Of a DNA stretch of 64,000 nt, positions 1 to 64,000 are shown piece by piece. Position 1 is the stretch's first letter, and each line of letters starts with the position of its first letter. The stretch comes from Desulfocapsa sp. (GTDB taxonomy: Bacteria > Desulfobacterota > Desulfobulbia > Desulfobulbales > Desulfocapsaceae), in assembly GCA_030145625.1 (NCBI GenBank), contig JAQYVF010000014.1, forward strand, positions 1-64,000, given 5' to 3'. The notes beneath the pieces were generated by a model. The model searched no databases. It was not told the DNA's origin and saw only the letters and a program-made list of their open reading frames with translations. The translations under genes were made by a program, and so were the position numbers.

Positions 1-6
1 AATATA

Positions 7-149
7 TAGGCCACCTGGCAAAATTCTTTTCGCCCAAACTCTTCGTTATGAGATAAATTTTATCCTCGGAATATCAAGTATATGCCTACGGTAAAATTTT
101 TCTCATGCCTCGATTTTGAACGAAAATTCTAATTTTTCAAGGTACCCTA
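7..149. mobile_element. Foldback MITE-like repeat, copy 1
   Basis: First of three near-identical 143-146 bp elements (others at 2640-2784 and 28666-28811). It begins TAGGCCACC and ends GGTACCCTA, with TA at both borders. The left half and the reverse complement of the right half align along almost the whole length with mismatches, so the element can fold into one long imperfect hairpin. It has no coding capacity. Size, long terminal inverted repeats and TA borders are typical of MITEs moved by IS630/Tc1-mariner transposases; that family assignment is inferred, and no transposase is present in the window. Confidence 0.75.
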
Positions 150-268
150 TAGAAAAAGAGGCATATCTTTCCATTCAAAGGGACAATGAAGAGTTGCTAA
201 AGTTATTGATTTCCATAGTCAAATCACCCAAGAAGACAAACTGATTTCTCTTCACTATCAACTAAATC

Positions 269-1177
269 ATGGCGCATCAGAGTAATTCTTTAAAATCAAT
301 TTTCTTTGCCCTGGGGGCCAACTCTGCCATTTTTGTGGCCAAGCTGGCTGCGGCCCTGGTGACCGGTTCCGGGGCCATGCTGGCTGAGGCCATCCATTCT
401 TTGGCCGATACCGGAAACCAGGTTCTTTTGCTGGTTGGCTTGAAGCAGGCCAAGAGGCCGCCCACCCCCGAATATCCCCTTGGCTTTGGCAAGTCCATCT
501 ATTTTTGGTCTTTTATCGTTGCCCTCATCATGTTCAGTCTGGGCGGCATGTTTTCCATCTATGAGGGCATTCACAAGCTGCAGCATCCCGAGCCCCTGTC
601 CAGGCCCTGGATTGCCATTGGCGTTCTTGTCTTTTCCATTTTTGCAGAGTCGGTTTCACTCTGGGGCTGTCTGCGGGAAGTGAACAAGGTCCGAGGTGAC
701 CGTAGCCTGGCCAGATGGTTTAGGGAAAGTCGGCAAAGTGAATTACTGGTGGTCTTTGGTGAGGATCTGGCCGCTCTTTTAGGACTCTGCTTTGCCCTTG
801 TTGCCGTGGGAGTGACCATGGTCACCGGCAACCCTTTTTACGATGCCCTGGGTTCCATTGTCATCGGTGGCCTGCTTATCGTTATTGCTGTGCTCATCGG
901 TGTTGAGGTCAAGAATCTGCTCATTGGCCAGGGTGTTGAGCCTAGTCTGAAAAAGGAAATGGTCGCCTCTCTGGAGCAAGAAGAGAAGGTTGAGCAGGTG
1001 CTAAATCTGCTTACCCTGCAATTGGGTAATGATGTGATGGTGGCAGTAAAGGCCAAAATGCAGGACTGCGCCACAGGCGATGATATGGTGGAGGCGATTA
1101 ATGCCTGCGAGGCCCGTTTTCGGACCCGGTTTCCAGAGACTCTCTGGCTTTTCTTTGAACCGGACAATAAAAAATAA
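269..1177 (+). CDS. Cation diffusion facilitator (CDF) family transporter
   Basis: A 302-residue integral membrane protein of the CDF family, which exports divalent metals (Zn, Fe, Mn, Co) from the cytoplasm by proton antiport. The metal-site signature HSLADTGNQ lies in the second membrane segment (about residues 43-51) and a second acidic signature GEDLAALLG in the fifth (about 165-173). About six hydrophobic helices are followed by a cytoplasmic C-terminal domain from about residue 215. The wording of the first motif resembles the SLC30A9-like branch rather than FieF or ZitB. It is monocistronic, with a MITE upstream and a REP array downstream. No strong ribosome-binding site precedes the ATG. 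The metal cannot be told from the sequence. Confidence 0.9.
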   Translation: MAHQSNSLKSIFFALGANSAIFVAKLAAALVTGSGAMLAEAIHSLADTGNQVLLLVGLKQAKRPPTPEYPLGFGKSIYFWSFIVALIMFSLGGMFSIYEGIHKLQHPEPLSRPWIAIGVLVFSIFAESVSLWGCLREVNKVRGDRSLARWFRESRQSELLVVFGEDLAALLGLCFALVAVGVTMVTGNPFYDALGSIVIGGLLIVIAVLIGVEVKNLLIGQGVEPSLKKEMVASLEQEEKVEQVLNLLTLQLGNDVMVAVKAKMQDCATGDDMVEAINACEARFRTRFPETLWLFFEPDNKK

Positions 1178-1229
1178 TGTGACAGTGTTCCTGTATCACA
1201 TCTGAACAGAACCAGTCTTGTGCTTATTG

Positions 1230-1750
1230 TAAGGGAAAGGATTTATCCGCGAACGGATGTGGTGCGGGATGCTTTCCTCTTTGCTGAGTGTTGGGGGTGG
1301 TTCGCGACTGAAGTCGCTCCTACTCGGATGGGAGTTCTGCTGTTATTGTGATAATCTGGCAAGATCTAGCAATAAGCATGTGCTGTTATGCAACTGGGAT
1401 GATGTGAAATTTAAGGGAAGTGGCTGACAAAAGCTATGGTTTTTGTAGGAGCGGATTAATCCGCGAATGGAGGTGGCGCGGGCTGCTTTCCTGTTTGCTG
1501 AGTGCGGGGGGTGGTTCGCGACTGAAGTCGCTCCTACTCGGATGAGAGCAATGCTTTTGTTGTGATAATCTGGCAAGTTTTAGCAATAAGCAGATGCTGT
1601 TGCGCAACTGGGATGGTGTGTGAGTTAAGAGAGGTAGTAGGTAAAACCTATGGTTGTTGTAGGAGCGGATTTATCCGCGAATGGTGTTGGCGCGGGATGC
1701 TTTTCTCTTTGCTGAGTGTGGGGTTGGTTCGCGACTGAAGTCGCTCCTAC
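1230..1750. repeat. Tandem array of ~214-bp units containing paired REP-type palindromes
   Basis: This fills most of the gene-free stretch between the CDF gene and nfo. Each unit carries a hairpin sequence of the type GTAGGAGCGGATTTATCCGCG (1445 and 1658; a degenerate version near 1238) followed about 70 bp later by the inverted partner TTCGCGACTGAAGTCGCTCC (starting near 1301, 1514 and 1728). The intervals are 213-214 bp, and the spacer between units is also conserved (for example GATAATCTGGCAAG near 1351 and 1565), so whole units were duplicated, about 2.5 copies. REP/BIME elements of this kind are usually mobilised by RAYT (TnpA-REP) transposases; none is seen here. Confidence 0.85.
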
Positions 1751-1777
1751 ATGTTTCGTGGTTGTGGAGGTGGGTGG

Positions 1778-2626
1778 TTATTCTTTGAGAAGATTCCTCA
1801 GGATTTTGAGATTGTCACGGTCTTCCTGCAGGTCTTTGCCCTTCGGGGTCTCAAGGGTCATGGGGTGGTCGGCAAAGCGGGGATCGTTGAGGAGGTTGGC
1901 AAAGCCTGACACTCCGATTGCTCCCTGGCCGATCTGTTCGTGCCGGTCGACTCGACTTTCCAGTCCCTTTTTAGAGTCATTGAGGTGGAAGAATTTGATT
2001 CGTTCAATCCCCACCTGTTTATCAAACTCTGCCATGGTTGCCTGGTAGCTCTCCTCACTGCGGATATCATAGCCGGCCGCAAAGATGTGGCAGGTGTCTA
2101 GGCAGATACCGAGTTTTTCCGGATGCTTTGAGCTTCCTATAATGGTACCCAGCTCTTCAAAGCGGCTACCAAGTCCTGTGCCCTGACCGGCAGTGGTCTC
2201 AAGGAGCACGGTGACCTGGTTTTCGGCAAGTTCAAGGGCTCGGTCAAGATTTTTGGTGAATCGGGCTAAACCTTCTTCCACGCCGTCCCCTCCGTGAGAA
2301 CCGGGATGCATGACCACAAGAGGGATCTTCAGTGCTTCACAGCGCTTCAGTTCCTCTGTAAAGGCAGCTATGGATTTCTCCACCAGTTCTTCTTTCCCTG
2401 AGGCCAAATTAATCAGGTAAGAGGCGTGCGATGCCACGGGCATGGGTTGGGCTTCCTGCCAGGCTGCTGCAAAAAGGCTCTGTTCTTCTTCAGTAACCGG
2501 TTTTGGTTTCCACTGTCGCTGGTTGCGGGTAAAAATCTGCAAGGCAGCACCACCGACGCTTCTGATGTGGTCAAAGGCCAGGTGCAGGCCACCGGCTACG
2601 GATTCATGGGCTCCTAATAAAGGCAT
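1778..2626 (-). CDS. nfo: Deoxyribonuclease IV (AP endonuclease)
   Basis: A 282-residue endonuclease IV, a zinc-dependent TIM-barrel enzyme that cuts the phosphodiester bond 5' to abasic sites in base-excision repair. Family hallmarks are the N-terminal LLGAHESVAGG and ALQIFTRNQRQW. Metal-ligand motifs include VMHPGSH (about residue 110), LLETTAGQG (about 145), GICLDTCHIFAAGYD (about 177) and FFHLNDSKKGLESRVDRHEQIG (about 215, given as family landmarks). Length is normal. The sequence GAGGGAAATAG just before the ATG is a good ribosome-binding site. A MITE separates it from the end of the upstream minus-strand operon, so read-through is possible. Confidence 0.96.
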   Translation of the reverse strand: MPLLGAHESVAGGLHLAFDHIRSVGGAALQIFTRNQRQWKPKPVTEEEQSLFAAAWQEAQPMPVASHASYLINLASGKEELVEKSIAAFTEELKRCEALKIPLVVMHPGSHGGDGVEEGLARFTKNLDRALELAENQVTVLLETTAGQGTGLGSRFEELGTIIGSSKHPEKLGICLDTCHIFAAGYDIRSEESYQATMAEFDKQVGIERIKFFHLNDSKKGLESRVDRHEQIGQGAIGVSGFANLLNDPRFADHPMTLETPKGKDLQEDRDNLKILRNLLKE

Positions 2627-2639
2627 CTATTTCCCTCTA

Positions 2640-2784
2640 TAGGCCACCTTGCAAAATTGCCTTTTCACCCAAACTCTTCGTTATAAGAAAAATATTATCC
2701 TCAGAATATCAAATATATGCCTGCGGTAAAATTTTTTTCATGCCTCGATTTTGAACGAAAATTCTAATTTTTCAAGGTACCCTA
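2640..2784. mobile_element. Foldback MITE-like repeat, copy 2
   Basis: A 145-bp copy of the element at 7-149, beginning TAGGCCACCTTGC and ending CAAGGTACCCTA with TA borders. It sits between the 3' end of the minus-strand envelope operon and nfo. The CTA at its right end (2782-2784) is read as the TAG stop codon of the DUF5329 gene, so the insertion has set or replaced that gene's terminus. Confidence 0.75.
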
Positions 2785-3159
2785 CAATGATTCTTTTTGT
2801 TTCTGCTCTTTCACTGACTCCCTGTGATACGTCAGGGCTTCCTCTAACCACTGTTTGGACGGTAACTTTTTCTTATCTGCACAACGAACCTGATATTGTC
2901 TTCGTGAGAGACTGGACTTTGAGGCAATTTTATCGATAAAGTCCTCTGCTGTTTTGATTCGGCGTTTGGCATGATTGTATTTCATTTCCAGGTGTTCTCT
3001 GGCTTCGTTGGACTGATGCTCATCACCGTTGCGGATAAAAATACAGCCGCTTTCACCCAGGTAGGAGAGCAGATAATTGATTTCTTCGTTGTCTGCAGCA
3101 AGGGAAAAATTTCCAATAAATAACAATAGAAGTATTAAGGCGAGCTGGACTTTTTTCAT
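2782..3159 (-). CDS. DUF5329 family secreted protein
   Basis: A 125-residue protein with a Sec signal peptide (hydrophobic residues about 5-20, cleavage likely after LAA). The mature part matches the pattern of DUF5329: YLLSYLGESGCIFIRNG, a conserved REHL.MKYNHAKRRIKTAEDFI stretch, then VRC and KQWLEEAL. Members are small periplasmic proteins of unknown function. Its start overlaps the stop of the upstream EEP gene by 4 bp, so translation is coupled and it is the last gene of the eight-gene operon. Its TAG stop lies in the terminal base pairs of a MITE, so the native C-terminus may have been slightly changed. Confidence 0.8.
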   Translation of the reverse strand: MKKVQLALILLLLFIGNFSLAADNEEINYLLSYLGESGCIFIRNGDEHQSNEAREHLEMKYNHAKRRIKTAEDFIDKIASKSSLSRRQYQVRCADKKKLPSKQWLEEALTYHRESVKEQKQKESL

Positions 3160-4094
3160 GGTATTATTACTACGTTCGTTTCGTTGGTTTTCTCGATTGT
3201 GCTCAGCCGGAAGGTGACAGATATTGGATTATGATCCGAGGATGTTACTTGATGGACGGCATGACTGACAGGTTCCAGTCCACGATAGAGAATCTGGTCC
3301 ACCGGATCACCAAAAAAGAGAGTCCGGCCCCCTTCTGCAAAATTCAGAATTTGTAACGAAAGGTCCTCCGCCAGTTGCATCATAATCTCTGTTCGTTTTT
3401 CACTCCAGTTGTTAAAATCTCCGGCCAGAATAATCGGGCCGTCATGTTTTGTTAAAATGTCCCGCAGGCCATCAAGTTGATCCTGGTAGGCTCCAGTGCC
3501 AAGGGAAATGTTGATACCATGAATATTTGCCACCAGAAGTTCATCTATTGAATCTGCGATGTTATATTTGCTGATGAGGATAGTTTTTGGCAGGGTGATA
3601 AGCGGCTCGCTGTGGCGCAGGCCACAAGTGTAAAGATCCTGTACTGTGGATGCCACCAGTACTCCCGTGTCTTCCCCTTTGTATTTGAAGGCGCTGTTTA
3701 AATTCCAGTACAGATTCTTCTCTTGCAGCATTGCCTGAAGTTCAGCATTTAATGTTGCCTCCTGCAGGAAAATAATATCTTTTCCATGACTGAGCCGAAA
3801 AAAGTCGATACCCCAGTTTTGACGCTGTTCTTTATAGATGTTCCAGTCAAAGATGGATATGGAGTCAGGGGAAAGTCCTGGTCGTGGTGGAGTTGATTGC
3901 TGCTCATCTGGAGCGGTTTCTGTGCAGCTCCCGTTGCTTCGAGTCAGCGGGGTGGTCCTTGTTGCCGAAACAAGTTGTTCCTGCACCGGGATAAATGCGC
4001 AACTGAAGAAGGTCAAACAGAGAACTGCGGATAAGAGGATAGAGGCCGGGAACCGTATAGATTTAGCCCAATTTTTTAGATTTAATAATTGCAT
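3156..4094 (-). CDS. Endonuclease/exonuclease/phosphatase (EEP) family protein, exported
   Basis: A 312-residue protein with an N-terminal hydrophobic segment (about 17-32, ending FFSC, a weak lipobox) and an EEP domain from about residue 78. The catalytic landmarks of the fold are in order: FDWNIYK, FLQEA, ANIHG, LAGDFNNWS, DQILYRG and SSDHNPI. These supply the divalent metal, the general acid/base Asp-His pair and the phosphate site. EEP enzymes hydrolyse phosphodiesters in nucleic acids, inositol phosphates or sphingomyelin; an exported member beside a phospholipase-D lipoprotein makes a lipid or extracellular nucleic-acid substrate more likely, but this is inference. It starts 4 bp after the PLD stop and overlaps DUF5329. 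Confidence 0.85.
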   Translation of the reverse strand: MQLLNLKNWAKSIRFPASILLSAVLCLTFFSCAFIPVQEQLVSATRTTPLTRSNGSCTETAPDEQQSTPPRPGLSPDSISIFDWNIYKEQRQNWGIDFFRLSHGKDIIFLQEATLNAELQAMLQEKNLYWNLNSAFKYKGEDTGVLVASTVQDLYTCGLRHSEPLITLPKTILISKYNIADSIDELLVANIHGINISLGTGAYQDQLDGLRDILTKHDGPIILAGDFNNWSEKRTEIMMQLAEDLSLQILNFAEGGRTLFFGDPVDQILYRGLEPVSHAVHQVTSSDHNPISVTFRLSTIEKTNETNVVIIP

Positions 4095-4098
4095 GATA

Positions 4099-5709
4099 TC
4101 AGAGCTGTGATTCGATGGGGAGGAGGGTCATGAGTCCTATGGCGAAACGTCGCCAGAAGCCGGTGTGCGGATCAGTTGTCCAGACTCGTTCTTCATCGTC
4201 TTCTATTCCGTGCCAGGAAATGAACTCCATGCCTTCTTCATCGGTTTGTAGGTCAAGACGAAAGGCCATGGTTTTCGTGATATAGTCAAATCCATTGGCC
4301 ATGGTGTCGGCAACCTCAGGAGAGTTGACTATGATGCCAATTTCGGTGTTTTCGATAATGGAGCGTGGATCAAGGTTCAGGGAACCGACAAAGACCTGCT
4401 TTCTGTCAAAGACGAAGGATTTGGCATGAAGACTGGCCTTTAATGAACCCGAATCTCCTTTTTTTTCCTTGCGCTGCTCCTTGCTGAGAACTTTACTCAT
4501 CTCATAGAGTTCAACACCCGCCCGAAGCAGACTACTACGGTACTTCGCATATCCGGCATGGACTATGCCTACATCGGTTGAGGCGAGTGAGTTGGTCAAG
4601 ATACGTACACGTACACCACTTTTACTTAAATCTGCAAGAAACTTGGTGCCTGCTTTTCCCGGCACAAAATAGGGCGAAAAAATCAGAAATTCTCTCTCAA
4701 GCCCTTCAAGAAAGGGCTTGATCTGAAAAGATAAGGTGTGAGCAGGGTTTATGGTATAGCTTTGCAGCTTTTTTGGATTATCGGCAAGTACCTGGGCCTT
4801 TCCCCAATGGAATACCACCTTGTTGTTTCGTATAGTATTGGCAAGACGGGAGTTGGAAAGTGATTGCAGGTATTCTGTAACCAATTTTTGGCTATGATAC
4901 TCAGCCAGCCTACGGCGACCCTTTTCGATGGCATTTTCATTGACCAGGTCCGGCCGGAGCAGGGCAATGGGATAGGACATGTCAGAGTTCCAGTACTGGT
5001 CAAATGAGGCAGATACCTCTTTTACCACAGGCCCTATGGCCAGGATATCAAGGTCGGCAAAGGCAAGGGTGGGATCTGCTTCAAAATATTCGTTGCCGAT
5101 ATTCCGTCCGCCTACGATGGTAGCCTGATTATCTACGGTGAAGGATTTATTGTGCATGCGACGGGTTACAGAGCCGAATCCGGTAATAAACTGTGAGCTT
5201 CGCAGTGCATTGCGGCTGAATGGGTTGAAGACGCGCAATCCAATATTGGGGTGGGCGGCAAGGGCAGACAGCGACTCATCCCGCTTTTCCAGATCCATGT
5301 CATCAATGAGGATTCGAACCCTAATACCTCGGTCGGCCGCCTTGATCAGCTGCTCGCCAAAAAGGTTGCCGGTGAGATCATTATGGATCATATAATATTG
5401 GGCATCAATACTCCGCTCTGCTCCCTGAGCCAACAGGGCTCTGGCGGTAAAGGCATCCAAACCATTGGTGAGCAGGAAAAAACCGGATTCTTCAGAGTGG
5501 TCTTTTTTCTGGGCGTTGTATCCTTTTCCTATTCTGGTGTCGGCAGTGTCCTGCAGGGCATAGCTCTTGGGGGAACTGGTATTCGGGGGCAGGGAGGAGG
5601 CACAGCCGCCCAGTAACAGCAGGGTGCAGATAATAAGAAGGTAGTGTCTGCAATGAGATGGAATCATAAACATATAAAAATGGTATGTTGAACGTATAAG
5701 TAGTTTCAA
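4099..5709 (-). CDS. Phospholipase D / cardiolipin-synthase-like lipoprotein
   Basis: A protein of up to 536 residues with two HKD phosphodiesterase motifs: HNKSFTVD (about residues 186-193) followed by GGRNIG, and HAKSFVFD (about 430) followed by GSLNLDPRS. Both His-Lys-Asp sets are intact. A lipoprotein signal ends in LLGGC, so the enzyme is probably anchored in the envelope. Layout resembles ClsC-type or other PLD lipoproteins that hydrolyse or transfer phosphatidyl groups. The 5'-most start is a TTG four bases after the preceding gene's stop; ATG codons at 5673 and 5667 would still keep the signal peptide, and no ribosome-binding site decides between them. Part of the envelope operon. Confidence 0.88.
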   Translation of the reverse strand: MKLLIRSTYHFYMFMIPSHCRHYLLIICTLLLLGGCASSLPPNTSSPKSYALQDTADTRIGKGYNAQKKDHSEESGFFLLTNGLDAFTARALLAQGAERSIDAQYYMIHNDLTGNLFGEQLIKAADRGIRVRILIDDMDLEKRDESLSALAAHPNIGLRVFNPFSRNALRSSQFITGFGSVTRRMHNKSFTVDNQATIVGGRNIGNEYFEADPTLAFADLDILAIGPVVKEVSASFDQYWNSDMSYPIALLRPDLVNENAIEKGRRRLAEYHSQKLVTEYLQSLSNSRLANTIRNNKVVFHWGKAQVLADNPKKLQSYTINPAHTLSFQIKPFLEGLEREFLIFSPYFVPGKAGTKFLADLSKSGVRVRILTNSLASTDVGIVHAGYAKYRSSLLRAGVELYEMSKVLSKEQRKEKKGDSGSLKASLHAKSFVFDRKQVFVGSLNLDPRSIIENTEIGIIVNSPEVADTMANGFDYITKTMAFRLDLQTDEEGMEFISWHGIEDDEERVWTTDPHTGFWRRFAIGLMTLLPIESQL

Positions 5710-5713
5710 TGTA

Positions 5714-6865
5714 TTAATACACTTTCACCACAAATTCCATCTGCTCTCCCCGGATACGATTGACTACCAGAGGCCTCAGGGTTTTGCCATCTGGCCGAAT
5801 GGTAATTTTCCCCATAATCCCATCAAAGTCAACAGTGTCACGTATCATGGCATTCACACATTCCCTGTCTGCGGGATCTTGACAACGGTTCATGGCCTGC
5901 AGTAAAATGGCGATTCCTTCAAAGCCGGTGGCAGGGAAAGAGCTCTTGTTGCCCTTGAAGAGTGAATGGTAAACCTTTGCGACCTTTTTCCCTGCTGGAG
6001 TCATTTCTATGGTATTGCTGTACATATCTATAGCCAGCAGTCCATCAAGATGACCAATGTCTTCCTGGTGCCGGGCAAGAACAATGGATAATAAACCGTC
6101 CCCCGTCATAACTTCGGGAGTCCATCCTATTTTTTCTGCAGCTTTGGAGATTGTGATGACATCTTCTGCTGTCACCGGCAGGTAGAGTAACTGGACATTT
6201 TCTTCACGAAGGTGTGTCACTATTATATCATAATCAACTGTCTCGGCTACTATTGGAATCACGTCGGTGATCTGGCCTTCGATTGAACGAAACTTGCGTA
6301 TAAATTCATCGGCAAGGGAGCTGGAGTGAAAACTGTTTGGATTGTTGAAAACAGCTACCCGGTCAAGCAGCAGCTCATCGCGAACAAAGAGGGCGGCAAC
6401 TTTCCCCTGAAAAGTATTATCAAAACAGATCTGACTGACATATTGTGTGTCTTTACTGATATCCGAGTGAGTGGCCAGTAAAACCAGTACCGGTATCTGG
6501 TGCTGGTCTGCAATGGAATTTACAGCCAGAGCTGAAGCACTGGTCGACAGAAGAATGACCGCAGACACGTTATCCGAATCTACCAACTTTCTGAAGGCCT
6601 TGAGAGTGAGTTCCGGATTGTTTTGGTCATCTTCAATCCGCAGTTTAATAGCATCGCCGTTATCAAGATAGGGATGTAGGTGCAGCGCTGTTTGAATTCC
6701 TTTCAAAGTGTCTTCTCCCAAGGCCTGTTCCGGGCCACTCATTGGTCCGATTACTCCAACTTTTATGGTGGTGCCGCTTGGTGTAATTGGCGATTGTTCT
6801 CCGCTACAACCCGACAAGAGGAGAAGGAGTAAGATGATAAGGATGAGATAAGCTGTTTTTTTCAT
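5714..6865 (-). CDS. ABC-type branched-chain amino-acid-like substrate-binding lipoprotein
   Basis: A 383-residue type-I periplasmic binding protein of the LivJ-like Peripla_BP_6 family. A lipobox LLLLSGC at about residue 20 indicates membrane anchoring. After it comes the usual opening KVGVIGPMSGPEQALGED, then alternating lobes with AVILLSTSASALAV and the hinge region near VMTGDGLLS. No ABC permease or ATPase genes are adjacent, so it may be an orphan receptor or a sensor-like binding protein rather than part of a transporter. It lies 6 bp after the DUF389 fusion gene and 4 bp before the PLD gene, inside the operon. The ligand is unknown. Confidence 0.85.
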   Translation of the reverse strand: MKKTAYLILIILLLLLLSGCSGEQSPITPSGTTIKVGVIGPMSGPEQALGEDTLKGIQTALHLHPYLDNGDAIKLRIEDDQNNPELTLKAFRKLVDSDNVSAVILLSTSASALAVNSIADQHQIPVLVLLATHSDISKDTQYVSQICFDNTFQGKVAALFVRDELLLDRVAVFNNPNSFHSSSLADEFIRKFRSIEGQITDVIPIVAETVDYDIIVTHLREENVQLLYLPVTAEDVITISKAAEKIGWTPEVMTGDGLLSIVLARHQEDIGHLDGLLAIDMYSNTIEMTPAGKKVAKVYHSLFKGNKSSFPATGFEGIAILLQAMNRCQDPADRECVNAMIRDTVDFDGIMGKITIRPDGKTLRPLVVNRIRGEQMEFVVKVY

Positions 6866-6871
6866 GAGCTC

Positions 6872-8764
6872 CTACGGAATGAAAATAGTTTGCACTCTGA
6901 TATCAAGGGCATCGGTAAAGTTGGATTCAATCTTTTTTCTCAGTTGGTTGAGATCCTTTCTGGTCAGCTGTTCACGTACCAGGACACGTACAAAAAGGAG
7001 ATCCTTCTCCCTTTGCTGAACAAGATCTGCCCGCTGGACAATGAGATACTTGTCGTTGATCAGAAAGCGTTCCTGCTGCCAGTTTTTTTCAATCACTGTT
7101 GTCTCAACAAGATTGCGGTAGGAGAGATAGAGGGGGATAGTAATGCAAACCAGAAGCAGCGCCACAAAGGCAAGGCCCCGTTTGTCGCGCACCACCGGGG
7201 AATAGCCAAGTACCCGAAACGTTATGGTCGCGGCCAGGGTAATACCGATAAGGTTGGTGGAAAAAAGGAGAAAGGCCTTGCCGAAAAATGCAAGATCTCC
7301 CATGCCAAGGCCAATTCCGGCAACGGCGAGGGGTGGGACAAGAGCCACGGCAATGGATACGCCGGCCAGACTCTGGAGGATTTCTTTATGTGATTTGGTA
7401 TAAGCCCCTGCTACACCGGCTACAATGGCTACAGCAAGGTCAAGCAGGCTGGGGTTGAGACGGGCCTGCATCTCCATGGTTATCGGTTTGTGGGGAAACA
7501 ATAATGATATGAGGCTGGCCGCTGACAGGGCGATGAGAATACCCACAGTTATGGTCAGAATTGAAGTCTTTGAGAGCTTTGTGTCATGACGCAACAGGCC
7601 CATGGCCAGAGCAACAATGGGTGCCATCAGAGGGGCAAGAAGCATGGCACCGATAACCACAGCTGAACTGGACAGATAGAGGCCAACAGCAGCGAGCATG
7701 GTGCTGAGTACCATCAGGACCAGATAGGTGGGCTGTATCTTTGCATCATCACGCAGGGACAGGAACAGATCCCGAAAGCGATCTTCGGATGCATACGAAA
7801 AAAATGGTATTCTTCTCTTTCCTGCTTTGACCAGCTCTTTGCCTGCCGGCAGGGACTTTATCTCTATTCTTTCATCTGATTCCTTGGAATTTTTAGTTGG
7901 TTGCCGTAATCGTTCTCCCACGTTGACACGCACTGCACTGGGAATTGTCTCACAGTGCAGTGGGGTCTGGGTTGTTTTTTCTCCATCTATTGCAACCTCA
8001 AGGGGCAGATTTGTTTCAATAGTGATTGTTGGACTCTTGATATAGCCGATACTGCTGGGAATTCTTTTCCGCTGCCCACGGCAGCGGAATGTCTGATACA
8101 GAAAGGTGAAATAGTCCGTTATGGAGATGGGAGCGGTAATCACCATGGAAATCATACCATCGGTGAGAGAGCTGTCATGGGAGATGAGTCTGGAGGCCAA
8201 TGTTCGTTCATGGCGTTGTATTATCATACAGCCGCTGGCAGCTGTTGTTATTTTTTTCCCACTTGCGGCAGTGAATTGAAAGGGAAGCAGTTTGAGACCA
8301 ATAAGGCGCTGCAAGGCGTTCGATGCTGCCTGTACCGGATTAATATTTATTGGGGCGTCTATCAGTGGGAGTCTGCCGATTGCAGCCTTGAAGACCAGTA
8401 GTTGTTTGTTGCAGAGGATGACATCCATGATCTGAGCATTCTCTTGTAAGGCAAGATCGAGGGCGGCATCAGTTTTTGGCGGCAAGTCATAGCAGTTTTT
8501 CAGATCTTTTTGTTTCGAGGTTGGAATGATGCCGATACTGAAGTCGAGTTCCATGGCCAGCGTCAAAACTGATTTGATCGCATGCAGGGGGGCTGCAATA
8601 ACAACATGATTGATTTGCAACAGGTAGTGTACCGGATTGTCGAGAAAGAGTTGCATGCTAACAGGTGTAATGTGACTGCCAAAAGGGTTCTCGACGACCT
8701 GCTTAATCAGCTCTTCTGTTTCAAAGACGTAAAGAAACAGTGCTGATTTTACATGTGATTCCAT
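6872..8764 (-). CDS. DUF389 membrane protein with N-terminal degenerate diacylglycerol-kinase-like domain
   Basis: A 630-residue fusion. Residues about 30-285 have the order of a DAGK/YegS-type lipid kinase: a strand-helix segment, SIGIIPTSKQKDLKNCYDL where active enzymes have IPxGTxNDFA, and late IDGEKTTQTPLH plus a P.AVRVNVG strand like the kinase C-lobe. The nucleotide-binding GGDGT motif is not recognisable; the matching place reads VVIAAPLHA, so kinase activity is doubtful. Residues about 340-560 form the DUF389/TIGR00341 membrane domain, with GAMLLAPLMAPIVALAMG and SLAGVSIAVALVPPLAVAGIG. DUF389 function is not established. It lies between AsmA and the binding lipoprotein in the operon. 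Confidence 0.8.
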   Translation of the reverse strand: MESHVKSALFLYVFETEELIKQVVENPFGSHITPVSMQLFLDNPVHYLLQINHVVIAAPLHAIKSVLTLAMELDFSIGIIPTSKQKDLKNCYDLPPKTDAALDLALQENAQIMDVILCNKQLLVFKAAIGRLPLIDAPININPVQAASNALQRLIGLKLLPFQFTAASGKKITTAASGCMIIQRHERTLASRLISHDSSLTDGMISMVITAPISITDYFTFLYQTFRCRGQRKRIPSSIGYIKSPTITIETNLPLEVAIDGEKTTQTPLHCETIPSAVRVNVGERLRQPTKNSKESDERIEIKSLPAGKELVKAGKRRIPFFSYASEDRFRDLFLSLRDDAKIQPTYLVLMVLSTMLAAVGLYLSSSAVVIGAMLLAPLMAPIVALAMGLLRHDTKLSKTSILTITVGILIALSAASLISLLFPHKPITMEMQARLNPSLLDLAVAIVAGVAGAYTKSHKEILQSLAGVSIAVALVPPLAVAGIGLGMGDLAFFGKAFLLFSTNLIGITLAATITFRVLGYSPVVRDKRGLAFVALLLVCITIPLYLSYRNLVETTVIEKNWQQERFLINDKYLIVQRADLVQQREKDLLFVRVLVREQLTRKDLNQLRKKIESNFTDALDIRVQTIFIP

Positions 8765-8785
8765 GATGCTTTCCTGTCAATATGG

Positions 8786-11224
8786 TTATTCTTCCAGGTT
8801 TCGGTTGTTCCATGCCATTCGACAGGCCTCTTTACCGTCGGCTGGTATTGTTCCGGAAAAGAGTCGACGCAGAGGAACATGAACCGGACTGGTGAGAAAA
8901 GAGGCGACAGTTGTTGTCAGGCGGAGTTTATTAATTCCAATGCCGAATTCCTCAAATGTGCCGGAGACGTTTACGGGGGTGGCCAGGCTGAAGAATTCCG
9001 GTCTTTTGGCTTTTGGTCTTACTTTCAGCTTGAGCTCTTCTGTCTTGAAATTAATATTTGCTTCGCCTTCGATACTCATATGAGTGGTATCCATGAAAAT
9101 GGTTCGCTCCTGCATCAGTCCCTCTTCCAGAGCAAAACTTGCCACCAGGCAGTTGATGATGGATGTAGGTTCTTCATCCACTTCCGACGCCAGGGCAGAT
9201 AAGAGGTTCACTGCCCACAGGTCAATAATACTTGCGTCAAAATTTACAGGGGCAAAGGCCAAATCAAAATGGCCTTTACCGTATGCAATGGTCTCTCGTA
9301 GAGCAGGGGCCGTGGAGTCCAGCTCAATATCCAGATTTAGAATACCACCCATGGTTGATTCCTGCTTGGTGCGGCGGGCCAGGATACCAAGGTCGAGATG
9401 GTCGATTATGGTGCCCAAATGGATCTGAGCCTCTGTTGCTGTTGGATAAAAGGAGAACTCAAGCTTTGCTGCCCCTTCGGCAAGATCGAGCTGCAGGGGG
9501 GCAATGGAAAAACGACCATCCTGCAAGGTAGAGTGCAGGAGGCCACTGCCCAGGGTATCTTTTCCAGAAAGGACTTTTGCCATTTTAATGGATACGGATC
9601 CGTTGAATTTGGCCAGGGATTCGGGAGAGAGTAGGGCGGGAACTTCTACTCTCTCTTCTGTGTTTTTAGGAGATTGCTGTTTGGCTTCTTCCCTGTTCTG
9701 AGCTGGCTCTTTTTCCCCTTCAGGACTCCAGTCACCAAGTGCGAAATCATTGATTTGCACGATATTGCTGACAAGCTGTACCTTGAACTCAGGTCTCTCG
9801 CCGCTGCTATTAAAACTCATATTTCCTGTTAGATCACTTGATCCGACCTTGATATCCAGGTTCGATAAGTCATAGCCGGTATCGGTGGTTGCAAATTGCG
9901 CATCAAGACTATAAGGACCAAAAGGAGGAAGATCAATCCTCAATAACTCATCAAGGCTGTTGAGGTGGTCACCTTTTAGGGTCATGCCCATATTGAAGTT
10001 ATTACTGGTGATGGGCATTTTCACGGCGCCGTTGAATGAGAGTTCTGTATCTGCGCCGGAAAAGGCAATGTTGATGGGCAGTTCACCAGGGGTACTGATG
10101 TAATTGACCAGAGGCATGCCCTGGATGGCAATGGTTACCGGGGTTGCATCAATTGTTCCATCTAAATTCAGGATAATGGGTTTATCGGGTTGTGCTTCAA
10201 TGTTTCCATTCAGTTCCTTGAAGGTCAGGCCGGAATCATTTTCTACGTCACCGACAATCCAGTTTCCACCTTGTAAGTTGAAATTGAATGTTGATTGGCT
10301 TACCAGCTCATGCAGGCTTGCTCCTTTGAGTTGGAGCGTTATTCCCAGCTCTTTCGTGGAGGCATTGATTCCTTCTGCTACCTTGAACCAGCTGAGAAGT
10401 GCACCGACATCCACCGCACCAATAAAAACATCAAAAGAGAGCTGCTGTTCCTTGTTCTCCTGCTCAAGCTTTCCTTTGGCAGAAAAAGGGGTTCCCGCAA
10501 TGTTCCCAGAAAGAGTGAGGGGCCATGGTTGTTCCTGCGGGTGAAGTGTATCCTTGGCTTTTGCATTCAGGTCAAAACTATAGCTTTGCTCCAGTACATT
10601 TCCTTTGGCCTGCAGATGAATAGATTTGTCTTTTTTTGCCTTCCCGCTGAGCTCATCGAGTTGGAAAGTGAGGGTTTTTTCTAATACAGTGTCTTGATAG
10701 CGTATTGCAATATCTTTCAAGGAGAGTGAATCAACAGCCTTGAATGCCAGGCCATTTGTTTTTTCCTTCTGAGAAGGGACCGCGCCTGTTTCTTTTGGCT
10801 TTTCTTTTTTGTCAGATGCTGCAAAAGACCAGTTGTTCTGGTCACCTTGACGACTTTCCAGGTTGACACTGACACCCTCTGCCGTGATTTCATCGATATA
10901 GATTTCTTTTTTGAGCAGATCAAACAGCCCCAATTGTAGGCGTACCAGTTTGACGGTGACAAAGTCCGGATTTCCCCAGCCCTGTGGATTGTTAATTTGT
11001 ACACTCTGCACTTCAATTCTTGGGTTCAGGGTGGGGAGGAGTTCAACGGATCCTGTTATGGTGACTTGGCGATCAAGTGCAGCTGAGGCTCCTTTTTCGA
11101 CCATCGGACGAATCTTGTCCAGATTAACGGTGAGACCCATGAGGGAGACCACGGTCAGAGCACCGAGGAGCAATATAACAGGAGTCAGAACGATAAGAGT
11201 GATCCAGCGGAGGAAGGATTTCAT
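8786..11224 (-). CDS. AsmA family protein
   Basis: An 812-residue protein with one N-terminal membrane helix (about residues 7-30) followed by a long periplasmic beta-rich region. The N-terminal part (VSLMGLTVNLDKIRPMVEKGASAALDRQVTITGSVE, listed as a landmark of the family start) and the C-terminal AsmA_2-like part from about 560 are recognisable. AsmA-like proteins (AsmA, YhdP, TamB) form extended grooves and are implicated in moving phospholipids between the inner and outer membranes. A low-complexity charged linker lies near residues 505-530. The gene starts 97 bp downstream of the K+ channel gene and ends 21 bp before the DUF389 fusion, so it is cotranscribed with it. Confidence 0.88.
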   Translation of the reverse strand: MKSFLRWITLIVLTPVILLLGALTVVSLMGLTVNLDKIRPMVEKGASAALDRQVTITGSVELLPTLNPRIEVQSVQINNPQGWGNPDFVTVKLVRLQLGLFDLLKKEIYIDEITAEGVSVNLESRQGDQNNWSFAASDKKEKPKETGAVPSQKEKTNGLAFKAVDSLSLKDIAIRYQDTVLEKTLTFQLDELSGKAKKDKSIHLQAKGNVLEQSYSFDLNAKAKDTLHPQEQPWPLTLSGNIAGTPFSAKGKLEQENKEQQLSFDVFIGAVDVGALLSWFKVAEGINASTKELGITLQLKGASLHELVSQSTFNFNLQGGNWIVGDVENDSGLTFKELNGNIEAQPDKPIILNLDGTIDATPVTIAIQGMPLVNYISTPGELPINIAFSGADTELSFNGAVKMPITSNNFNMGMTLKGDHLNSLDELLRIDLPPFGPYSLDAQFATTDTGYDLSNLDIKVGSSDLTGNMSFNSSGERPEFKVQLVSNIVQINDFALGDWSPEGEKEPAQNREEAKQQSPKNTEERVEVPALLSPESLAKFNGSVSIKMAKVLSGKDTLGSGLLHSTLQDGRFSIAPLQLDLAEGAAKLEFSFYPTATEAQIHLGTIIDHLDLGILARRTKQESTMGGILNLDIELDSTAPALRETIAYGKGHFDLAFAPVNFDASIIDLWAVNLLSALASEVDEEPTSIINCLVASFALEEGLMQERTIFMDTTHMSIEGEANINFKTEELKLKVRPKAKRPEFFSLATPVNVSGTFEEFGIGINKLRLTTTVASFLTSPVHVPLRRLFSGTIPADGKEACRMAWNNRNLEE

Positions 11225-11321
11225 GGGAATTTACCTCGATCTGTGGAGGAAGGGGAAGAAGAAATGTTTTCTGTCTAGACGCCTCAATTATTTGCCACGA
11301 TTTTCTATGGCTGATAGACTC

Positions 11322-12011
11322 TTAGGTTTCATCCTGTCCTGTGTTATGTTTGTCGGATACATGCATCCCAACCAGCCATGCCACAACAACGGCTGTGAAG
11401 AATTGCCCGAAGATTGCCTCCATCTGACAAAGTGAGGCCGCTCCAGGTGTTTGGGGGGTAATATCACCATATCCCAGGGTGGTGAGGGTAACAAAACTGA
11501 AATAATTAAAGGCATGAACCCTGTTTTCCTGCATATTTTCCAACAAAATACCGCTGTAGGCACCTGGGGTTATTTCATTCAGGAGTGCATAGAGCGAGCC
11601 CCAGAAGAGACCGAATATGAGGTAGAGGCTAAAGGTTGCGTAGAGCACGTTTCGTGTCACCTTGCGTGAATGGGCAATCTGCCACACATAGGAATACACA
11701 AGAAGGCCGAAATAGATGGCAAAGAGCAGGTAGGCGGCAACCCGACTAAAAGAGATAATGTCATAGATCCCAAGCCAGTAAAGTGCTAGCAGCGGCATGA
11801 GCAGGACCATGGCAGCAGAGCGTTCCTGCTGTTTTTTCTGCACTGTATAGATCGCAACAAACATGGCTACTGACAGCGATGCATGGGCATAAACAGCGAG
11901 AGATGGATAGGGGTCAAGAAAGGGACTGCCGACAATGTAGATCAAAAGGAAAAAAAGGAGATTTCTGAAACCGTGCCCCTCAATGGGGGGGCTTTTTTTA
12001 TGAGCAGTCAT
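11322..12011 (-). CDS. Two-pore-loop-type potassium channel family protein
   Basis: A 229-residue inner-membrane protein with about six hydrophobic helices and a single pore loop before the last one. The selectivity filter reads TLTTLGYGDITP (about residues 185-196), the standard K+ filter with GYGD. No large cytoplasmic RCK or cyclic-nucleotide domain follows, since only about ten residues remain after the last helix. The start codon lies two bases after the stop of the outer-membrane factor gene, so the two are cotranscribed. Potassium selectivity follows from the filter; gating is unknown. Confidence 0.88.
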   Translation of the reverse strand: MTAHKKSPPIEGHGFRNLLFFLLIYIVGSPFLDPYPSLAVYAHASLSVAMFVAIYTVQKKQQERSAAMVLLMPLLALYWLGIYDIISFSRVAAYLLFAIYFGLLVYSYVWQIAHSRKVTRNVLYATFSLYLIFGLFWGSLYALLNEITPGAYSGILLENMQENRVHAFNYFSFVTLTTLGYGDITPQTPGAASLCQMEAIFGQFFTAVVVAWLVGMHVSDKHNTGQDET

Positions 12012-12013
12012 GG

Positions 12014-13537
12014 TTAGTTATCCTCAGGGACTGGTTCTTTCAACATCTTCCCCCAATCTGTTCGTTCCTGCATCTTTTCTTTAACGGCCTCGGGGACAAA
12101 GTCGTGGCCAAGACGTATCTGCCAGCCCCCGCCAAGCGCCTTGTACAGGCCGATGAAGTCGGTTGCCATCTGTCCCTGGATCTGAGCGTATTGATCCTGT
12201 TTCTGGGTCAGTGCTCTGGTGGAATCGAGAACCCGCTGGTAATCGACAAATCCTTCTTCATATTGGAGTAGGGAAAGCTCTACGGACCTACTGGAGCTTG
12301 CCACTCCCTGATTGAGGTATTTTGCTTCCCTTTGTACATAGAGAAGAGCGCTCATGCTGTCTTCTACTTCGCGGGCAGCATTGAGTACCGTATTTTGATA
12401 ATTGGTGATGAGCTGTTCCAGGCGAGCATCCTGGATCCGTACCTGATTTTTTATTCGTCCATAGTTTAAGATGTTCCATTTGAAAGCCGGACCAAATGAA
12501 TAGCTGAAAGTGTTTGCCTCAAAAATATCGCCGAGGCTGTTTTCACCGATATCATTGGCGCTCCATCCCAAGGAGCCAAAGAGCGTAAAACTCGGGTATA
12601 ATTCAGTGACAGCGACACCTACCTGGGCACTCTGAGCAGCTGTCTGCATCTCGGCTTTGCGAATATCCGGACGTCTCCGCAGGAGGTCAGCGGGAACGCC
12701 GACAGCTATTTCAGGAGAAGCCGCTGGAATTGAACCCGTTACAGTAAGAAATTCGCTCAGATCTCCCGGTACTCTTCCCAAAAGAATGGCGAGCCCGTTG
12801 CGGTTTTTCTGCAAGGTGCTTTGCAGGTTTGGTATTGTTGCAAGGGTTGAACTCAAGAGCGTCTTTGCCTGCTGCACATCAAGTTCAGTGACAGTACCGG
12901 CTTCAAACTGATGCATGACCAGTTGCAGACCATTTTGTTGGAGTGTACTGTTTTTCCTGGCCAGACGGATGCGCTCTTCCAAGGTACGAATAGAAGTGTA
13001 CGTGCGGGCTACCTCCGCCGTAAGGGTGACAAGGATATCATCGTAATCAGCGATACTTGCCAACAGGTTGGCATCTGCAGATTCAATGGAACGGCTGAAT
13101 TTTCCCCAGAAGTCTATTTCCCAGCCAACATCAAAGCCAATGGATGCTGCATTGTAATAACGATCCGAGGCAGGGCCGGTGGTGCCGATGGTCATGGCGT
13201 CACCGTTCATTTCCTGCAGTTGGGGGTAGATATTTCCTTTGACCCGTCCCAGTTGAGCCCGGGCTTCAAGGATACGCAGGCCGGCAGTGCGCAGAGACAG
13301 ATTCTGCTCATAGGCCGCCTGGATCAGTTTGTCCAGGGTCGGATCATTGAAGAGCTTCCACCACTCTATGCTCTCCTCTTCTGATTGCTTTTGAAAAACT
13401 GCGTTTTCTCTCTCATTCCAGCTTTCCGGGAGTTCTGCCTCTGGAGGTCTGAAGTCGGGGCCGAGCATGGTGCAGCCACCAAAAGAAAACGCTGAAAGGC
13501 CGAGAAGACAAAGGGTGCTGAGTTGATAAAATTTCAT
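12014..13537 (-). CDS. Outer-membrane factor, NodT/OprM-type efflux lipoprotein
   Basis: A 507-residue TolC-superfamily lipoprotein. A lipobox FGGC is followed by the family opening MLGPDFRPPEAELPESW. Two outer-membrane efflux repeats follow, with the characteristic helix ends LRTAGLRILEARAQLG (first half) and AVGVPADLLRRRPDIRKAE (second half). Such proteins form the outer channel of tripartite RND pumps or secretion systems. No RND pump or membrane-fusion protein gene is adjacent, so the partner is elsewhere or different. It is the first gene of the eight-gene envelope run and lies 126 bp downstream of the AI-2E gene, so either gap could hold the operon promoter. Confidence 0.92.
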   Translation of the reverse strand: MKFYQLSTLCLLGLSAFSFGGCTMLGPDFRPPEAELPESWNERENAVFQKQSEEESIEWWKLFNDPTLDKLIQAAYEQNLSLRTAGLRILEARAQLGRVKGNIYPQLQEMNGDAMTIGTTGPASDRYYNAASIGFDVGWEIDFWGKFSRSIESADANLLASIADYDDILVTLTAEVARTYTSIRTLEERIRLARKNSTLQQNGLQLVMHQFEAGTVTELDVQQAKTLLSSTLATIPNLQSTLQKNRNGLAILLGRVPGDLSEFLTVTGSIPAASPEIAVGVPADLLRRRPDIRKAEMQTAAQSAQVGVAVTELYPSFTLFGSLGWSANDIGENSLGDIFEANTFSYSFGPAFKWNILNYGRIKNQVRIQDARLEQLITNYQNTVLNAAREVEDSMSALLYVQREAKYLNQGVASSSRSVELSLLQYEEGFVDYQRVLDSTRALTQKQDQYAQIQGQMATDFIGLYKALGGGWQIRLGHDFVPEAVKEKMQERTDWGKMLKEPVPEDN

Positions 13538-13663
13538 GTGCAGGGTCTCACTAGAAGTACAAGCTCCAGGGGAGTTAAGATTTTTGGTCTCAAAGTCAGA
13601 TGCAGGTCGGGGCGCAGGCTTTGTCAGTCGAGGTTGGCCAGTATGAAAATGATCCCAGCCTGC

Positions 13664-14740
13664 TCAATTATCGGTTTTTTCTTCAATCTCATCAAGCCAT
13701 GCCATAAATAAAGTATACATAATAGCAAGCACAACGGCACCGACAAAAAGACCGATAATACCGAAGAGCATCATACCACCCAGTGCGCCCAGGAGAATAA
13801 CCAGCATGGGGATATCAACGCCGCGTCCCATGAGCAGGGGTTTTAGGAAGCCGTCACTTGCACTGACAAAAAGACTCCAGATAAGAAAAATAACAGCTGG
13901 GGTGGTGTCGGCAACAGAAAAGACATAGGCGGCAACTGGTGCAAGGATAAGGATCGGCGGTAATTGACTGACTGCACAGACCAGCACCAATAGAGCCCAC
14001 AACCCCGCAGCGGGAACACCTACCAGTACCATGCCGATGGCGGAAAGGATTGCCTGAATCACTGCCACTCCAACAACACCCTGCATCACACCACGGATGG
14101 TGGCGGTGGCCAGGGAGGTGATTTCCGCTCCCTGCTCACCTGCAAAACGGGTAATGATTTTCTCGGAAATTGCAGAGCTCTTTTCTGCCTTGGCCAGAAA
14201 TACTCCGGCAATACAGGTTGAAATGATAACCATGAAGAGTCCCAAAACACCTCCGCCCACAGAGCCAAGCAGTGTCGTGGCTGCTGCTTTAAGCTGGGGG
14301 GCGAATTGTTTCAGGGCTGCTTCCAGATTTGTTGAAGAGAGTTGCCAGGCGTGATGGATTGACTCGCCAACAAAAGGCCAGTCGGCAACGTTTGATGGGG
14401 GAGGAGGGATAGCCAGTGTCTTGTTCTCCATTTGCTCCGAGATTGTCTGCACTGTCTCAATAGATTGCATGACAAGGAGAACAGATGGGATAATCAGTGC
14501 GGCGGTGATGAGCAGAACAAAAAGGACAGCTGCCAGTGACCTTCGTCCGCCAAGCTTTTTGGCAAGCCAGGCAATAAACGGTTCCAGGGCAACCGCCAGA
14601 ATGATTCCCCAGATAACCGGAATCATAAAGGGCTTTATCAGGAGAAAAGTCCAAATGACCATGATCCCGAGGATCGATAATTTTATAACCATTTCAATAA
14701 TATTTTTGGTGAAAACTGTATTGCTGTCTATGGTTTCCAT
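13664..14740 (-). CDS. AI-2E family transporter (PerM/YdiK type)
   Basis: A 358-residue polytopic inner-membrane protein with about eight helices and the AI-2E family order: VIWGIILAVALEPFIAWLAKKLGGRRSLAA near the N-terminus, a periplasmic helical segment around residues 120-170, and the C-terminal FGIIGLFVGAVVLAIMYTLF. Members export autoinducer-2 (TqsA) or act as Na+/H+ antiporters or permeases, so the substrate cannot be assigned. It is in the same direction as the envelope operon and may be cotranscribed with it. Confidence 0.9.
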   Translation of the reverse strand: METIDSNTVFTKNIIEMVIKLSILGIMVIWTFLLIKPFMIPVIWGIILAVALEPFIAWLAKKLGGRRSLAAVLFVLLITAALIIPSVLLVMQSIETVQTISEQMENKTLAIPPPPSNVADWPFVGESIHHAWQLSSTNLEAALKQFAPQLKAAATTLLGSVGGGVLGLFMVIISTCIAGVFLAKAEKSSAISEKIITRFAGEQGAEITSLATATIRGVMQGVVGVAVIQAILSAIGMVLVGVPAAGLWALLVLVCAVSQLPPILILAPVAAYVFSVADTTPAVIFLIWSLFVSASDGFLKPLLMGRGVDIPMLVILLGALGGMMLFGIIGLFVGAVVLAIMYTLFMAWLDEIEEKTDN

Positions 14741-14763
14741 GGTGTCACCATTTCCCTTTATGA

Positions 14764-15000
14764 TTATAAAATTCCAAAGTGCTTCTGCGAAAAGGCCACC
14801 CGCTCTTCAGGGCTGCGGTTTTTTCCAATTTCCAGTTCAACTGCATCAAAGCGTTTTTGCATGCCCACACCGTTTGCCATCTGAATGGCAAGCCCGGGAC
14901 GGGCATTGAGCTCGAGAATCAGTGGGCCTTTTTTGGCATCAAGGACAATGTCTGCACCAAGGTAGCCAAGGTCGGTGATTTCATAACAGTGGCTGTCCAG
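14764..15000 (-). pseudogene. C-terminal remnant of an alpha-L-glutamate-ligase-like (RimK-type) ATP-grasp gene
   Basis: Reading the minus strand from 15000 to the TAA at 14764-14766 gives 78 residues. They end an ATP-grasp protein: LGADIVLDAKKGPLILELNA, RPGLAIQMAN, then a C-terminal tail finishing FGIL. The LxLNARPGLxIQxAN block is characteristic of the RimK-related ligase-like family (TIGR02291). A TAA stop lies directly before it in frame (15001-15003), and nothing upstream resembles the rest of the protein, so this is a 5'-deleted remnant. Intact relatives are often beside an inactive transglutaminase/7TM gene, which is absent here. Confidence 0.7.
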
Positions 15001-15175
15001 TTAGCAGAATAGAGCTGGTCAGAGTAATTGTCGTAGTCGAAGTGATTTTGCAAAAAGTTATCAGCCGGGTATACATTAATGATCTCCTTTGTTAAGTGCT
15101 TCGAGCAGCAGGTTGGCATTAACTATCGGAGACTAATATGTAAATCAGGTGGATGCTACGGGGATGTCAAGTTTT

Positions 15176-15781
15176 TTAAAACATGATCCCAGAGATGTAG
15201 TTCCGGTTAGAGAATTCCTTGCCGGCAATAATCTGGCCTGTAGGGATGTCATAAATGATGGACCCGTTTTCTGTCAGGCCGATAATATAGCGGCGGAATG
15301 TGCCATCAGCTTTAATTTCTCCCCAGGGTTCGTTGTTTTGGGCTACCAGCAGTCCAATCAGAACGGAACCTTTTACATTGTAGCGTTTTGCCACAGAAAG
15401 ATTTGCAATGTTGGACATCAACATTGCAAACGTTTCTTCATAGGCTGTAGGAAGTGTTTGTAAACTGTCCAGCTCCGGGACTTGTTGTTTGATGAAGTTT
15501 TCGGTCCAGTGCAGGACATCCATGAACCATTTTTCGGTGATAAACATATATCTTTTATCACCGACGACAATTTTTTTCAGGGTTGGATGTTTCTTCTGCA
15601 GCTGTCTTCTGATGAATTCGCCGTACAGGAGCTTGGCTTTGCCATCTATCGCAATTATCTCCGGAGGAGGCCCACTTTTAATTACCAGGGAGTTGTTTTT
15701 TTGAGCTCTAACATGTCCGGGACAAAGTGTAAGCAGCATCATGCAGAGCATTATTATTATGGGTGACTGGATATGTTTCAA
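15176..15781 (-). CDS. Secreted papain-like (agglutinin C-terminal/MOA-type) paralogue, catalytic residues replaced
   Basis: A 201-residue protein with a signal peptide (about residues 9-26, cleavage near VRA). Its second half aligns with the neighbouring gene product along its length, including FIxxKWFMDVL with its PRHDWLEHLL, IIGLTENGSIIYDIPTG with MFGVTEDGFFVIEPQNG, and the shared end SNRNYISGIMF/PNRQFIQEAYLF. At the places where the neighbour has Cys118, His164 and Glu179, this protein has Glu, Arg and Asp, so it is not expected to be a cysteine protease. Its start overlaps the neighbour's stop by 4 bp (translational coupling). It may act as a partner or regulator of the active copy, which is inference. 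Confidence 0.6.
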   Translation of the reverse strand: MKHIQSPIIIMLCMMLLTLCPGHVRAQKNNSLVIKSGPPPEIIAIDGKAKLLYGEFIRRQLQKKHPTLKKIVVGDKRYMFITEKWFMDVLHWTENFIKQQVPELDSLQTLPTAYEETFAMLMSNIANLSVAKRYNVKGSVLIGLLVAQNNEPWGEIKADGTFRRYIIGLTENGSIIYDIPTGQIIAGKEFSNRNYISGIMF

Positions 15782-16389
15782 AACAGGTAGGCCTCCTGGA
15801 TGAACTGTCTGTTTGGGTACTCTTTCAGGCGTACATATTCACCATTTTGCGGCTCGATAACAAAAAATCCATCTTCAGTAACCCCAAACATCAGGGCATG
15901 CATCATCGGAGGCAGGCCGGCCCATTCTTCTTTTGCATCTACCCGCATCCAGCCAATTGTCGCTCGGGTGTCATAGTAGCCTGCTTTCCATATTCGCACG
16001 GTTGTCAGGGCGTTAAGTAACTCACTGTAGTTTTCACAGTCCCATGTATCGGCTTTGGCTTGTACATTTGTTTTTTTGAGAAGGGCGGCATAGGCTTCTA
16101 AGAGATGCTCTAACCAGTCATGACGAGGGACAATGAAGCGCTTGATTTCTTTGTTCCAGTGGAGTTCTTTAAATTCCCGGCTGTGCTGTTGAATGATATT
16201 CTTAATTTCTTCGGCAGTGATATATTGCGGAGATCCGTCAGTCTGCACGGCTGGCATAAACTCACTGGGCATTGGGAGCTCAAGGAGTTGTTCTTCTCCC
16301 GATACCCCCATCTTCGGTACTGTTAACAGTATCAGCAGAAACAAAAAACAGACTGACAAGAGCCAGTTGCATATTTTTATCAGTTTCAT
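15778..16389 (-). CDS. Secreted papain-like cysteine-protease-fold protein (agglutinin C-terminal/MOA-related)
   Basis: A 203-residue protein from the ATG at 16389; a TTG at 16425 in the same frame is less likely because the signal peptide begins at the ATG. The catalytic layout is Cys118 in TWDCENYS, His164 in MMHALMFGV and Glu179 in FVIEPQNG. This Cys-His-Glu order and the 'IEPQxG' block recall the papain-like domain at the C-terminus of the Marasmius oreades agglutinin and bacterial 'lectin MOA-related' proteins. No lectin domain is present; the N-terminal 110 residues are short and helical. It is exported and first in a two-gene operon with a non-catalytic paralogue. The fold assignment rests on motifs, not a search. 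Confidence 0.6.
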   Translation of the reverse strand: MKLIKICNWLLSVCFLFLLILLTVPKMGVSGEEQLLELPMPSEFMPAVQTDGSPQYITAEEIKNIIQQHSREFKELHWNKEIKRFIVPRHDWLEHLLEAYAALLKKTNVQAKADTWDCENYSELLNALTTVRIWKAGYYDTRATIGWMRVDAKEEWAGLPPMMHALMFGVTEDGFFVIEPQNGEYVRLKEYPNRQFIQEAYLF

Positions 16390-16478
16390 TATTTTGCCTG
16401 TTCTTGAAGTGAGTTGTTGTCTCAATTAACGTAATGTTACATTTCGTGAAGTCAGGCGGATTGATAAGGGTTCGCTTT

Positions 16479-17510
16479 TTACTCCTCCCCATCCAGACGC
16501 ATACTTTTGATAATTCGATCGAGTTCACCGGACTTCCGCAACTGTTCAATCTTGGTTTCTGCTTCTTCTACTTTCTCAACACCTTCCACACCAACAATCA
16601 GAGTAATGGGTTCATCTCTGAGAGAGGCCTTGTCGGTAATGTCAAGACCATTGACGGTGATAATGGATTTCAGGGTTTTGACATATTCCATGCCTTTTTC
16701 CGAATAGCTGTCCAGGGTATCGGCAAGTGCCAGGCCACTCACGTCCTTTCCCTGCTTTCTTAAGGTTGCTCTTTTGTCTCGAAGTTTCTGATAGGCTCTA
16801 TGGGTGTTGAGGTTCTGCATATAACTTCTGACTGAGTCAAATGGCCAGTCGTAGGCTGCTACTCCATAATTCCCTTTGCTGGCACGGTGCTCTTTAGGTT
16901 TCATGCCGTCACCGCTGTAGGTCCACTGACCAAACAGGGCATTTCCTTCAACTGCGAAACGGGATGTACCATAACCGCTCTCATAAGCGGTCTGTCCCAG
17001 GGCCAGTGAGGGAGGGATGCTATCCACCCGATCAAGCAGGTCGGCGATCTGTTTTTTTGGATTGTCTCCATCTTGCAGACCGTATTTTTGTGCAAGAGAT
17101 TTCAGGCTGGCCCGTTCCTTTGTGCTGAGTGCTTTTCCTTTATTTACGGTTGCCTGGATTGATTCAAGCTCTTGTCTTTCTTCCATGATCAGTTCGTTGG
17201 CGAGAAGAATCAGGGGGACAATCGCGCGGTAGAAAAGTTCTTTTTTGACAGGGACAGGTATTTTTTGTGATTCTTGTTGCCAGCGTTTACTAGCCACTGC
17301 AAGTATCAAGCGTGGAACATTAAGGTCTTTGGCATGCGTTTTGGGACCCCAAAAATTTTTGCTTTTAAAGAATTCAACCGTTTTGTCAATTTCACCGGCA
17401 TGAACCACTATTTCATAGCTATTGCTTTTGGCAGCCGCTGTCAGGGGTGCACCGAGCCAGATAATAGTCAATAAAATTGAGAGTGACTGTGAAAGCTGGT
17501 AAGAGGACAA
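16479..17510 (-). CDS. Bax-type glucosaminidase domain protein
   Basis: A 343-residue exported protein with a signal peptide (about 8-26). The C-terminal half is a glucosaminidase (peptidoglycan beta-N-acetylglucosaminidase) domain, with ALGQTAYESGYGTSRF and VEGNALFGQWTY carrying the catalytic Glu, then YDWPFDSVRSYMQNLNTH. The N-terminal 140 residues match E. coli Bax in layout (VVHAGEIDKTVEFFKSKN is part of a helical region). The start is a TTG, chosen because AAGGTGAG lies four bases upstream. It probably trims cell-wall glycan. The next genes downstream are the papain-like pair, separated by 89 bp. Confidence 0.85.
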   Translation of the reverse strand: MSSYQLSQSLSILLTIIWLGAPLTAAAKSNSYEIVVHAGEIDKTVEFFKSKNFWGPKTHAKDLNVPRLILAVASKRWQQESQKIPVPVKKELFYRAIVPLILLANELIMEERQELESIQATVNKGKALSTKERASLKSLAQKYGLQDGDNPKKQIADLLDRVDSIPPSLALGQTAYESGYGTSRFAVEGNALFGQWTYSGDGMKPKEHRASKGNYGVAAYDWPFDSVRSYMQNLNTHRAYQKLRDKRATLRKQGKDVSGLALADTLDSYSEKGMEYVKTLKSIITVNGLDITDKASLRDEPITLIVGVEGVEKVEEAETKIEQLRKSGELDRIIKSMRLDGEE

Positions 17511-17690
17511 AGTCTCACCTTGGAATGATTTTATTTGTATTCATAACAGTCAATCTACTCCTTCCCTTGTCGGATAGCAAAGATAATCATTCGCAAAAAT
17601 GTTGTCAGAGGACGTGATTCGGTTGTGTGTAAGTAGCAATTGATTCGTTTCCTGGGAGATGAACATTTCTTCCCAGGCTGTACTGCAAGG

Positions 17691-17963
17691 CTAATTCACA
17701 GTTTCAGCCAGCTGCTTTCCAACTTTAAATTTAACGACTTTCTTGGCAGGAATTTTTATCTCTTTGCCGGTCTGCGGATTGCGTCCGGTACGGGCTGATC
17801 TTTCTGATAGGGAAAATGTACCAAAGCCGATCAGGGTCAGCTTGTCTCCTTTTTTTGTGGTGTCTGTCACTGCATCCATAAAGGCCTGTAAAGCGTTTGC
17901 AGCCTCATTTTTGTTGATGTCTGCAGATTCTGCGATTTGGGAGATGAGTTCGGATTTGGTCAT
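17691..17963 (-). CDS. HU family DNA-binding protein
   Basis: A 90-residue histone-like protein of standard length: MTKSELISQIAES at the N-terminus, LTLIGFGTFSLSERSARTGRNPQTG across the DNA-binding arm, and KVVKFKVGKQLAE at the end. It binds and bends DNA as a dimer. It is monocistronic, with its own upstream gap. A 7-bp hairpin (CCTGGGA at 17651 pairing with TCCCAGG at 17671) lies just downstream but lacks a clear U-run. A typical HU rather than IHF judging from length and the absence of IHF-specific residues, with moderate certainty. Confidence 0.95.
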   Translation of the reverse strand: MTKSELISQIAESADINKNEAANALQAFMDAVTDTTKKGDKLTLIGFGTFSLSERSARTGRNPQTGKEIKIPAKKVVKFKVGKQLAETVN

Positions 17964-18008
17964 GGGGTTTGATTCCTTGTGTTAAATTTTGAATGTATTG
18001 TTATCACA

Positions 18009-20408
18009 CTAGTTGTCTGGGCTGATGTTTTTGTCAAAAGGTTCACGGGAACTGGCCTCGTAATAGTAACGATTCAGGTCAAAGAGCCCTGACTGAACCG
18101 GTTGATCCGTATTAAATCGGGCCTGGAACCAATCGTAATACTCCCAGAAATTTGTATTGGCCCGATTGATGCCGTACTTTTCAATCAGTTGGTCGGCTGC
18201 TTCTTCATTAAGTGTGGCCAGATTGGAAAGAAGATCGAAAAAGTCCGGCAGGTCGTCCTGTTGAATATCGAGGAAGTAGTTGGGGTAGGAACCATGGAAT
18301 CCGGCGATAAAGTCGGCCTTGTCTTTTTCAGGGTTCAGTGTAGATTCCTCTTTGAACAGGAAGGCCACGTTGTCATGCCAGCGGTTGATGATCAGTGAGA
18401 CGACAGCATCAGTTCCGTCGTTTTTGCGAATGCGGATATAGACTATATTGGCATTGAAATCATTGACCAGAGAGAAAAATTCGGTCCCGGGTTGAGATAC
18501 GGAGCGGAAGGCCTGTAGATAATCAGCCATGGTTTCGTATTTATCCGGCAGGGGCGGATAATCAGTACCTTCCGGCAGGTAGTTGACCGGGTCAAAGCTG
18601 ATGCCGGTCTCGGGCAGGATGTGATTGTTGACAAGGTTTTCTATGAATTCCTGTTTCGGATTGTCTGTCTTAAAAACAATTTTACCCGGGATCCCTGCAT
18701 CATAGTAGATGATATCTTTGGGATTGATCCCCAGATACCAGGATTCAATCATGGGCCTGCGCTTTTCGGCGGGCATGAAGCCGAGAAAATAGCTTTCCCC
18801 CTCTTCTCGCAGACCATCCATATAGAGACGAACGGACAGCTGGTGGCCCAGGGTGCCATATACATCAAAGCCAGCGACCAGGGCATAGTAGATCCGCTCG
18901 AGTTGTGGATAATCCATCAGCCACATGGTGCGTGGCAGACCACCGAGGACACCCTTGTGTACTGAGGCACTGTCAAAGTGGCGATAGACGGTGAGCAATG
19001 GGGCGTCTGCTGCGCTGTTGCCCTTCCAGATGGCATCATAGCCTTGGCCCTGGTAGTTGTGGGACATGTAATATTCCTGCCTCGCCTTGTAATAAGTGTT
19101 GATTGCCTCTTCATACTTGCTGCTGAACAGGTCGATCACTCGAAAACTACTGCCCATTTCAATGGGCATGATCAGGTTATCCTTTTGGAGTTTAAGAAAT
19201 GCAGGGTGAAGGACACTCAGATCGTGATCCGGATCCTGGAACATGACCCAGAAGTGATCCTGGATGACGTTTAAGGCGACTTGTCCTCGGCAGACCGGTC
19301 CGCGGATAAAGGTCATGATTATGTAGTGAGAATTGTCCAGGAGAAACTGATATCGGGAGCGTGGCGGGATCTGTTCAAAGGAGACAAATGGATTGGCACT
19401 GTCTGTTGGGTCATAGCCTACCAGATGGGGGGGCTGCAGCCACTCAGGCTTGATGAACAACTCCTTGAAGCGGTTGAGTTTGGCATCATCAAAGTCAAAG
19501 ACCATGTGGGTCTTGTGGACAATGGTGGAGTGGATCTTACGAAAGCGATAGTAGAAGGTCTCCACTCCGGGAGCATCATAGGGGCGAACGGTGTCGATGA
19601 GATCAACAGGGCTGCCTGGTGGGGTCTTGGAGCGCAGCAGTTCGTAAAATTCGTTGGTGTCTGTGCCGAACTTGATATGGGCCAGGAAGAGATGCTCGTA
19701 GAGGTAACGGGCCGTCATGGCGTATTTGGGGTTCTGGTTGTTGAGAAAACTCTCCCACTTCTCGATCTCCAGGGCATCTGGGGCCATGGGCGTGGTCAGT
19801 TTTTCCTGCTCGGCAGCAGTTGGCCCTTTGGCACCCTGGGCCAGCCAGCCGGCGATCAACTCAAACTCATCTTGTTTTAAGGGGGGGAAGCCAAAGGGCA
19901 TGCCGCGATTGGGGTGTTTGGATAAATAGCCGTCCAGTTCGATACTGGTGGCAGAGCAGGTCAAATCGTCAGCTTCAGAACGATATTCCCCTGTGCTCTC
20001 CGGATTTTTCATCTTGTGAGAGAGAATCTGGAGCATGAGGGAGTTGTTCAGTCCATCAGGGGCCGTGGATTCAGTGACCGTGTGAAAGTCCTTCTTGCGC
20101 CACTCCTCAGTGGAGTGGGCATCGACAAACAGGCGGGTGGGGTCCATGGTGGTCAAGCGGGTGGCGCTATAGACTGCCTTTTTACTGCCACCCCGATCAA
20201 CACCTTCGTATGAGTTCAGCTTGAGCTGGCATGGTGAGTTGTAGCAGGAGTGGCAGACGGCACAGCGTTTATCCAGGATCGGTTTGATTTCATGCAGGTA
20301 GTTGACCGGGCGAGTAGGGATCTGCACCGGAATGGGTTCCGGGGCTTTTTTGGCACAGCCGGCAAAAACCAGAATAAGCAAGAGAAGGGGTAGCGTTAGA
20401 TTTTTCAT
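18009..20408 (-). CDS. cti: Fatty acid cis/trans isomerase (Cti), haem-motif lipoprotein
   Basis: A 799-residue protein of the Cti family, which converts cis-unsaturated membrane fatty acyl chains to trans without shifting the bond and so quickly lowers membrane fluidity under solvent or heat stress. A lipobox LVFAGC18 indicates a lipoprotein. A cytochrome-c haem motif C49-A-V-C52-H53 follows at once, as in Pseudomonas Cti. Further family landmarks are PNRGMPFGFPPL, FIRGPVCRGQVALNVIQDHFWV and GMPRTMWLMDYPQLERIYYALVAGFDVYG-like text near residue 495. The length matches the family. It is alone between HU and the deacetylase. Its presence in a probable anaerobe is unusual in my knowledge but not excluded. 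Confidence 0.9.
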   Translation of the reverse strand: MKNLTLPLLLLILVFAGCAKKAPEPIPVQIPTRPVNYLHEIKPILDKRCAVCHSCYNSPCQLKLNSYEGVDRGGSKKAVYSATRLTTMDPTRLFVDAHSTEEWRKKDFHTVTESTAPDGLNNSLMLQILSHKMKNPESTGEYRSEADDLTCSATSIELDGYLSKHPNRGMPFGFPPLKQDEFELIAGWLAQGAKGPTAAEQEKLTTPMAPDALEIEKWESFLNNQNPKYAMTARYLYEHLFLAHIKFGTDTNEFYELLRSKTPPGSPVDLIDTVRPYDAPGVETFYYRFRKIHSTIVHKTHMVFDFDDAKLNRFKELFIKPEWLQPPHLVGYDPTDSANPFVSFEQIPPRSRYQFLLDNSHYIIMTFIRGPVCRGQVALNVIQDHFWVMFQDPDHDLSVLHPAFLKLQKDNLIMPIEMGSSFRVIDLFSSKYEEAINTYYKARQEYYMSHNYQGQGYDAIWKGNSAADAPLLTVYRHFDSASVHKGVLGGLPRTMWLMDYPQLERIYYALVAGFDVYGTLGHQLSVRLYMDGLREEGESYFLGFMPAEKRRPMIESWYLGINPKDIIYYDAGIPGKIVFKTDNPKQEFIENLVNNHILPETGISFDPVNYLPEGTDYPPLPDKYETMADYLQAFRSVSQPGTEFFSLVNDFNANIVYIRIRKNDGTDAVVSLIINRWHDNVAFLFKEESTLNPEKDKADFIAGFHGSYPNYFLDIQQDDLPDFFDLLSNLATLNEEAADQLIEKYGINRANTNFWEYYDWFQARFNTDQPVQSGLFDLNRYYYEASSREPFDKNISPDN

Positions 20409-20479
20409 AGTGTTCTTTGTTGAGGTTTTTTGCCCTCACGACTGAGGAGTGACAGGCTCTGTTGGTCTGCTGTTTTGCT

Positions 20480-21544
20480 TTATTTCTTCATCTCTGGCCG
20501 AATCCATTGGTGGCTGTACCAGAAGTAACGACTGCTTTTTGTATCCGGGGCAGTACAGTTGTATCGTGATCGGCCTTGAGGGAGTTCGTTTCTAGTCTGG
20601 ATCTTGAAGCGTTTTCCAGGTTCCAGCCACTGGATTTCCAGCTTCTTGTCGTTAAGGTAGCATGTTAACTGGCCAAGGTTGGCACTGGATGGTGCCAGGG
20701 TGACTGTCAGTTGTGGGCATTTTTCTGATGTCACTGGGTTGAGCGGTTGCTGTTCTACTACCGGCATGGCCAGAGAAAGGGCCTTTGTCCGAAATGCATT
20801 CATCTCGGCATACGCCTCTGCCACAGGGAAGCGGGGCAGGGCGCGTCTGTTGTTCAGCGAACTCACCCCACCTGAATTTTGGCCAAATCCAGTATATCCA
20901 AGGCTCTCAACAATGTCCATGAGTTCAAGGTTGTATTCGCCATAGGGGTAGGCAAAAAGAAGAGGGGCCTGGCCAAGTTGTTCCTGCAGTCGCATTTGGG
21001 CACCTGAGATCTCACTGGTCATTCGTTCTTTCCATGTCTCTAACGACTCCCCTGCTTTTTTCCTCACCAGGTAGTCATGGCTTTGGCCGTGGTTGGCAAA
21101 AATTGCCCCATTTTTCTGCATCTCCTGCATCTGCTGCCAGCTCATATAGGCTGGAATTTTCTGATCAACCACACCAGTTGCCACAAAGACCGTGAAGGGA
21201 TACCCCTTGGCCTTGAGACGGGGGTAGGCCTCTTTATATACTGAGAGATAGGCGTCATCTATGGTGATAGCTATGGTCTTATCAGGGAGTGGCTTGTTGT
21301 GTTTCAGGGCCTTGACAATTTCTTTCAGAGGAAGGACGGAAAAGCTATTTTTCTCAAAGAACTCAAGCTGCTCCTGAAACTGTTTAAGGCCTATGTTGGA
21401 GCTGGGATAGCGTGATTCGCCGAAACGGTGATACATGAAGATTACTGCCTGTGCTCCTTCCTGTTTGGCCAGGGCCGTCGGAGCAGGCAGCAAGGGGGAA
21501 AACAGGATCAAGAACCATAGAACAATGAGAGTTTGCATAATCAA
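20480..21544 (-). CDS. Secreted polysaccharide deacetylase (NodB domain) with C-terminal extension
   Basis: A 354-residue exported protein: signal peptide about 5-26, then a NodB/CE4 domain with the opening VIFMYHRFG, the metal and catalytic motif AITIDDAYLS, ANHGQSHDYL with the paired histidines, and FAYPYGEYN. About 90 residues follow that look like a small beta domain (QLTVTLAPSSANLGQL, WLEPGKRFKIQTRNELPQG). CE4 enzymes deacetylate N-acetylglucosamine polymers. It is divergent from pgaABCD, which encodes its own deacetylase PgaB, so it may work on the same polymer or on peptidoglycan. The intergenic region of 343 bp separates the two transcripts. Confidence 0.87.
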   Translation of the reverse strand: MIMQTLIVLWFLILFSPLLPAPTALAKQEGAQAVIFMYHRFGESRYPSSNIGLKQFQEQLEFFEKNSFSVLPLKEIVKALKHNKPLPDKTIAITIDDAYLSVYKEAYPRLKAKGYPFTVFVATGVVDQKIPAYMSWQQMQEMQKNGAIFANHGQSHDYLVRKKAGESLETWKERMTSEISGAQMRLQEQLGQAPLLFAYPYGEYNLELMDIVESLGYTGFGQNSGGVSSLNNRRALPRFPVAEAYAEMNAFRTKALSLAMPVVEQQPLNPVTSEKCPQLTVTLAPSSANLGQLTCYLNDKKLEIQWLEPGKRFKIQTRNELPQGRSRYNCTAPDTKSSRYFWYSHQWIRPEMKK

Positions 21545-21589
21545 TAGGTTGTTTGATTACCTTCCTGAGCATTTTTCTGCTTTTTTTTC

Positions 21590-21679
21590 TTACAGATTTT
21601 TGTTTTTCGGTTTCCCAAAAGCAAGCGTCGCTGGAATGATAAAAGCGAAAAGAAGCAAAACTATAAAGAGTTTCTTCAT
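21590..21679 (-). CDS. Possible small secreted peptide (29 residues)
   Basis: A minus-strand reading frame starting at the ATG 21679-21677 and ending TAA at 21592-21590. It encodes MKKLFIVLLLFAFIIPATLA followed by FGKPKNKNL, that is, a complete Sec signal peptide with a nine-residue basic tail. AGAGGA lies about 10 bases upstream of the ATG. It sits 45 bp upstream of, and in the same direction as, the deacetylase gene. No homologue is recognised. A signal-peptide-like frame of this length could arise by chance, so this is tentative. Confidence 0.35.
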   Translation of the reverse strand: MKKLFIVLLLFAFIIPATLAFGKPKNKNL

Positions 21680-21887
21680 ATGAGGCTATTCCTCTGGATA
21701 TTCAGGATTATTCAAAAAAACTTATTTATTATATCAGATATTCAGATCCATACAAGCCGATATGGATATTTTGTGTCACAGTTTGTTGCTAGGGCAAACG
21801 TAATAATTTGTATTAAGCAATTGAAAAAGTATAAGCTCATGAGAGATTCTCAAAAAATATAATTTATTTCTATTTCTCACTTGCGTA

Positions 21888-24800
21888 ATGAAATTTTATT
21901 TACCCTTCATTGTTGCCCTGCAACTGGTCGTCTTGTTTCCCTCTAACAGTTACGGGCTGCGTCTTTATACTCAGGATGATTATCAGGATGCCCGGGATAA
22001 GGCTGTGCGGACAGCCCGAGAGGGCGATTATAAGAGTGCGCTGGTCAGTCTCGGCCGACTTTTAGAACTTGAACCAGATAATCACGGTGCGCTCAATGAC
22101 TATATCACTATCCTGATATGGGATGAGCAATATAAAAAGGCATTGGTGTTTGTACCGAAACTGGATTTACACGAATTACCGGAATATGTTCTTCGTTCAT
22201 TAATCATTGCTGCTGACAAGGAAGATCAGTCAGGTATCTCTGACAGACTGGTTGCAGCATACTTCAGTCGTTATCCGGTTGTGCCGGAGAATACCCCTGA
22301 AGGGATTGAGGGGAAGAGTGCCTATGAGATGGCTCAGCTTACCTTTCGGGTTGGGATGCCTTTGACCTCGCTGAGTATTTTGAAGGTTCTCAATGAAACA
22401 GATCCTCAGAACCAGAAGATCCTGGCAGAGTATATTGCAGTTCTCAGTATGGAGAAACAGTATAAAAAGGCATTGGATCTTTTGCCGCAGCTTGACCTCC
22501 TCACTGCACCGGAATTTGCCTTTGCTGCCTTGATTAAAAGTGCCAGGAAGCTTGGCCGGGTTGAGGTGGAAGCTAAACTGCTCGAACACCTTCCCGGTAC
22601 AAGTTATGCATTACGTCACTATGCACAGGAAGGCTATGGGGCGGTTACTAAAGAAAATCATGAAACGAGCTTGCAGAGTCTTGCAAGGTTGTTGCAGCTT
22701 GAACCGGACAATCACGTTGCATTCAATGAGTATATCACTCTCCTGATCTTGGATAAACAATTTAACAGGGCCCTGGAGCTTCTTCCTCGGCTCGATCTGT
22801 ATAAGACACCGGAATATGTCTTACGTTCTTTGATTATTGCCGCCGAAAGAGAAAAGCGGGAGGATATATCGGAAAAACTGATAGCAATATACTTTAATCG
22901 CTATCCGGTGGTTCCGGCCAATACCCCTGAGCAGATCAAGGGCAAGACTGCCCGTGAGCTTGTACGTGATTTGAATCGACGCACTATGCCTCAAACCTCT
23001 AGGGAGATTTTAAAATTTCTTTATAAAAAAGATTCTCAGAATCAGGCGGTTCTGGCAGATTATATAGCTGCTCTCAGCAAGAACCGGCAGCATGAAGAGG
23101 CCTTGGCGCTTTTGACACAACTGGATCTTTCCAGTGCACCGGAATTTGCTTTTGATGCGCTTATTGAGAGTGCGGAGCAACTGGGAAAACCAGAAATTGA
23201 AGCAAAAATACTAGCCATCTATCGGCAACGTTTTTCAGCCCCTTCCGGTACAGCAAATCCTGTTGTTCCGGTTCCCGGTCAAGAAATAATCCATAAAAGC
23301 AAGAAAGTAACACCTCAGAATAGTTCTAAAACAAAGCAGCCAGCAGTTACTTCTTCTTACGAAGCTCGTATCAATCAGGCTCAGCGGTATCTTCGGGAAC
23401 AGGACTATGAAAAAGCCGAAGCGATCGTTTTGCCTATGTATTATGCCGGTGTAAAAGATACATCCCTGCTCAACACCTTGAGTCAACTTTTTGATGTGCA
23501 AAAGAAATATATGGAGGCTGCATATGTCTACCAGCAGCTTCTTGAGCTTGAACCAGGCAATGGTGGTGTGCGACGTCTTCTTGTACTTAACCTGTTTTAT
23601 GCCGGGGCTCCCTTTCGTGCCTTAGCATTTTTGCACAAAAAACCATCGCTGCTCAGTACGACTGAAACCAATAAAATTTTCATTGATACTCTTGCCTTTG
23701 GTCTGCGCTGGAGCCAATATACCCAGCCTCCAGGCACAAATCGTATGGATGAGTTGGATAAAATTCTGATAGAAATTGAACGCTCGATCCAGAAGATGCA
23801 GGAGCAGGATGACAACTATAATCTCACTCGTCTGCAAATGGATTACATCGTTGCGCTCCGAGAAAGAGGGCGAAGTGAAGAGGTGATTGGACAGTATAAT
23901 GTGTTGCTTTCGCAAGGTAAAACTGTTCCCGATTATGTCCTTCGTGAGGTGGCCAGTGCCTATCTTGACCAACAGCAACCTGAACATGGCAGAGATCTTT
24001 ATCTGCAGCTCCTTAAAAAAGATCCACACAGCTTTGAGCTGAAACAGGCCCTCTTCTATGCCTATTTTGATAATGGAGAGTATCAAAAGGGACTGGATTT
24101 GGTTCGCGAACTGGAAACAGCCACCCCGGTGTGGCGAAAAGATCACTCCGGTGACATCGTTAAAGACAACAATGAGAAACTGCAGGCCTCCATTTTGATG
24201 GCAAATGGGCTTGCCTACAGTGATGATCTGGTGGCAGCCCAGGGGCATTATAAAAAAATGGTCGCCATTGCCCCTTATAACCCGGAGCTGCGTGACAATC
24301 TGGCAATGGTTTACCGCTGGCGAGGTTGGCCGCAAAAGGCCTATGAGGAAATTGCCATCGGTAAGACCATAGAGCCGGATAATCTCTACCTTGGTATCAG
24401 TAATGGTAGAACATTAATGGAACTCTATCGTTTTCGGGAGGCAGAAGAACAGCTTGCCCGGGTCTATAAACAGGCACCGGAAAATAGACAGGTACAAAGA
24501 TTTCAGCAAGAGTATCACTTGCGAGATAAAAGAGAGTTTCTTATCTGGGTGGACAGTGGTAACTCAGACGCAGATGCAAGTGATCAGGGCAGTTCGGATT
24601 TCACTGTTGAATCCTATTTGTATGATAAATTTTACCACTACAACTTTCGTCCCTTTGTCCATCAATACTTTACCAAATCAGATTTTACGGAAGGAACCGG
24701 ACGGTATGAACGGATTGGTGTCGGCACGGAATATAAACGAAATCGCAATTCTTTTGGCGTTGAGCTGAACAGCAGTTATTCCGGCAGTAGTGATGCAGGT

Positions 24801-25403
24801 TTTTCCTTTCACAGTGAACATGATCTGACTGATCAGCTGCATTTGAGTCTCGGCTATGATTCTTTCAGCACAAACATTCCTGTCCGGGCCTATTTTCATG
24901 ATATTCGCGGGCCCGGTTACAAGGTCGGCGCAGCGTATCGACTGCATGAATCCACCGTTTTTGCAGCCAATTACGAGTACTTGGATTTTTCAGATAGCAA
25001 TGAGCGCAATAGTTGGTCCGTGTCCATGCAGCAGCGGATAATGAATCTGCCCAGGTTTAAGATGATCCTGGTTCCCTCGTTCTATCAATCGATAAACAGC
25101 CAAATTGACGCCCCTTACTTTAATCCTGAAGAGGATCAATCTGTGAATCTCAGTATTCAAAATGAGTGGCTCACCTATCAGCACTACGACAAATCATTCA
25201 AGCAGATTCTGGAAGTCAGCGTTGGCCGCTATTATCAGAAAAATTATGGCACAGATTCAATAGCTGCACTGGTTTATCAACATCAATGGGTCATTGATAA
25301 GCACCTGAATTTTAACTACGGTGTTAAATTGAGTCACAATTACTACGATGGAGAAAAAGAGAAACGACTGGCCGGTTTTGCGTCTTTGGGTTGGATCTTT
25401 TAA
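21888..25403 (+). CDS. pgaA: Poly-beta-1,6-N-acetylglucosamine export porin PgaA, enlarged
   Basis: A 1171-residue outer-membrane exporter, against about 807 in E. coli. After a signal peptide (1-23), residues about 24-240 and 242-455 are a tandem internal duplication with a period near 218 residues. Both copies share a start like LRLYTQ/LRHYAQ, LLELEPDNHGALNDYI/LLQLEPDNHVAFNEYI, PEYVLRSLIIAA, YPVVPxNTPE and SAPEFAF. More TPR units follow (about 490-870), with EPGNGGVRRLLVLNLFYAGA and APYNPELRDNLAMVYRWRGWPQKA typical of PgaA. From about residue 880 to the end lies the outer-membrane beta-barrel. It is the first gene of pgaABCD. The TPRs are expected to bind deacetylated polymer in the periplasm. 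Confidence 0.93.
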   Translation: MKFYLPFIVALQLVVLFPSNSYGLRLYTQDDYQDARDKAVRTAREGDYKSALVSLGRLLELEPDNHGALNDYITILIWDEQYKKALVFVPKLDLHELPEYVLRSLIIAADKEDQSGISDRLVAAYFSRYPVVPENTPEGIEGKSAYEMAQLTFRVGMPLTSLSILKVLNETDPQNQKILAEYIAVLSMEKQYKKALDLLPQLDLLTAPEFAFAALIKSARKLGRVEVEAKLLEHLPGTSYALRHYAQEGYGAVTKENHETSLQSLARLLQLEPDNHVAFNEYITLLILDKQFNRALELLPRLDLYKTPEYVLRSLIIAAEREKREDISEKLIAIYFNRYPVVPANTPEQIKGKTARELVRDLNRRTMPQTSREILKFLYKKDSQNQAVLADYIAALSKNRQHEEALALLTQLDLSSAPEFAFDALIESAEQLGKPEIEAKILAIYRQRFSAPSGTANPVVPVPGQEIIHKSKKVTPQNSSKTKQPAVTSSYEARINQAQRYLREQDYEKAEAIVLPMYYAGVKDTSLLNTLSQLFDVQKKYMEAAYVYQQLLELEPGNGGVRRLLVLNLFYAGAPFRALAFLHKKPSLLSTTETNKIFIDTLAFGLRWSQYTQPPGTNRMDELDKILIEIERSIQKMQEQDDNYNLTRLQMDYIVALRERGRSEEVIGQYNVLLSQGKTVPDYVLREVASAYLDQQQPEHGRDLYLQLLKKDPHSFELKQALFYAYFDNGEYQKGLDLVRELETATPVWRKDHSGDIVKDNNEKLQASILMANGLAYSDDLVAAQGHYKKMVAIAPYNPELRDNLAMVYRWRGWPQKAYEEIAIGKTIEPDNLYLGISNGRTLMELYRFREAEEQLARVYKQAPENRQVQRFQQEYHLRDKREFLIWVDSGNSDADASDQGSSDFTVESYLYDKFYHYNFRPFVHQYFTKSDFTEGTGRYERIGVGTEYKRNRNSFGVELNSSYSGSSDAGFSFHSEHDLTDQLHLSLGYDSFSTNIPVRAYFHDIRGPGYKVGAAYRLHESTVFAANYEYLDFSDSNERNSWSVSMQQRIMNLPRFKMILVPSFYQSINSQIDAPYFNPEEDQSVNLSIQNEWLTYQHYDKSFKQILEVSVGRYYQKNYGTDSIAALVYQHQWVIDKHLNFNYGVKLSHNYYDGEKEKRLAGFASLGWIF

Positions 25404-25425
25404 CAGTTGAACCCTCTCTCTGAAT

Positions 25426-27399
25426 ATGCTCATGATTAAAACACTTTTCATCCTTATTATCTGTTTCCTGCCTCAGTGTGCCTTTGGTTCGAGTGATTTT
25501 ACAGCCATCTGCTACCATGATGTGAAATCCATTGATCAGGGTGATCTGGATCCGGATCAATATGCTTTGAGTCCTGAGAACCTGTTGGCCCAATTTGAGT
25601 GGCTTAAGGTCAACGGTTTTCAACCAGTCAGTGTTGATGATCTGCTCCAGGCGCAAAAGGGTGTCAAGCCATTACCGAAAAAGGCAGTGCTGCTGACCTT
25701 TGATGATGGATACCTGAGCTTTTACACTAAGGTTTATCCGCTCTTGCGTCTCTATAACTACCCTGCGATATTTGCCATAGTTGGCAGTTGGCTCGATGTT
25801 GCAGAGGGAAAATATGTACAGTATGGCAATAAAAAAATAGCAGGCAGCTATTTTCTGACCTGGCGGCAACTCAAGGAGATGCAGGATTCCGGATTGGTTG
25901 AAGTTGCTTCCCATAGCTATGCTTTGCATGTCGGTATCCAGGGCAACCCGCAGGGAAACAAACAACCGGCGGCTGTCACCAGGCACTATGTGAAATCAGG
26001 TGGATATGAGACGGATAAGGAGTATCTGGCCCGTATCCGGGTTGATCTGGCCAGGAATTCTGCCCTTATCGAAGAACGTATTGGTAAACGGCCACGCATT
26101 ATTGTCTGGCCCTATGGTGCTTACAGCAAAGAAACAGTTAAGCTTGCCGCTTCTCTGGGCTTATCTGTCAATCTTACACTGGAGGAAAATCTGACCAATG
26201 ACATCGATGACCTGACACGGATTCATCGTGAACTCATCATCGCCAATCCACCGCTTAGTGATTTTTCCTATATGCTCAATAGCATTGAGTCACCGGATCC
26301 AATACGTATGATCCATGTTGATCTCGATTATGTCTATGACCGGGATCCGATTCAGCAAAGTAAAAATCTTGGTCTTCTCCTCGACAGGATAAAGGCGTTT
26401 AACATCAACACGGTCTACCTCCAGGCCTTTGTTGATGGAGATGGAGATGGCAATGTTGATGCGCTTTATTTCCCTAACCGTCATTTACCCATGCGGGCCG
26501 ATCTTTTTAATCGGGTTGCCTGGCAATTGAGGACCAGGGCCGGGGTCGATGTCTACGCCTGGATGCCTGTGCTGGCCTTCGATTTTGGGGAAGAGACCTA
26601 TACCAGGCTGGGAGTGAAGGAGTACAAAAAAGGGCAGGTCCAAAATGCGACTTCTCCCTACAAGCGACTCTCGCCTTTTAATAAAGAGTCTCGAAAAATC
26701 ATTAATGAAATTTATGCGGATCTTGCCAAACATTCCAAATTCTACGGCCTGCTCTTCCATGACGATGCCTATTTCAGTGATTTCGAAGACTTTGGCGATG
26801 GTGCCATGCAGTGGTATGGTTCTCAAGGGATAAAGCAGACTCCTGCTGAGATTCGAGCTGACCCAGCCTTGATTCAGCGTCTGGCAGAGATCAAAACCGA
26901 CTACCTGATAGCCTTCACCAAAGAGCTCAGTGATACCGTTCGTTTCTACCAACCAGACATCAAGACTGCGCGTAACATGTATGCCTTGCCGGTCATGCAG
27001 CCGGAGAGTGAACAGTGGTTTGCTCACAATCTGGAGAAGTTCGTGGAACATTATGATACCACGGCTATCATGGCTATGCCCTACATGGAAAAGGTCAGCA
27101 ATCCGGACAGGTGGCTGGCACAACTGCTGGCAACGGTAAAAAAGAGAATTCCTCCCTTTGCGGCAAACGATCCTGATAAAGCAAATTTCAGTAAAGTTCT
27201 TTTTGAATTACAGGCCATGGACTGGGAGAAAAAGAAGTATCTCAAGGCTGATGTCCTGGCTAGACACATACGATTTCTCCTGGAAAATAATGTGAACAAT
27301 ATAGGATATTACCCTGATGATTTCCTGGGCAACCAGCCTGATCTCGAGACTGTCAAGGCTCATTTCTCACTCCGGACTTTTCCCTTTACCCGTCGATAA
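25426..27399 (+). CDS. pgaB: Poly-beta-1,6-N-acetylglucosamine N-deacetylase PgaB
   Basis: A 657-residue two-domain enzyme. After a signal peptide (about 1-22, cleavage near AFG-SS, with no clear lipobox, unlike E. coli PgaB) comes a CE4 deacetylase domain: TAICYHDV, LLTFDDGYLSFYTKVYP, VASHSYALH and VWPYGAYS. From about residue 285 is the C-terminal glycosidase-like/PNAG-binding domain with MIHVDLDYVYD, INTVYLQAFVDGDGDGNVDALYFPNRHLP and LLFHDDAYFSDFEDF landmarks. It partly deacetylates the polymer in the periplasm so that PgaA can export it. It starts 22 bp after pgaA and ends 5 bp before pgaC. Confidence 0.95.
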   Translation: MLMIKTLFILIICFLPQCAFGSSDFTAICYHDVKSIDQGDLDPDQYALSPENLLAQFEWLKVNGFQPVSVDDLLQAQKGVKPLPKKAVLLTFDDGYLSFYTKVYPLLRLYNYPAIFAIVGSWLDVAEGKYVQYGNKKIAGSYFLTWRQLKEMQDSGLVEVASHSYALHVGIQGNPQGNKQPAAVTRHYVKSGGYETDKEYLARIRVDLARNSALIEERIGKRPRIIVWPYGAYSKETVKLAASLGLSVNLTLEENLTNDIDDLTRIHRELIIANPPLSDFSYMLNSIESPDPIRMIHVDLDYVYDRDPIQQSKNLGLLLDRIKAFNINTVYLQAFVDGDGDGNVDALYFPNRHLPMRADLFNRVAWQLRTRAGVDVYAWMPVLAFDFGEETYTRLGVKEYKKGQVQNATSPYKRLSPFNKESRKIINEIYADLAKHSKFYGLLFHDDAYFSDFEDFGDGAMQWYGSQGIKQTPAEIRADPALIQRLAEIKTDYLIAFTKELSDTVRFYQPDIKTARNMYALPVMQPESEQWFAHNLEKFVEHYDTTAIMAMPYMEKVSNPDRWLAQLLATVKKRIPPFAANDPDKANFSKVLFELQAMDWEKKKYLKADVLARHIRFLLENNVNNIGYYPDDFLGNQPDLETVKAHFSLRTFPFTRR

Positions 27400-27404
27400 T
27401 TCCT

Positions 27405-28667
27405 ATGATATCAGCCGATCATCCCTTTGTTGCCGGACTTCTCTCCTTTGCCTTTTATTACCCTTTTTTTATGGCATTTTTCTGGATGATCGGCGGTATC
27501 TATTACCGCGTACACTGGGAAAATCAAACCGGACGTGCTCTTGATGATCCTCCGCTAATGAAAAATGAACCACCCGTCTCTTTGCTGGTGCCCTGCTTTA
27601 ATGAAGGCGATAATGTGCGTGACACCATAGCGTTTTTGGTCAATCAGGACTATTCCGAGTTTGAAGTGATTGCGGTGAACGATGGCAGCAGAGATAATAC
27701 CGGAGAGATCCTCGACGAGTTGGCTGAGGAGTATGACAAGCTGCGGGTGATCCATCTGGCCAGCAATCAAGGGAAGGCCACGGCCTTGAATGCTGCGGCC
27801 CTCATGGCCAATCATGAGTACCTGCTTTGCGTTGATGGTGATGCCTTGCTTGATCGTCATGCCACACGCTGGATCGTCAGGCACTTCAGGCAGGGCTCAG
27901 ACGTGGGCGCGGTCACAGGCAATCCGCGTATTAGAAATCGTACCACCTTGCTTGGTAAGATTCAGGTGGGAGAATTTTCTTCCATCATCGGTATGATCAA
28001 ACGGGCTCAGCGTATTTATGGCCGCATCTTCACCGCTTCAGGAGTGATTGTTGCCTTTCGTAAAACAGCCTTACATGAGATCGGGTATTGGAATAACGAT
28101 ATGCTCACCGAGGATATCGATATCAGCTGGCGCCTGCAGCTCAATAACTGGCAGATCCGTTATGAACCTAATGCCTTGTGCTGGATTCTTATGCCGGAAA
28201 CCTTTCGCGGTCTGTGGAAGCAACGGCTTCGCTGGGCTCGGGGGGGGGCGGAGGTGATGCTGCGTTATGGCAAACATCTTTTCCTCTGGCGATCACGAGC
28301 CATGTGGCCAATCTTCTGCGAGTATCTTATGAGTGTGTTGTGGAGCTTTGTTATTGTATCCATTCTCTTCATCTGGGTTATAGAGCATTTTGTGGCAGTG
28401 CCTGAGTATCTGTATATTCGCAGTATCCTCCCGGGTTGGACTGGTGTTTTGATTATTCTCACTGCCCTCCTGCAATTTATTATCAGTCTGGCTATCGATT
28501 CGAGATATGAAAAGAACCTGCTCAAATATTACTTCTGGATGATTTGGTATCCGATGATCTACTGGTCAATCAGTAGTGCCACAACAGTGGTTGGCGTGCC
28601 GAGAACACTTTTGAAAAAGAAGGGGCAGCGTGCCACCTGGACAAGTCCGGACAGGGGGATACACTAA
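27405..28667 (+). CDS. pgaC: Poly-beta-1,6-N-acetylglucosamine synthase PgaC (family 2 glycosyltransferase)
   Basis: A 420-residue membrane glycosyltransferase that polymerises UDP-GlcNAc. Motifs are SLLVPCFNEGDNVRDT, VNDGSRDNTGEI, LCVDGDALLD, MLTEDIDISWRLQ and KQRLRWARGGAE (QxxRW). Two N-terminal helices and a C-terminal helical set (from about 300) place it in the inner membrane. In E. coli, cyclic-di-GMP binds PgaC with PgaD to switch on synthesis. The TAA stop (28665-28667) abuts or overlaps the left end of a MITE, whereas pgaC and pgaD normally overlap or lie next to each other, so the native C-terminus may have been changed. Confidence 0.95.
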   Translation: MISADHPFVAGLLSFAFYYPFFMAFFWMIGGIYYRVHWENQTGRALDDPPLMKNEPPVSLLVPCFNEGDNVRDTIAFLVNQDYSEFEVIAVNDGSRDNTGEILDELAEEYDKLRVIHLASNQGKATALNAAALMANHEYLLCVDGDALLDRHATRWIVRHFRQGSDVGAVTGNPRIRNRTTLLGKIQVGEFSSIIGMIKRAQRIYGRIFTASGVIVAFRKTALHEIGYWNNDMLTEDIDISWRLQLNNWQIRYEPNALCWILMPETFRGLWKQRLRWARGGAEVMLRYGKHLFLWRSRAMWPIFCEYLMSVLWSFVIVSILFIWVIEHFVAVPEYLYIRSILPGWTGVLIILTALLQFIISLAIDSRYEKNLLKYYFWMIWYPMIYWSISSATTVVGVPRTLLKKKGQRATWTSPDRGIH

Positions 28668-28811
28668 TGGCCACCTTGCAAAATTGCCTTTTCGCCCAAA
28701 CTCTTCGTTGTGAGAAGAATTTTATCCTCGGAATATCAAATATATGCCTGTGGTAAAATTTTTCTCATGCCTCAATTTTGAACGAAAAATCTAATTTTTC
28801 AAGGTCCCCTA
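28666..28811. mobile_element. Foldback MITE-like repeat, copy 3, inside pgaCD
   Basis: A 146-bp copy of the repeat at 7-149 and 2640-2784, running from the pgaC stop codon to the base before the pgaD ATG. The flanks both contain CTAATG (28664-28669 and 28809-28814), consistent with a TA or slightly longer target duplication. Its right end contributes AAGG (28801-28804) seven bases before the pgaD ATG, where a ribosome-binding site is expected. The hairpin could also dampen read-through within the operon. Confidence 0.78.
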
Positions 28812-29249
28812 ATGAAGTCACTTATCATTGATCGCCCCAACAAGATGAGCTTAAGACAAAAATACGCGGATAATATGTTGAAGGTCTTTCTGGTGCTGGC
28901 CTGGCTCTATCTGGGTATTCCGGCCATGACCTTTATGGCCTGGTATATCGCCTATACTTTTTTTGATCAGCACTTACTGCTGCTGGAAGGCTATAAAGAG
29001 TATAATACGCCGACATCTTTCAGGTATCTTGCCATAATCGCTGCCATGCTTGTGCTCGTGCTGGCCTGGTCTAAAGGGAATAAATTCTTTGCCAAAGGCA
29101 AGAGAGGGCCTGCTGCAGATACAAATCTGTCAATCAAAGAAAGCAGTCAATATTACCAGGTGACGGAAGAAGATGTTGTGCGCTATCGAAGGATGAAGCG
29201 CATGACCGTGTCAATTACCGAACAGGGTCGGATTAGCGGGGTCCAGTAA
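28812..29249 (+). CDS. pgaD: PgaD-like poly-N-acetylglucosamine synthesis accessory protein
   Basis: A 145-residue protein with two membrane helices (about residues 27-50 and 75-95), an N-terminal SLIIDRPNKMS like PgaD, and a short cytoplasmic tail ending with a YYQVTEEDVVRYRRMKRM-type helix. PgaD is the small partner of PgaC and shares the cyclic-di-GMP site in E. coli. Identification rests on position as the fourth gene, topology and the N-terminus. It is separated from pgaC by a MITE that appears to provide the AAGG upstream of its start. Confidence 0.82.
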   Translation: MKSLIIDRPNKMSLRQKYADNMLKVFLVLAWLYLGIPAMTFMAWYIAYTFFDQHLLLLEGYKEYNTPTSFRYLAIIAAMLVLVLAWSKGNKFFAKGKRGPAADTNLSIKESSQYYQVTEEDVVRYRRMKRMTVSITEQGRISGVQ

Positions 29250-29288
29250 AAAAGGGATACCGTTTCAGGCATTCTTCGGTAAAGAATT

Positions 29289-30128
29289 TTAGGAAATAAG
29301 AGCTGCCAAGGTATGCTCTTCGCCAGGTGCAAGGTGTTGTGCATCTTCAAGGGCATTTGCCGTTTCGATACAGAGCATCGTTTGGTAGCCATTATTTGGC
29401 ATATCGCTCATTTTTGCACATTTAGCAATCCAGGGGTTCCAGATAACCGCCGAGGAAGAGCCCGTTGCATCAATATGTGTTGTTCTTGCCTGATCATGCA
29501 GTATCAGCGGGTTTTTTACTCTTTGATAGACGCGATCAAGCTCTTCAGTAATATACAGAGGGCCTTCCTGTCTGTTGTTTTCACTGCTTACAGCATCAAA
29601 ATAGGGTGTGTTGTCCACCCCCTCGACAGAGACACTGTTTATGTCTGACACTGCAAAGTAGCTGTGCAGGGCAGAGCTGATCTCAAAGGTGTTTTTGTCG
29701 CAGTTTTTGCTTGTGAGAACGATGCGAAGGGTCTTGGCGATGGTAATATGCAAGAGAAGTTCAAACCTGTAAGGCCACAGTTGCAGACTTTCCGCAGAGC
29801 TTTTCAACTGCAGTTTCACCTCTGTTGAGGAGGCATCGCTTTCCTTGATCTCGACAAGCTCCCAGAGAAAGTTTCTGGCAAAACCGTGCTGAGGCAGGTG
29901 GCTTTCTGTTTTATGCCTGCCGAACCAGGGCCAGCAGATGGGGACTCCACCGCGTATCGCTTTACCCTCCTCAAAATAACTTTTTTCGCTCAGCCATAAC
30001 AACGGGGACTGACCCATGCGCTGGTAATGAAACAGATGAGCCCCTTGCAATGCGATTTTGGCATGAGCGCTTGTATTGCTGAGCTCTATGTACTCAAAAC
30101 CGTTTTTGAGTTTCTTCTGCTCTATCAT
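29289..30128 (-). CDS. D-hexose-6-phosphate mutarotase (aldose 1-epimerase family, YeaD-like)
   Basis: A 279-residue cytoplasmic beta-sandwich epimerase interconverting alpha and beta anomers of hexose-6-phosphates. Landmarks are ALQGAHLFHYQRMG, RGGVPICWPWFGRHK, LPQHGFARNFLWEL (catalytic His region), LHSYFAVSDI and VIWNPWIAKC, with the catalytic Glu in the final MLCIETANA block. It is convergent with pgaD, ending 39 bp from it. Its proximity to glycogen phosphorylase, which feeds glucose-1-phosphate, fits sugar-phosphate metabolism. Confidence 0.9.
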   Translation of the reverse strand: MIEQKKLKNGFEYIELSNTSAHAKIALQGAHLFHYQRMGQSPLLWLSEKSYFEEGKAIRGGVPICWPWFGRHKTESHLPQHGFARNFLWELVEIKESDASSTEVKLQLKSSAESLQLWPYRFELLLHITIAKTLRIVLTSKNCDKNTFEISSALHSYFAVSDINSVSVEGVDNTPYFDAVSSENNRQEGPLYITEELDRVYQRVKNPLILHDQARTTHIDATGSSSAVIWNPWIAKCAKMSDMPNNGYQTMLCIETANALEDAQHLAPGEEHTLAALIS

Positions 30129-30154
30129 TTGGGTGAGTTTCTCATTTCAAAAAT

Positions 30155-30207
30155 ATGAATTCAGGAGTGTCTCAGGAGATGGTTAGCAGAGATTCTCCTG
30201 AATTCAT
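30155..30207 (-). terminator. Rho-independent terminator of the 197-residue protein gene
   Basis: A perfect 13-bp inverted repeat, ATGAATTCAGGAG (30155-30167) and CTCCTGAATTCAT (30195-30207). On the minus strand it is followed by TATTTTTG. It lies 8 bp after the stop of the gene ending at 30216 and before the mutarotase gene. Confidence 0.6.
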
Positions 30208-30215
30208 GACATCTT

Positions 30216-30809
30216 TTACTGCTTCGTTGCAGGTTTTTCGGTGACACTGAAACCAACGGCCTCGGTGTAGGTGATCTTGACCATGTCGCCGACCTTGACC
30301 TTTTTCAAGTTTTCCGGATGTCGCGGTGTGACTGTCTTCAACTGTCCATCCTTGCCTTCCAGGGTCACCAGTTCATTTTCCAGATCAATGTCTTCAATGG
30401 TGACCACTATGCTTACCTGGCTCGCCACCAGACCGGCAGGTTTTTCTCCGGGTTGTGAATCAGCAACAACACCCCCGGCAACTACTCCCGCTTTAATCTC
30501 ATCCGCTGCAAATACTTCAATGGCTACAGATTCAAGGTACTTGATGGTTACCTGGTCACCTGTTTCGATGTCGTCAAGTCTTCCGGCCTCTTCATCAAGG
30601 GTGAGGGTAACGCTTTCTCCTTCTGCATCCTTGAGGGTGACCTGCCGTGTCTTCCGGTCAATAGTGTCGACGACCGCATCCACGGTGAGCAGGGCGACAT
30701 CAAGTGCCATGGGTTTTTTATCTCCAGCAATCTTGTCCGTAGCATGCGCAGAAAGACTCATGAAAATAACCAACAGGCTTGCAACCAATATGTTCATTGC
30801 CAGTTTCAT
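30216..30809 (-). CDS. Secreted protein with two small beta-barrel-like repeats
   Basis: A 197-residue protein with a signal peptide (about 5-23, cleavage after AHA) and no recognised function. The mature part has two similar units of about 55 residues. Unit one reads VVDTIDRKTRQVTLKD...VTLTLDEEA...IETGDQVTIKYLESVAIEV; unit two reads TIEDIDLENELVTLEG...LKTVTPRHP...VKVGDMVKITYTEAVGFSV. A glycine/valine-rich linker with GVVAGGVV joins them. The 'xxVTLxxxxG...xxGDxVxIxY' pattern resembles DUF5666/OB-like periplasmic domains. It has its own terminator and lies downstream of glgP in the opposite direction of transcription order (glgP ends 30905, 95 bp upstream). Confidence 0.7.
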   Translation of the reverse strand: MKLAMNILVASLLVIFMSLSAHATDKIAGDKKPMALDVALLTVDAVVDTIDRKTRQVTLKDAEGESVTLTLDEEAGRLDDIETGDQVTIKYLESVAIEVFAADEIKAGVVAGGVVADSQPGEKPAGLVASQVSIVVTIEDIDLENELVTLEGKDGQLKTVTPRHPENLKKVKVGDMVKITYTEAVGFSVTEKPATKQ

Positions 30810-30904
30810 TTACTTTTACCTCCAATAGTTGTGAACTGCTTTACCGCTGTGAAGCGGCCTGATATCCCTATGTTGTTGAGAACAGTATGGTTTAATAGAG
30901 AAAA

Positions 30905-33445
30905 TTACAGGAGTGTCTTTTTTGTTTTTTCCTTTCTGGGAGTAAAGAGGACTCCGTTTTCAGGAAGTCTCTGCCATTTCAGTTCAACAGGAAAGGGCTG
31001 CACATCCCAGATTTTTTTACTGTAATCTGCAATGGATCGATCAGATGAGAATTTACCCATCCTTGCCGTATTCAGGATCGACATCCTGGTCCATTCTTTT
31101 TTGTTTTGGAAGAGTTTGCCGACCCGCTCCTGACAGTCGACATATTCCTGGTAATCTGCAAAAAGCATGTACTGGTCATCATAGAGCAGTGAGCTGAGGA
31201 TGGGGCGGAACAATTCCCGATCACCATGCGAGAAGTGACCCGATGCGATCAGGTCGATAACACCCTTTAATTCATCGTTCCGATTATAATAGTCCATGGG
31301 GTCATAGCCGGAGGCCTGCAGAGCCATGACTTCCTCCACGTTGAGACCGAAGAGGAAAAAATTCTCCGCACCTACTTCTTCCCGAATCTCCACATTGGCG
31401 CCATCCAGGGTACCGATGGTGAGTGCACCATTCATGGAGAACTTCATGTTGCCGGTACCCGAGGCTTCTTTGCCTGCCAGGGAGATCTGTTCCGAGAGAT
31501 CTGTCATGGGGTAGACAATATGGCCGATCTGAACATTATAATTGGGGATAAAGACTATCTTGAGCCGGCCTTGTACATCAGGATCGTTGTTCACCACCTC
31601 AGCCACCGAGGTGATCAGTTTGATCATCCTTTTGGCCATGAAATACCCTGGTGCTGCCTTGCCGCCAAAGACAAAGAGGCGGGGGGGGATTTCAATGTTT
31701 GGGTTTGCTTTGATCCTGTTATAGAGCGTGATGATATGCAGCACATTCATATGCTGCCGTTTATACTCATGGATCCGTTTTACCTGGACATCGAACATGG
31801 CCTTTGGATTAACGCCCATATGTTGTTCTTGGCGAATCAGGTGGGCAAAGTCTTGCTTGTTGTCCTCTTTGACCTTGTGCCAGGCATCCAGGAATGAAGC
31901 ATCATCTGCCAGTTTTTCTAAGGCCTTCAGGTCGTCCAGGTGGGTGAGCCATTTTTCACCAATGGCTTCGGTAATCAGCCTGGTCAGGCGAGGGTTACTC
32001 ACTGCAATCCAGCGTCTCGGGGTGACACCGTTCGTTACATTGCGGATTTTGCCAGGGTACATGCTGTTCCAGTCGGCCAGGGTATGCTTGCGCAGGAGAT
32101 CGGTATGCATGGCTGCCACTCCGTTGATGGCCTTGGAACCTATGCAGGCAAGGTTTGCCATGCGTATGTACCTGGCACCGGATTCATCGATAATGGACAT
32201 TCTGCTCAAGCGTCCTTCGTCACCGGGGTACTTGACCCGCACTTCATCCAGGAAACGTCGATTGATTTCAAAGATGATCTCCAGATGCCTGGGCAGGAGG
32301 CTGCCGAACAGGTCAATCTGCCATTTTTCCATGGCCTCGGGCAGCAGGGTATGATTGGTGTAACACAGTGTTTTGCATGTGATGTCCCATGCCTTGTCCC
32401 AGTCATAGAGATGGACATCCATCAGCAGTCGCATCAGTTCCGGTACTGCCACCGCGGGATGGGTGTCGTTGAGTTGGGCTGCGAAATCATCATAGAAATT
32501 ATCCAGGCTGTCCTGGGTGAACAGGTGGATGCGAATCATATCCTGCAGGGAACAGGAAACGAAAAAGTATTGCTGCTCAAGTCGTAGCTGCTTGCCAAGA
32601 AACTGTTCGTCATTGGGGTACAGGACCTTGGTGATGGTTTCTGCGCTGATTTTATCTTCCACCGCACCATAGTAGTCGCCGGTGTTGAAATCTTCAAAGT
32701 CAAAGGAGGTATGGGCCTCGGCACTCCAAAGGCGCAGCAGGTTGACATTGTTGACTTTATAGCCTGGCACCGGGGTGTCATAGGGCACTCCGGTGATCAC
32801 CCGGGCAGGGATCCAGCGTATCCGACGGTTTCCCCGTTCACCATGGTATACTTCAGTGTGGCCGCCAAATCCCACATCGCAGGCCATACTCGGTTTCTTG
32901 ATTTCCCAAGGGTTGCCGGGGTGCAGCCAGCGGTCGCTGAGTTCTTTCTGCCAGCCGTCAACGATTTCCTGGTCAAACATGCCGTACTCGTAACGGATTC
33001 CATAGCCAATGGCTGGAATTTGCAGGGAAGAGAGTGAATCCAGATAGCAGGCAGCAAGACGTCCCAGTCCACCGTTGCCCAGACCGGGCTCCTCTTCATG
33101 GTCGATGAGTTCTTTGAGATTCAGCCCACTTTCTTTTGCAGCCTGGGCAAATTCATCATAGAGACCAAGGTTGACCAGGTTGTTATGCAGGTGGGGGCCC
33201 ATGAGGAATTCCGCAGAGAGATAGCAGACAATCTTAGAATCTTTTTCCAAAAGCGCCTCCACTGAATTAACAAAGAGATGCTGCATCTGGTCTCGAAGGG
33301 TATAGGAGACTGCAAGGTAATAATCATTCAGACTTGCGGTCCTGGTGGTGACTCCCTGCTTGTAAAAAATGTTGTAGGCAAAGGCACGTTTCAGCTTGTT
33401 GATGCGTTCTTGTCGGCTGTCTGTCGTATTTTTTGAAGAACTCAT
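30905..33445 (-). CDS. glgP: Glycogen/starch/alpha-glucan phosphorylase
   Basis: An 846-residue PLP-dependent enzyme releasing glucose-1-phosphate from alpha-1,4-glucans. The N-terminal domain has CYLSAEFLMGPHLHNNLVNLG, EEEPGLGNGGLGRLAACYLDS and IPAIGYGIRYEYGMF. The catalytic half has RIHEYKRQHMN, FVFGGKAAPGY, FIPNYNVQIG and the cofactor-lysine motif EASGTGNMKFSMNGA, then IGTLDGANVEI. Length matches the GlgP/MalP family. It shows the cell stores or uses glycogen. No other glg genes are nearby. Confidence 0.97.
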   Translation of the reverse strand: MSSSKNTTDSRQERINKLKRAFAYNIFYKQGVTTRTASLNDYYLAVSYTLRDQMQHLFVNSVEALLEKDSKIVCYLSAEFLMGPHLHNNLVNLGLYDEFAQAAKESGLNLKELIDHEEEPGLGNGGLGRLAACYLDSLSSLQIPAIGYGIRYEYGMFDQEIVDGWQKELSDRWLHPGNPWEIKKPSMACDVGFGGHTEVYHGERGNRRIRWIPARVITGVPYDTPVPGYKVNNVNLLRLWSAEAHTSFDFEDFNTGDYYGAVEDKISAETITKVLYPNDEQFLGKQLRLEQQYFFVSCSLQDMIRIHLFTQDSLDNFYDDFAAQLNDTHPAVAVPELMRLLMDVHLYDWDKAWDITCKTLCYTNHTLLPEAMEKWQIDLFGSLLPRHLEIIFEINRRFLDEVRVKYPGDEGRLSRMSIIDESGARYIRMANLACIGSKAINGVAAMHTDLLRKHTLADWNSMYPGKIRNVTNGVTPRRWIAVSNPRLTRLITEAIGEKWLTHLDDLKALEKLADDASFLDAWHKVKEDNKQDFAHLIRQEQHMGVNPKAMFDVQVKRIHEYKRQHMNVLHIITLYNRIKANPNIEIPPRLFVFGGKAAPGYFMAKRMIKLITSVAEVVNNDPDVQGRLKIVFIPNYNVQIGHIVYPMTDLSEQISLAGKEASGTGNMKFSMNGALTIGTLDGANVEIREEVGAENFFLFGLNVEEVMALQASGYDPMDYYNRNDELKGVIDLIASGHFSHGDRELFRPILSSLLYDDQYMLFADYQEYVDCQERVGKLFQNKKEWTRMSILNTARMGKFSSDRSIADYSKKIWDVQPFPVELKWQRLPENGVLFTPRKEKTKKTLL

Positions 33446-33664
33446 ACAAAACCTCCAGGAGAAATGATTTCATCCCTGTTTGTCAGGCAATAAGGAATGG
33501 TGTGAATAGAGTTTGGGGCTGGAATAGTTCCTTTGTTTGTCAATGAGTAGTGTGGGTCCAAAACCCATTGGATTGTAGATTGTAAGTTGGAGTGTAGCAC
33601 AAAAGGGTCGGTGTTGTAAGCTTGTTGGTCTCTTTGTGGGTGGATTTTTTGTTAGGGAGTGTGG

Positions 33665-35497
33665 TCACATTTTCTCATTGCTTCTTTTTAGACTTGTTTC
33701 ATAGTCGCTATTGCTAAACTTTCTGATTTGTTGCTGGTAATATTGGCGCTGCTCAGGATTGACGAAGATGGCCTGTCTTTCCGTTTCCACAGCCTTGTCG
33801 ATGAGCTTGTTGGCCCAATAGGCGTTGGCCAGGGTGTCCAGGACATGGCCTCGGGGTTCCAGCATGGCGGCGGACCTTGCTAGTTTTAAGGCCCGCATAG
33901 GGTCGCGCAATTCAAGTTTCTCGCTGGTGAGCAGCAGCCAGGCCAGGTTGTTGAGTGTTTCCGGATTTGTTGGTTCCAGAAGCAGGGCCTGTTCATATGC
34001 ATCCAGGGCCTTTTTTTCCATTTTTTTATGCTGCATCAGGTCGCCTGCAATGCGAAGCCACAAGGCCTTGTCTGGCTCCAGGGTGAGTTTATGTTCAATG
34101 ATGTATTCAGTGTATTTTTCTTCGTATGCTCTTTCCCAGGAGTCGGAGGGGAGCAGGTTTTGCCCCAAAGTGATGGTCCCTAGCAGCAGAAGGTAGGCCA
34201 GTAGGCATAGACGTACTTTTCGGTTGTGGCGGTGGATCCAGCTTGGGTTTGTCTCGCATTTTTTTAGGTAGTCGACACGCTGACTTATGCTGAAATGATG
34301 CCAGCTCGGTACGTCTCTGGTGTTCCCTGAAAGAACGGCAATTTTTTCAAAGGCGGAAATGATGGAATGGCTGGAGCCGATGGCCTCAAAGACATGGAGG
34401 TCGGCCTGGCGTTCAAAACTTCTTATAAAAAAACCGAACAGATAACGGAAGTAGAGAACCAGAAGACTAAGAGTGATGACTGACATCATGACAGTGAGCA
34501 CGGTTTCCGGCGTCTCTCCTGTCTTTTTCAGAAGGAGGTAAAAGCTGTCTTTGGAAAGGATGAAGAAGGTAAATGGTTGCAGGAAAAATCCGGCAAGTAT
34601 GCTGAAGCCGCTAATGATCATGAGATAGAGGAGCATATGTTTTTTCTTGACATGGCCAATTTCATGGGCCATCACCGCATCGAGTTCCTCCAGCGTCAGA
34701 GTTTCCAGCAGCGCCGGTGTGATCAGGACATAGCGCAGGCCTGGAATGATACCCATGACTCCTGCTGTCAGGACCCGACCTTCAAAGAGGGGCCAGAGAT
34801 ATATTTGAGCGGAGAATTGCTGTTTTTTAAAAAAGCTGTGCAGATGGTCATGGAGAGGGCCCTGGGGAAAGGGAATACAGCCCCAGAGTCGACGGATGAG
34901 AGGGGGAAAAAAGAAAAGGACCAGGAGCAGAAAAAAGATGAAAGAAAAAAATTCTCCTGTGCCGGAATGGAAGAAAGACTTGATTCCGGGAAAAGGGAGC
35001 AGAGCGAGCAGGTCATATGCCAGGGAAAGAAGAATCCAGGGCAGGACAATCGGCAGGTTTGTCTTGATGTTGGTTGAAAGAAAGGCAGGTGTCGTATAGC
35101 GGCGTTGAAAGGCAGCTTCGTAAGTTGGCCGGGCTCGGCGCCACATCAGGCTCAGAAAGAGCATGAAGAGTGCGAGTCCGCCGATATTTGTCAGTGAGGG
35201 GAGCTTATCTGACAGAGCGAGTGGTTTCAGGTAGTAATGGATGCTGCACACATAAAGCGCGAAAAAGTAGAAGAGCAGGGCCAGAAGGGAGAGTCGTTTT
35301 TCCGTGTTGAAGTAGGACGGGGATCCTTTTCTCATGCTTCGTGAAAAAAAACGTCTGGCAAAAAGGTCATAGGAGAAGAGAAGGCACAAGAGTAAAATAA
35401 ACGAAGTTGACAAGGAAAACAGAGGGGTCTCTGAGTTGCCGGTGATGACAAAGAGAAAAATGGCAACGATGAAATAGAGGAGATTGTTGTAGATCAC
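33665..35497 (-). CDS. M48 family zinc metalloprotease with C-terminal TPR
   Basis: A 610-residue membrane protein with several N-terminal helices (about residues 8-30, 65-110, 150-205), a cytoplasmic or periplasmic M48 catalytic part with AHEIGHVKKKH (HEXXH, about residue 279), more helices (about 290-365) and a second conserved SFERQADLHVFEAIG carrying the third zinc ligand. From about 490 to 590 are TPR-like helices (LDAYEQALLLEPTNPETLNNLAWLLL). M48 membrane proteases (HtpX/Ste24-like) act in envelope quality control. It lies 219 bp upstream of glgP in the same direction; nothing else is seen in that gap. Confidence 0.88.
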   Translation of the reverse strand: MIYNNLLYFIVAIFLFVITGNSETPLFSLSTSFILLLCLLFSYDLFARRFFSRSMRKGSPSYFNTEKRLSLLALLFYFFALYVCSIHYYLKPLALSDKLPSLTNIGGLALFMLFLSLMWRRARPTYEAAFQRRYTTPAFLSTNIKTNLPIVLPWILLSLAYDLLALLPFPGIKSFFHSGTGEFFSFIFFLLLVLFFFPPLIRRLWGCIPFPQGPLHDHLHSFFKKQQFSAQIYLWPLFEGRVLTAGVMGIIPGLRYVLITPALLETLTLEELDAVMAHEIGHVKKKHMLLYLMIISGFSILAGFFLQPFTFFILSKDSFYLLLKKTGETPETVLTVMMSVITLSLLVLYFRYLFGFFIRSFERQADLHVFEAIGSSHSIISAFEKIAVLSGNTRDVPSWHHFSISQRVDYLKKCETNPSWIHRHNRKVRLCLLAYLLLLGTITLGQNLLPSDSWERAYEEKYTEYIIEHKLTLEPDKALWLRIAGDLMQHKKMEKKALDAYEQALLLEPTNPETLNNLAWLLLTSEKLELRDPMRALKLARSAAMLEPRGHVLDTLANAYWANKLIDKAVETERQAIFVNPEQRQYYQQQIRKFSNSDYETSLKRSNEKM

Positions 35498-35795
35498 TGT
35501 TGATCGTACTCCATGAAAAGTGAGTGGGGAAAGCGTATGCGATCTGCGGTTGCTATGGTTTTTGGGAGAAGGATTAATGAGAGTCGCGAGTTTAACTTAA
35601 GGCGTTACTCAATGTTTTAAGGTTGCTTTAGCACCCCTGGGATGCTGGTGAATTTTAATTCATTATTGAGACTATACAGGTCATAGGAAGCTCTTTCAAC
35701 CTGAGAAACGAAATGGCGCATTCCTCAGGCCTCAATTTGGCCTCAATTTTCATTGGGCTTGTGAGGGGATGTTGTAATGGGATGTGCTTTTTTAG
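35498..35795. other. Gene-free stretch upstream of the tRNA gene
   Basis: About 300 bp between the start of the M48 protease gene and the tRNA promoter. I see no credible coding frame, repeat or structured RNA here. It should contain the promoter for the protease gene on the minus strand, but I cannot place it. Confidence 0.5.
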
Positions 35796-35825
35796 TTGAC
35801 TTTTTGGCTCCTCTGTTTTTATATA
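35796..35825 (+). promoter_or_regulatory. Putative sigma-70-type promoter of the tRNA gene
   Basis: TTGACT at 35796-35801 and TATATA at 35820-35825, spaced 18 bp, about 20 bp before the mature tRNA 5' end. Confidence 0.5.
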
Positions 35826-35845
35826 GTAAGTTTTCGTGCCAGAGC

Positions 35846-35921
35846 GGGCGCATAGCTCAGCTGGTAGAGCCACCGGCTCATAACCGGTCGGTCGTAGGTT
35901 CAAATCCTACTGCGCCCACCA
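35846..35921 (+). tRNA. tRNA with CAU anticodon, probably elongator tRNA-Met
   Basis: A 76-nt cloverleaf with encoded CCA. The acceptor stem is GGGCGCA/TGCGCCC, the D arm GCTC...GAGC, the anticodon stem ACCGG/CCGGT with loop CTCATAA (anticodon CAT), and the T arm GTAGG/CCTAC with TTCAAAT. The acceptor's first base pair is a Watson-Crick G-C, so it is not the initiator. A CAU anticodon also occurs in tRNA-Ile2 (lysidine-modified), which I cannot fully exclude. Confidence 0.93.
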
Positions 35922-36067
35922 TGTAACTACAGAATCTGACAAAATGACCAGGTTCCTTGAATAGAATAGACTCTTTTGCAAATAGAGAGAGGCAGATCGC
36001 CTCTCCCCTCATACGAATTATCGGTGAAGCAGGTAAGAAATCCTGTTTCAGGCCGCTAGGAATCCAA

Positions 36068-36099
36068 AGGTACAACCCGAGAGGGCTGTACCTTTTTTT
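36068..36099 (+). terminator. Rho-independent terminator after the tRNA
   Basis: Stem AGGTACAACCC / GGGCTGTACCT with a GAGA loop and one A-C mismatch, followed by a run of seven T. It lies about 147 bp after the tRNA. The trailer also has a smaller hairpin GAGAGGC...GCCTCTC (35987-36005), so the transcript between tRNA and terminator is structured. Confidence 0.85.
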
Positions 36100-36132
36100 G
36101 TTTCCTGATTTCAAAAAATTAGAGGATATGGC

Positions 36133-36969
36133 ATGAGGATTCTACAGGTCAGAGACCTCCTGGAGGGGATTAACCGTTTTGCACCCTTTGGTCTTGCTGA
36201 AAGCTGGGATAACGTCGGGCTCCTGGTGGGGAGACCTGACCGGGAGGTTTGCTCCCTGCTTCTTGGAATCGATCCCACCCTTCCCCTTCTTGAAGAAGCT
36301 GTCAAGAGAGGGGCAGATACCTTGATTACCCATCATCCCTGCATTTTCCGTCCCCTTCCTTCTGTCAATACCGCAACTCCCGCTGGGGCCTTCCTTGAAA
36401 GGGCTTTGGAACAGAAAATAAATGTCATTGCCTGTCATACCAATCTGGACAGTGCCGTAGAGGGCGTCAGTGATGCCCTTGCAGACCGGTTGGGGCTGAG
36501 TGGCCTGCGGCCTCTGCATACTGTGGATTTTCCCGGTATGACTGGTACTGGGCTGGGGAGAGTCGGAAGTTTCCCTGTGGCTCTTTCTTCTCAGGATTTT
36601 CTGGAACGTATTTTTGCTGCCCTGGGAATTGATGGGGTGAATGTTGCTGGACAACTGCCCAATGAGGTGAAAACAGTAGCTTTGTGTGGCGGCAGCGGTT
36701 CTGAGTTTGCCGAAGATGCTCTGCATAGCGGTGCTGATGTCTATCTTTCGGCAGAGATAAAGCATTCCACTGCTCGCTGGGCCGAAGAGGCTGGATTTTG
36801 CATTATTGACGGAACGCATTACGGAACGGAACAACCGGCAGTGGCTTTGCTTGCCGATAAGTTAGGAACTCTTGCCCGGGAGAAGGGCTGGGATCTCAAT
36901 ATTTTTCAGGCTGAATCTGAACGGCCAGTTTTTAATTTTATTCATAAAAAAGAGACAATTACTGCATAA
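36133..36969 (+). CDS. Nif3-like dinuclear metal centre hexameric protein
   Basis: A 278-residue protein of the Nif3/YbgI family (sometimes annotated GTP cyclohydrolase I type 2). The metal-binding parts are AESWDNVGLLVG, DTLITHHPCIF, VIACHTNLDSA and, at the end, IIDGTHYGTEQPAV. The central PII-like insert is absent, giving the short form. The reaction is uncertain. It is followed at 25 bp by the zinc-ribbon gene, a pairing common in Desulfobacterota as I recall. Confidence 0.92.
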   Translation: MRILQVRDLLEGINRFAPFGLAESWDNVGLLVGRPDREVCSLLLGIDPTLPLLEEAVKRGADTLITHHPCIFRPLPSVNTATPAGAFLERALEQKINVIACHTNLDSAVEGVSDALADRLGLSGLRPLHTVDFPGMTGTGLGRVGSFPVALSSQDFLERIFAALGIDGVNVAGQLPNEVKTVALCGGSGSEFAEDALHSGADVYLSAEIKHSTARWAEEAGFCIIDGTHYGTEQPAVALLADKLGTLAREKGWDLNIFQAESERPVFNFIHKKETITA

Positions 36970-36993
36970 TATAAAATATATAGGAGAACACTC

Positions 36994-37716
36994 TTGAACG
37001 AAGAAATAGTCCAACTCACATTGCTACAGGTTATTGATCATGAGATTGATGGTATTGATTCCAAGATTCAGAGAGAACAGGAAGCGTTGGAAGGGCGGAG
37101 CGTGGATCTGGCAGAGCGGGAGGCAACATTTGCCAAGCTTGAGGAAAAAATAGAAAACCTTGAGAAAGAGCGGCGTACTCTGGAGATGGAAGCTGCCGAT
37201 GAGATGGTGCATGTGAAAGATCGGCAGTCCAAGATGATGCAGGTGCAGACCGGGCGTGAACAGGCCGCCTTACTCAAAGAGATCGAGGACGGTAAAAAAG
37301 GCGTCAAGGAAAAAGAAGAGAAGATTGTTACCATCATGGAAGATGTGGAGCAGTTGACCGCTGAGATCGAAGAGTTGAAAAATCTTCTCAAAGGTGAGAC
37401 GGAACTGTTGCAGGAAGAGACGGAAAAGGTCAAAAAGAGTATAGAAAAGATAACCAAAGGGAAGAAGACGAAGGTTAGGAAGCGGGATGCCCAGGCCAAA
37501 AATCTGAAAGCGCCGCTCCTGAAAAAATATGACACGCTACGTAAACATCGCAACGGACTTGCCGTTGTCAATGTTCTGCAGGGGGTTTGTCAGGGATGTT
37601 TCATGGCCATTCCACCCCAGCGCTATAATGTCCTTCTCCGCGGAGATGAATATTTTGATTGCCCCACCTGTCAGCGAATTATGTACCACCAGCCTCTGGA
37701 GGAAACAGAGAAGTAA
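36994..37716 (+). CDS. Coiled-coil protein with C-terminal C4 zinc ribbon
   Basis: A 240-residue protein. Residues about 15-165 are a long charged coiled coil, and the end has two CxxC pairs, VCQGCFMAIPP and FDCPTCQRI, forming a zinc ribbon. Bacterial homologues (CdsZ-like/DUF164) are thought to bind nucleic acids; the exact role is unknown. The start is a TTG with TAGGAGA placed correctly upstream. It is probably cotranscribed with the Nif3-like gene, with rnpB following about 110 bp later. Confidence 0.9.
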   Translation: MNEEIVQLTLLQVIDHEIDGIDSKIQREQEALEGRSVDLAEREATFAKLEEKIENLEKERRTLEMEAADEMVHVKDRQSKMMQVQTGREQAALLKEIEDGKKGVKEKEEKIVTIMEDVEQLTAEIEELKNLLKGETELLQEETEKVKKSIEKITKGKKTKVRKRDAQAKNLKAPLLKKYDTLRKHRNGLAVVNVLQGVCQGCFMAIPPQRYNVLLRGDEYFDCPTCQRIMYHQPLEETEK

Positions 37717-37790
37717 AGGCTCTGTTGCTTGATAGTTTTTTTGGCTCAGGCGGGAGGTGGCTCGAAGTCTATGCGCACACGATTTTTCAC

Positions 37791-37819
37791 TTTCAACTTT
37801 TTGGAAATCTTACTATAGA
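37791..37819 (+). promoter_or_regulatory. Putative promoter of rnpB
   Basis: TTTCAA at 37791-37796 and TATAGA at 37814-37819 with 17-bp spacing. The expected start site, about 37826, coincides with the 5' strand of the RNase P P1 helix. Confidence 0.45.
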
Positions 37820-37826
37820 AAGCAGA

Positions 37827-38182
37827 GGAGTGGGTGTATGGTCGCTTCGGTATTTGATGCCGGGGAGGAAAGTCCGAACTCCGCAGGGCAGGATGGTTCG
37901 TAACGCGAACGCCGGGTGACTGGCGGAAAGTGCCACAGAAAATATACCGCCGGGTCTTTAAGGCCTGGTAAGGGTGAAATGGCGAGGTAAGAGCTCACCG
38001 CCTGTATGGTGACATGCAGGGCAGGGTAAACCCCATCCGGAGCAAGACCAAATAGGAAGACGATTGAGGGCGGCCCGCCTGAGGTCTTCGGGTAGGTTGC
38101 AAGAGATGCCGGGCGATCGGTATCCACAGTGAAATGACCATGATCCCGTAAGGGAAACAGAATTCGGCTTATAACCCACTCC
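37827..38182 (+). ncRNA. rnpB: RNase P RNA, bacterial type A
   Basis: The catalytic RNA that processes tRNA 5' ends. Conserved core segments are present in order: GAGGAAAGTCCGAACTCC (37865 on), GCCACAGAAA (about 37932), GGTAAGGGTGAAATGGCGAGG, GGGTAAACCCC (about 38024), AGGAAGACGATTGAGGGCGGCCCG (about 38054, landmark), and ACAGAATTCGGCTTA near the end. The first bases GGAGTGGGT (37827-37835) pair with ACCCACTCC (38174-38182) to form P1, which fixes both ends. A CTTTTCTTTTTTTT run directly follows and should act with P1 in termination. Confidence 0.95.
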
Positions 38183-38210
38183 TTTTCTTTTTTTTGGTGC
38201 AGAGCGTTCA

Positions 38211-38296
38211 CAGGCACCGCATATTCGATCAAACAGAACGCCCAACATAGGTTCACTATGGTCGGGCGTTCTGTTTGATCGAATATGCAGCACCTG
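38211..38296. repeat. Long near-perfect hairpin downstream of rnpB
   Basis: A 25-bp perfect inverted repeat, 38219-38243 against 38264-38288, with a 20-nt loop that itself holds CATAG/CTATG. Outside it, CAGG...CCTG at 38211 and 38293 extends the stem with G-U pairs, to about 35 bp in RNA. No T-run follows directly (the nearest is about 30 bases on), so it is not a standard terminator. It lies between rnpB and ispDF; its function is unknown. Confidence 0.8.
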
Positions 38297-38374
38297 CAAC
38301 CGCTTAGTCACTATTAGTTTTTTCGCTCGGTTTATCTTTTTATTTATTCAGAATTGCCTGGTTTCTTTATTTAA

Positions 38375-39556
38375 ATGGTCATAGCTGCTGCTATAATTCC
38401 TGCTGCCGGAAGCGGGAGCAGGATGGGTTTGGATCACCCCAAACAGTACCATTTTCTTGCCGGTGCCCCTATTCTTGTCCACACCGTTCGGGTGTTTGTA
38501 ACTTCTCCATGTATCGATACAATTGTAGTGGTTGTTCCTGCTGACAGGGTTGCTGCTACGCGTCAGCTTCTGACGGATTACGATCTGGCAGAGGGAACTG
38601 TGCAAGTGACTAGTGGTGGTAGAAGGCGGCAGGATTCTGTGCGGGCCGGGTTGGCTCTTCTTGATGAGGAGGTGGATATTGTCCTTGTCCATGATGGTGC
38701 CCGTCCTTTGCTGGAAGCTGAGTTGATTGAACGTTGCTGTCAAGCTGCCATTGAGCACGGTGCAGCCATTGCTGCCGTACCGGTGAAGGATACACTGAAA
38801 AAAGGCGGGTCAGACAGTCGAATCCATCACACGGTTGATCGGGAAGGGTTGTGGCAGGCCCAGACGCCGCAGGCTGTTCGACGGCCTCTTCTGCAAAAGG
38901 CCTATGAGCAGATCGGTGATGCAGATGTTACCGATGAGGCCTCGCTGCTAGAGCTGGCCGGCACTGATGTCTGGTTGGTTGAGGGGGCTGAGACGAATAT
39001 AAAGATTACACGGCCGGACGATCTGGTCATTGCTGAAAAAATTATGGAAAAATCAGCTGTTCCTTCCCTGTTAATAGGTCATGGCTATGACGCTCATTGT
39101 TTTGCCCCGGAGCGGAAGCTGGTGCTTGGTGGAGTGACTATTCCCTTTGAGATGGGGCTTGCCGGCCACTCAGATGCAGATGTCCTGACCCATGCCTTGT
39201 GTGATGCCATTTTAGGCGCTATGGGGGCAGGAGATATCGGTGCTCATTTTCCGGATTCGGAGCAGCGTTTTAAAAATATCTACTCCATTAAACTCCTGAA
39301 AGATGTTGTCGCGATTGCCGGGGAAAAAGGTTTGCTACTGTCCAATGCTGACGTGACATTGGTTTGCCAGGGACCGAAGCTGGCACCTTTTATAGCAGAG
39401 ATGCGTACTATTTTGTCGGGAACCTGTATGGTTAGTGAAAAACGTATGAATGTAAAGGCAACAACCACTGAAAAGATGGGCTTTACCGGACGAATGGAGG
39501 GAATCAGTTGTCATGCAGTGGTTCTCCTTAGCAAAAGAGTGGAGAAAAGAGGATGA
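38375..39556 (+). CDS. ispDF: Bifunctional IspD/IspF enzyme of the MEP isoprenoid pathway
   Basis: A 393-residue fusion of two non-consecutive MEP-pathway enzymes. Residues 1-225 are IspD (MEP cytidylyltransferase): IIPAAGSGSRMG, DHPKQYH, LVHDGARPLL, and AVPVKDTLK. Residues about 228-393 are IspF (cyclodiphosphate synthase): IGHGYDAHCF, GGVTIPFEMGLAGHSDADVLTHALCDAILGA (zinc His and Asp), GDIGAHFPDSE and the KATTTEKMGFTGR end. The last four bases overlap the next gene's ATGA, so translation is coupled to the M20 peptidase. Confidence 0.96.
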   Translation: MVIAAAIIPAAGSGSRMGLDHPKQYHFLAGAPILVHTVRVFVTSPCIDTIVVVVPADRVAATRQLLTDYDLAEGTVQVTSGGRRRQDSVRAGLALLDEEVDIVLVHDGARPLLEAELIERCCQAAIEHGAAIAAVPVKDTLKKGGSDSRIHHTVDREGLWQAQTPQAVRRPLLQKAYEQIGDADVTDEASLLELAGTDVWLVEGAETNIKITRPDDLVIAEKIMEKSAVPSLLIGHGYDAHCFAPERKLVLGGVTIPFEMGLAGHSDADVLTHALCDAILGAMGAGDIGAHFPDSEQRFKNIYSIKLLKDVVAIAGEKGLLLSNADVTLVCQGPKLAPFIAEMRTILSGTCMVSEKRMNVKATTTEKMGFTGRMEGISCHAVVLLSKRVEKRG

Positions 39557-40695
39557 TAACCTATCCAATCGATAAAGAACGGCTGGCAAAAGGGTTCATG
39601 CGGCTCTGTGAGATCGACAGTCCGTCTCGGCAGGAAAGGCGTGTGGCTGATTATCTGACTAAGGTCTTTACCGAGTTGGAGGCCGAAGCGGTAATAGAAG
39701 ATGCTTCTGCAGAAAAAACCGGAGCGGATTGCGGAAACCTGCTTATTCGTTTTCCTGGGACAGTGGCGCGCGAACCGCTCTTTTTTGCCTGTCATATGGA
39801 TACGGTGGAGCCGGGTTGTGGAATTGAGGTCCTTCGCACCGGTGATATCTTCACTTCCCGTGGGAAGACCATTCTGGGTGGGGATGATAAGTCCGGAATA
39901 GCGGCCCTTGTGGAAATGATACAGGTCCTGCGAGAGAATGAGTTTGAGTACGGACCTGTAGAGATCCTGCTCACCACCTGCGAGGAGATCGGCTTGCTGG
40001 GGGCCAAACATCTGGATCCCAGCCTCCTCCTGGCTCAATACGGTTATGCCTTGGATTCCACCGGAATTAATCGGGTCATTGTCGGGGCACCGGCAGCGAA
40101 TCGTTTGAAAGTCAAGGTGCATGGCATTGCTGCTCATGCCGGACTCAATCCGGAACATGGTGTTTCAGCTTTCTGCCTGGCGGCGCGTGCCATAGCCGAC
40201 TTGCGTCTTGGTCGACTGGATGAGCAGTCAACGGCCAATTTTGGATTGATTCATGGTGGTGTGGCCACGAACATTATTCCGGATCTGATCACCATAGAGG
40301 GGGAGGTTCGCTCCCATTCTGTGCAGAAACTGGATGACTATACACAGGAAATTAAAAGCACATTCCGGAATGTGGTGAGGAATTGGGCTGCACAGGCTGG
40401 TGGGGCAAAACAACCTTCCGTGGATATCAGTGTTCAGATGGAGTATCCAGCCATGCACCTTGAGGATAATGATCCTGTTCTTGCCAGAGTGCGGCAGGCA
40501 GGTGATCATTTGGAACGGGAGATTCTTTTTCAGGTGGCCGGCGGCGGATCGGATGCAAATATCTTCAACAGTTATGGTTTGAAGACGGCCATTATCGCCA
40601 CAGGTATGGATAAGGTTCACACCACTGATGAATGCCTGGATTTGCGAGATCTCACTAGTTTGACAGAGCTGTTACTGGCTATTGTGCTGGTGTGA
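39553..40695 (+). CDS. M20 family metallopeptidase (peptidase T-like)
   Basis: A 380-residue cytoplasmic dizinc aminopeptidase or acylase of the M20/M25/M40 group. Metal and catalytic motifs are FACHMDTVEPGCG, ILGGDDKSGIAAL, TTCEEIGLLGA and HTTDECLDLRDL. A dimerisation domain (VKVHGIAAHAGLNPEHG) lies around residues 185-300. The motif set matches the PepT-like branch acting on di/tripeptides. ATG overlaps the ispDF stop. Confidence 0.9.
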   Translation: MITYPIDKERLAKGFMRLCEIDSPSRQERRVADYLTKVFTELEAEAVIEDASAEKTGADCGNLLIRFPGTVAREPLFFACHMDTVEPGCGIEVLRTGDIFTSRGKTILGGDDKSGIAALVEMIQVLRENEFEYGPVEILLTTCEEIGLLGAKHLDPSLLLAQYGYALDSTGINRVIVGAPAANRLKVKVHGIAAHAGLNPEHGVSAFCLAARAIADLRLGRLDEQSTANFGLIHGGVATNIIPDLITIEGEVRSHSVQKLDDYTQEIKSTFRNVVRNWAAQAGGAKQPSVDISVQMEYPAMHLEDNDPVLARVRQAGDHLEREILFQVAGGGSDANIFNSYGLKTAIIATGMDKVHTTDECLDLRDLTSLTELLLAIVLV

Positions 40696-40898
40696 TTCGT
40701 TCTTCTCCTGAGCTTTAAACGTTTCGAGATGTGTCGATAATGAGCAATGGCAATGGGGTGAGTATGAAAATAGAGGTCTTTGATTATTCAAACAGCCACA
40801 TTTTTTCTTGGATAAAGTGTGGCTGCGTAAAATCGATCTAGCAGGAGAGTCGGAAGGGAAAGGTACGAGTCCTCTAATCATTCAGCCGTAGAGCCATT

Positions 40899-43037
40899 AT
40901 GACCCTCTTTTCGTTTGCGTTTATATTCCTTGGCAGTATCTGTTTTTCCCTTGGTTTTCTCCATCTGCTTATTTTTCTTCGCAGGAGAGACCTGAAGATT
41001 GATCTCAGTTTTTCTCTCATGGCTTTTGCCATCTCGTTTTCTTCCTTTTTTGAAATATGGGCCTTCAAGACGGAAACACTGTCCGCGTATGTCCCTCTCT
41101 TGAAAATAACACTGGTTCTTCAGTGTCTCCTCTGGATCAGTTTTGCCTGGTTTGTCTATTACTTTACCCGATCAGCAAAACGCTGGCCTCCAATCCTTAT
41201 TACTGTTCTCTATGCTCTCGCTCTGACAATCAATATCTTTTCACCTGATACTATCCTGTTTCGAGAGGTTGTGGACTTGCAATCTTATATAATGAAATCG
41301 GGAGAGACTATTTATTTTGCCAATGGTCATGCCAATCCGTTCAGGCTGATTGCAGATATTGCTTGGATTATACTGTTACTCTTTGCAGTTGTTGCCTGTA
41401 TAGGTTTTGGCAGAAAGGGGAGTCCCAGGCAGGCAATTGTCTTTGGTATAACAATTTTTCTCTGCCTTGGTCTCGGATACCTGCACGGAACTTTAATAGA
41501 TCTGGAAATTGCAGATCCACCCTACCTTGGAAGTTTTCTTTTTCTTCCCCTTGCGCTGGTAATGAGCTTTTCACTTACAGAAGAAGTGGTCAAAGCTTCC
41601 CACCTCAGCAGCGAAATCAAATCGGCGGAGTCGCGTTGGCGTAATCTGCTTGAAAATGTCAATCTCGTTGTTTTGGGTATTGACCATGATAAGAATGTTT
41701 TTTACGTCAATTCGTTTTTCCTGGAATTGACCGGATATGAAAGGAGCGATATCCTCAACCATCCCTTTCTCAACATCGTCCCGGAAAAAGATCAGAAGCG
41801 CATGGCAGCAAGGCTTGAGGAGGTGCTCGGAGGGCAATCCAGTATTTTGAGCGAACGAAATTTGTCTGTTGTCACCAGGTCAGGGGAACAGCGTGAAATA
41901 ATATTTTCCAATGTCCTGGTGTCAAACTCCGGAATCTCAGGTACTGGAATACTGAGCATTGGAAGGGATATCAGTGAGCAGGTACTGGCTGAAACAACCA
42001 GGGATGTAGCCATTCAAGAGCTTGAGGCATTAAAGAAAAACCTTGAGGAGGAAAATATCTCTCTTCGGGCTATTATGCAGGCGGATCATGATTTCAAAGA
42101 GATAGTCGGAAAAAGCAACGGAATTCTCTATGTCTTAAGCAAGGTGCAGCAGGTTGCTCACACCGACTCCACAGTTCTTATTCTTGGTGAAACCGGTACC
42201 GGCAAGGAGTTAGTTGCTAGAGCTATTCATCAGGAGAGCCAGCGTTCCGAGAAGCCTTTTGTCCGGGTCAACTGCACGGCCATTCCCTCCGACCTGGTTG
42301 AAAGTGAATTGTTTGGGCATGAACCCGGCTCGTTCACTAATGCGATAAATCTTCGGCGGGGAAAGTTTGAACTTGCCGACGGCGGGACGATTTTTCTTGA
42401 TGAGATCAGTGAAATGCCCCTAGAAACCCAGGCCAAACTGCTCAATGTTCTGCAGGAAAAGGAACTTGAGCGAGTTGGTGGATCACGAACCATTCCGGTG
42501 GATGTGCGTGTGATTTCCGCGACAAACCGAGATTTAAGTAAAGAAGTTGCTGAAGGCCTTTTCCGGGCTGATCTCTACTATCGCCTCAATGTCTATCCGG
42601 TTACTATCCCGCCCTTGCGTGAGAGAAAGGATGATATTCCTCTGTTGGTTCAACATTTTATCTCACTGTTTAATAAGAAATTCAATAAAAATGTCGATGA
42701 AGTTCCGCATCTTGTCATGGATTCTCTTGTAAACTATGGTTGGCCGGGGAATGTCCGTGAGCTTCAAAACATCCTTGAACGGGCGGTGATCACCTGTAAA
42801 GGATCGAACCTGATTCTTCCTGGTGAGCTCAGGTCCATCCAGAACAATAATCATAAAAAACCAGATGTTGAAAGCGAATTGCTGCCCCTTGCAGAAGTCG
42901 AACGCCAACATATTCTTCGCACTCTACAGAAAACCGGTTGGCAGATAAGTGGCTTGAAAGGCGCTGCGCGCATACTCAAATTGAATCCTTCAACCCTTCG
43001 TTCACGGATCAAAAAACTTGATCTGGAACGACCCTGA
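40899..43037 (+). CDS. Sigma-54-dependent activator with N-terminal multi-helix sensor, PAS and AAA+ domains
   Basis: A 712-residue membrane-linked enhancer-binding protein. Residues about 1-228 have about seven membrane helices (histidine-kinase-type 7TM sensor), 240-365 a PAS domain (VNLVVLGIDHDKNVFYVN), a short coiled coil, then the sigma-54 AAA+ domain: Walker A GETGTGKE (about 430), Walker B GGTIFLDEI (about 495), and a C-terminal Fis-type HTH (GAARILKLNPSTLRSRIKKL). The loop that contacts sigma-54, normally GAFTGA, reads GSFTNA (about 477-482). A membrane sensor fused directly to an EBP needs no separate kinase. The downstream operon has a candidate -24/-12 promoter. Confidence 0.92.
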   Translation: MTLFSFAFIFLGSICFSLGFLHLLIFLRRRDLKIDLSFSLMAFAISFSSFFEIWAFKTETLSAYVPLLKITLVLQCLLWISFAWFVYYFTRSAKRWPPILITVLYALALTINIFSPDTILFREVVDLQSYIMKSGETIYFANGHANPFRLIADIAWIILLLFAVVACIGFGRKGSPRQAIVFGITIFLCLGLGYLHGTLIDLEIADPPYLGSFLFLPLALVMSFSLTEEVVKASHLSSEIKSAESRWRNLLENVNLVVLGIDHDKNVFYVNSFFLELTGYERSDILNHPFLNIVPEKDQKRMAARLEEVLGGQSSILSERNLSVVTRSGEQREIIFSNVLVSNSGISGTGILSIGRDISEQVLAETTRDVAIQELEALKKNLEEENISLRAIMQADHDFKEIVGKSNGILYVLSKVQQVAHTDSTVLILGETGTGKELVARAIHQESQRSEKPFVRVNCTAIPSDLVESELFGHEPGSFTNAINLRRGKFELADGGTIFLDEISEMPLETQAKLLNVLQEKELERVGGSRTIPVDVRVISATNRDLSKEVAEGLFRADLYYRLNVYPVTIPPLRERKDDIPLLVQHFISLFNKKFNKNVDEVPHLVMDSLVNYGWPGNVRELQNILERAVITCKGSNLILPGELRSIQNNNHKKPDVESELLPLAEVERQHILRTLQKTGWQISGLKGAARILKLNPSTLRSRIKKLDLERP

Positions 43038-43095
43038 TTTTTTCTCTTCCTCTCTTCTATATTTCAATTTGTCATCGACATAAATCGCGCTATTT

Positions 43096-43133
43096 AACCG
43101 CGAAATAACACCGATGTGTGATATTTCGCGGTT
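43096..43133. promoter_or_regulatory. Palindrome: possible activator-binding site or terminator
   Basis: A 12-bp perfect inverted repeat, AACCGCGAAATA (43096-43107) and TATTTCGCGGTT (43122-43133), around a smaller CAC/GTG palindrome. It lies 59 bp after the sigma-54 activator gene and about 115-150 bp before the predicted start of the next transcript, the usual place for an enhancer-type site. Only a weak T-rich stretch (GTTTGTTTG) follows, so a terminator is the poorer reading. Confidence 0.45.
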
Positions 43134-43219
43134 TGTTTGCCTTGTTTGCCTTGCTTTCGTTTTCGGTTATGTAGCTGTATTCCGATATGTTCTGGGAAAT
43201 TTTGCCGTTTCCATATTAG

Positions 43220-43235
43220 TGGCTCGTTTCTTGGA
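43220..43235 (+). promoter_or_regulatory. Candidate sigma-54 (-24/-12) promoter
   Basis: TGGCTCGTTTCTTGGA compared with the consensus TGGCACG-N4-TTGCA. The -24 GG is present; the -12 element reads TTGG rather than TTGC, one mismatch at an important base. It is 44 bp before the ABM-domain gene and directly downstream of a sigma-54 activator gene. Confidence 0.4.
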
Positions 43236-43278
43236 TTGCTTTTCTTTATGTGTGGATCTTTTTATCTGAGGAGAAGCA

Positions 43279-43575
43279 ATGGTTGGACTTGAAATGTTGA
43301 TCAGAATTTATCCTGAAAAGCGAACAGAATTTCTTCAGGCTTTTGAGATGCTGACGATTCTGGATCACTTGGGTGACAGACGTATCGACCTGAATCTTTT
43401 TGAACAGGTCAAGGAGCCAAATGTCTTTTTGTGGCTGGAACATTGGGACAATGATGAATCTTTGGGCCGGTATTATCAGGAGCACAAGTTCAAAGCTCTG
43501 ATGGGTGCTGTTGAGATACTTGGCAGCCTTATTTATAAACGATCATTTTTAATTGAGGAAAAATCGACATGTTAA
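43279..43575 (+). CDS. Antibiotic-biosynthesis-monooxygenase (ABM) fold small protein
   Basis: A 98-residue single-domain dimeric alpha+beta-barrel protein. The core pattern is MLIRIYPEKRTEFLQAFE, IDLNLFEQVKEPNVFLWLEHWDND (abbreviated family block) and LGRYYQEHKFKALMG. ABM proteins include quinol monooxygenases and haem-degrading enzymes, but many are uncharacterised; no haem ligand or catalytic residue is clear. GAGGAGAAG gives a good ribosome-binding site. It overlaps the next gene by 7 bp, so the two are translationally coupled. Confidence 0.75.
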   Translation: MVGLEMLIRIYPEKRTEFLQAFEMLTILDHLGDRRIDLNLFEQVKEPNVFLWLEHWDNDESLGRYYQEHKFKALMGAVEILGSLIYKRSFLIEEKSTC

Positions 43576-44396
43576 ATCGTTTCGTATCGTTCGCTTTGTT
43601 CTGTTGGATGATTTTGTGGGCTGCCCCGATTGTTTTCGCAGAGGAAAAAGGCGGAGACGACCTGGCAGCTAAAACACAGAATCCGGTTGGTGCCATGTAT
43701 AGCCTGCCATTCAAATTTACCTTTGACTATGGCGCTGACAATGGTGAGGCAAGCTTTCTTAATGTTCAACCGGTAATTCCAGTAACTGTAGGCAACTGGA
43801 ATCTGATTAACCGCGTCATAATGCCACTCATTGACACCCCTGGAATGGTCACTGGAACACCAGGAATTCCAAATCCGGTTCAGGGTGACGGTGCTACAGG
43901 TCTTGGCGATATCAACTACTCGGTTTTTCTTTCTCCGGCAGAACCCGGAAAAGTTATTTGGGGTGTTGGGCCTTCCATCATGATGGATACAGCTTCCGAT
44001 GAACAGCTGGGCAGCGGAAAATGGAGTTGGGGGCCGACAGCTGTTATTCTCACCCAACCTAAACCTTGGACCTTGGGGCTCCTTGGACGTCAGCTCTGGT
44101 CATTTGCAGGGGATTCCGACCGTAAGGTTGTCAATCAGCTGCTCCTTGAACCATTCATTAATTACAATCTTGATAATGGCTGGTACCTGATCACCGATAT
44201 GATCATCACTGCCAACTGGATGGCCGAATCAAGTAATCGCTGGACCGTTCCAATAGGTGCTGGTTTTGGTAAAATGTTTGCCATCGGCAGTCAGAAAATG
44301 AACACCAAACTTGAGGCCTATTACAATGTTGAGAAACCGCAGGGCGCACCGGATTGGTCCTTAAACTGGACACTGCAGTTTTTGTTTCCACGATAA
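43569..44396 (+). CDS. Outer-membrane beta-barrel protein ('neuromedin U'/phenol_MetA_deg-like)
   Basis: A 275-residue exported protein with a signal peptide (about 1-24, ending VFA). The mature region has alternating strands with LNVQPVIPVTVGNWNLINRVIMPL, GDGATGLGDINYSVFLSP, KWSWGPTAVILTQP and a C-terminal aromatic residue near WTLQFLFPR, typical of outer-membrane barrels in the transporter/neuromedin-U annotation group. Possibly a channel for aromatic or hydrophobic compounds. It is coupled to the ABM gene and followed 219 bp later by arylsulfatase. Confidence 0.8.
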   Translation: MLNRFVSFALFCWMILWAAPIVFAEEKGGDDLAAKTQNPVGAMYSLPFKFTFDYGADNGEASFLNVQPVIPVTVGNWNLINRVIMPLIDTPGMVTGTPGIPNPVQGDGATGLGDINYSVFLSPAEPGKVIWGVGPSIMMDTASDEQLGSGKWSWGPTAVILTQPKPWTLGLLGRQLWSFAGDSDRKVVNQLLLEPFINYNLDNGWYLITDMIITANWMAESSNRWTVPIGAGFGKMFAIGSQKMNTKLEAYYNVEKPQGAPDWSLNWTLQFLFPR

Positions 44397-44615
44397 AGGA
44401 GAAAATGCATAATTGATACTCCCAATTTTCAGTTTTTGTCTAGTCTTCTGATTAGGTCAACCAGTCCTCAGCAAGCAGATAGGCTGTTGAGCGAAGCTGG
44501 ATACTTTCCGATATCGTGAAGCAATAAAAGCGTTGCATCTTTGTAATACGAGGCGTTTATCCGGCCCCATTTTGGGATTGGATTAAAAAAGGTACTTAAC
44601 CATAGGGAGAATTGT

Positions 44616-46160
44616 ATGAAACAAGAATGGAAAATTGCACTTGTCTCCATCTGTGCGGCGGCGATGTTTGTCGGCACTCAGGTTCAGGCGGCAAGTGAAA
44701 AACCCAATATTGTTGTCATCTGGGGTGATGATATCGGATACTGGAATATCAGTGCCTACAACCAGGGAATGATGGGATATGAGACGCCAAATATCGATTC
44801 CCTGGCTGATGAAGGCGTACTTTTTACCGACTGGTACGCCCAGCAGAGTTGCACTGCCGGGCGAGCTGCTTTTATTCTCGGACAGCATCCCTTTCGCACG
44901 GGCCTACTCACCATTGGCATGCCTGGATCTCCTCACGGGATCAGCGAAGAAATGCCGACCCTCGCCACACTCCTCAAGCCCCATGGATACACCAGTGGTC
45001 AATTCGGTAAAAACCACTTGGGTGATCAGGACAACCACCTGCCGACGGTACATGGATTTGATGAGTTTTTCGGAAATCTCTATCATCTCAACGCTGAAGA
45101 GGAACCGGAAGGCTATTATTACCCCAAGGATGAAGAGTTTCGTAAACAATTCGGTCCTCGCGGGGTGATTCACAGCTGGGCTGACGGCAAGGGCGGACAG
45201 AAAATTGAGGACACCGGCCCCATGACGGCCAAACGTATGGAGACGGCAGACAACGAATTTATTGATGCAGCCATCGACTTTATCGAAAAGGCCAATAAGG
45301 AAGGCAAGCCCTCTTTTACCTGGATAACCACGACGCGGATGCATGTCTGGACCCATCTCACCAAGGAGTGGGAGGGCAAGAGTGGAATCGGCCTCTACCC
45401 AGACGGCATGCTTGAGCACGACGATGGTGTTGGTCGTGTCCTTGCCAAGCTCAAAGAGCTCGGTATCGACGATAACACTATTGTTTTCTACTCCACCGAC
45501 AATGGAGCCGAGACCTTTACCTGGCCTGACGGAGGCACAATACCATTCCACGGTGAAAAAGGAACAACCTGGGAGGGTGGCTTTCGCGTACCCTCTTTCA
45601 TCAAATGGCCAGGCGTCATTAAACCAGGCACAAAACTCAATGGCATTGCCTCGCATGAGGACATGGTTCCAACTCTGCTTGCAGCTGTTGGAGATCCTGA
45701 TATTAAAGAAAAACTGAAAAAAGGCTACACTGTAGATGGTAAAAAGTACAAGGTGCATCTGGACGGCTATAATCTTCTCCCCTGGTTTAAGGGAGAGGTG
45801 CAAGATTCCCCTCGCAAGGAGATTATGTATTTTGATCAGGTGGGGAATCTTAATGCCATTCGCTACAACAACTGGAAAATCCACTTTGCTATCCTTGAGG
45901 GAAATATTGCCTCTGCTGTACGTGTGCAGACGGCCTGGCCTAAGCTCGTTAATCTAAGGGCCGACCCCTTTGAGAGAGCCTGGCATGAGTCGGAAATGTA
46001 CACCCGGTGGTTTGCTGAGAATATGTGGCTTTTTGTCCCTGCTCAGGTCTTTACCCGTCAGTGGCTGGAGACTTTTAAGGAGTTCCCACCGCGAGGCGGT
46101 ACAACGCTTGGTATCGACGGCGTTCTCAAGCAGCTTGCTAACCCGGCTGCAAGGCAGTAG
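44616..46160 (+). CDS. Arylsulfatase, exported
   Basis: A 514-residue sulfatase that hydrolyses sulfate esters. A signal peptide (about 1-26) precedes the metal motif VVIWGDDIGY. The active-site cysteine lies in SCTAGRAAF (C79-T-A-G-R83), a Cys-type signature to be converted to formylglycine, followed by GQHPFRTGL. Further ligands are in FGKNHLGDQD and FYSTDNGAET. In anaerobes this conversion is done by radical-SAM anSME, which is not in the window. The gene follows an outer-membrane barrel, suggesting import of sulfated aromatic substrates, by inference. The 219 bp upstream shows no clear promoter. Confidence 0.92.
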   Translation: MKQEWKIALVSICAAAMFVGTQVQAASEKPNIVVIWGDDIGYWNISAYNQGMMGYETPNIDSLADEGVLFTDWYAQQSCTAGRAAFILGQHPFRTGLLTIGMPGSPHGISEEMPTLATLLKPHGYTSGQFGKNHLGDQDNHLPTVHGFDEFFGNLYHLNAEEEPEGYYYPKDEEFRKQFGPRGVIHSWADGKGGQKIEDTGPMTAKRMETADNEFIDAAIDFIEKANKEGKPSFTWITTTRMHVWTHLTKEWEGKSGIGLYPDGMLEHDDGVGRVLAKLKELGIDDNTIVFYSTDNGAETFTWPDGGTIPFHGEKGTTWEGGFRVPSFIKWPGVIKPGTKLNGIASHEDMVPTLLAAVGDPDIKEKLKKGYTVDGKKYKVHLDGYNLLPWFKGEVQDSPRKEIMYFDQVGNLNAIRYNNWKIHFAILEGNIASAVRVQTAWPKLVNLRADPFERAWHESEMYTRWFAENMWLFVPAQVFTRQWLETFKEFPPRGGTTLGIDGVLKQLANPAARQ

Positions 46161-46351
46161 GAACAGTGAATTAGTGGGCGGCATGTTTTCCGTGTCGCTC
46201 ACTATCTTTCTGGGGTATTTAAGAGAGGTTTTCGGGAAGGAGAATGTGGCTTGTTCTTTTTCTATGAAAAATCAGTGTGTAATTTATAGCAGGCCTTTGC
46301 TAATCTTACGTGCTCTGGAAGAGCAAGCTTAATATTCAACAAAAGACTGCT

Positions 46352-46843
46352 ATGAACAACTGGCGATTCCGTCTGGGAAGTGTGCTGTTCGTTCTGGGCC
46401 TTATTTTTCCGGTTTTTATTCCCCTGCTTCTCATGGTTGATATGTCAGCCAGTTTGAAAACTGCTGTTACAGGATTAATGGTGTTTGGCATTCCTGAACT
46501 GCTGTGGATTGCTGCCGCCTCAATTCTCGGGAAAGAGGGGTTTAAGACCATCAGGGACAGGTTTCTTGGATACTTTAAGAAATATAAGCCGCAACAGGAG
46601 GTTGGTAAAAGCAGGTATCGCATCGGTTTGCTCATGTTTTGTTTTCCATTGCTGTTCGGATTGTTGGAACCCTATATGTCGGCTATTCTTCCCGGTTATC
46701 AATCATATCGCCTGGTGTATACCCTTGGCGGAGATGTATTGTTTATTTCCAGTTTTTTTGTTCTCGGTGGCAATTTTTGGGACAAGCTCCAATCCCTCTT
46801 TCTGCATGATGTAAAAGGTATTTCTTCAGTTTCAAAAGAATAA
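46352..46843 (+). CDS. Small integral membrane protein ('transporter suffix' type)
   Basis: A 163-residue protein from the ATG at 46352; a GTG at 46310 would add 14 residues without hydrophobic character. Four membrane helices are visible: RLGSVLFVLGLIFPVFIPLLL, AVTGLMVFGIPELLWIAAASIL, IGLLMFCFPLLFGLLEPYM and LGGDVLFISSFFVLGG. The pattern WDKLQSLF after the last helix is seen in proteins annotated as transporter-suffix domain. Function unknown. It lies between arylsulfatase and the DUF389 gene (66 bp before the latter) and is probably cotranscribed with it. No strong ribosome-binding site. Confidence 0.65.
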   Translation: MNNWRFRLGSVLFVLGLIFPVFIPLLLMVDMSASLKTAVTGLMVFGIPELLWIAAASILGKEGFKTIRDRFLGYFKKYKPQQEVGKSRYRIGLLMFCFPLLFGLLEPYMSAILPGYQSYRLVYTLGGDVLFISSFFVLGGNFWDKLQSLFLHDVKGISSVSKE

Positions 46844-46909
46844 CAGTGCCGTGTCACTCCCCGAATTCAAGTTGATTTTAATCCCATGTTTTTTTAAAAG
46901 GCAATAAAG

Positions 46910-48751
46910 ATGCAACCCACAGACCACATATCTGATGAATATCAATCAGTCAATGCACCGGCAGTAGCAATTGTCGTTGATAAACAGGAGCAGTTCCTGC
47001 CGCTTCTCTCCAGTGGGCTGGCAACGGCCCAAATGCATCGGGGAACTCTGACGGTTGTATTTGTTAGCCAAGCGGAAGAGATACCGGACTGGTTTGCTCT
47101 GCCTCCTGAATATGCTTCCGCTAATATTGTTCAGCAGTCAATTACCGGGAAAAATTGTGTTCGTTTACTGATAAAACAACTGACTGGGCTGAAGCCAGTG
47201 CTGCTTGGTATGGCGTTGGATGAGAAAGAAGGCGAAGATCGATACCTGGCTGGTAAGGCCTATGAACCTGTTTTGCAGCAGCTGAACTGCCCTGTATACC
47301 TTGTAAAGAGCACGCCGGACTGGTCTTTTCCCGACTCCCTTTCTGCCTTTGTCCCCTTTTGGGATGATGAAAACAGCCGGTTTGCCATAACTACAGCTTT
47401 GGAGGTGAGCCCCAACCTTCACGTTACCGCCTGCAAAGTTGTTGCCCCCTCTGCTGATAAACACGAACGACTCATGCAGCAGGAGGAGTTCAGAAAACAG
47501 ACGGAAATCTGGGGGAAGAACAGCCGCTTCCAGACCAAACTCCTCTACAGTTTCAATGAACAGCAGGCCCTGCTCGCAGAGGCAGTCAACCATGATTTTC
47601 TGTTAACAGGTATCGGCAAGGGCAACAACCTGACCCGAGCCATCTTTGGTGATTTTAGAAATGAACTGATCAACCGCACAAAAAGTCCGGCTATCATCCT
47701 TCGAGAGTATCAAGGACGAGCCGGTTCGGTTCTTTCCAGGGGCTGGTCGATGTTTGACTCCCTGCTACCAACCCTGACCAGGGAAGACAGGATTGAAGCC
47801 TATCGTTTGATCCGCCAGGGAGGAAGGCCTAACAGGGATTTTTACTCCATGATCGCCCTGTCATCCTCCATTGCTTCGTTGGGCCTGATCCTGGACAGTG
47901 CAGCTGTTATTATCGGCGCCATGTTGGTGGCGCCGCTCATGTCAGCCATCATCGGTATGGGAATGGCCAGCATCCATGGAGATCTTCGTTTTCTTCGGCT
48001 GACTCTGCGGGCAACCTTGCTGGGTTCTGTAATAGCCATCATGACAGGATTTCTCTTTGGCCTGATCAACTTCGATGGCGACACCACCCATCAGATCCTG
48101 CAGCGTACAAATCCCTCGACTCTTGATCTTGTTGTTGCCCTGGTTTCCGGGGTGGCGGCCGCCTATGCACTGTGCCGTAAGAATGTGTCCAATTCCCTGC
48201 CCGGTGTGGCCATAGCCGTGGCTCTGGTCCCGCCGCTTTCCACGGTTGGTGTATGTCTTTCCATCGGCTTCTGGGGATTGGCCTGGGGTGCCTTGAAGCT
48301 GTTTTTGAGTAACATGGTGGCCATTGTTTTTGCCAGCGCCCTTGTGTTTGCGTCTTTCGGGTTCAAACCAAATCTTGATATAGTCAAGGATGACAGGCGG
48401 CTCAAGGTATTTCAGCGCTCCTTTATTACCTCTGCCATCTTAGTACTTGTCATGCTTGTTCTGCTCGTCACCCGGACGGTCCATGATATACATGAGGCCG
48501 CCTTTGACGATGAGGTCCAGGTTGCATTGACTCGCCATCTGGACGAACTGAATATTGATGCGCAAGTGGCTTACTGGAAAATAACGACTACCAGTAAGGA
48601 TATCTTTCAACTTGATATCGAGTTGAAATCGCCAAAAGAAATTACTCAAAATATGGTCAAAGCACTGGAAAAACGTTTGGAAGCAAGTCTTAAAAAACAG
48701 GTTTCCCTTGATCTTGCAGTGAGTCCAATAGAGAGATTACATGCTGAATAA
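46910..48751 (+). CDS. DUF389 (TIGR00341) membrane protein with N-terminal USP-like domains
   Basis: A 613-residue protein. Residues about 15-265 look like two universal-stress-protein folds: AVAIVVDKQEQFLPLLSSGLATA, PVYLV at the end of the first, then FVPFWDDENSRFAITTALEVS and HDFLLTGIGKGNNLTRAIFGDFRNELINRTKSPAIILRE-like text ending the second. Residues about 315-545 are the DUF389 membrane domain (GAMLVAPLMSAIIGMGMASIHGD, GVAIAVALVPPLSTVGV). A short cytoplasmic tail follows. The membrane domain is paralogous to that at 6872-8764. Its role is unknown; the USP-like part may sense nucleotide or stress. Confidence 0.82.
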   Translation: MQPTDHISDEYQSVNAPAVAIVVDKQEQFLPLLSSGLATAQMHRGTLTVVFVSQAEEIPDWFALPPEYASANIVQQSITGKNCVRLLIKQLTGLKPVLLGMALDEKEGEDRYLAGKAYEPVLQQLNCPVYLVKSTPDWSFPDSLSAFVPFWDDENSRFAITTALEVSPNLHVTACKVVAPSADKHERLMQQEEFRKQTEIWGKNSRFQTKLLYSFNEQQALLAEAVNHDFLLTGIGKGNNLTRAIFGDFRNELINRTKSPAIILREYQGRAGSVLSRGWSMFDSLLPTLTREDRIEAYRLIRQGGRPNRDFYSMIALSSSIASLGLILDSAAVIIGAMLVAPLMSAIIGMGMASIHGDLRFLRLTLRATLLGSVIAIMTGFLFGLINFDGDTTHQILQRTNPSTLDLVVALVSGVAAAYALCRKNVSNSLPGVAIAVALVPPLSTVGVCLSIGFWGLAWGALKLFLSNMVAIVFASALVFASFGFKPNLDIVKDDRRLKVFQRSFITSAILVLVMLVLLVTRTVHDIHEAAFDDEVQVALTRHLDELNIDAQVAYWKITTTSKDIFQLDIELKSPKEITQNMVKALEKRLEASLKKQVSLDLAVSPIERLHAE

Positions 48752-48844
48752 TTCTAGCTTACGTATTTGGCAAACTTTGCGGAGCTTGTTACTCACAAAA
48801 TAGGATTCTTCAGGGGGGACTATTTCAGGTCTTGATGTTCACGT

Positions 48845-49897
48845 TTAAATCAGTTCTATCAGCCCTTTCTTTCCTCCCACTATTTCACCAATGTCAGCAC
48901 AGGCCAGTGGATATCCCAACATCTTCATTTTGTCCAGGATCACCTGGGCCGCTTCAGGAGGTGCTGCGATGAGGAGTCCGCCTGAGGTTTGTGGGTCGGC
49001 AAGGACCATCTCCATCGTGTCATCTCCCTGGCTTTTATTGGTAAGCCATTGGGAGTAAAATTTACGGTTGGTGTAGGCTCCCTCGGGGATGATACCCATG
49101 GCAACGAATTCAAGGCAGCCCGGGATAAGGGGAATATGGTCGATGTAGATGCGGGCGCTGACCCCTGATGCTGCCGTCATTTCATGGAGATGTCCCAGCA
49201 GGCCGAACCCGGTGACGTCGGTGCAGGCATGGACCTGATGATCTCTGTCCCTGGCGGAGTTTATTGCCTCTGCCGGCAGTCGGTTCAACGTGGCCATGAT
49301 CTCTGAGATCTGCTCTTCAACTTCGGAGCCAGCCAGGTTGCCCTTGATGGCTGTGGACAGGATTCCGGTGCCAAGGGGCTTGGTCAAGAGCAGGCGGTCT
49401 CCGGCCCTGGCGCCGCTGTTGAGAAGAACCCGATCCGGATGAACCACGCCGGTGATCGAGAGACCGTATTTCAATTCAGTATCTTCCACCGAGTGTCCGC
49501 CTACCAGCAGGGCACCTGCCTCTTCGATCTTGGAAAGTCCTCCCCGTATTACGTCACGGAATATACTGGCTTCCATGGTTTTTATAGGACAGGCCAGGAT
49601 GTTCATAGCCAGCAGTGGCTTACCTCCCATGGCATAGACATCGCTCAGGGCGTTGGCTGCGGTGATTTGACCAAAGCTATAAGGGTCGTCGACAATGGGG
49701 GTAAAAAAATCCAGGGTCTGGATAAGAGCCGTTTCATCGTTTAGACGGTAAACCCCGGCGTCGTCGCAGGTTTCTGCCCCGACAATCAGCCGATCATTTT
49801 TGGGCAGAGTAATGCCGCAAAGTATCTGTCCCAGGTCCCCTGGGCCAAGTTTTGCTGCTCAGCCCGAGGCCTTGACTGTGGACGTCAGTTTAACCAT
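48845..49897 (-). CDS. selD: Selenide, water dikinase SelD, selenocysteine-containing
   Basis: A 350-residue enzyme making selenophosphate from selenide and ATP. Starting at the ATG 49897-49895, codon 13 is an in-frame TGA (49861-49859) in the sequence SGUAAKLG, exactly where other SelDs have catalytic Cys or Sec before the essential Lys. The frame then continues unbroken through PGDLGQIL, GAETCDDAGVYRL, FFTPIVDDPYSFGQITAANALSDVYAMGG and VTGFGLLGH to the stop. A frame call that ignores Sec would start near 49630 and lose 89 residues. A SECIS-like hairpin follows the TGA. It supplies selenium for its own synthesis and probably for formate dehydrogenase. Confidence 0.93.
49830..49844 (-). other. 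Putative bacterial SECIS hairpin of selD
   Basis: On the minus strand CCCAGG-GGA-CCTGGG forms a six-pair stem with a GGA loop starting 14 nt after the UGA codon (49859-49861). Bacterial SECIS elements lie just downstream of the UGA and present a small apical stem with a G in the loop, which this fits. Confidence 0.65.
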
Positions 49898-50058
49898 TGA
49901 TTAGTGTCTTTATAAGAAAGGTTGTTTTTATCAGTTGCCTGCTTATCTTTACTCTATTGGCTAGGGATGAAGAAAAGAACAAAGAAAAAACAGACGAACA
50001 ACGCTTTATTGTTGAATTTCTGTAAAACTTAGAATAAGTCTTTTTTATCAGATTCTGA

Positions 50059-50104
50059 GGAAAGGCACAAAGATAATCGTATTCTTTGTGCCTTTCCCTT
50101 TTTT
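50059..50104 (+). terminator. Strong terminator in the purF leader
   Basis: A perfect 15-bp inverted repeat, GGAAAGGCACAAAGA (50059-50073) and TCTTTGTGCCTTTCC (50083-50097), followed by CTTTTTTT. Its orientation is plus, yet the gene before it (selD) runs away on the minus strand. It therefore lies inside the leader of purF (start 50181) or ends a short RNA from 49898-50058. An upstream AACAAAGAA segment (about 49979) could compete for the second arm. Confidence 0.75.
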
Positions 50105-50180
50105 AAAGAACAGCGGAATGGCTGTCTCGGCCTGTCTTTGTGGTGAATGAGGCCCGGTCTTGCAACTGAAGGAATATTTT

Positions 50181-51602
50181 ATGGAAATGACCAGTGTACA
50201 CTCTCCGGAAGACGGGCGTCCCAAACATGAATGCGGCGTTTGCGGGATCTTTGGCCACGAGGATGCCTCCAAACTTACCTACTTCGGCCTTTATGCCTTA
50301 CAGCATAGAGGGCAGGAGAGTGCCGGTATTGTGGCCTCGGACGGAAAAAAAGTTTCAATTCACAAAGCTATGGGCTTGGTGCCTGAAATTTTTTCAGAGT
50401 CTATCCTACAGGGACTGCCGGGTACCATGGCCATGGGGCATGTGCGTTACTCTACCACCGGATCGTCCAATGTGATTAACACTCAGCCCCTGATGGTGAC
50501 TCATAAGGGCTGTACCCTTGCCGTGGCCCACAACGGCAACCTGGTCAATTCCCTTGAGCTGCGTCAAGACCTCGAAAATAATGGCTCAATTTTTCAGACT
50601 TCCATGGACAGTGAGGTGATTCTTCATCTCATGGCCCGTACGGCTCATTTGGGTCTGGAGCGGGCACTCTATGAGTCTTTTTCCTGTCTTAAGGGGGCTT
50701 ATTCCATTCTCTTGATGACTGGAGATACCCTGGTTGCTGTCCGTGACCCCGCCGGGTTTCGGCCTCTCTGCCTGGGCAAACTGAATAACGGTGGGTGGAT
50801 TGTGGCTTCGGAGACATGTGCTCTGGATCTGGTAGAGGCAGAGTATATCCGAGATATTGAGCCTGGAGAGATCCTCGTTATCAATAAGGATGAGATGCTT
50901 TCTATCTATCCCTGGGCCAAGCGCAAGACCAGCTTCTGTATCTTTGAACAGGTCTATTTTGCACGTCCCGACTCTGATATTTTCGGTATTAATGTCTATC
51001 AGGCCCGTAAGCGAATGGGTGAGATGTTGGCCCGGGAATGTCCTGTGGAAGGGGACTTTGTCATGCCTTTTCCAGATTCGGGGAACTATGCTGCCATCGG
51101 TTTTTCCCAGGAATCCGGCATTCCTTTGGAAATGGGAGTGATTCGAAATCATTATGTGGGGCGTACCTTTATTGAGCCCACACAGTCCATGCGCGATTTT
51201 AATGTACGGGTCAAGCTCAACCCTGTCCGCTCCTTTCTTAAGGGGAAGCGGGTGATCATTGTTGAAGATTCTATTATTCGCGGTACCACGGGAAGGAGCA
51301 GGGTCAAGGCCTTGCGTGAGGCCGGTGCCACTGAGGTGCATATGATGGTGAGCTGTCCGCCCACCCGTCATGCCTGTTACTACGGGATCGATTTTCCTTC
51401 CTCCGACCAACTCATTGCTGCTCAGCATTCAGTAGAGGAGACGGCCGCTTATCTAGGCCTGGATTCTCTCCATTATCTCAGTCTGGAAGGCCTGGTTGAG
51501 GCCACCGGGCTTACGGCAGAAGATTACTGCCTGGCCTGTTTTAATGGCATTTATCCTGTGGAGCCGGACAGGAATTTCAGGAAAGATGCCCTGGAGTTAT
51601 AG
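50181..51602 (+). CDS. purF: Amidophosphoribosyltransferase PurF, iron-sulfur type
   Basis: The first enzyme of purine synthesis, joining glutamine-derived ammonia to PRPP. The start is the ATG at 50181, preceded by AAGGAA; a TTG at 50160 is less likely. A propeptide of about 17 residues is removed to expose the nucleophile in HE|CGVCGIFG. The glutaminase domain (to about 230) includes YALQHRGQESAG and GHVRYSTTG. The PRPP domain has IIVEDSIIRGTTGRS. Cysteines at FCIFEQVYF, HACYYGID and YCLACFNG match the four 4Fe-4S ligands of the Bacillus-type enzyme. The leader holds a terminator, suggesting attenuation. Confidence 0.96.
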   Translation: MEMTSVHSPEDGRPKHECGVCGIFGHEDASKLTYFGLYALQHRGQESAGIVASDGKKVSIHKAMGLVPEIFSESILQGLPGTMAMGHVRYSTTGSSNVINTQPLMVTHKGCTLAVAHNGNLVNSLELRQDLENNGSIFQTSMDSEVILHLMARTAHLGLERALYESFSCLKGAYSILLMTGDTLVAVRDPAGFRPLCLGKLNNGGWIVASETCALDLVEAEYIRDIEPGEILVINKDEMLSIYPWAKRKTSFCIFEQVYFARPDSDIFGINVYQARKRMGEMLARECPVEGDFVMPFPDSGNYAAIGFSQESGIPLEMGVIRNHYVGRTFIEPTQSMRDFNVRVKLNPVRSFLKGKRVIIVEDSIIRGTTGRSRVKALREAGATEVHMMVSCPPTRHACYYGIDFPSSDQLIAAQHSVEETAAYLGLDSLHYLSLEGLVEATGLTAEDYCLACFNGIYPVEPDRNFRKDALEL

Positions 51603-51611
51603 GGAAAATTG

Positions 51612-51803
51612 GTGAAAAAACATATCATTATTGATGTCTATGAGTGTAACGGCTGCGGCTCCTGTGTGGAGATATGTCCAGAGGTCTTTGCCATGGATGA
51701 GAGTGATGAGAAGGCAATCTTACTTGATTCTGATGCAGAGGTGACGGATAAGGTGGAAGAAGCCGTAGCGTATTGCCCGCAGAAGTGTATTGTTATTGAT
51801 TAA
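51612..51803 (+). CDS. Small 4Fe-4S ferredoxin
   Basis: A 63-residue ferredoxin with one cluster site: YECNGCGSCVEICPEVF near the N-terminus and the last cysteine in YCPQKCIVID. The order CxxCxxC...CP with a second lone CP and an acidic central region fits single-cluster ferredoxins that carry one 4Fe-4S. The GTG at 51612 is chosen because AGGGA lies 6 bases upstream; a TTG at 51609 would be too close. It is 9 bp after purF and may be cotranscribed, perhaps linked to the iron-sulfur enzyme by redox need. Confidence 0.9.
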   Translation: MKKHIIIDVYECNGCGSCVEICPEVFAMDESDEKAILLDSDAEVTDKVEEAVAYCPQKCIVID

Positions 51804-51909
51804 TGATGGTATGGTCAATGCTTCAGATGTGGATTTTTTCGGAATATGAAGTTCTTCCAGGGGGGACATTTTCTCAAGGTACTGTCTACTGCTGAGGTAC
51901 TTCTGTCTC

Positions 51910-52812
51910 TTAAACGTTGTTGATAAGCCATCCGATACCTTTGGCTTTGGCTCGATACATGGCTTTGTCGGCTTTGTCTATCAGCTGGGTCATATCTTCG
52001 GTAAGGGGAAGGTCACTGTTTCGTGAGCAGGGAGTCATGCCGATGGAGAGATCGGTGTCGCCAAAGGCCATCTTTCGAAAACGTTGCAGGATACGCTCAA
52101 CGACTTTTATTGCCTGGGATATACTGGTCTGGGGAAGAATGACGGCAAACTCGTCTCCACCGTAGCGAAAACAGGTATCCACATTGTTGCGGGTGCAGAG
52201 GTGAAGGATCTCCCCCACTGCTATTAACACCTTGTCACCTGCCTGGTGGCCGAAGGAGTCATTGTAATTCTTAAATCGATCCACATCCAGTATGGCAAGA
52301 TAGAGAGGGTAATGCTGTCGTGCGGCCCGTTCTACCTCACGTGGGAATCTTTTGTCGAAGGCGCGACGATTCAGAAGGCCTGTCAGGTCATCGCAAAGGG
52401 ATTGTTTTTCAAGCTCGCGGAGCATCTGTTGTTCGCGCAGGGCACGGGTTAATTTTGCCTCGAGCTCAGCGTGTTCTATGGGTTTTTTGATAAAATCGAT
52501 GGCTCCGGCCCTGATCACTTCAGCGTAACTAGCCCTGCTGCTGAATCCGGTGGCAATTATGACACCAGTTGCCGGATACTCTTCTCTCACATTCTTCAGA
52601 AGTTCGAGACCGTCCATCCGTGGCATGACGACATCGGTGATGATGAGATCACATATCTGTGATTTGAGCTTTTCCAGGGCGCTAATGCCGTCTTCTGCGG
52701 CAATTGTTCTGTAACCGAGTGCAGAAATGAGAAGGGTGAGTGATGTCAGGACAATGGGATCGTCATCTACTACCAGGATGACAAAATTTTTTTTGTCGAT
52801 CTCTTGATTCAT
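51910..52812 (-). CDS. Response regulator-type diguanylate cyclase (REC-GGDEF)
   Basis: A 300-residue cytoplasmic protein. Residues about 8-125 are a receiver domain with VVDDDPIV, phospho-acceptor Asp in IITDVVMPRMDG, and the conserved Lys in IDFIKKPIEH. Residues about 140-300 are a GGDEF domain: DDLTGLLNRRAFD, DVDRFKNYNDSFGHQAGD and the catalytic YGGDEFAVILPQ, so it should make cyclic-di-GMP when phosphorylated. The inhibitory site normally RxxD just before GGDEF reads NNVD, so product inhibition may be lost. It is monocistronic; its kinase is unknown. Confidence 0.93.
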   Translation of the reverse strand: MNQEIDKKNFVILVVDDDPIVLTSLTLLISALGYRTIAAEDGISALEKLKSQICDLIITDVVMPRMDGLELLKNVREEYPATGVIIATGFSSRASYAEVIRAGAIDFIKKPIEHAELEAKLTRALREQQMLRELEKQSLCDDLTGLLNRRAFDKRFPREVERAARQHYPLYLAILDVDRFKNYNDSFGHQAGDKVLIAVGEILHLCTRNNVDTCFRYGGDEFAVILPQTSISQAIKVVERILQRFRKMAFGDTDLSIGMTPCSRNSDLPLTEDMTQLIDKADKAMYRAKAKGIGWLINNV

Positions 52813-53445
52813 TTTTCCTTGCTACGCTGACCTATTGACTGAAAGGGTCGATTAACCGGTTTCATTTTAGTGTATCTTTTCGTGAGAGGAAAGTCTAGAG
52901 CTGGAACTTTTTTTCGTTAAGTTTCCTTGTGATAAAGAATTGTTAACGTGATTTCTCTTCTGTTTTTTTCATTCATGGTGTCATAACATGTAACCGCTGC
53001 TTTGGGTTAGAGGCGTGGTGTGTCTTGCCATATGATGACTCAGGATAAAGGACATGTGGCAGAGTTAACTTCCTAGATAATCGAAGGTTTCGCAAGTTGG
53101 GCTCTTGTCTTTGTTCCAGGTGCTGTTTTGGATTGTAGAGGAATTTTACTTCCTTTGTTGGGATTGAAATGAGTTCGCTTACGCTGGAGCAGGTTATCGT
53201 TGTTCATGATTTTCTGATTCTGAAAAAATCGTATATTGCAATCTGAGAGTGAAAAGTATAGGCTAAAAAGTGAGGTTATTCTGCAATCTAATATGTATCT
53301 TGGGCAGTTGCAGTAGGTTGATTTCTTTTTATGACGTTAAACAAACAACAAAATGATGATTGGGATCTTGTGGGGGGAGCTGTGTCTGTCGTCCACTTGC
53401 AAAATGATGGTTTATTCCGGTTAGTCCGATGCGGAAAACAATACC
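52813..53445. other. Gene-free region of about 630 bp
   Basis: It lies between the start of the diguanylate cyclase gene and the start of the HD-domain gene, which diverge. I found no reading frame with recognisable content, no repeat and no terminator. Local AT-rich tracts are present. It is longer than expected for a divergent promoter region, so an unrecognised small RNA is possible, but I see no specific signal. Confidence 0.4.
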
Positions 53446-54360
53446 GTGGTTTTCACTGAAGAGATGGAGCATTCTCATCTGACACAGTTGTTCGAGTCCG
53501 GGTACAGTGATGACCCCCTTGATGAAATTCTCCTCTTGCTTTCTTTTATTGCGCCAGGCTATTCTCAGGAGTCACTTCGTCAGCTGCATCAGGAGATTGC
53601 GAATTTTTTTAACGGGGATCATTCGGAATATCGACCGAGTAACACCCAATATCACAATCTCGGACATACCTACAGCGTTGTCCTGGCGGCCACTCGGCTC
53701 TTTCATGGGCTTTTCTGTGAAGGGCGGCATGTTTCTGAGGAAACATTGAGAAAAGCTCTGTATTGTGCCTATTTTCATGACTGCGGACTTTTACTTAAAA
53801 ATTCTGAGAAGGCTGCCAGTGGAGCGGCATATACCAAGGAGCATGAGGCGCGCTCTATCCTCTTTATGGAACGCTATCTGCAGGAGAAGGCATTTCCGCC
53901 TTCTTTCATTGCGGACTGTTCTCTTATCATTCAATGTACGAATCTTAAAATTGACCCTGATACCCTGGCTTTTCCCTCAGAGGAGGTGAAGCTGGCCGGT
54001 TTTGTCGTGGGCTCGGCTGATATCCTTGCTCAGATGGCTGACAGGTATTACCTGGAACGGTTACCCCTTCTCTTTCAGGAGCACAAGGAAGGGGGGATTA
54101 CTATCTATAATTCTGCAGTGGAACTTATGCAGCATACCACCTTTTTTTATCATCACGTTATTATTGATCGATTGGAGCGGGTGTTTTTTAATATTGTTGA
54201 AGCGATGCGCACCCATTTCCGTGAACGGTGGGATCTGGACAGGAACTTGTATCTGGAGAATATAAGCAAGAATATTAAATATATAAGAACTGTGGCCCTG
54301 TCGTGTGAAGATGAGATGGAGTGTCTGCAGCAGTTTTTGCGGCGCAAGCCTCCATTCTGA
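53446..54360 (+). CDS. HD-domain phosphohydrolase-like protein
   Basis: A protein of up to 304 residues; it starts with GTG at 53446, and an ATG at 53464 (EHSHLTQLF) is an alternative. The HD superfamily metal pattern is visible: YHNLGHTYSV (H...H), AYFHDCGLLL (HD), the later histidine in KEHEARSILFMERYL and the aspartate in GSADILAQMADR. There is no GYP motif, so a cyclic-di-GMP phosphodiesterase of the HD-GYP type is not indicated; the substrate may be a nucleotide. Position beside a cyclase and a PilZ-like gene may be significant. Monocistronic, ending 30 bp from the convergent PilZ-like gene. Confidence 0.75.
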   Translation: MVFTEEMEHSHLTQLFESGYSDDPLDEILLLLSFIAPGYSQESLRQLHQEIANFFNGDHSEYRPSNTQYHNLGHTYSVVLAATRLFHGLFCEGRHVSEETLRKALYCAYFHDCGLLLKNSEKAASGAAYTKEHEARSILFMERYLQEKAFPPSFIADCSLIIQCTNLKIDPDTLAFPSEEVKLAGFVVGSADILAQMADRYYLERLPLLFQEHKEGGITIYNSAVELMQHTTFFYHHVIIDRLERVFFNIVEAMRTHFRERWDLDRNLYLENISKNIKYIRTVALSCEDEMECLQQFLRRKPPF

Positions 54361-54389
54361 GGCTGTGTGTATCAGTGCATGGGGAAAGA

Positions 54390-55313
54390 TCAGGAGAGGA
54401 GGCTGAGACCGCGGGCTTCAGATTTTTCTACCAGCTCTTTGAGAGAAGCCCGTTGGACCCGGGCGACAATGGCCTCGATTTCTGCCGCCAGGGAGCGTGT
54501 TTGCAAGTCGAAATGAATACCACACCGATATTCTACCCCTTTCCTTCCCCTGATCTTGTCCACTTGCAGGGTGGAACCTGATATATGCACATCCTGATCC
54601 TGTTCTATAATAATATGGATATTACGGGGTTCGTCAGGAGTAAAAAGGGGACCCTCCTCTTTTTCTATACTGAAAAATACCTCGTGGGCACTGATTTCAA
54701 GAGGCCTGCTTATTAGTTCCTTTTCCCCGTGTGCCCCGCTAATGATAATCTTGGCGTCCATACCTGCCGGTACCATAGCCCTGTAGGCCCTCACTCCTTT
54801 GATCAGTCTTCCCACCACAGGGTAGGCGAGTTTGAGAAGGGGAATGTCGCGGATTTGGGTCATTTCTTGAAAAAATGTGCCGAATTCAAGGGCGCCGGAA
54901 CGGATAAAAAGGCGCAATACAATCTTTTGGGAGTCTTTGATGTGGATGTTGCCCATACCGGGTTCCAAGGGCAGAGTGACGAGGTACCCCATAGCCTTGA
55001 GATAATCACCCTCAGTGTAAGGCGGTTCTGTCAGGATCGGTTCCCCATCAACTATCTGTTCTATCAGAGCCGGCAGGGCATCGCTCAGACGGGTAATGTA
55101 GATTCTGGTCATACCGTCCAGTTCTATTTCCAGGATCTGCTCCTCAAACAGGGCGGTCTGCAGATAGGGGAGGATACGTTTGGCTTCAGTAAATATTTCA
55201 CCGCTGGAGACGAGTTCTTCTAACTGCTCCATGCTATAATTTTCCTCCGGGAAAAAGAATTTCAGTTTTTTTCCTAGAGCCTGCAATGCTGTTTGGGGAG
55301 AGGGGTCAGTCAT
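54390..55313 (-). CDS. Possible PilZ/YcgR-like protein
   Basis: A 307-residue soluble protein of uncertain family. The first 180 residues are alpha/beta, with an early helix and IYITRLSDALPALIEQ. Residues about 190-290 have alternating strands and an end like RGRKGVEYRCGIHFDLQTRS, then a helix AEIEAIVARVQRASLKEL. That strand-then-'IxF'-then-R-x-R-helix pattern resembles a PilZ domain of the YcgR type, but the usual RxxxR start motif is not clear, so cyclic-di-GMP binding is uncertain. It is cotranscribed with the small gene at 55338 (24 bp upstream) and pepF. Confidence 0.5.
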   Translation of the reverse strand: MTDPSPQTALQALGKKLKFFFPEENYSMEQLEELVSSGEIFTEAKRILPYLQTALFEEQILEIELDGMTRIYITRLSDALPALIEQIVDGEPILTEPPYTEGDYLKAMGYLVTLPLEPGMGNIHIKDSQKIVLRLFIRSGALEFGTFFQEMTQIRDIPLLKLAYPVVGRLIKGVRAYRAMVPAGMDAKIIISGAHGEKELISRPLEISAHEVFFSIEKEEGPLFTPDEPRNIHIIIEQDQDVHISGSTLQVDKIRGRKGVEYRCGIHFDLQTRSLAAEIEAIVARVQRASLKELVEKSEARGLSLLS

Positions 55314-55337
55314 CCGTGATAGCTCTGGTGTTTGGCT

Positions 55338-55541
55338 TTAGTTCTGACGGGGGTCTTTTCCGGTTTCAAACATTTCAAAGAGGTCATAGAACAGCCTGGC
55401 CACTGCACTGAAATGAGTGGCAGATCCGGAGCTTGCGTAGGCCTTGGTCAGTTCCATGGCCCGGGCGAAACTTTCCTGGCTTTCTGATTCATCAGGTGCC
55501 TTCAGCACATGGACAAGACGTTCTCCGATTTCATTTTTCAT
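55338..55541 (-). CDS. Small hypothetical protein
   Basis: A 67-residue cytoplasmic, mostly helical protein with an acidic stretch DESESQESFARAMELTKAYA. No family is recognised. AAGGAG lies seven bases before the ATG, which supports expression. It is between pepF (45 bp upstream) and the PilZ-like gene (24 bp downstream), so it is probably in one operon with them. Confidence 0.65.
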   Translation of the reverse strand: MKNEIGERLVHVLKAPDESESQESFARAMELTKAYASSGSATHFSAVARLFYDLFEMFETGKDPRQN

Positions 55542-55586
55542 GGAATGCTCCTTGTTAAGAAATTATACTATCCTGTTTGGTGTCTT

Positions 55587-57368
55587 TCAAGCTCTTTCCA
55601 CTTCTGTCAGCATCTCTTCTATGACCTGGAGACCGCCCTGCCAGAAAGATGAGTCGTTCAGGTCAATGTTGAAAGGTGCCAGCAGTTCATAGGGCGATTG
55701 GCTGCCTCCTTGAGAAAGAAGGTGGAGATACTTGGGAATGAACGCAGGCCCTTCCTCCTGATAGATACGGTAGAGGGAGAGGACCAGTAACTCTCCGAAG
55801 GCGTAAGAATAAACATAGCCGGGGGTGTGCAGAAAGTGGGGGATATAGGACCACCAGACACGATAATGGTCTCCCAGGGTAACCGCATCGCCGAACATTG
55901 CCTGCTGGCTCTCCATCCAGAGGGTGGAGAGGTCATCGGTGGAGAGTTCTCCCTTATCGCGACGGCTGTTATGGATCAGTTTTTCAAAGCGGTTCATGGA
56001 AATTTGTCGAAAGACAGTGGCAAAGATTGATTCCAGTTTCTGGCAGATAAAGGCCCGTCGCTGGGCAGCATCATCAAGACTTGCCAGCTGTCTGTGAAAG
56101 ATCAGCAGTTCGGCAAAGACCGATGCGGTTTCGGCAAGGACCAGAGGGGTATCACTGTTAAAATATCCTTTTTCTTTTGCCAGATATTGATGGATGCCGT
56201 GTCCAAGTTCATGGGCTACAGTGGATACATCACGGAGATTGCCTGTATAGTTGACCAAGATAAAGGGATGAGCGTCCGGTACTGCCGGATGGGCAAAGGC
56301 TCCACCTCTCTTGCCCTCAAGGAGAGGGGCATGGATCCATTTCTGTTCGAAAAAGAGTGTCGCGATGTCTGCCATCTCCGGAGAAAAGGCATGGAATCCC
56401 TCAAGCACCATTTCCCGGCATTCCTGCCAGGGAATCAACTGATCCGGCAGGGAGTCCAGTGGCGCATAGCGGTCATAGTCCTGCAGCGTCTCAAGGCCCA
56501 TCAGTTCTTTTTTAAACCGGTAATAGCGCTGGACGATATCGTAACGCTCAGTGGTACTGGCTACCAGGGCTTCAACGGTTTGATCTTCAAGCTCGTTGGA
56601 GAGATTTCTGGCACTGACCCATGAAGGGTAGCTGCGCAGTCGGTCATCTATCATCTTTTCGCTTAAGATGGTGTTGAAGATATGGGTGAGGATGTGGAGT
56701 TGACTTTGCAGGCCTTCCGTGAGCTCAATGGCTGCTTTTTGACGTATTTCCCTGCTGCCGGCATAGAGATCTGAGAGTACCTCTTCTTCGCTTCTTTTCT
56801 CTTCACCAAATTCGAGGTGGCCCATGAGTTTTTCAAAGAGGGTGAGCCAGCAGTCCCGACCCACCGGAGAGAGCTCTACCAGCAGGGTCTCTTCTGTTTT
56901 GGAAAGGAGATGGGCTGCATAGCGACGGAGATTACTAAGATAATGACGGTAAGGGGCGGTATCTTCGGCCTTAAGAAAACGATCAGCAGATTCCTGATCC
57001 ATCTTTGCCCATTCCAGGTCAAAAAAGACCAATTCTCGATTGACACGGCTTGCCGCCTCTTTACTCTGTTGGAGGAAGGCTCCGGCTTCACTGTTTTTTA
57101 CCTGGGTAACAAAGTTTAGAAAAGCGTAGGTGTCGATGCGGCCAAGGTTCACCTGGATGCGTTCCAGGCGCCGTACGGTTCGGGCAAAGACAGCAGGATC
57201 CAGTTCCGTAAGTTTTCCGGCACAGCCCTCTTTCAGCAGCTCTGCTTCTTGCAGGCAGAGGTCCAGATCGTCCTGAAGCAGTTCGTCCTGCAGAGAGTCA
57301 TAGAGATCTTCGAGGTTCCATACCACATCAGTGGTACCGAGGTCATTGTTTGTAGAAGCTGATGACAT
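55587..57368 (-). CDS. pepF: M3 family oligoendopeptidase F
   Basis: A 593-residue cytoplasmic zinc peptidase cutting short peptides (7-17 residues). The active-site helix reads TVAHELGHGIHQYL (HEXXH), followed by the third ligand region LVLAETASVFAELL. The N-terminal helical half has WNLEDLYDSLQDELLQDDL and the C-terminal half WWSYIPHFLHTPGYVYSYAFGELLVLSLY, both typical of the PepF/M3B group. Length is standard. It heads an operon with the small and PilZ-like genes. Confidence 0.96.
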   Translation of the reverse strand: MSSASTNNDLGTTDVVWNLEDLYDSLQDELLQDDLDLCLQEAELLKEGCAGKLTELDPAVFARTVRRLERIQVNLGRIDTYAFLNFVTQVKNSEAGAFLQQSKEAASRVNRELVFFDLEWAKMDQESADRFLKAEDTAPYRHYLSNLRRYAAHLLSKTEETLLVELSPVGRDCWLTLFEKLMGHLEFGEEKRSEEEVLSDLYAGSREIRQKAAIELTEGLQSQLHILTHIFNTILSEKMIDDRLRSYPSWVSARNLSNELEDQTVEALVASTTERYDIVQRYYRFKKELMGLETLQDYDRYAPLDSLPDQLIPWQECREMVLEGFHAFSPEMADIATLFFEQKWIHAPLLEGKRGGAFAHPAVPDAHPFILVNYTGNLRDVSTVAHELGHGIHQYLAKEKGYFNSDTPLVLAETASVFAELLIFHRQLASLDDAAQRRAFICQKLESIFATVFRQISMNRFEKLIHNSRRDKGELSTDDLSTLWMESQQAMFGDAVTLGDHYRVWWSYIPHFLHTPGYVYSYAFGELLVLSLYRIYQEEGPAFIPKYLHLLSQGGSQSPYELLAPFNIDLNDSSFWQGGLQVIEEMLTEVERA

Positions 57369-57482
57369 GGAAATATCCTTTACAAAATGAAGGGATTGAG
57401 TAAGTGAGGTCCAGTTGATTTTTTATAGCAGGTCTTCAGTTATTTTCAAGGCTGGAGAACTATCGCGGTGTTTACAGATCCC

Positions 57483-57974
57483 TTATTGTTCAATGAATTC
57501 AACAACGGTAAAAGAAGAAAACAACCAGTCACCCTCTAATTTTTTCGCTGTTATATTTATCTCATAGGCATCAGTAAAGCGATTGTCTTTTGTCTTTCCC
57601 TCCAGGCGGAGGGTGGTTATGATCTCAGCCCTTTCCTTGTCAGGAAGGTCGATGACAGTATCATGGAAATTGAAGCGCGTGTTGGTGAGCTGTTTTTTCA
57701 TCATGAGGATGTGATCACTGATATCTTTTGTGGTGAATTGCCGGTCGATATGAAAAGATTCAATGCTGACTTTGCATGGATTGTTGCACAGTCTTGCAGC
57801 TAAGGCCGCTTTTTTCAGCGTCTCAATGGGTGCATCTTTTTTTGGCGACGAACAGTAGTCAGCCAATGAGGCCAGATTGCGTCTGATCTTTTTCTCGTCA
57901 CTTGGCAGGAAAAAGAGAGTTCCGCCTGCCACGAGCAGGATTGCCAGGAAAATCAGCCAGTTTCTGTTGCTCAT
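57483..57974 (-). CDS. Membrane-anchored hypothetical protein
   Basis: A 163-residue protein with an N-terminal hydrophobic helix (about residues 7-24), then a soluble periplasmic or cytoplasmic domain with two cysteines around CSSPKK and LCNNPCKV. The pattern NFHDTVIDLPDKERAEIITTLRLEGKTKD...EINITAKKLEGDWLFSSFTVVEF resembles NTF2/SnoaL-like cone folds used as small accessory domains. No function is assigned. The start overlaps the stop of the signal peptidase gene by 4 bp, so the two are coupled. Confidence 0.7.
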   Translation of the reverse strand: MSNRNWLIFLAILLVAGGTLFFLPSDEKKIRRNLASLADYCSSPKKDAPIETLKKAALAARLCNNPCKVSIESFHIDRQFTTKDISDHILMMKKQLTNTRFNFHDTVIDLPDKERAEIITTLRLEGKTKDNRFTDAYEINITAKKLEGDWLFSSFTVVEFIEQ

Positions 57975-58468
57975 AAGAGTACTCCTCCCACGATACGATC
58001 TATTCTTACCTGACCAAAACGATGACGGGACATGGCTGTGCCGCGATTATCGCCCACCACATAGACATGTTCGGGGGCTATGATTCTCGGGGCCAGGTTC
58101 CAATCGGAATGATGGTGGACATAGGGTTCATCTATCTGCTTTCCATTGACATACAGGTTTCCTTGCCGGAATTCAACTGTTTCTCCAGGCAGACCGATAA
58201 TACGTTTGAGCAGCATGACACTCCGACCTGTGAAACGAACGGTTACTACGTCAAAGCGCTCTATCTGTGAAAAGAGATACTGGGGGCGCCAGCAGAAGGC
58301 AAAGGATCCATTCTGGTAGGTGGGTTCCATGCTGTGTCCCTGGATACGCAGGGGAATGAGGATATAGCCGAAAAGAAGAAAGCAGGTGAGCCCAACCAGG
58401 ACAAGGCGGAGGAAAAATGTTTTATTCAGGGAGGGAAAGAAAAATCGATGAATAATCGAGGAGGACAT
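57971..58468 (-). CDS. lepB: Signal peptidase I
   Basis: A 165-residue S26 protease cutting Sec and Tat signal peptides. An N-terminal helix (about 15-35) is followed by the serine motif QGHSMEPTYQNG, the catalytic lysine in MLLKRIIGLPGE, and VVGDNRGTAMSRHRFG (box E). At this size it is a short LepB with one membrane anchor, so it may be a secondary copy rather than the main housekeeping enzyme. It is coupled to the next gene and divergent from the histidine kinase, across 276 bp with no other feature I can support. Confidence 0.9.
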   Translation of the reverse strand: MSSSIIHRFFFPSLNKTFFLRLVLVGLTCFLLFGYILIPLRIQGHSMEPTYQNGSFAFCWRPQYLFSQIERFDVVTVRFTGRSVMLLKRIIGLPGETVEFRQGNLYVNGKQIDEPYVHHHSDWNLAPRIIAPEHVYVVGDNRGTAMSRHRFGQVRIDRIVGGVLL

Positions 58469-58744
58469 GGCAGGGCAGATTGCGGTAACATAAGGAATGG
58501 AAATGACCCTCTCCTTTTTTAGGAAGAAGAGTGCCTGAACGGGATAATTCCAGAGTCTTTTAAAAAAACAGTCTACGTGACATGAGCTGGGAAGTCAAAG
58601 AAGAGAGTGTCGTTAGTCTCTTTTTATGAGGCTTTTCAGGAAACTCAGGCAAATTGTGAGTAGATTGTTTAACATTATATGCTGATGTATGTTAGGATGT
58701 TATATGGCTCCAGCTTGTAAAACATTTTCTCCATTTCTCTGTCA

Positions 58745-61039
58745 ATGAAAATTCGGACACTGCTCATCGTTGGCTTGATTGCTCTGGCCTTTATTCCCCT
58801 GCTGATATCCTTAAGCTTAAATCTGCCCAGGGTGCTGAGCCAGTTTAAAGTGGCTGAAGAAAACAGGCAGCTCCTGTTGGTCCAGGGAAATGCCAGACAG
58901 GTCGCCATGGAAATGAAGTGGTACCAGGATAGCTTGAGGGCCTTGAGTTTTAACGTGGGAAGCGTTGAATTGGTTTCCAATATCTCTACAGATGTTTCTA
59001 CACCGGTCATAAAAAAGCGGCTGGGACAAATGGTTGCTCAATGGTATCAACAGAATTCAGAGGTCCTGGCCATACAACTGTTTGATCTACAGGGGCTGGA
59101 GCGTTTTGCGGTTCGTCGAGGCGGTGACGGGATTCTGGCTGTACCACCAGAGAGCAAAGAACGTATAAAGAGTCCTCCTTCTCTGATCGCTATGGCGGGT
59201 CTGCATCCTGAGAGCAGAGTATTTTATGCAGGCTTGGAATTCCTCGATCACATGGGTGATGAGCGGCATCCTGTGATATGTTTAGGAATAGGTCTCCTGA
59301 ATCAGGGAGAAGTGGTCGGCGGGGCCTGTCTCTATCTTGATCTTTTTTCCCTGGTCCAGCGTTATTCAGGGGATCTGATCCAATACAACAGAGAAAGCCA
59401 TCTCTATACTCCTCTCCCTGTATCTGGTTCTTTTGTCCATGACGTCGAGTTTCCTGCAGGAGCGGATCCTGTTAAACCGATATTGATCAAAGAGAGGGGC
59501 GGCCAATCTCTGGCTCTTATCCCTCTCTTTGGGGATGGTTATTTTCCTGAGCACCTGTTGCTTCTTCATGCCGTCAGTCCTGGAAACACGATGGTCTGGG
59601 TGAAAAAATGGCGAAGACAGATGATCATATTTTTCTGCGTTGTTTTACTCTTTGTCTGCCTTCTTGCAAAGAAACTCGCTACTGTCATCGATGATTTTTT
59701 TCAGGAGCTGTTTCGTGCAATTCATAGTTTGCTACATAAACAGCAGCCCTTGTCCCTCTCTTGGTCAGGACCAAGGGAAGTGAAGAGTTTGAGTGATAAT
59801 CTCAACAGCCTTTCCAAACAATACATTGAGAGTCTCAGGTTACAGGAAGAGATGAGGTTTGAGACTCAAAAAATGGAAAAAGAGTTGAGGCAGTCTCAAA
59901 AGATGAAGGCACTTGGTCTTTTGGCAGGCGGGGTGGCTCATGATTTGAATAATATCCTTTCAGGGATTGTCAGTTATCCGCAATTACTCCTCTTGCAGCT
60001 GCCGGAAAAGAGCGAACTTCGAACTCCAATCCTTGAGATTCAGCACTCGGGAGAGCGGGCGGCGGCCGTGGTGGCAGATCTGCTCACTGTTGCCCGTGGG
60101 GTAGCCAGTAAAAAAGAACCATGTGATCTCAACAGATTGGCCCGTGAGTATATTGAATCACCAGAGTGTGTCGCCCTGCAAAAGTACCACGCACAGGTCT
60201 CCTGTGACTGCCAATTCTCATTGGAGGAACTTCCTGTACTTTGCTCTCCCGTGCATGTGAAAAAGGCCCTCATGAATCTGGTAACCAATGCTGTTGAGTC
60301 TATCACGGAAGGTGGCCAGATAGTTGTCTCCACAAGGAGGGAACAACGTGCAGGGGAAAAAAGGCTGGAAACAGACCTGCTGGCAGTAGATTATGGAGTC
60401 TTGCAGATTCAAGACAATGGTCCAGGGATTGAGAAGAAGGATCTGGAACATATCTTTGAGCCGTTTTACAGTAAGAAGAGTATGGGGAGGAGTGGTACAG
60501 GGCTTGGCCTGACCGTGGTCTGGAATACTATGAATGATCATGCCGGCCAGGTCAAGGTCTCCAGTAATGAGGAAGGAACCAGTTTTGAGCTCTTTTTTCC
60601 TTTGTGCAAGGATGAAAAGCCTGATCATGAGAGAAGAGTTTCAGAAGAATATCTACAGGGAAATGGTGAGCATATCCTGGTTGTTGATGATGAACCTCAG
60701 CAGAGAGATTTGGCCAGCAGAATCTTAAGTGTATACGGTTACCGGGTAGAGAGTGTGAACTCAGGTGAGGAGGCAGTGGAATTCCTGAGGCATCATGAAT
60801 GTGATCTGCTTCTGCTGGATATGATCATGGATCCTGGGTTAAGCGGTTATGAAACCTATCGTCAAATTTTGGAGATCCGTCCGCAGCAGAAGGCAATAAT
60901 CGTCAGTGGTTTTTCTGAAAGCCTGAATGTTGAGGATACCAAAAAACTGGGAGCAACGGATTTTGTAAGAAAGCCCTACTCCATGGAAATCCTGGCCCGG
61001 GCAGTCAAGGGTGCATTGGAGAAAAAAGAGACTGCTTAG
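58745..61039 (+). CDS. Hybrid sensor histidine kinase with C-terminal receiver
   Basis: A 764-residue membrane kinase. A first helix (about 4-26) and a second (about 293-315) enclose a periplasmic sensor of about 265 residues. A HAMP-like region and coiled coil lead to HisKA with the phospho-His in LLAGGVAHDLNNILSG (about residue 400), then a HATPase with NLVTNAVESI, IQDNGPGIEKKDL and GTGLGLTVVWNT. A receiver at the end has VVDDEPQQRDLAS and phospho-Asp in LLLLDMIMDPGLSG, with the lysine in DFVRKPYS. There is no HPt domain, so a separate phosphotransfer protein is needed. It ends 5 bp from mobB (convergent). The ligand is unknown. Confidence 0.93.
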   Translation: MKIRTLLIVGLIALAFIPLLISLSLNLPRVLSQFKVAEENRQLLLVQGNARQVAMEMKWYQDSLRALSFNVGSVELVSNISTDVSTPVIKKRLGQMVAQWYQQNSEVLAIQLFDLQGLERFAVRRGGDGILAVPPESKERIKSPPSLIAMAGLHPESRVFYAGLEFLDHMGDERHPVICLGIGLLNQGEVVGGACLYLDLFSLVQRYSGDLIQYNRESHLYTPLPVSGSFVHDVEFPAGADPVKPILIKERGGQSLALIPLFGDGYFPEHLLLLHAVSPGNTMVWVKKWRRQMIIFFCVVLLFVCLLAKKLATVIDDFFQELFRAIHSLLHKQQPLSLSWSGPREVKSLSDNLNSLSKQYIESLRLQEEMRFETQKMEKELRQSQKMKALGLLAGGVAHDLNNILSGIVSYPQLLLLQLPEKSELRTPILEIQHSGERAAAVVADLLTVARGVASKKEPCDLNRLAREYIESPECVALQKYHAQVSCDCQFSLEELPVLCSPVHVKKALMNLVTNAVESITEGGQIVVSTRREQRAGEKRLETDLLAVDYGVLQIQDNGPGIEKKDLEHIFEPFYSKKSMGRSGTGLGLTVVWNTMNDHAGQVKVSSNEEGTSFELFFPLCKDEKPDHERRVSEEYLQGNGEHILVVDDEPQQRDLASRILSVYGYRVESVNSGEEAVEFLRHHECDLLLLDMIMDPGLSGYETYRQILEIRPQQKAIIVSGFSESLNVEDTKKLGATDFVRKPYSMEILARAVKGALEKKETA

Positions 61040-61043
61040 TCCC

Positions 61044-61721
61044 TCATTCCTGTTTTACTTTACCCGTTTTTGGTAGAGTGATCCGTATCTCAATTTCATT
61101 GATATCTCCGTGGTTGACCTTTAGGGAATCGACAAATCCGCTGATGGATCCTGCCAGGGCATCCTGGACAAAATCTTTCATCGGCACACGGCTGCCATTG
61201 ACCAGGAGAGTGGTATGGTCCGTACCATTACCGGCATGCTGGAGGAAGCGTTTTTCGATGAAGGAGGCGATTTCTGCAGCCTCATTGAGGCGGAAGATAT
61301 AGTCGCCGCTTATTTTTTCATCGCTGGCCACGGCGATTACGCCGCTCACCTGGTCACGCAGAAGATCTTTACTGTTACGAAAGACCTCAATCTTGGCCAC
61401 CTGCCGAGCCTTCTTGAACCCTTCACCGATGACGATGTCCACTTCCGGGAAATAGCGATAAGCCAGTGTGGTCAGTGAGTAGCCGCTGTTATCGGTCATC
61501 ATGACAAGCTGGTCCGGAGCCACCAGCAGCACGGAATCAGCCCCTGCCCGGCGGTGGGTATCAGTGTCGGAACCAGGTGTATCGAAGACGACCCCAGTTT
61601 CCTTGGTGGATTTGATTACGGCAACCCGGTAGCCGAGTTCTTTGAGATGGTGAACCACCTGGGAAGCCAGGGTGGTTTTACCGCTGTCGTGCCAGCCGAT
61701 AAAGGTGACAATGGGGAGCAT
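61044..61721 (-). CDS. mobB: Molybdopterin-guanine dinucleotide biosynthesis protein MobB
   Basis: A 225-residue P-loop GTP-binding adaptor of Mo-bisMGD cofactor synthesis. Walker A is TFIGWHDSGKTTLA (residues 5-18), with GSDTDTHRRAGADSVLLVAPDQ and the effector region DIVIGEGFKKARQVAKIEVFR. About 55 residues after the usual MobB end form an extra C-terminal part (TTLLVNGSRVPMKDFVQDAL), longer than E. coli MobB. It sits downstream of fdhC in the same direction, separated by a terminator. It provides cofactor insertion for formate dehydrogenase. Confidence 0.94.
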   Translation of the reverse strand: MLPIVTFIGWHDSGKTTLASQVVHHLKELGYRVAVIKSTKETGVVFDTPGSDTDTHRRAGADSVLLVAPDQLVMMTDNSGYSLTTLAYRYFPEVDIVIGEGFKKARQVAKIEVFRNSKDLLRDQVSGVIAVASDEKISGDYIFRLNEAAEIASFIEKRFLQHAGNGTDHTTLLVNGSRVPMKDFVQDALAGSISGFVDSLKVNHGDINEIEIRITLPKTGKVKQE

Positions 61722-61825
61722 ACAAAACCCTCGAAAAGAAAATACTTCTGAAAGAAATGGGACTAGTTACTGGTATTTCAAGAAGATTATCTTATCCTGC
61801 AGGAAACAGCAAGCAGGGTTTGCAA

Positions 61826-61862
61826 AAGCCCCCTCTCCTCATTGCTGCGGGGAGAGGGGCCT
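61826..61862 (-). terminator. Terminator between fdhC and mobB
   Basis: GC-rich inverted repeat GCCCCCTCTCC...GGAGAGGGGC (61828-61860), on the minus strand followed by CTTTTGC. It lies just downstream of the fdhC stop (61868), so most fdh transcription should stop before mobB. Confidence 0.6.
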
Positions 61863-61867
61863 TTGTT

Positions 61868-62734
61868 TTATATTTTAAATCTGGGGTGAAGGATTTTCAG
61901 CTCAGCCTCGGGTTTGTAGCCGCTAATCATGCTGCGAATAGCACCCTTTATGGCAAAGAGGGACATGTAGAGATGGATAATAAACACTGTCACCATAGCG
62001 GCTCCCAGAAAATTATGAATGATTGCCGAGAGCCGTAGAGTATCCGTGTTTCCCTGAAAAGAATAGAGAAAATAGCCGGTGACTGCCATGACCGTACCAC
62101 CAAGAGTTGCCAGCCAGAACCAGCTTTTTTGTCCGGCATTGAATCTGCCGGCCGGCACCGTTTTGTTCTCCTTACTCAGATAGCCGCCTATCTTCAGCAT
62201 CCATAAAAAATCATAGGGGGCAATGATCATGTCCTTGGCCCAGATGAAGAGCATGAACAGGGCACTGCCGGAAAAGGTTACGGCTGAAATAAGGTGAACG
62301 GTTCGTCCGCTACGCAGCAGAACTCCTCCACCCACCAGTGAGCCGAAAATGGTGAGTAGTCCAGTAATCACCAGCAGAGCAAAGGAGATGGCGGCACACC
62401 AATGAATGCAGCGGCTAAGAAGATTGAAATAATAGATTTGCCTTCCTTCGTGGGAAAATTTCATTGGCCCGATAATAATGTAATGGAGAAAAAATATCAG
62501 GGGCACGACGGTCACCACCAGAAGAAAAATCTGAGAAAAAATATTGGCTTGCAATGAGGTGAAGAGCTGTCCGTACTGCTGCCAGTCTCCGGTGAACAAT
62601 CCGTTGATCTCGTGAAAGGCAGCGGTTGAAGGGCCTGGGCCAAAGCTTGTTAGGAGCTGTCCTTGTGACTGGGCAATGGCCAGTCCGGCCATTGCCCAGA
62701 AAAGGATGCAGCCTGGAAGAATGAGTTTCTTCAT
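61868..62734 (-). CDS. fdhC: Formate dehydrogenase gamma subunit, cytochrome b556
   Basis: A 288-residue membrane cytochrome passing electrons from periplasmic formate dehydrogenase to quinone. The ATG at 62734 is chosen because GAGG lies six bases upstream; a longer frame to 62878 would run into fdhB. After a signal-anchor region (MKKLILPGCILFWAMAGLAIA, given as two hydrophobic pieces) there are four helices. Haem-ligand histidines occur in SRCIHWCAAISF, GRTVHLISAV, IIHNFLGAAM and FIIHLYMSLF. The periplasmic domain includes GPGPSTAAFHEINGLFTGDW. Downstream is a terminator. Confidence 0.93.
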   Translation of the reverse strand: MKKLILPGCILFWAMAGLAIAQSQGQLLTSFGPGPSTAAFHEINGLFTGDWQQYGQLFTSLQANIFSQIFLLVVTVVPLIFFLHYIIIGPMKFSHEGRQIYYFNLLSRCIHWCAAISFALLVITGLLTIFGSLVGGGVLLRSGRTVHLISAVTFSGSALFMLFIWAKDMIIAPYDFLWMLKIGGYLSKENKTVPAGRFNAGQKSWFWLATLGGTVMAVTGYFLYSFQGNTDTLRLSAIIHNFLGAAMVTVFIIHLYMSLFAIKGAIRSMISGYKPEAELKILHPRFKI

Positions 62735-62753
62735 AAGCATCCTCGTAAAGGGA

Positions 62754-63341
62754 TTATTTTTTTTTGTAGGCCTTGTCCCAGCCCCAGGCGTTTGTTCCTG
62801 AACCGCGTTTGAAAACGCGTTCCCGGTACACGTCAGCCACTTCGTCAGCATCCCCTGCGAGCAGGGCCTTTGTTGCACACATGGCGGCGCAGAGCGGCAC
62901 TTTGCCTTCGGCGATACGGTTTTGTCCGTAAAGCTTCTGCTCTTTTACGCTGAATGTTTCTTCCGGGCCACCGGCGCAGAAGGTACATTTATCCATGGCA
63001 CCACGGGCACCAAATACCTGGCCGCTTGGAAACTGAGGCGCGCCGAACGGGCAGGCCATGAAACAGTAGCCGCAGCCGATACAGGTGTCTTTGCTGACCA
63101 GTACAATACCGTCATCGCGCTGGTAGATGGCATCCGTTGGGCATACAGCTATGCAGGGTGCATCCGCACAGTGCATGCAGGAAACTGAGATGGATTTTTC
63201 TCCCGGTTTACCCTGGTTGATGGTGATTACTCTGCGTCGATTAACACCCACTGGAATGTGGTGGCCCTCTTTACAAGCCACCACACAGCCACTACAGTCA
63301 ATACAACGCTCTATGTCACATAAAAATTTCATGCGTCCCAT
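62754..63341 (-). CDS. fdhB: Formate dehydrogenase beta subunit, iron-sulfur
   Basis: A 195-residue electron-transfer subunit with four cysteine clusters: RCIDCSGCVVACKEGH, SCMHCADAPCIAVCPTDAI, CIGCGYCFMACPFGAPQ, and KCTFC...CAAMCATKALL. The last set holds the fourth 4Fe-4S. It is short compared with FdnH and lacks the C-terminal membrane helix, relying on FdhC for anchoring. GGAGG precedes the first ATG; a second ATG nine bases later is possible. It lies 18 bp after fdhA. Confidence 0.95.
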   Translation of the reverse strand: MGRMKFLCDIERCIDCSGCVVACKEGHHIPVGVNRRRVITINQGKPGEKSISVSCMHCADAPCIAVCPTDAIYQRDDGIVLVSKDTCIGCGYCFMACPFGAPQFPSGQVFGARGAMDKCTFCAGGPEETFSVKEQKLYGQNRIAEGKVPLCAAMCATKALLAGDADEVADVYRERVFKRGSGTNAWGWDKAYKKK

Positions 63342-63359
63342 TTATTATTCCTCCCTGGG

Positions 63360-64000
63360 CTATGCCCGGCTGACCTTGCATAGGCCGTCTTTGGTTGCCT
63401 GAATCTGGGTGACAATGTCATACCCGTAGTTCGTACAGACATTGGCTGCATCACCCATGACATAAGGCTCATGACCTGCAGGGTAGTTGCCGGCCAGCGA
63501 TTCGCCCATGAGTGTACCACCGAAATGGTACGGCATGAAAATGGTCTTGTCGTCAACCCGTTCCGTGAAAAATGCCTTCACCTTGACCTTGCCGCCTTCC
63601 GGAGATTCGATCCAGATCATCTCACCGTCTCGCAGGCCTAAGTTATTGCCTAAGACTGGGTTGATTTCGGCGTACATCTCCGGTTGCAGTTCAGAGAGGT
63701 ATTTGTTGCTTCTGGTTTCTGCTCCGCCACCCATATGCTCGACCATGCGGCCTGTGGTCAGGACGTAGGGGAACTCTTTGACCAGATTTGGATTCTGTTC
63801 ACTTTTATATCTGGTGAACACTCGGAAATGGTTCGGTTTGTCTTCGTAGGTCGGGTATTTTTCGATAAGATCGGGTCGTGGTGAATGAAGCGGTTCACGA
63901 TGGATCGGTACCTGATCAGGGAAGGTCCATACTACGCAACGGGCTCTGGCATTACCAAATGGTGCCATGCCACGGGCAATTGCTTCTTTGATGGTCTTCT
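63360..64000 (-). CDS. fdhA: Formate dehydrogenase alpha subunit, C-terminal part (runs off the window)
   Basis: The visible about 213 residues are the C-terminal part of a molybdopterin oxidoreductase; the frame is open to the window edge. The molybdopterin-dinucleotide-binding domain shows [43 protein letters not shown] and [21 protein letters not shown], then a short [12 protein letters not shown] ending. This matches periplasmic formate dehydrogenases (FdnG/FdoG-like). The catalytic Sec or Cys site lies upstream, outside the window; SelD in the window makes a Sec enzyme likely. Confidence 0.93.

Follow-up and report, generated by a model that had tools for sequence, protein, structure and literature searches.

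The window analysed here is a 64,000-nucleotide stretch of DNA from Desulfocapsa sp. Eight tightly spaced open reading frames (ORFs) lie on its minus strand, with gaps of 2, 97, 21, 6, 4 and 4 bp and one 4-bp overlap, at the positions given by the original prediction. The families it named are likewise borne out by profile searches: OEP/NodT, Ion_trans_2, AsmA, DUF389, Peripla_BP_6, PLDc_2, Exo_endo_phos (YafD-type) and DUF5329. The features are listed from upstream to downstream, with a second DUF389 gene of the window given last.

18009-20408, minus strand: fatty acid cis/trans isomerase (CTI), outside the eight (PF06934, 877.9 bits; heme-c-type motif CAVCH)
13664-14740, minus strand: AI-2E family (YdiK-like) membrane protein (PF01594, 136 bits)
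12014-13537, minus strand: NodT-type outer-membrane factor (OMF) lipoprotein (TIGR01845, 341 bits, cut-off 210)
11322-12011, minus strand: K+ channel (Ion_trans_2, 42.7 bits; TLGYGD filter)
11225-11321, no strand: 97-bp gap between the K+ channel and AsmA genes
8786-11224, minus strand: AsmA-superfamily protein (Pfam AsmA, 93.6 bits, gathering 29.8)
6872-8764, minus strand: DUF389 membrane protein with a lipid-kinase-like N-terminal half (DUF389, 131.1 bits, Pfam gathering 23.9)
5714-6865, minus strand: binding lipoprotein of Leu/Ile/Val-binding type (Peripla_BP_6, 145.8 bits vs 31.7)
4099-5709, minus strand: phospholipase-D (PLD) superfamily lipoprotein (PLDc_2, 119.6 bits; two HKD motifs)
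3156-4094, minus strand: YafD-type endonuclease/exonuclease/phosphatase (EEP) protein, likely a lipoprotein (NF003840, 241.7 bits, cut-off 163)
2782-3159, minus strand: DUF5329 protein with a signal peptide-like N-terminus (PF17263, 121 bits)
46910-48751: second DUF389 protein (over the Pfam and TIGR00341 cut-offs; membrane domain alike)

The same-strand run extends upstream past position 13537. The AI-2E gene lies 126 bp upstream of the OMF gene, and two unknown ORFs, a glucosaminidase gene and an HU-like gene, all on the same strand, stand between it and the CTI gene. The 4-bp gap ahead of the PLD gene depends on a TTG start at 5709. The true start is probably at 5673 or 5667, because the Met codons there are nearer the lipobox than the TTG; the gap would then become 40 or 46 bp. 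We regard the eight genes as one putative operon, in which the 97-bp gap marks the position that HlyD and/or DUF2955 occupy in relatives. A search of the window for either family at E 0.01 was empty, and tblastn of the gap gave no significant match to a remnant of them.

The PLD protein has both HKD motifs (HNKSFTVD and HAKSFVFD), and the EEP protein its usual catalytic-type motifs (QEA, GDFN, SDHNP and FFSC). NF003840 (PRK05421) corresponds to YafD, and the DUF5329 protein is like E. coli YfeK. The PLD protein falls below the cut-off of the cardiolipin synthase equivalog TIGR04265 (98.7 vs 290), as does the AsmA-superfamily protein with the equivalog of AsmA itself (NF008091; 52.7 vs 412). 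In single-sequence searches for solved relatives, the PLD protein gave one weak partial match and the EEP and DUF5329 proteins none.

The DUF389 protein and its binding lipoprotein

The DUF389 protein consists of a lipid-kinase-like region (residues ~1-290), predicted to be cytoplasmic, seven predicted membrane helices (345-550) and a C-terminal domain (566-628), predicted to be periplasmic. This topology is based on helix count and loop charges, with loop 3 not clearly periplasmic; the predicted model has a pLDDT of 80. The DAGK-like fold proposed for the N-terminal half is confirmed by a profile match to diacylglycerol kinase in the PDB (E 4.9e-13), and its predicted structure superposes on the diacylglycerol kinase fold 2qvl with a Z of 21.8 and an rmsd of 3.5 over 262 aligned residues. 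This half is probably not a lipid kinase, since GGDG[TS], the ATP/nucleotide motif of lipid kinases, is missing from all 76 sequences; an active kinase was rejected on this ground. With the curated lipid-kinase family TIGR00147 it scores 29.7, below the cut-off of 118.65.

The membrane part (residues 325-526 of the prediction) bears a weak resemblance to 3tdx, a hydrosulfide channel (Z 11.8, rmsd 4.4, 199 aligned), in the range of common helical arrangements. Against the formate/nitrite channel (FNT) family, the DUF389 profile gives an hhalign E of 0.64, a poorer value than that of any of the six control families, in a comparison that is itself weak: a script chose the 12 FNT proteins, L207 and L208 are probably wrong neighbouring ORFs, and the shallow controls gained 0 to 17 members. 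A formate/nitrite channel, suggested by one structural match, finds no support in this comparison. The two halves of the membrane part, aligned to each other, give an hhalign E of 0.022, too weak for an internal-repeat claim. The second DUF389 protein differs from that at 6872-8764 in its N-terminal half, which is presumably universal-stress-like; in the list of ORFs flanking it, no Peripla_BP_6 gene was noticed.

The binding lipoprotein matches 3td9 with a profile E of 3.9e-67 and is closest to branched-chain amino-acid binding proteins, not to lipid carriers. Its residues S109 and D256, conserved in 40 and 41 of 41 sequences, presumably correspond to ligand residues of LivJ.

The two proteins form the most conserved block of the row. 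In 42 of 80 loci the next gene after DUF389 is that of the lipoprotein, at a distance between -26 and 25 bp in 39 of the 42. Carriers of the pair are mainly Thermodesulfobacteriota, Gammaproteobacteria and Campylobacterota; going by their names, they belong to several phyla and include sulfate-reducing, sulfur-oxidising and methane-oxidising bacteria. Five of the 80 loci (L070, L071, L076, L095 and L106), with short or split DUF389 ORFs, were excluded from the tree and the conservation counts. All 39 paired rows of the 76-row tree fall within one clade of 50. The 11 unpaired rows of this clade are two at contig ends (L042 and L053) and a nine-row gammaproteobacterial subclade without the lipoprotein (eight of the nine readable downstream); the 26 rows outside the clade are all without it (25 readable). 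The history of the pairing is that of one clade with one clear loss event. Not all loci are independent, as L033 and L037 are apparently one contig, and L034 and L043 one genome region. Alignment A3 comprises the window sequence and 54 of the 72 listed locus sequences, alignment A4 the window sequence and 38 of 39.

Conservation of the DUF389 C-terminal domain follows the presence of the lipoprotein. Compared with a consensus built from 36 paired rows, three paired Campylobacterota match at.55,.79 and.62 over the N-terminal half, membrane part and C-terminal domain, respectively. The values are.54,.71 and.38 for eight sister rows without lipoprotein (.35 for the last if L081, dropped from this mean as broken in the C-terminal domain, is included), and.52,.70 and.19 for the 26 outside rows. 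In the sister rows that lack the lipoprotein, the match to the consensus is somewhat lower over the membrane part too, and the gene-distance correlation with the lipoprotein is highest for the N-terminal half (partial r.60, vs.40 for the C-terminal domain). Docking on the C-terminal domain is therefore not singled out, and we rejected the correlation as a test of it.

The neighbours of the pair are very varied. Our census of 38 loci covers 85 of the 121 ORFs listed; the other 36, most of them short but some longer, were removed manually, and ORFs longer than 900 aa had been excluded beforehand. Recurring families are few and include the AsmA-type, OEP, PLD and ion-channel ones (25 of the 88 census families being listed), LysE-type translocators account for 2 of the 85, and no ABC family is among those seen twice or more (single occurrences being partly listed). 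A literature search found no DUF389 paper by title or abstract; PMC3702460 and PMC12419801 are on DUF3893 and DUF3892, not DUF389.

Gene blocks in related genomes

The original prediction proposed a search for co-occurrence of the eight families in the same order, and had named their being unlinked in relatives as the finding that would speak against it. The search for seven of them, all except the OMF, covered 146 genomes of the order: only the window's genome unites the seven, and elsewhere they occur as blocks and are mostly unlinked. An eight-gene system as a conserved unit is unsupported by these searches. Near the DUF389 gene, at 80 loci with many short contigs, AsmA and PLD were found six times each, the OMF and K+ channel four times each, AI-2E twice, and EEP and DUF5329 once each. 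At L036 and L038, with DUF389 proteins 74 and 73% identical, the other six genes were not seen in the readable flanks (6.5 kb upstream for L036; 9.8 kb upstream and 2.6 kb downstream for L038).

The row is a composite of the DUF389-lipoprotein pair, a PLD-EEP-DUF5329 block and an AI-2E-OMF-K+ channel block; in other genomes this last block runs on into HlyD and DUF2955, two genes absent here. Differing block arrangements were seen in genomes G093, G104, G131, G143, G032 and G068 and in Desulfosediminicola flagellatus. The AI-2E-OMF-K+ channel order is repeated in G068, with HlyD and DUF2955 after the K+ channel. DUF2955 stands ahead of AsmA in G131, where AsmA, there as two ORFs, also precedes the DUF389 gene. 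The PLD-EEP-DUF5329 order recurs in G017, and the EEP and DUF5329 genes are adjacent in 8 of the 20 genomes having DUF5329. The EEP profile is above its curated cut-off in 23 of the 146 genomes; the line for a set of the 12 best EEP proteins (over 235 bits) was chosen after the scores were known.

Joins with CTI occur in two of these genomes. In G093, of the same genus, CTI is directly joined to K+ channel-PLD-EEP-DUF5329, the K+ channel lying directly between CTI and PLD; this is half of the row, without AsmA, the DUF389 protein, the lipoprotein and the OMF. D. flagellatus gathers CTI, AI-2E, EEP, DUF5329, PLD, AsmA, DUF389 and the binding lipoprotein in ~13 kb, in another order. With only 4 PLD and 3 AsmA genes in its 6.75-Mb genome, a chance placement of both no more than 10 kb from the pair is expected about once in 10,000, or ~0.4% after choosing among 42 loci, which is a post hoc estimate. 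CTI directly adjoins an AP endonuclease gene in G143, also of the same genus, with none of the other genes between. It is present in 31 of the 146 genomes, and 13 other CTI neighbourhoods from the order (L187-L191, L193, L195 and L198-L203) contain no K+ channel, PLD, EEP, AsmA or DUF389 gene; CTI was thus rejected as a general partner of the row. A lipid theme appears plausible for the row and, given these 13 neighbourhoods, not general. Since few DUF389 loci have the other families nearby, the pair's lipid link rests on few loci.

Possible functions and known systems

We tentatively favour reading the row as a lineage-specific composite envelope operon that would carry a DUF389 receptor or channel controlled by a periplasmic ligand, a function that we infer as follows. 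Judging from its family and conserved residues, the lipoprotein would bind a small, amino-acid-like ligand in the periplasm. It would dock on the C-terminal domain of its DUF389 partner, in the periplasm, and thereby set the state of the seven membrane helices; these may form a channel, a transporter or a receptor. The cytoplasmic lipid-kinase-like half could act as a regulatory domain, not an enzyme, that reads a membrane lipid or a small cytoplasmic ligand. As their families suggest, PLD, EEP, AsmA, the K+ channel and the upstream CTI might adjust periplasmic and membrane lipids and ions in envelope stress. Possible, though rather doubtful, is a more specific proposal: an undescribed two-gene signalling or gating module, in which docking on the C-terminal domain makes the channel-like seven-helix core drive a cytoplasmic pseudo-lipid-kinase that reads or controls the lipid state of the membrane.

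The pair may also be a plain solute importer or channel, with the DUF389 protein as a transporter that receives an amino acid or a small anion from the lipoprotein, and the lipid genes as unrelated passengers. The affinity of the lipoprotein to branched-chain amino-acid binders is consistent with this, as are the varied neighbours including LysE-type translocators, the weak likeness to 3tdx and the faint alignment of the membrane halves. However, an importer leaves the lipid-kinase-like half unexplained, and the formate/nitrite profile match, weaker than the six shallow controls, argues against it; we consider it unlikely. The row's site, flanked by the CDF efflux gene/AP endonuclease IV on one side and glycogen phosphorylase on the other, shows strong differences when G000, G093 and G143 are compared; of these three, only the window's genome has a pga-like block. 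Such variation, together with the CTI neighbourhoods mostly without the other genes, would suit an island that gathers envelope genes with no joint function. The recurrence of blocks in G068, G017 and D. flagellatus, and the low chance of PLD and AsmA near the pair in the latter, make such hitchhiking quite improbable.

What was first proposed, one lipid-sensing or lipid-moving envelope module of all eight genes, seems very unlikely. Tight packing, the reunion of six of the eight families with CTI and AI-2E in D. flagellatus, the families recurring beside the pair, the PLD and EEP motifs, the DAGK fold and the CTI joins speak for it. Against it stand the uniqueness of the seven-family set among the 146 genomes, the close DUF389 relatives L036 and L038 without the rest, the half row of G093, the missing GGDG[TS] and a lipoprotein nearest to amino-acid binders rather than lipid carriers.

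On the favoured reading of a ligand-controlled DUF389 receptor or channel, the paired binding protein offers a handle on the widespread DUF389 family, as its ligand would lead directly to DUF389 function. If true, it would also be a case of a binding protein that operates with no ABC transporter beside it, and of a lipid-kinase fold retained after its nucleotide motif was lost. The cluster as a whole illustrates envelope operons built from exchangeable blocks.

Several known systems resemble parts of the pair. The N-terminal half of the DUF389 protein is like DgkB and YegS (2qv7 and 2bon; Z 21.2 over 267 and 20.1 over 255 residues), with D202 nearly invariant and D260 invariant in 55 sequences; unlike them, it has no GGDG[TS], is fused to a membrane domain and is far under the lipid-kinase family cut-offs. 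The weak likeness of the membrane part to formate/nitrite/hydrosulfide channels (3tdx) is structural, with no sequence-profile support, and unlike these it continues with a seventh helix and the C-terminal domain. The lipoprotein has the fold and family of LivJ-type proteins, which belong to LivHMGF importers, with S109 and D256 conserved; unlike LivJ with its ABC importer, it has no permease or ATPase gene among the eight genes or AI-2E. Binding proteins also serve some other secondary transporters, and LuxP-LuxQ is a binding-protein-dependent receptor. As in LuxP-LuxQ, a membrane protein whose output domain lies in the cytoplasm would be acted on at its periplasmic face by a binding protein of the periplasm. 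Unlike in LuxP-LuxQ, there is no histidine kinase: a pseudo-lipid-kinase would provide the output, and DUF389 the membrane part.

The eight-gene row and its upstream run

The row at 2782-13537 on the minus strand encodes, in 5' to 3' order, a NodT-type outer-membrane factor (OMF), a K+ channel (Kch), an AsmA protein, a DUF389 protein, a binding lipoprotein, a phospholipase-D superfamily lipoprotein (PLD), a YafD-type endonuclease/exonuclease/phosphatase protein (EEP) and a DUF5329 protein. The ORF listing confirmed the coordinates, strand and spacing of these eight ORFs as originally predicted, and family-model searches bore out their names. The gap before PLD holds with a TTG start; however, two Met codons lie 12 and 14 residues into the ORF, nearer the lipobox as read from the translation, and one of them is probably the true start, which would change the gap. 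Upstream, the same-strand run extends through AI-2E, two ORFs without a Pfam match, a glucosaminidase, an HU-like ORF and a fatty acid cis/trans isomerase (CTI).

Features of the run discussed below
5714-6865, minus strand: binding lipoprotein (Peripla_BP_6)
6872-8764, minus strand: DUF389 protein with a lipid-kinase-like N-half
15176-16425, minus strand: two adjoining ORFs without a Pfam match
18009-20408, minus strand: CTI, in the upstream run

At L054, a locus fetched from another genome, the gene immediately preceding that of the DUF389 protein is a relative (158 bits) of the first ORF in 15176-16425.

A motif scan revealed lipobox-like sequences on OMF, the binding protein, PLD, EEP and CTI; the N-terminus of DUF5329 resembles that of an exported protein, so that many products of the row, together with CTI, would face the periplasm. 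The same scan found two HKD motifs in PLD, the usual motifs of EEP, a CAVCH site in CTI and a TLGYGD filter in the K+ channel. From the families of PLD, EEP, CTI, the K+ channel and the AsmA-type protein, it would follow that the cluster acts in membrane homeostasis in Desulfocapsa sp. CTI has been described as a heme-c enzyme of the periplasm which, under stress, isomerises unsaturated fatty acids (PMC11727003), and YhdP, TamB and YdbH are reported to mediate inter-membrane phospholipid transport in E. coli (PMC11226057).

A mosaic row and its linkage in relatives

Searches of 146 genomes from the order covered seven families of the row: the K+ channel, AsmA, the DUF389 protein, the binding lipoprotein, PLD, EEP and DUF5329. 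The fusion of DUF389 to its N-half occurs in four (the window's own, G131 at 73%, G123 at 54% and G004 at 38%), the binding lipoprotein in three (above 250 bits), AsmA in eight and PLD in 16 (both at E <= 1e-40), DUF5329 in 20, the K+ channel in 27 (E <= 1e-12) and EEP in 23 above the curated cut-off, or 12 above 235 bits. The seven families occur together only in the window's genome, as judged by contig coordinates in assemblies many of which are fragmented. EEP adjoins DUF5329 in eight genomes (G000, the window's own, and G017, G068, G093, G123, G127, G131 and G145), i.e. 8/20 of those with DUF5329, 8/23 of those with EEP over the cut-off and 8/12 of those with the best EEP; PLD stands beside them in G000, G093 and G017. 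At locus L035 of G004, which carries the 38% identical fusion, the other twelve compared window proteins are unmatched within the 20 kb fetched.

Within the genus, G093 has CDF, AP endonuclease IV, DUF5329, EEP, PLD, the K+ channel, CTI, a mutarotase-like gene and glycogen phosphorylase in the order and on the strands of the window, without OMF, AsmA, the DUF389 protein, the binding lipoprotein, AI-2E, the glucosaminidase/HU stretch and the pga-like block. In G143 CTI directly adjoins AP endonuclease IV with no row genes between, and the K+ channel and AsmA are encoded on contigs other than this one. In G104, also of the genus, MscS, the K+ channel and AsmA are followed by an ORF of 76 residues that weakly matches PLD (18 bits) and then by EEP; the row of G131, likewise of the genus, comprises DUF2955, AsmA split in two ORFs, the DUF389 protein and the binding lipoprotein, with EEP-DUF5329 on a separate contig. 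Elsewhere, an AI-2E fragment adjoins AsmA in G032, and G068, from another family, carries an unbroken run of AI-2E, OMF, the K+ channel, HlyD and DUF2955. Set beside these arrangements, the window row reads as AI2E-OMF-Kch from an efflux block, then AsmA-DUF389-lipoprotein, then PLD-EEP-DUF5329. HlyD and DUF2955 would have been lost in the window lineage; no remnant of either was found in the window. The eight-gene row itself is a mosaic.

Several neighbouring arrangements were also seen. A window-type glucosaminidase relative (476 bits) just before AsmA (911 bits) forms a rearranged link in G143 (L186:727-4609). The block at 20480-29249, which resembles poly-GlcNAc (pga) biosynthesis genes and also has a polysaccharide deacetylase, is missing at the same site in G093. 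Genes for mechanosensitive (MscS) channels are found repeatedly close to the K+ channel or CTI of relatives (L196:963-3389, L164:4473-5315, L190:9565-10404), and a patatin-phospholipase/Omp85 protein neighbours the PLD gene in G027 (L166:2192-4444).

Linkage of the row families nevertheless exceeds chance in places. Desulfosediminicola flagellatus holds AI-2E, CTI, EEP, DUF5329, PLD, AsmA, the DUF389 protein (51% identity) and the lipoprotein within ~13 kb, in other orientations. With 4 PLD and 3 AsmA genes in its 6.75 Mb genome, the chance that both lie within 10 kb of the pair is ~1.2% x 0.9%, or 1 in 10,000; it becomes 0.4% after choosing the locus among 42, a post hoc figure for PLD and AsmA only. 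In a census of genes flanking 38 pair loci (85 neighbours), the Pfam models with more than one match were AsmA (3), YhdP (3), DUF748 (2), OEP (2), PLDc_2 and PLDc (2), Ion_trans_2 (2), LysE (2) and SelO (2), the first three being overlapping models; the remaining 79 of 88 families have one member each. The K+ channel, PLD, EEP, AsmA and DUF389 genes are all missing from 13 other CTI neighbourhoods, which argues against a general CTI link.

The DUF389 protein and its binding lipoprotein

A four-sequence alignment was scanned against a collection of one genome per species (84,980 species), and the best 80 of 483 relatives were taken as the sample. At 42/80 of these loci the gene immediately downstream of the DUF389 protein encodes the binding lipoprotein, with gaps between -26 and +25 bp in 39 of the 42 (by longest ORFs); 31 of the 38 loci without it have at least 1 kb readable downstream. 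In a quick, midpoint-rooted tree of 76 rows, all 39 paired rows fall in one clade of 50 (SH-aLRT 100), whose other 11 rows comprise two that are cut off by the contig end (L042, L053) and a nine-row gammaproteobacterial subclade, one member of which (L081) is also at a contig end. The 26 rows outside are unpaired, L103 among them being unreadable. Contig ends set aside, one gain and one loss would suffice to explain the pairing under this root. Thermodesulfobacteriota, Gammaproteobacteria and Campylobacterota are mixed in the clade of 50, along with a single record bearing the label Myxococcota; this mixture suggests horizontal spread. L095, a contig from an ANME-2 archaeal MAG that was not placed in the tree, may have been misbinned.

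The AlphaFold model of the DUF389 protein (55 sequences, mean pLDDT 80, pTM 0.59) has an alpha/beta N-half followed by seven membrane helices; residues 566-628 then form a second alpha/beta domain at the C-terminus.

Predicted membrane helices of the DUF389 protein (residues, approximate)
345-364
368-392
395-422
440-458
464-488
491-519
528-550

The N-half has a diacylglycerol-kinase fold (profile E 4.9e-13, Foldseek E 8.3e-15) and superposes on 2qvl with Z 21.8 and rmsd 3.5 over 262 aligned residues. GGDG[TS] is missing from 76/76 DUF389-protein sequences; D202 hardly varies in the alignment of 55 sequences and D260 not at all. Loops 2, 4 and 6 of the membrane part are net positive, 1 and 5 are not and loop 3 is neutral, which with seven helices would place the N-half on the cytoplasmic side and the C-domain on the periplasmic side.

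A consensus was taken from 36 paired rows, and rows were compared with it over the N-half, the membrane part and the C-domain, in that order. The match is.55/.79/.62 for three paired Campylobacterota,.54/.71/.38 for eight sister rows that lack the lipoprotein and.52/.70/.19 for the 26 outside rows. The C-domain ranges from.61 to.64 in the former three, against.33-.42 in the sister rows, whose mean omits the broken L081 (.35 with it). Paired rows share 44% pairwise identity in the C-domain and unpaired rows 27%; elsewhere in the protein the two groups differ less. By these sequence comparisons, conservation of the C-domain tracks the lipoprotein far more than that of the N-half does, whereas that of the membrane part tracks it slightly. 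Docking of the lipoprotein on the C-domain would fit this pattern; the reading is limited by there being one loss event, and by gene-distance correlation with the lipoprotein, which favours the N-half.

Residues 325-526, the predicted membrane part, can also be superposed on the hydrosulfide channel 3tdx at Z 11.8. The likeness is intriguing in sulfate reducers but has no support from sequence profiles. A second DUF389 protein, at 46910-48751 (plus strand), ~38 kb away, has a different, universal-stress-like N-half and adjoins a sulfatase-like gene (44616-46160). The listed SelD-like ORF at 48845-49900 (minus strand) begins late; an upstream in-frame TGA gives ASGUAAKL, so the product is probably a selenocysteine-containing selenophosphate synthetase.

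The pair among known systems

The binding lipoprotein gives a good model (pLDDT 93.5), and its profile lies closest to 3td9, which binds branched-chain amino acids (E 3.9e-67). S109 is kept in 40/41 sequences, T or S at position 132 in 41/41 and D256 in 41/41; by the 3td9 alignment these should correspond to the residues with which LivJ grips the amino-acid backbone. Their retention makes an amino-acid-like ligand our first guess.

The constituent parts are all from known families. Of 8 papers matching DUF389 in full text, none names it in the title or abstract, and the matches include papers on DUF3893 and DUF3892 instead; a search by TIGR name yielded one soil-metagenome paper. Within the literature searched, a DUF389 protein that pairs with a binding lipoprotein and bears a pseudo-lipid-kinase half has not been described. 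The DUF389 protein and its lipoprotein would belong with a known kind, the binding-protein-dependent membrane systems.
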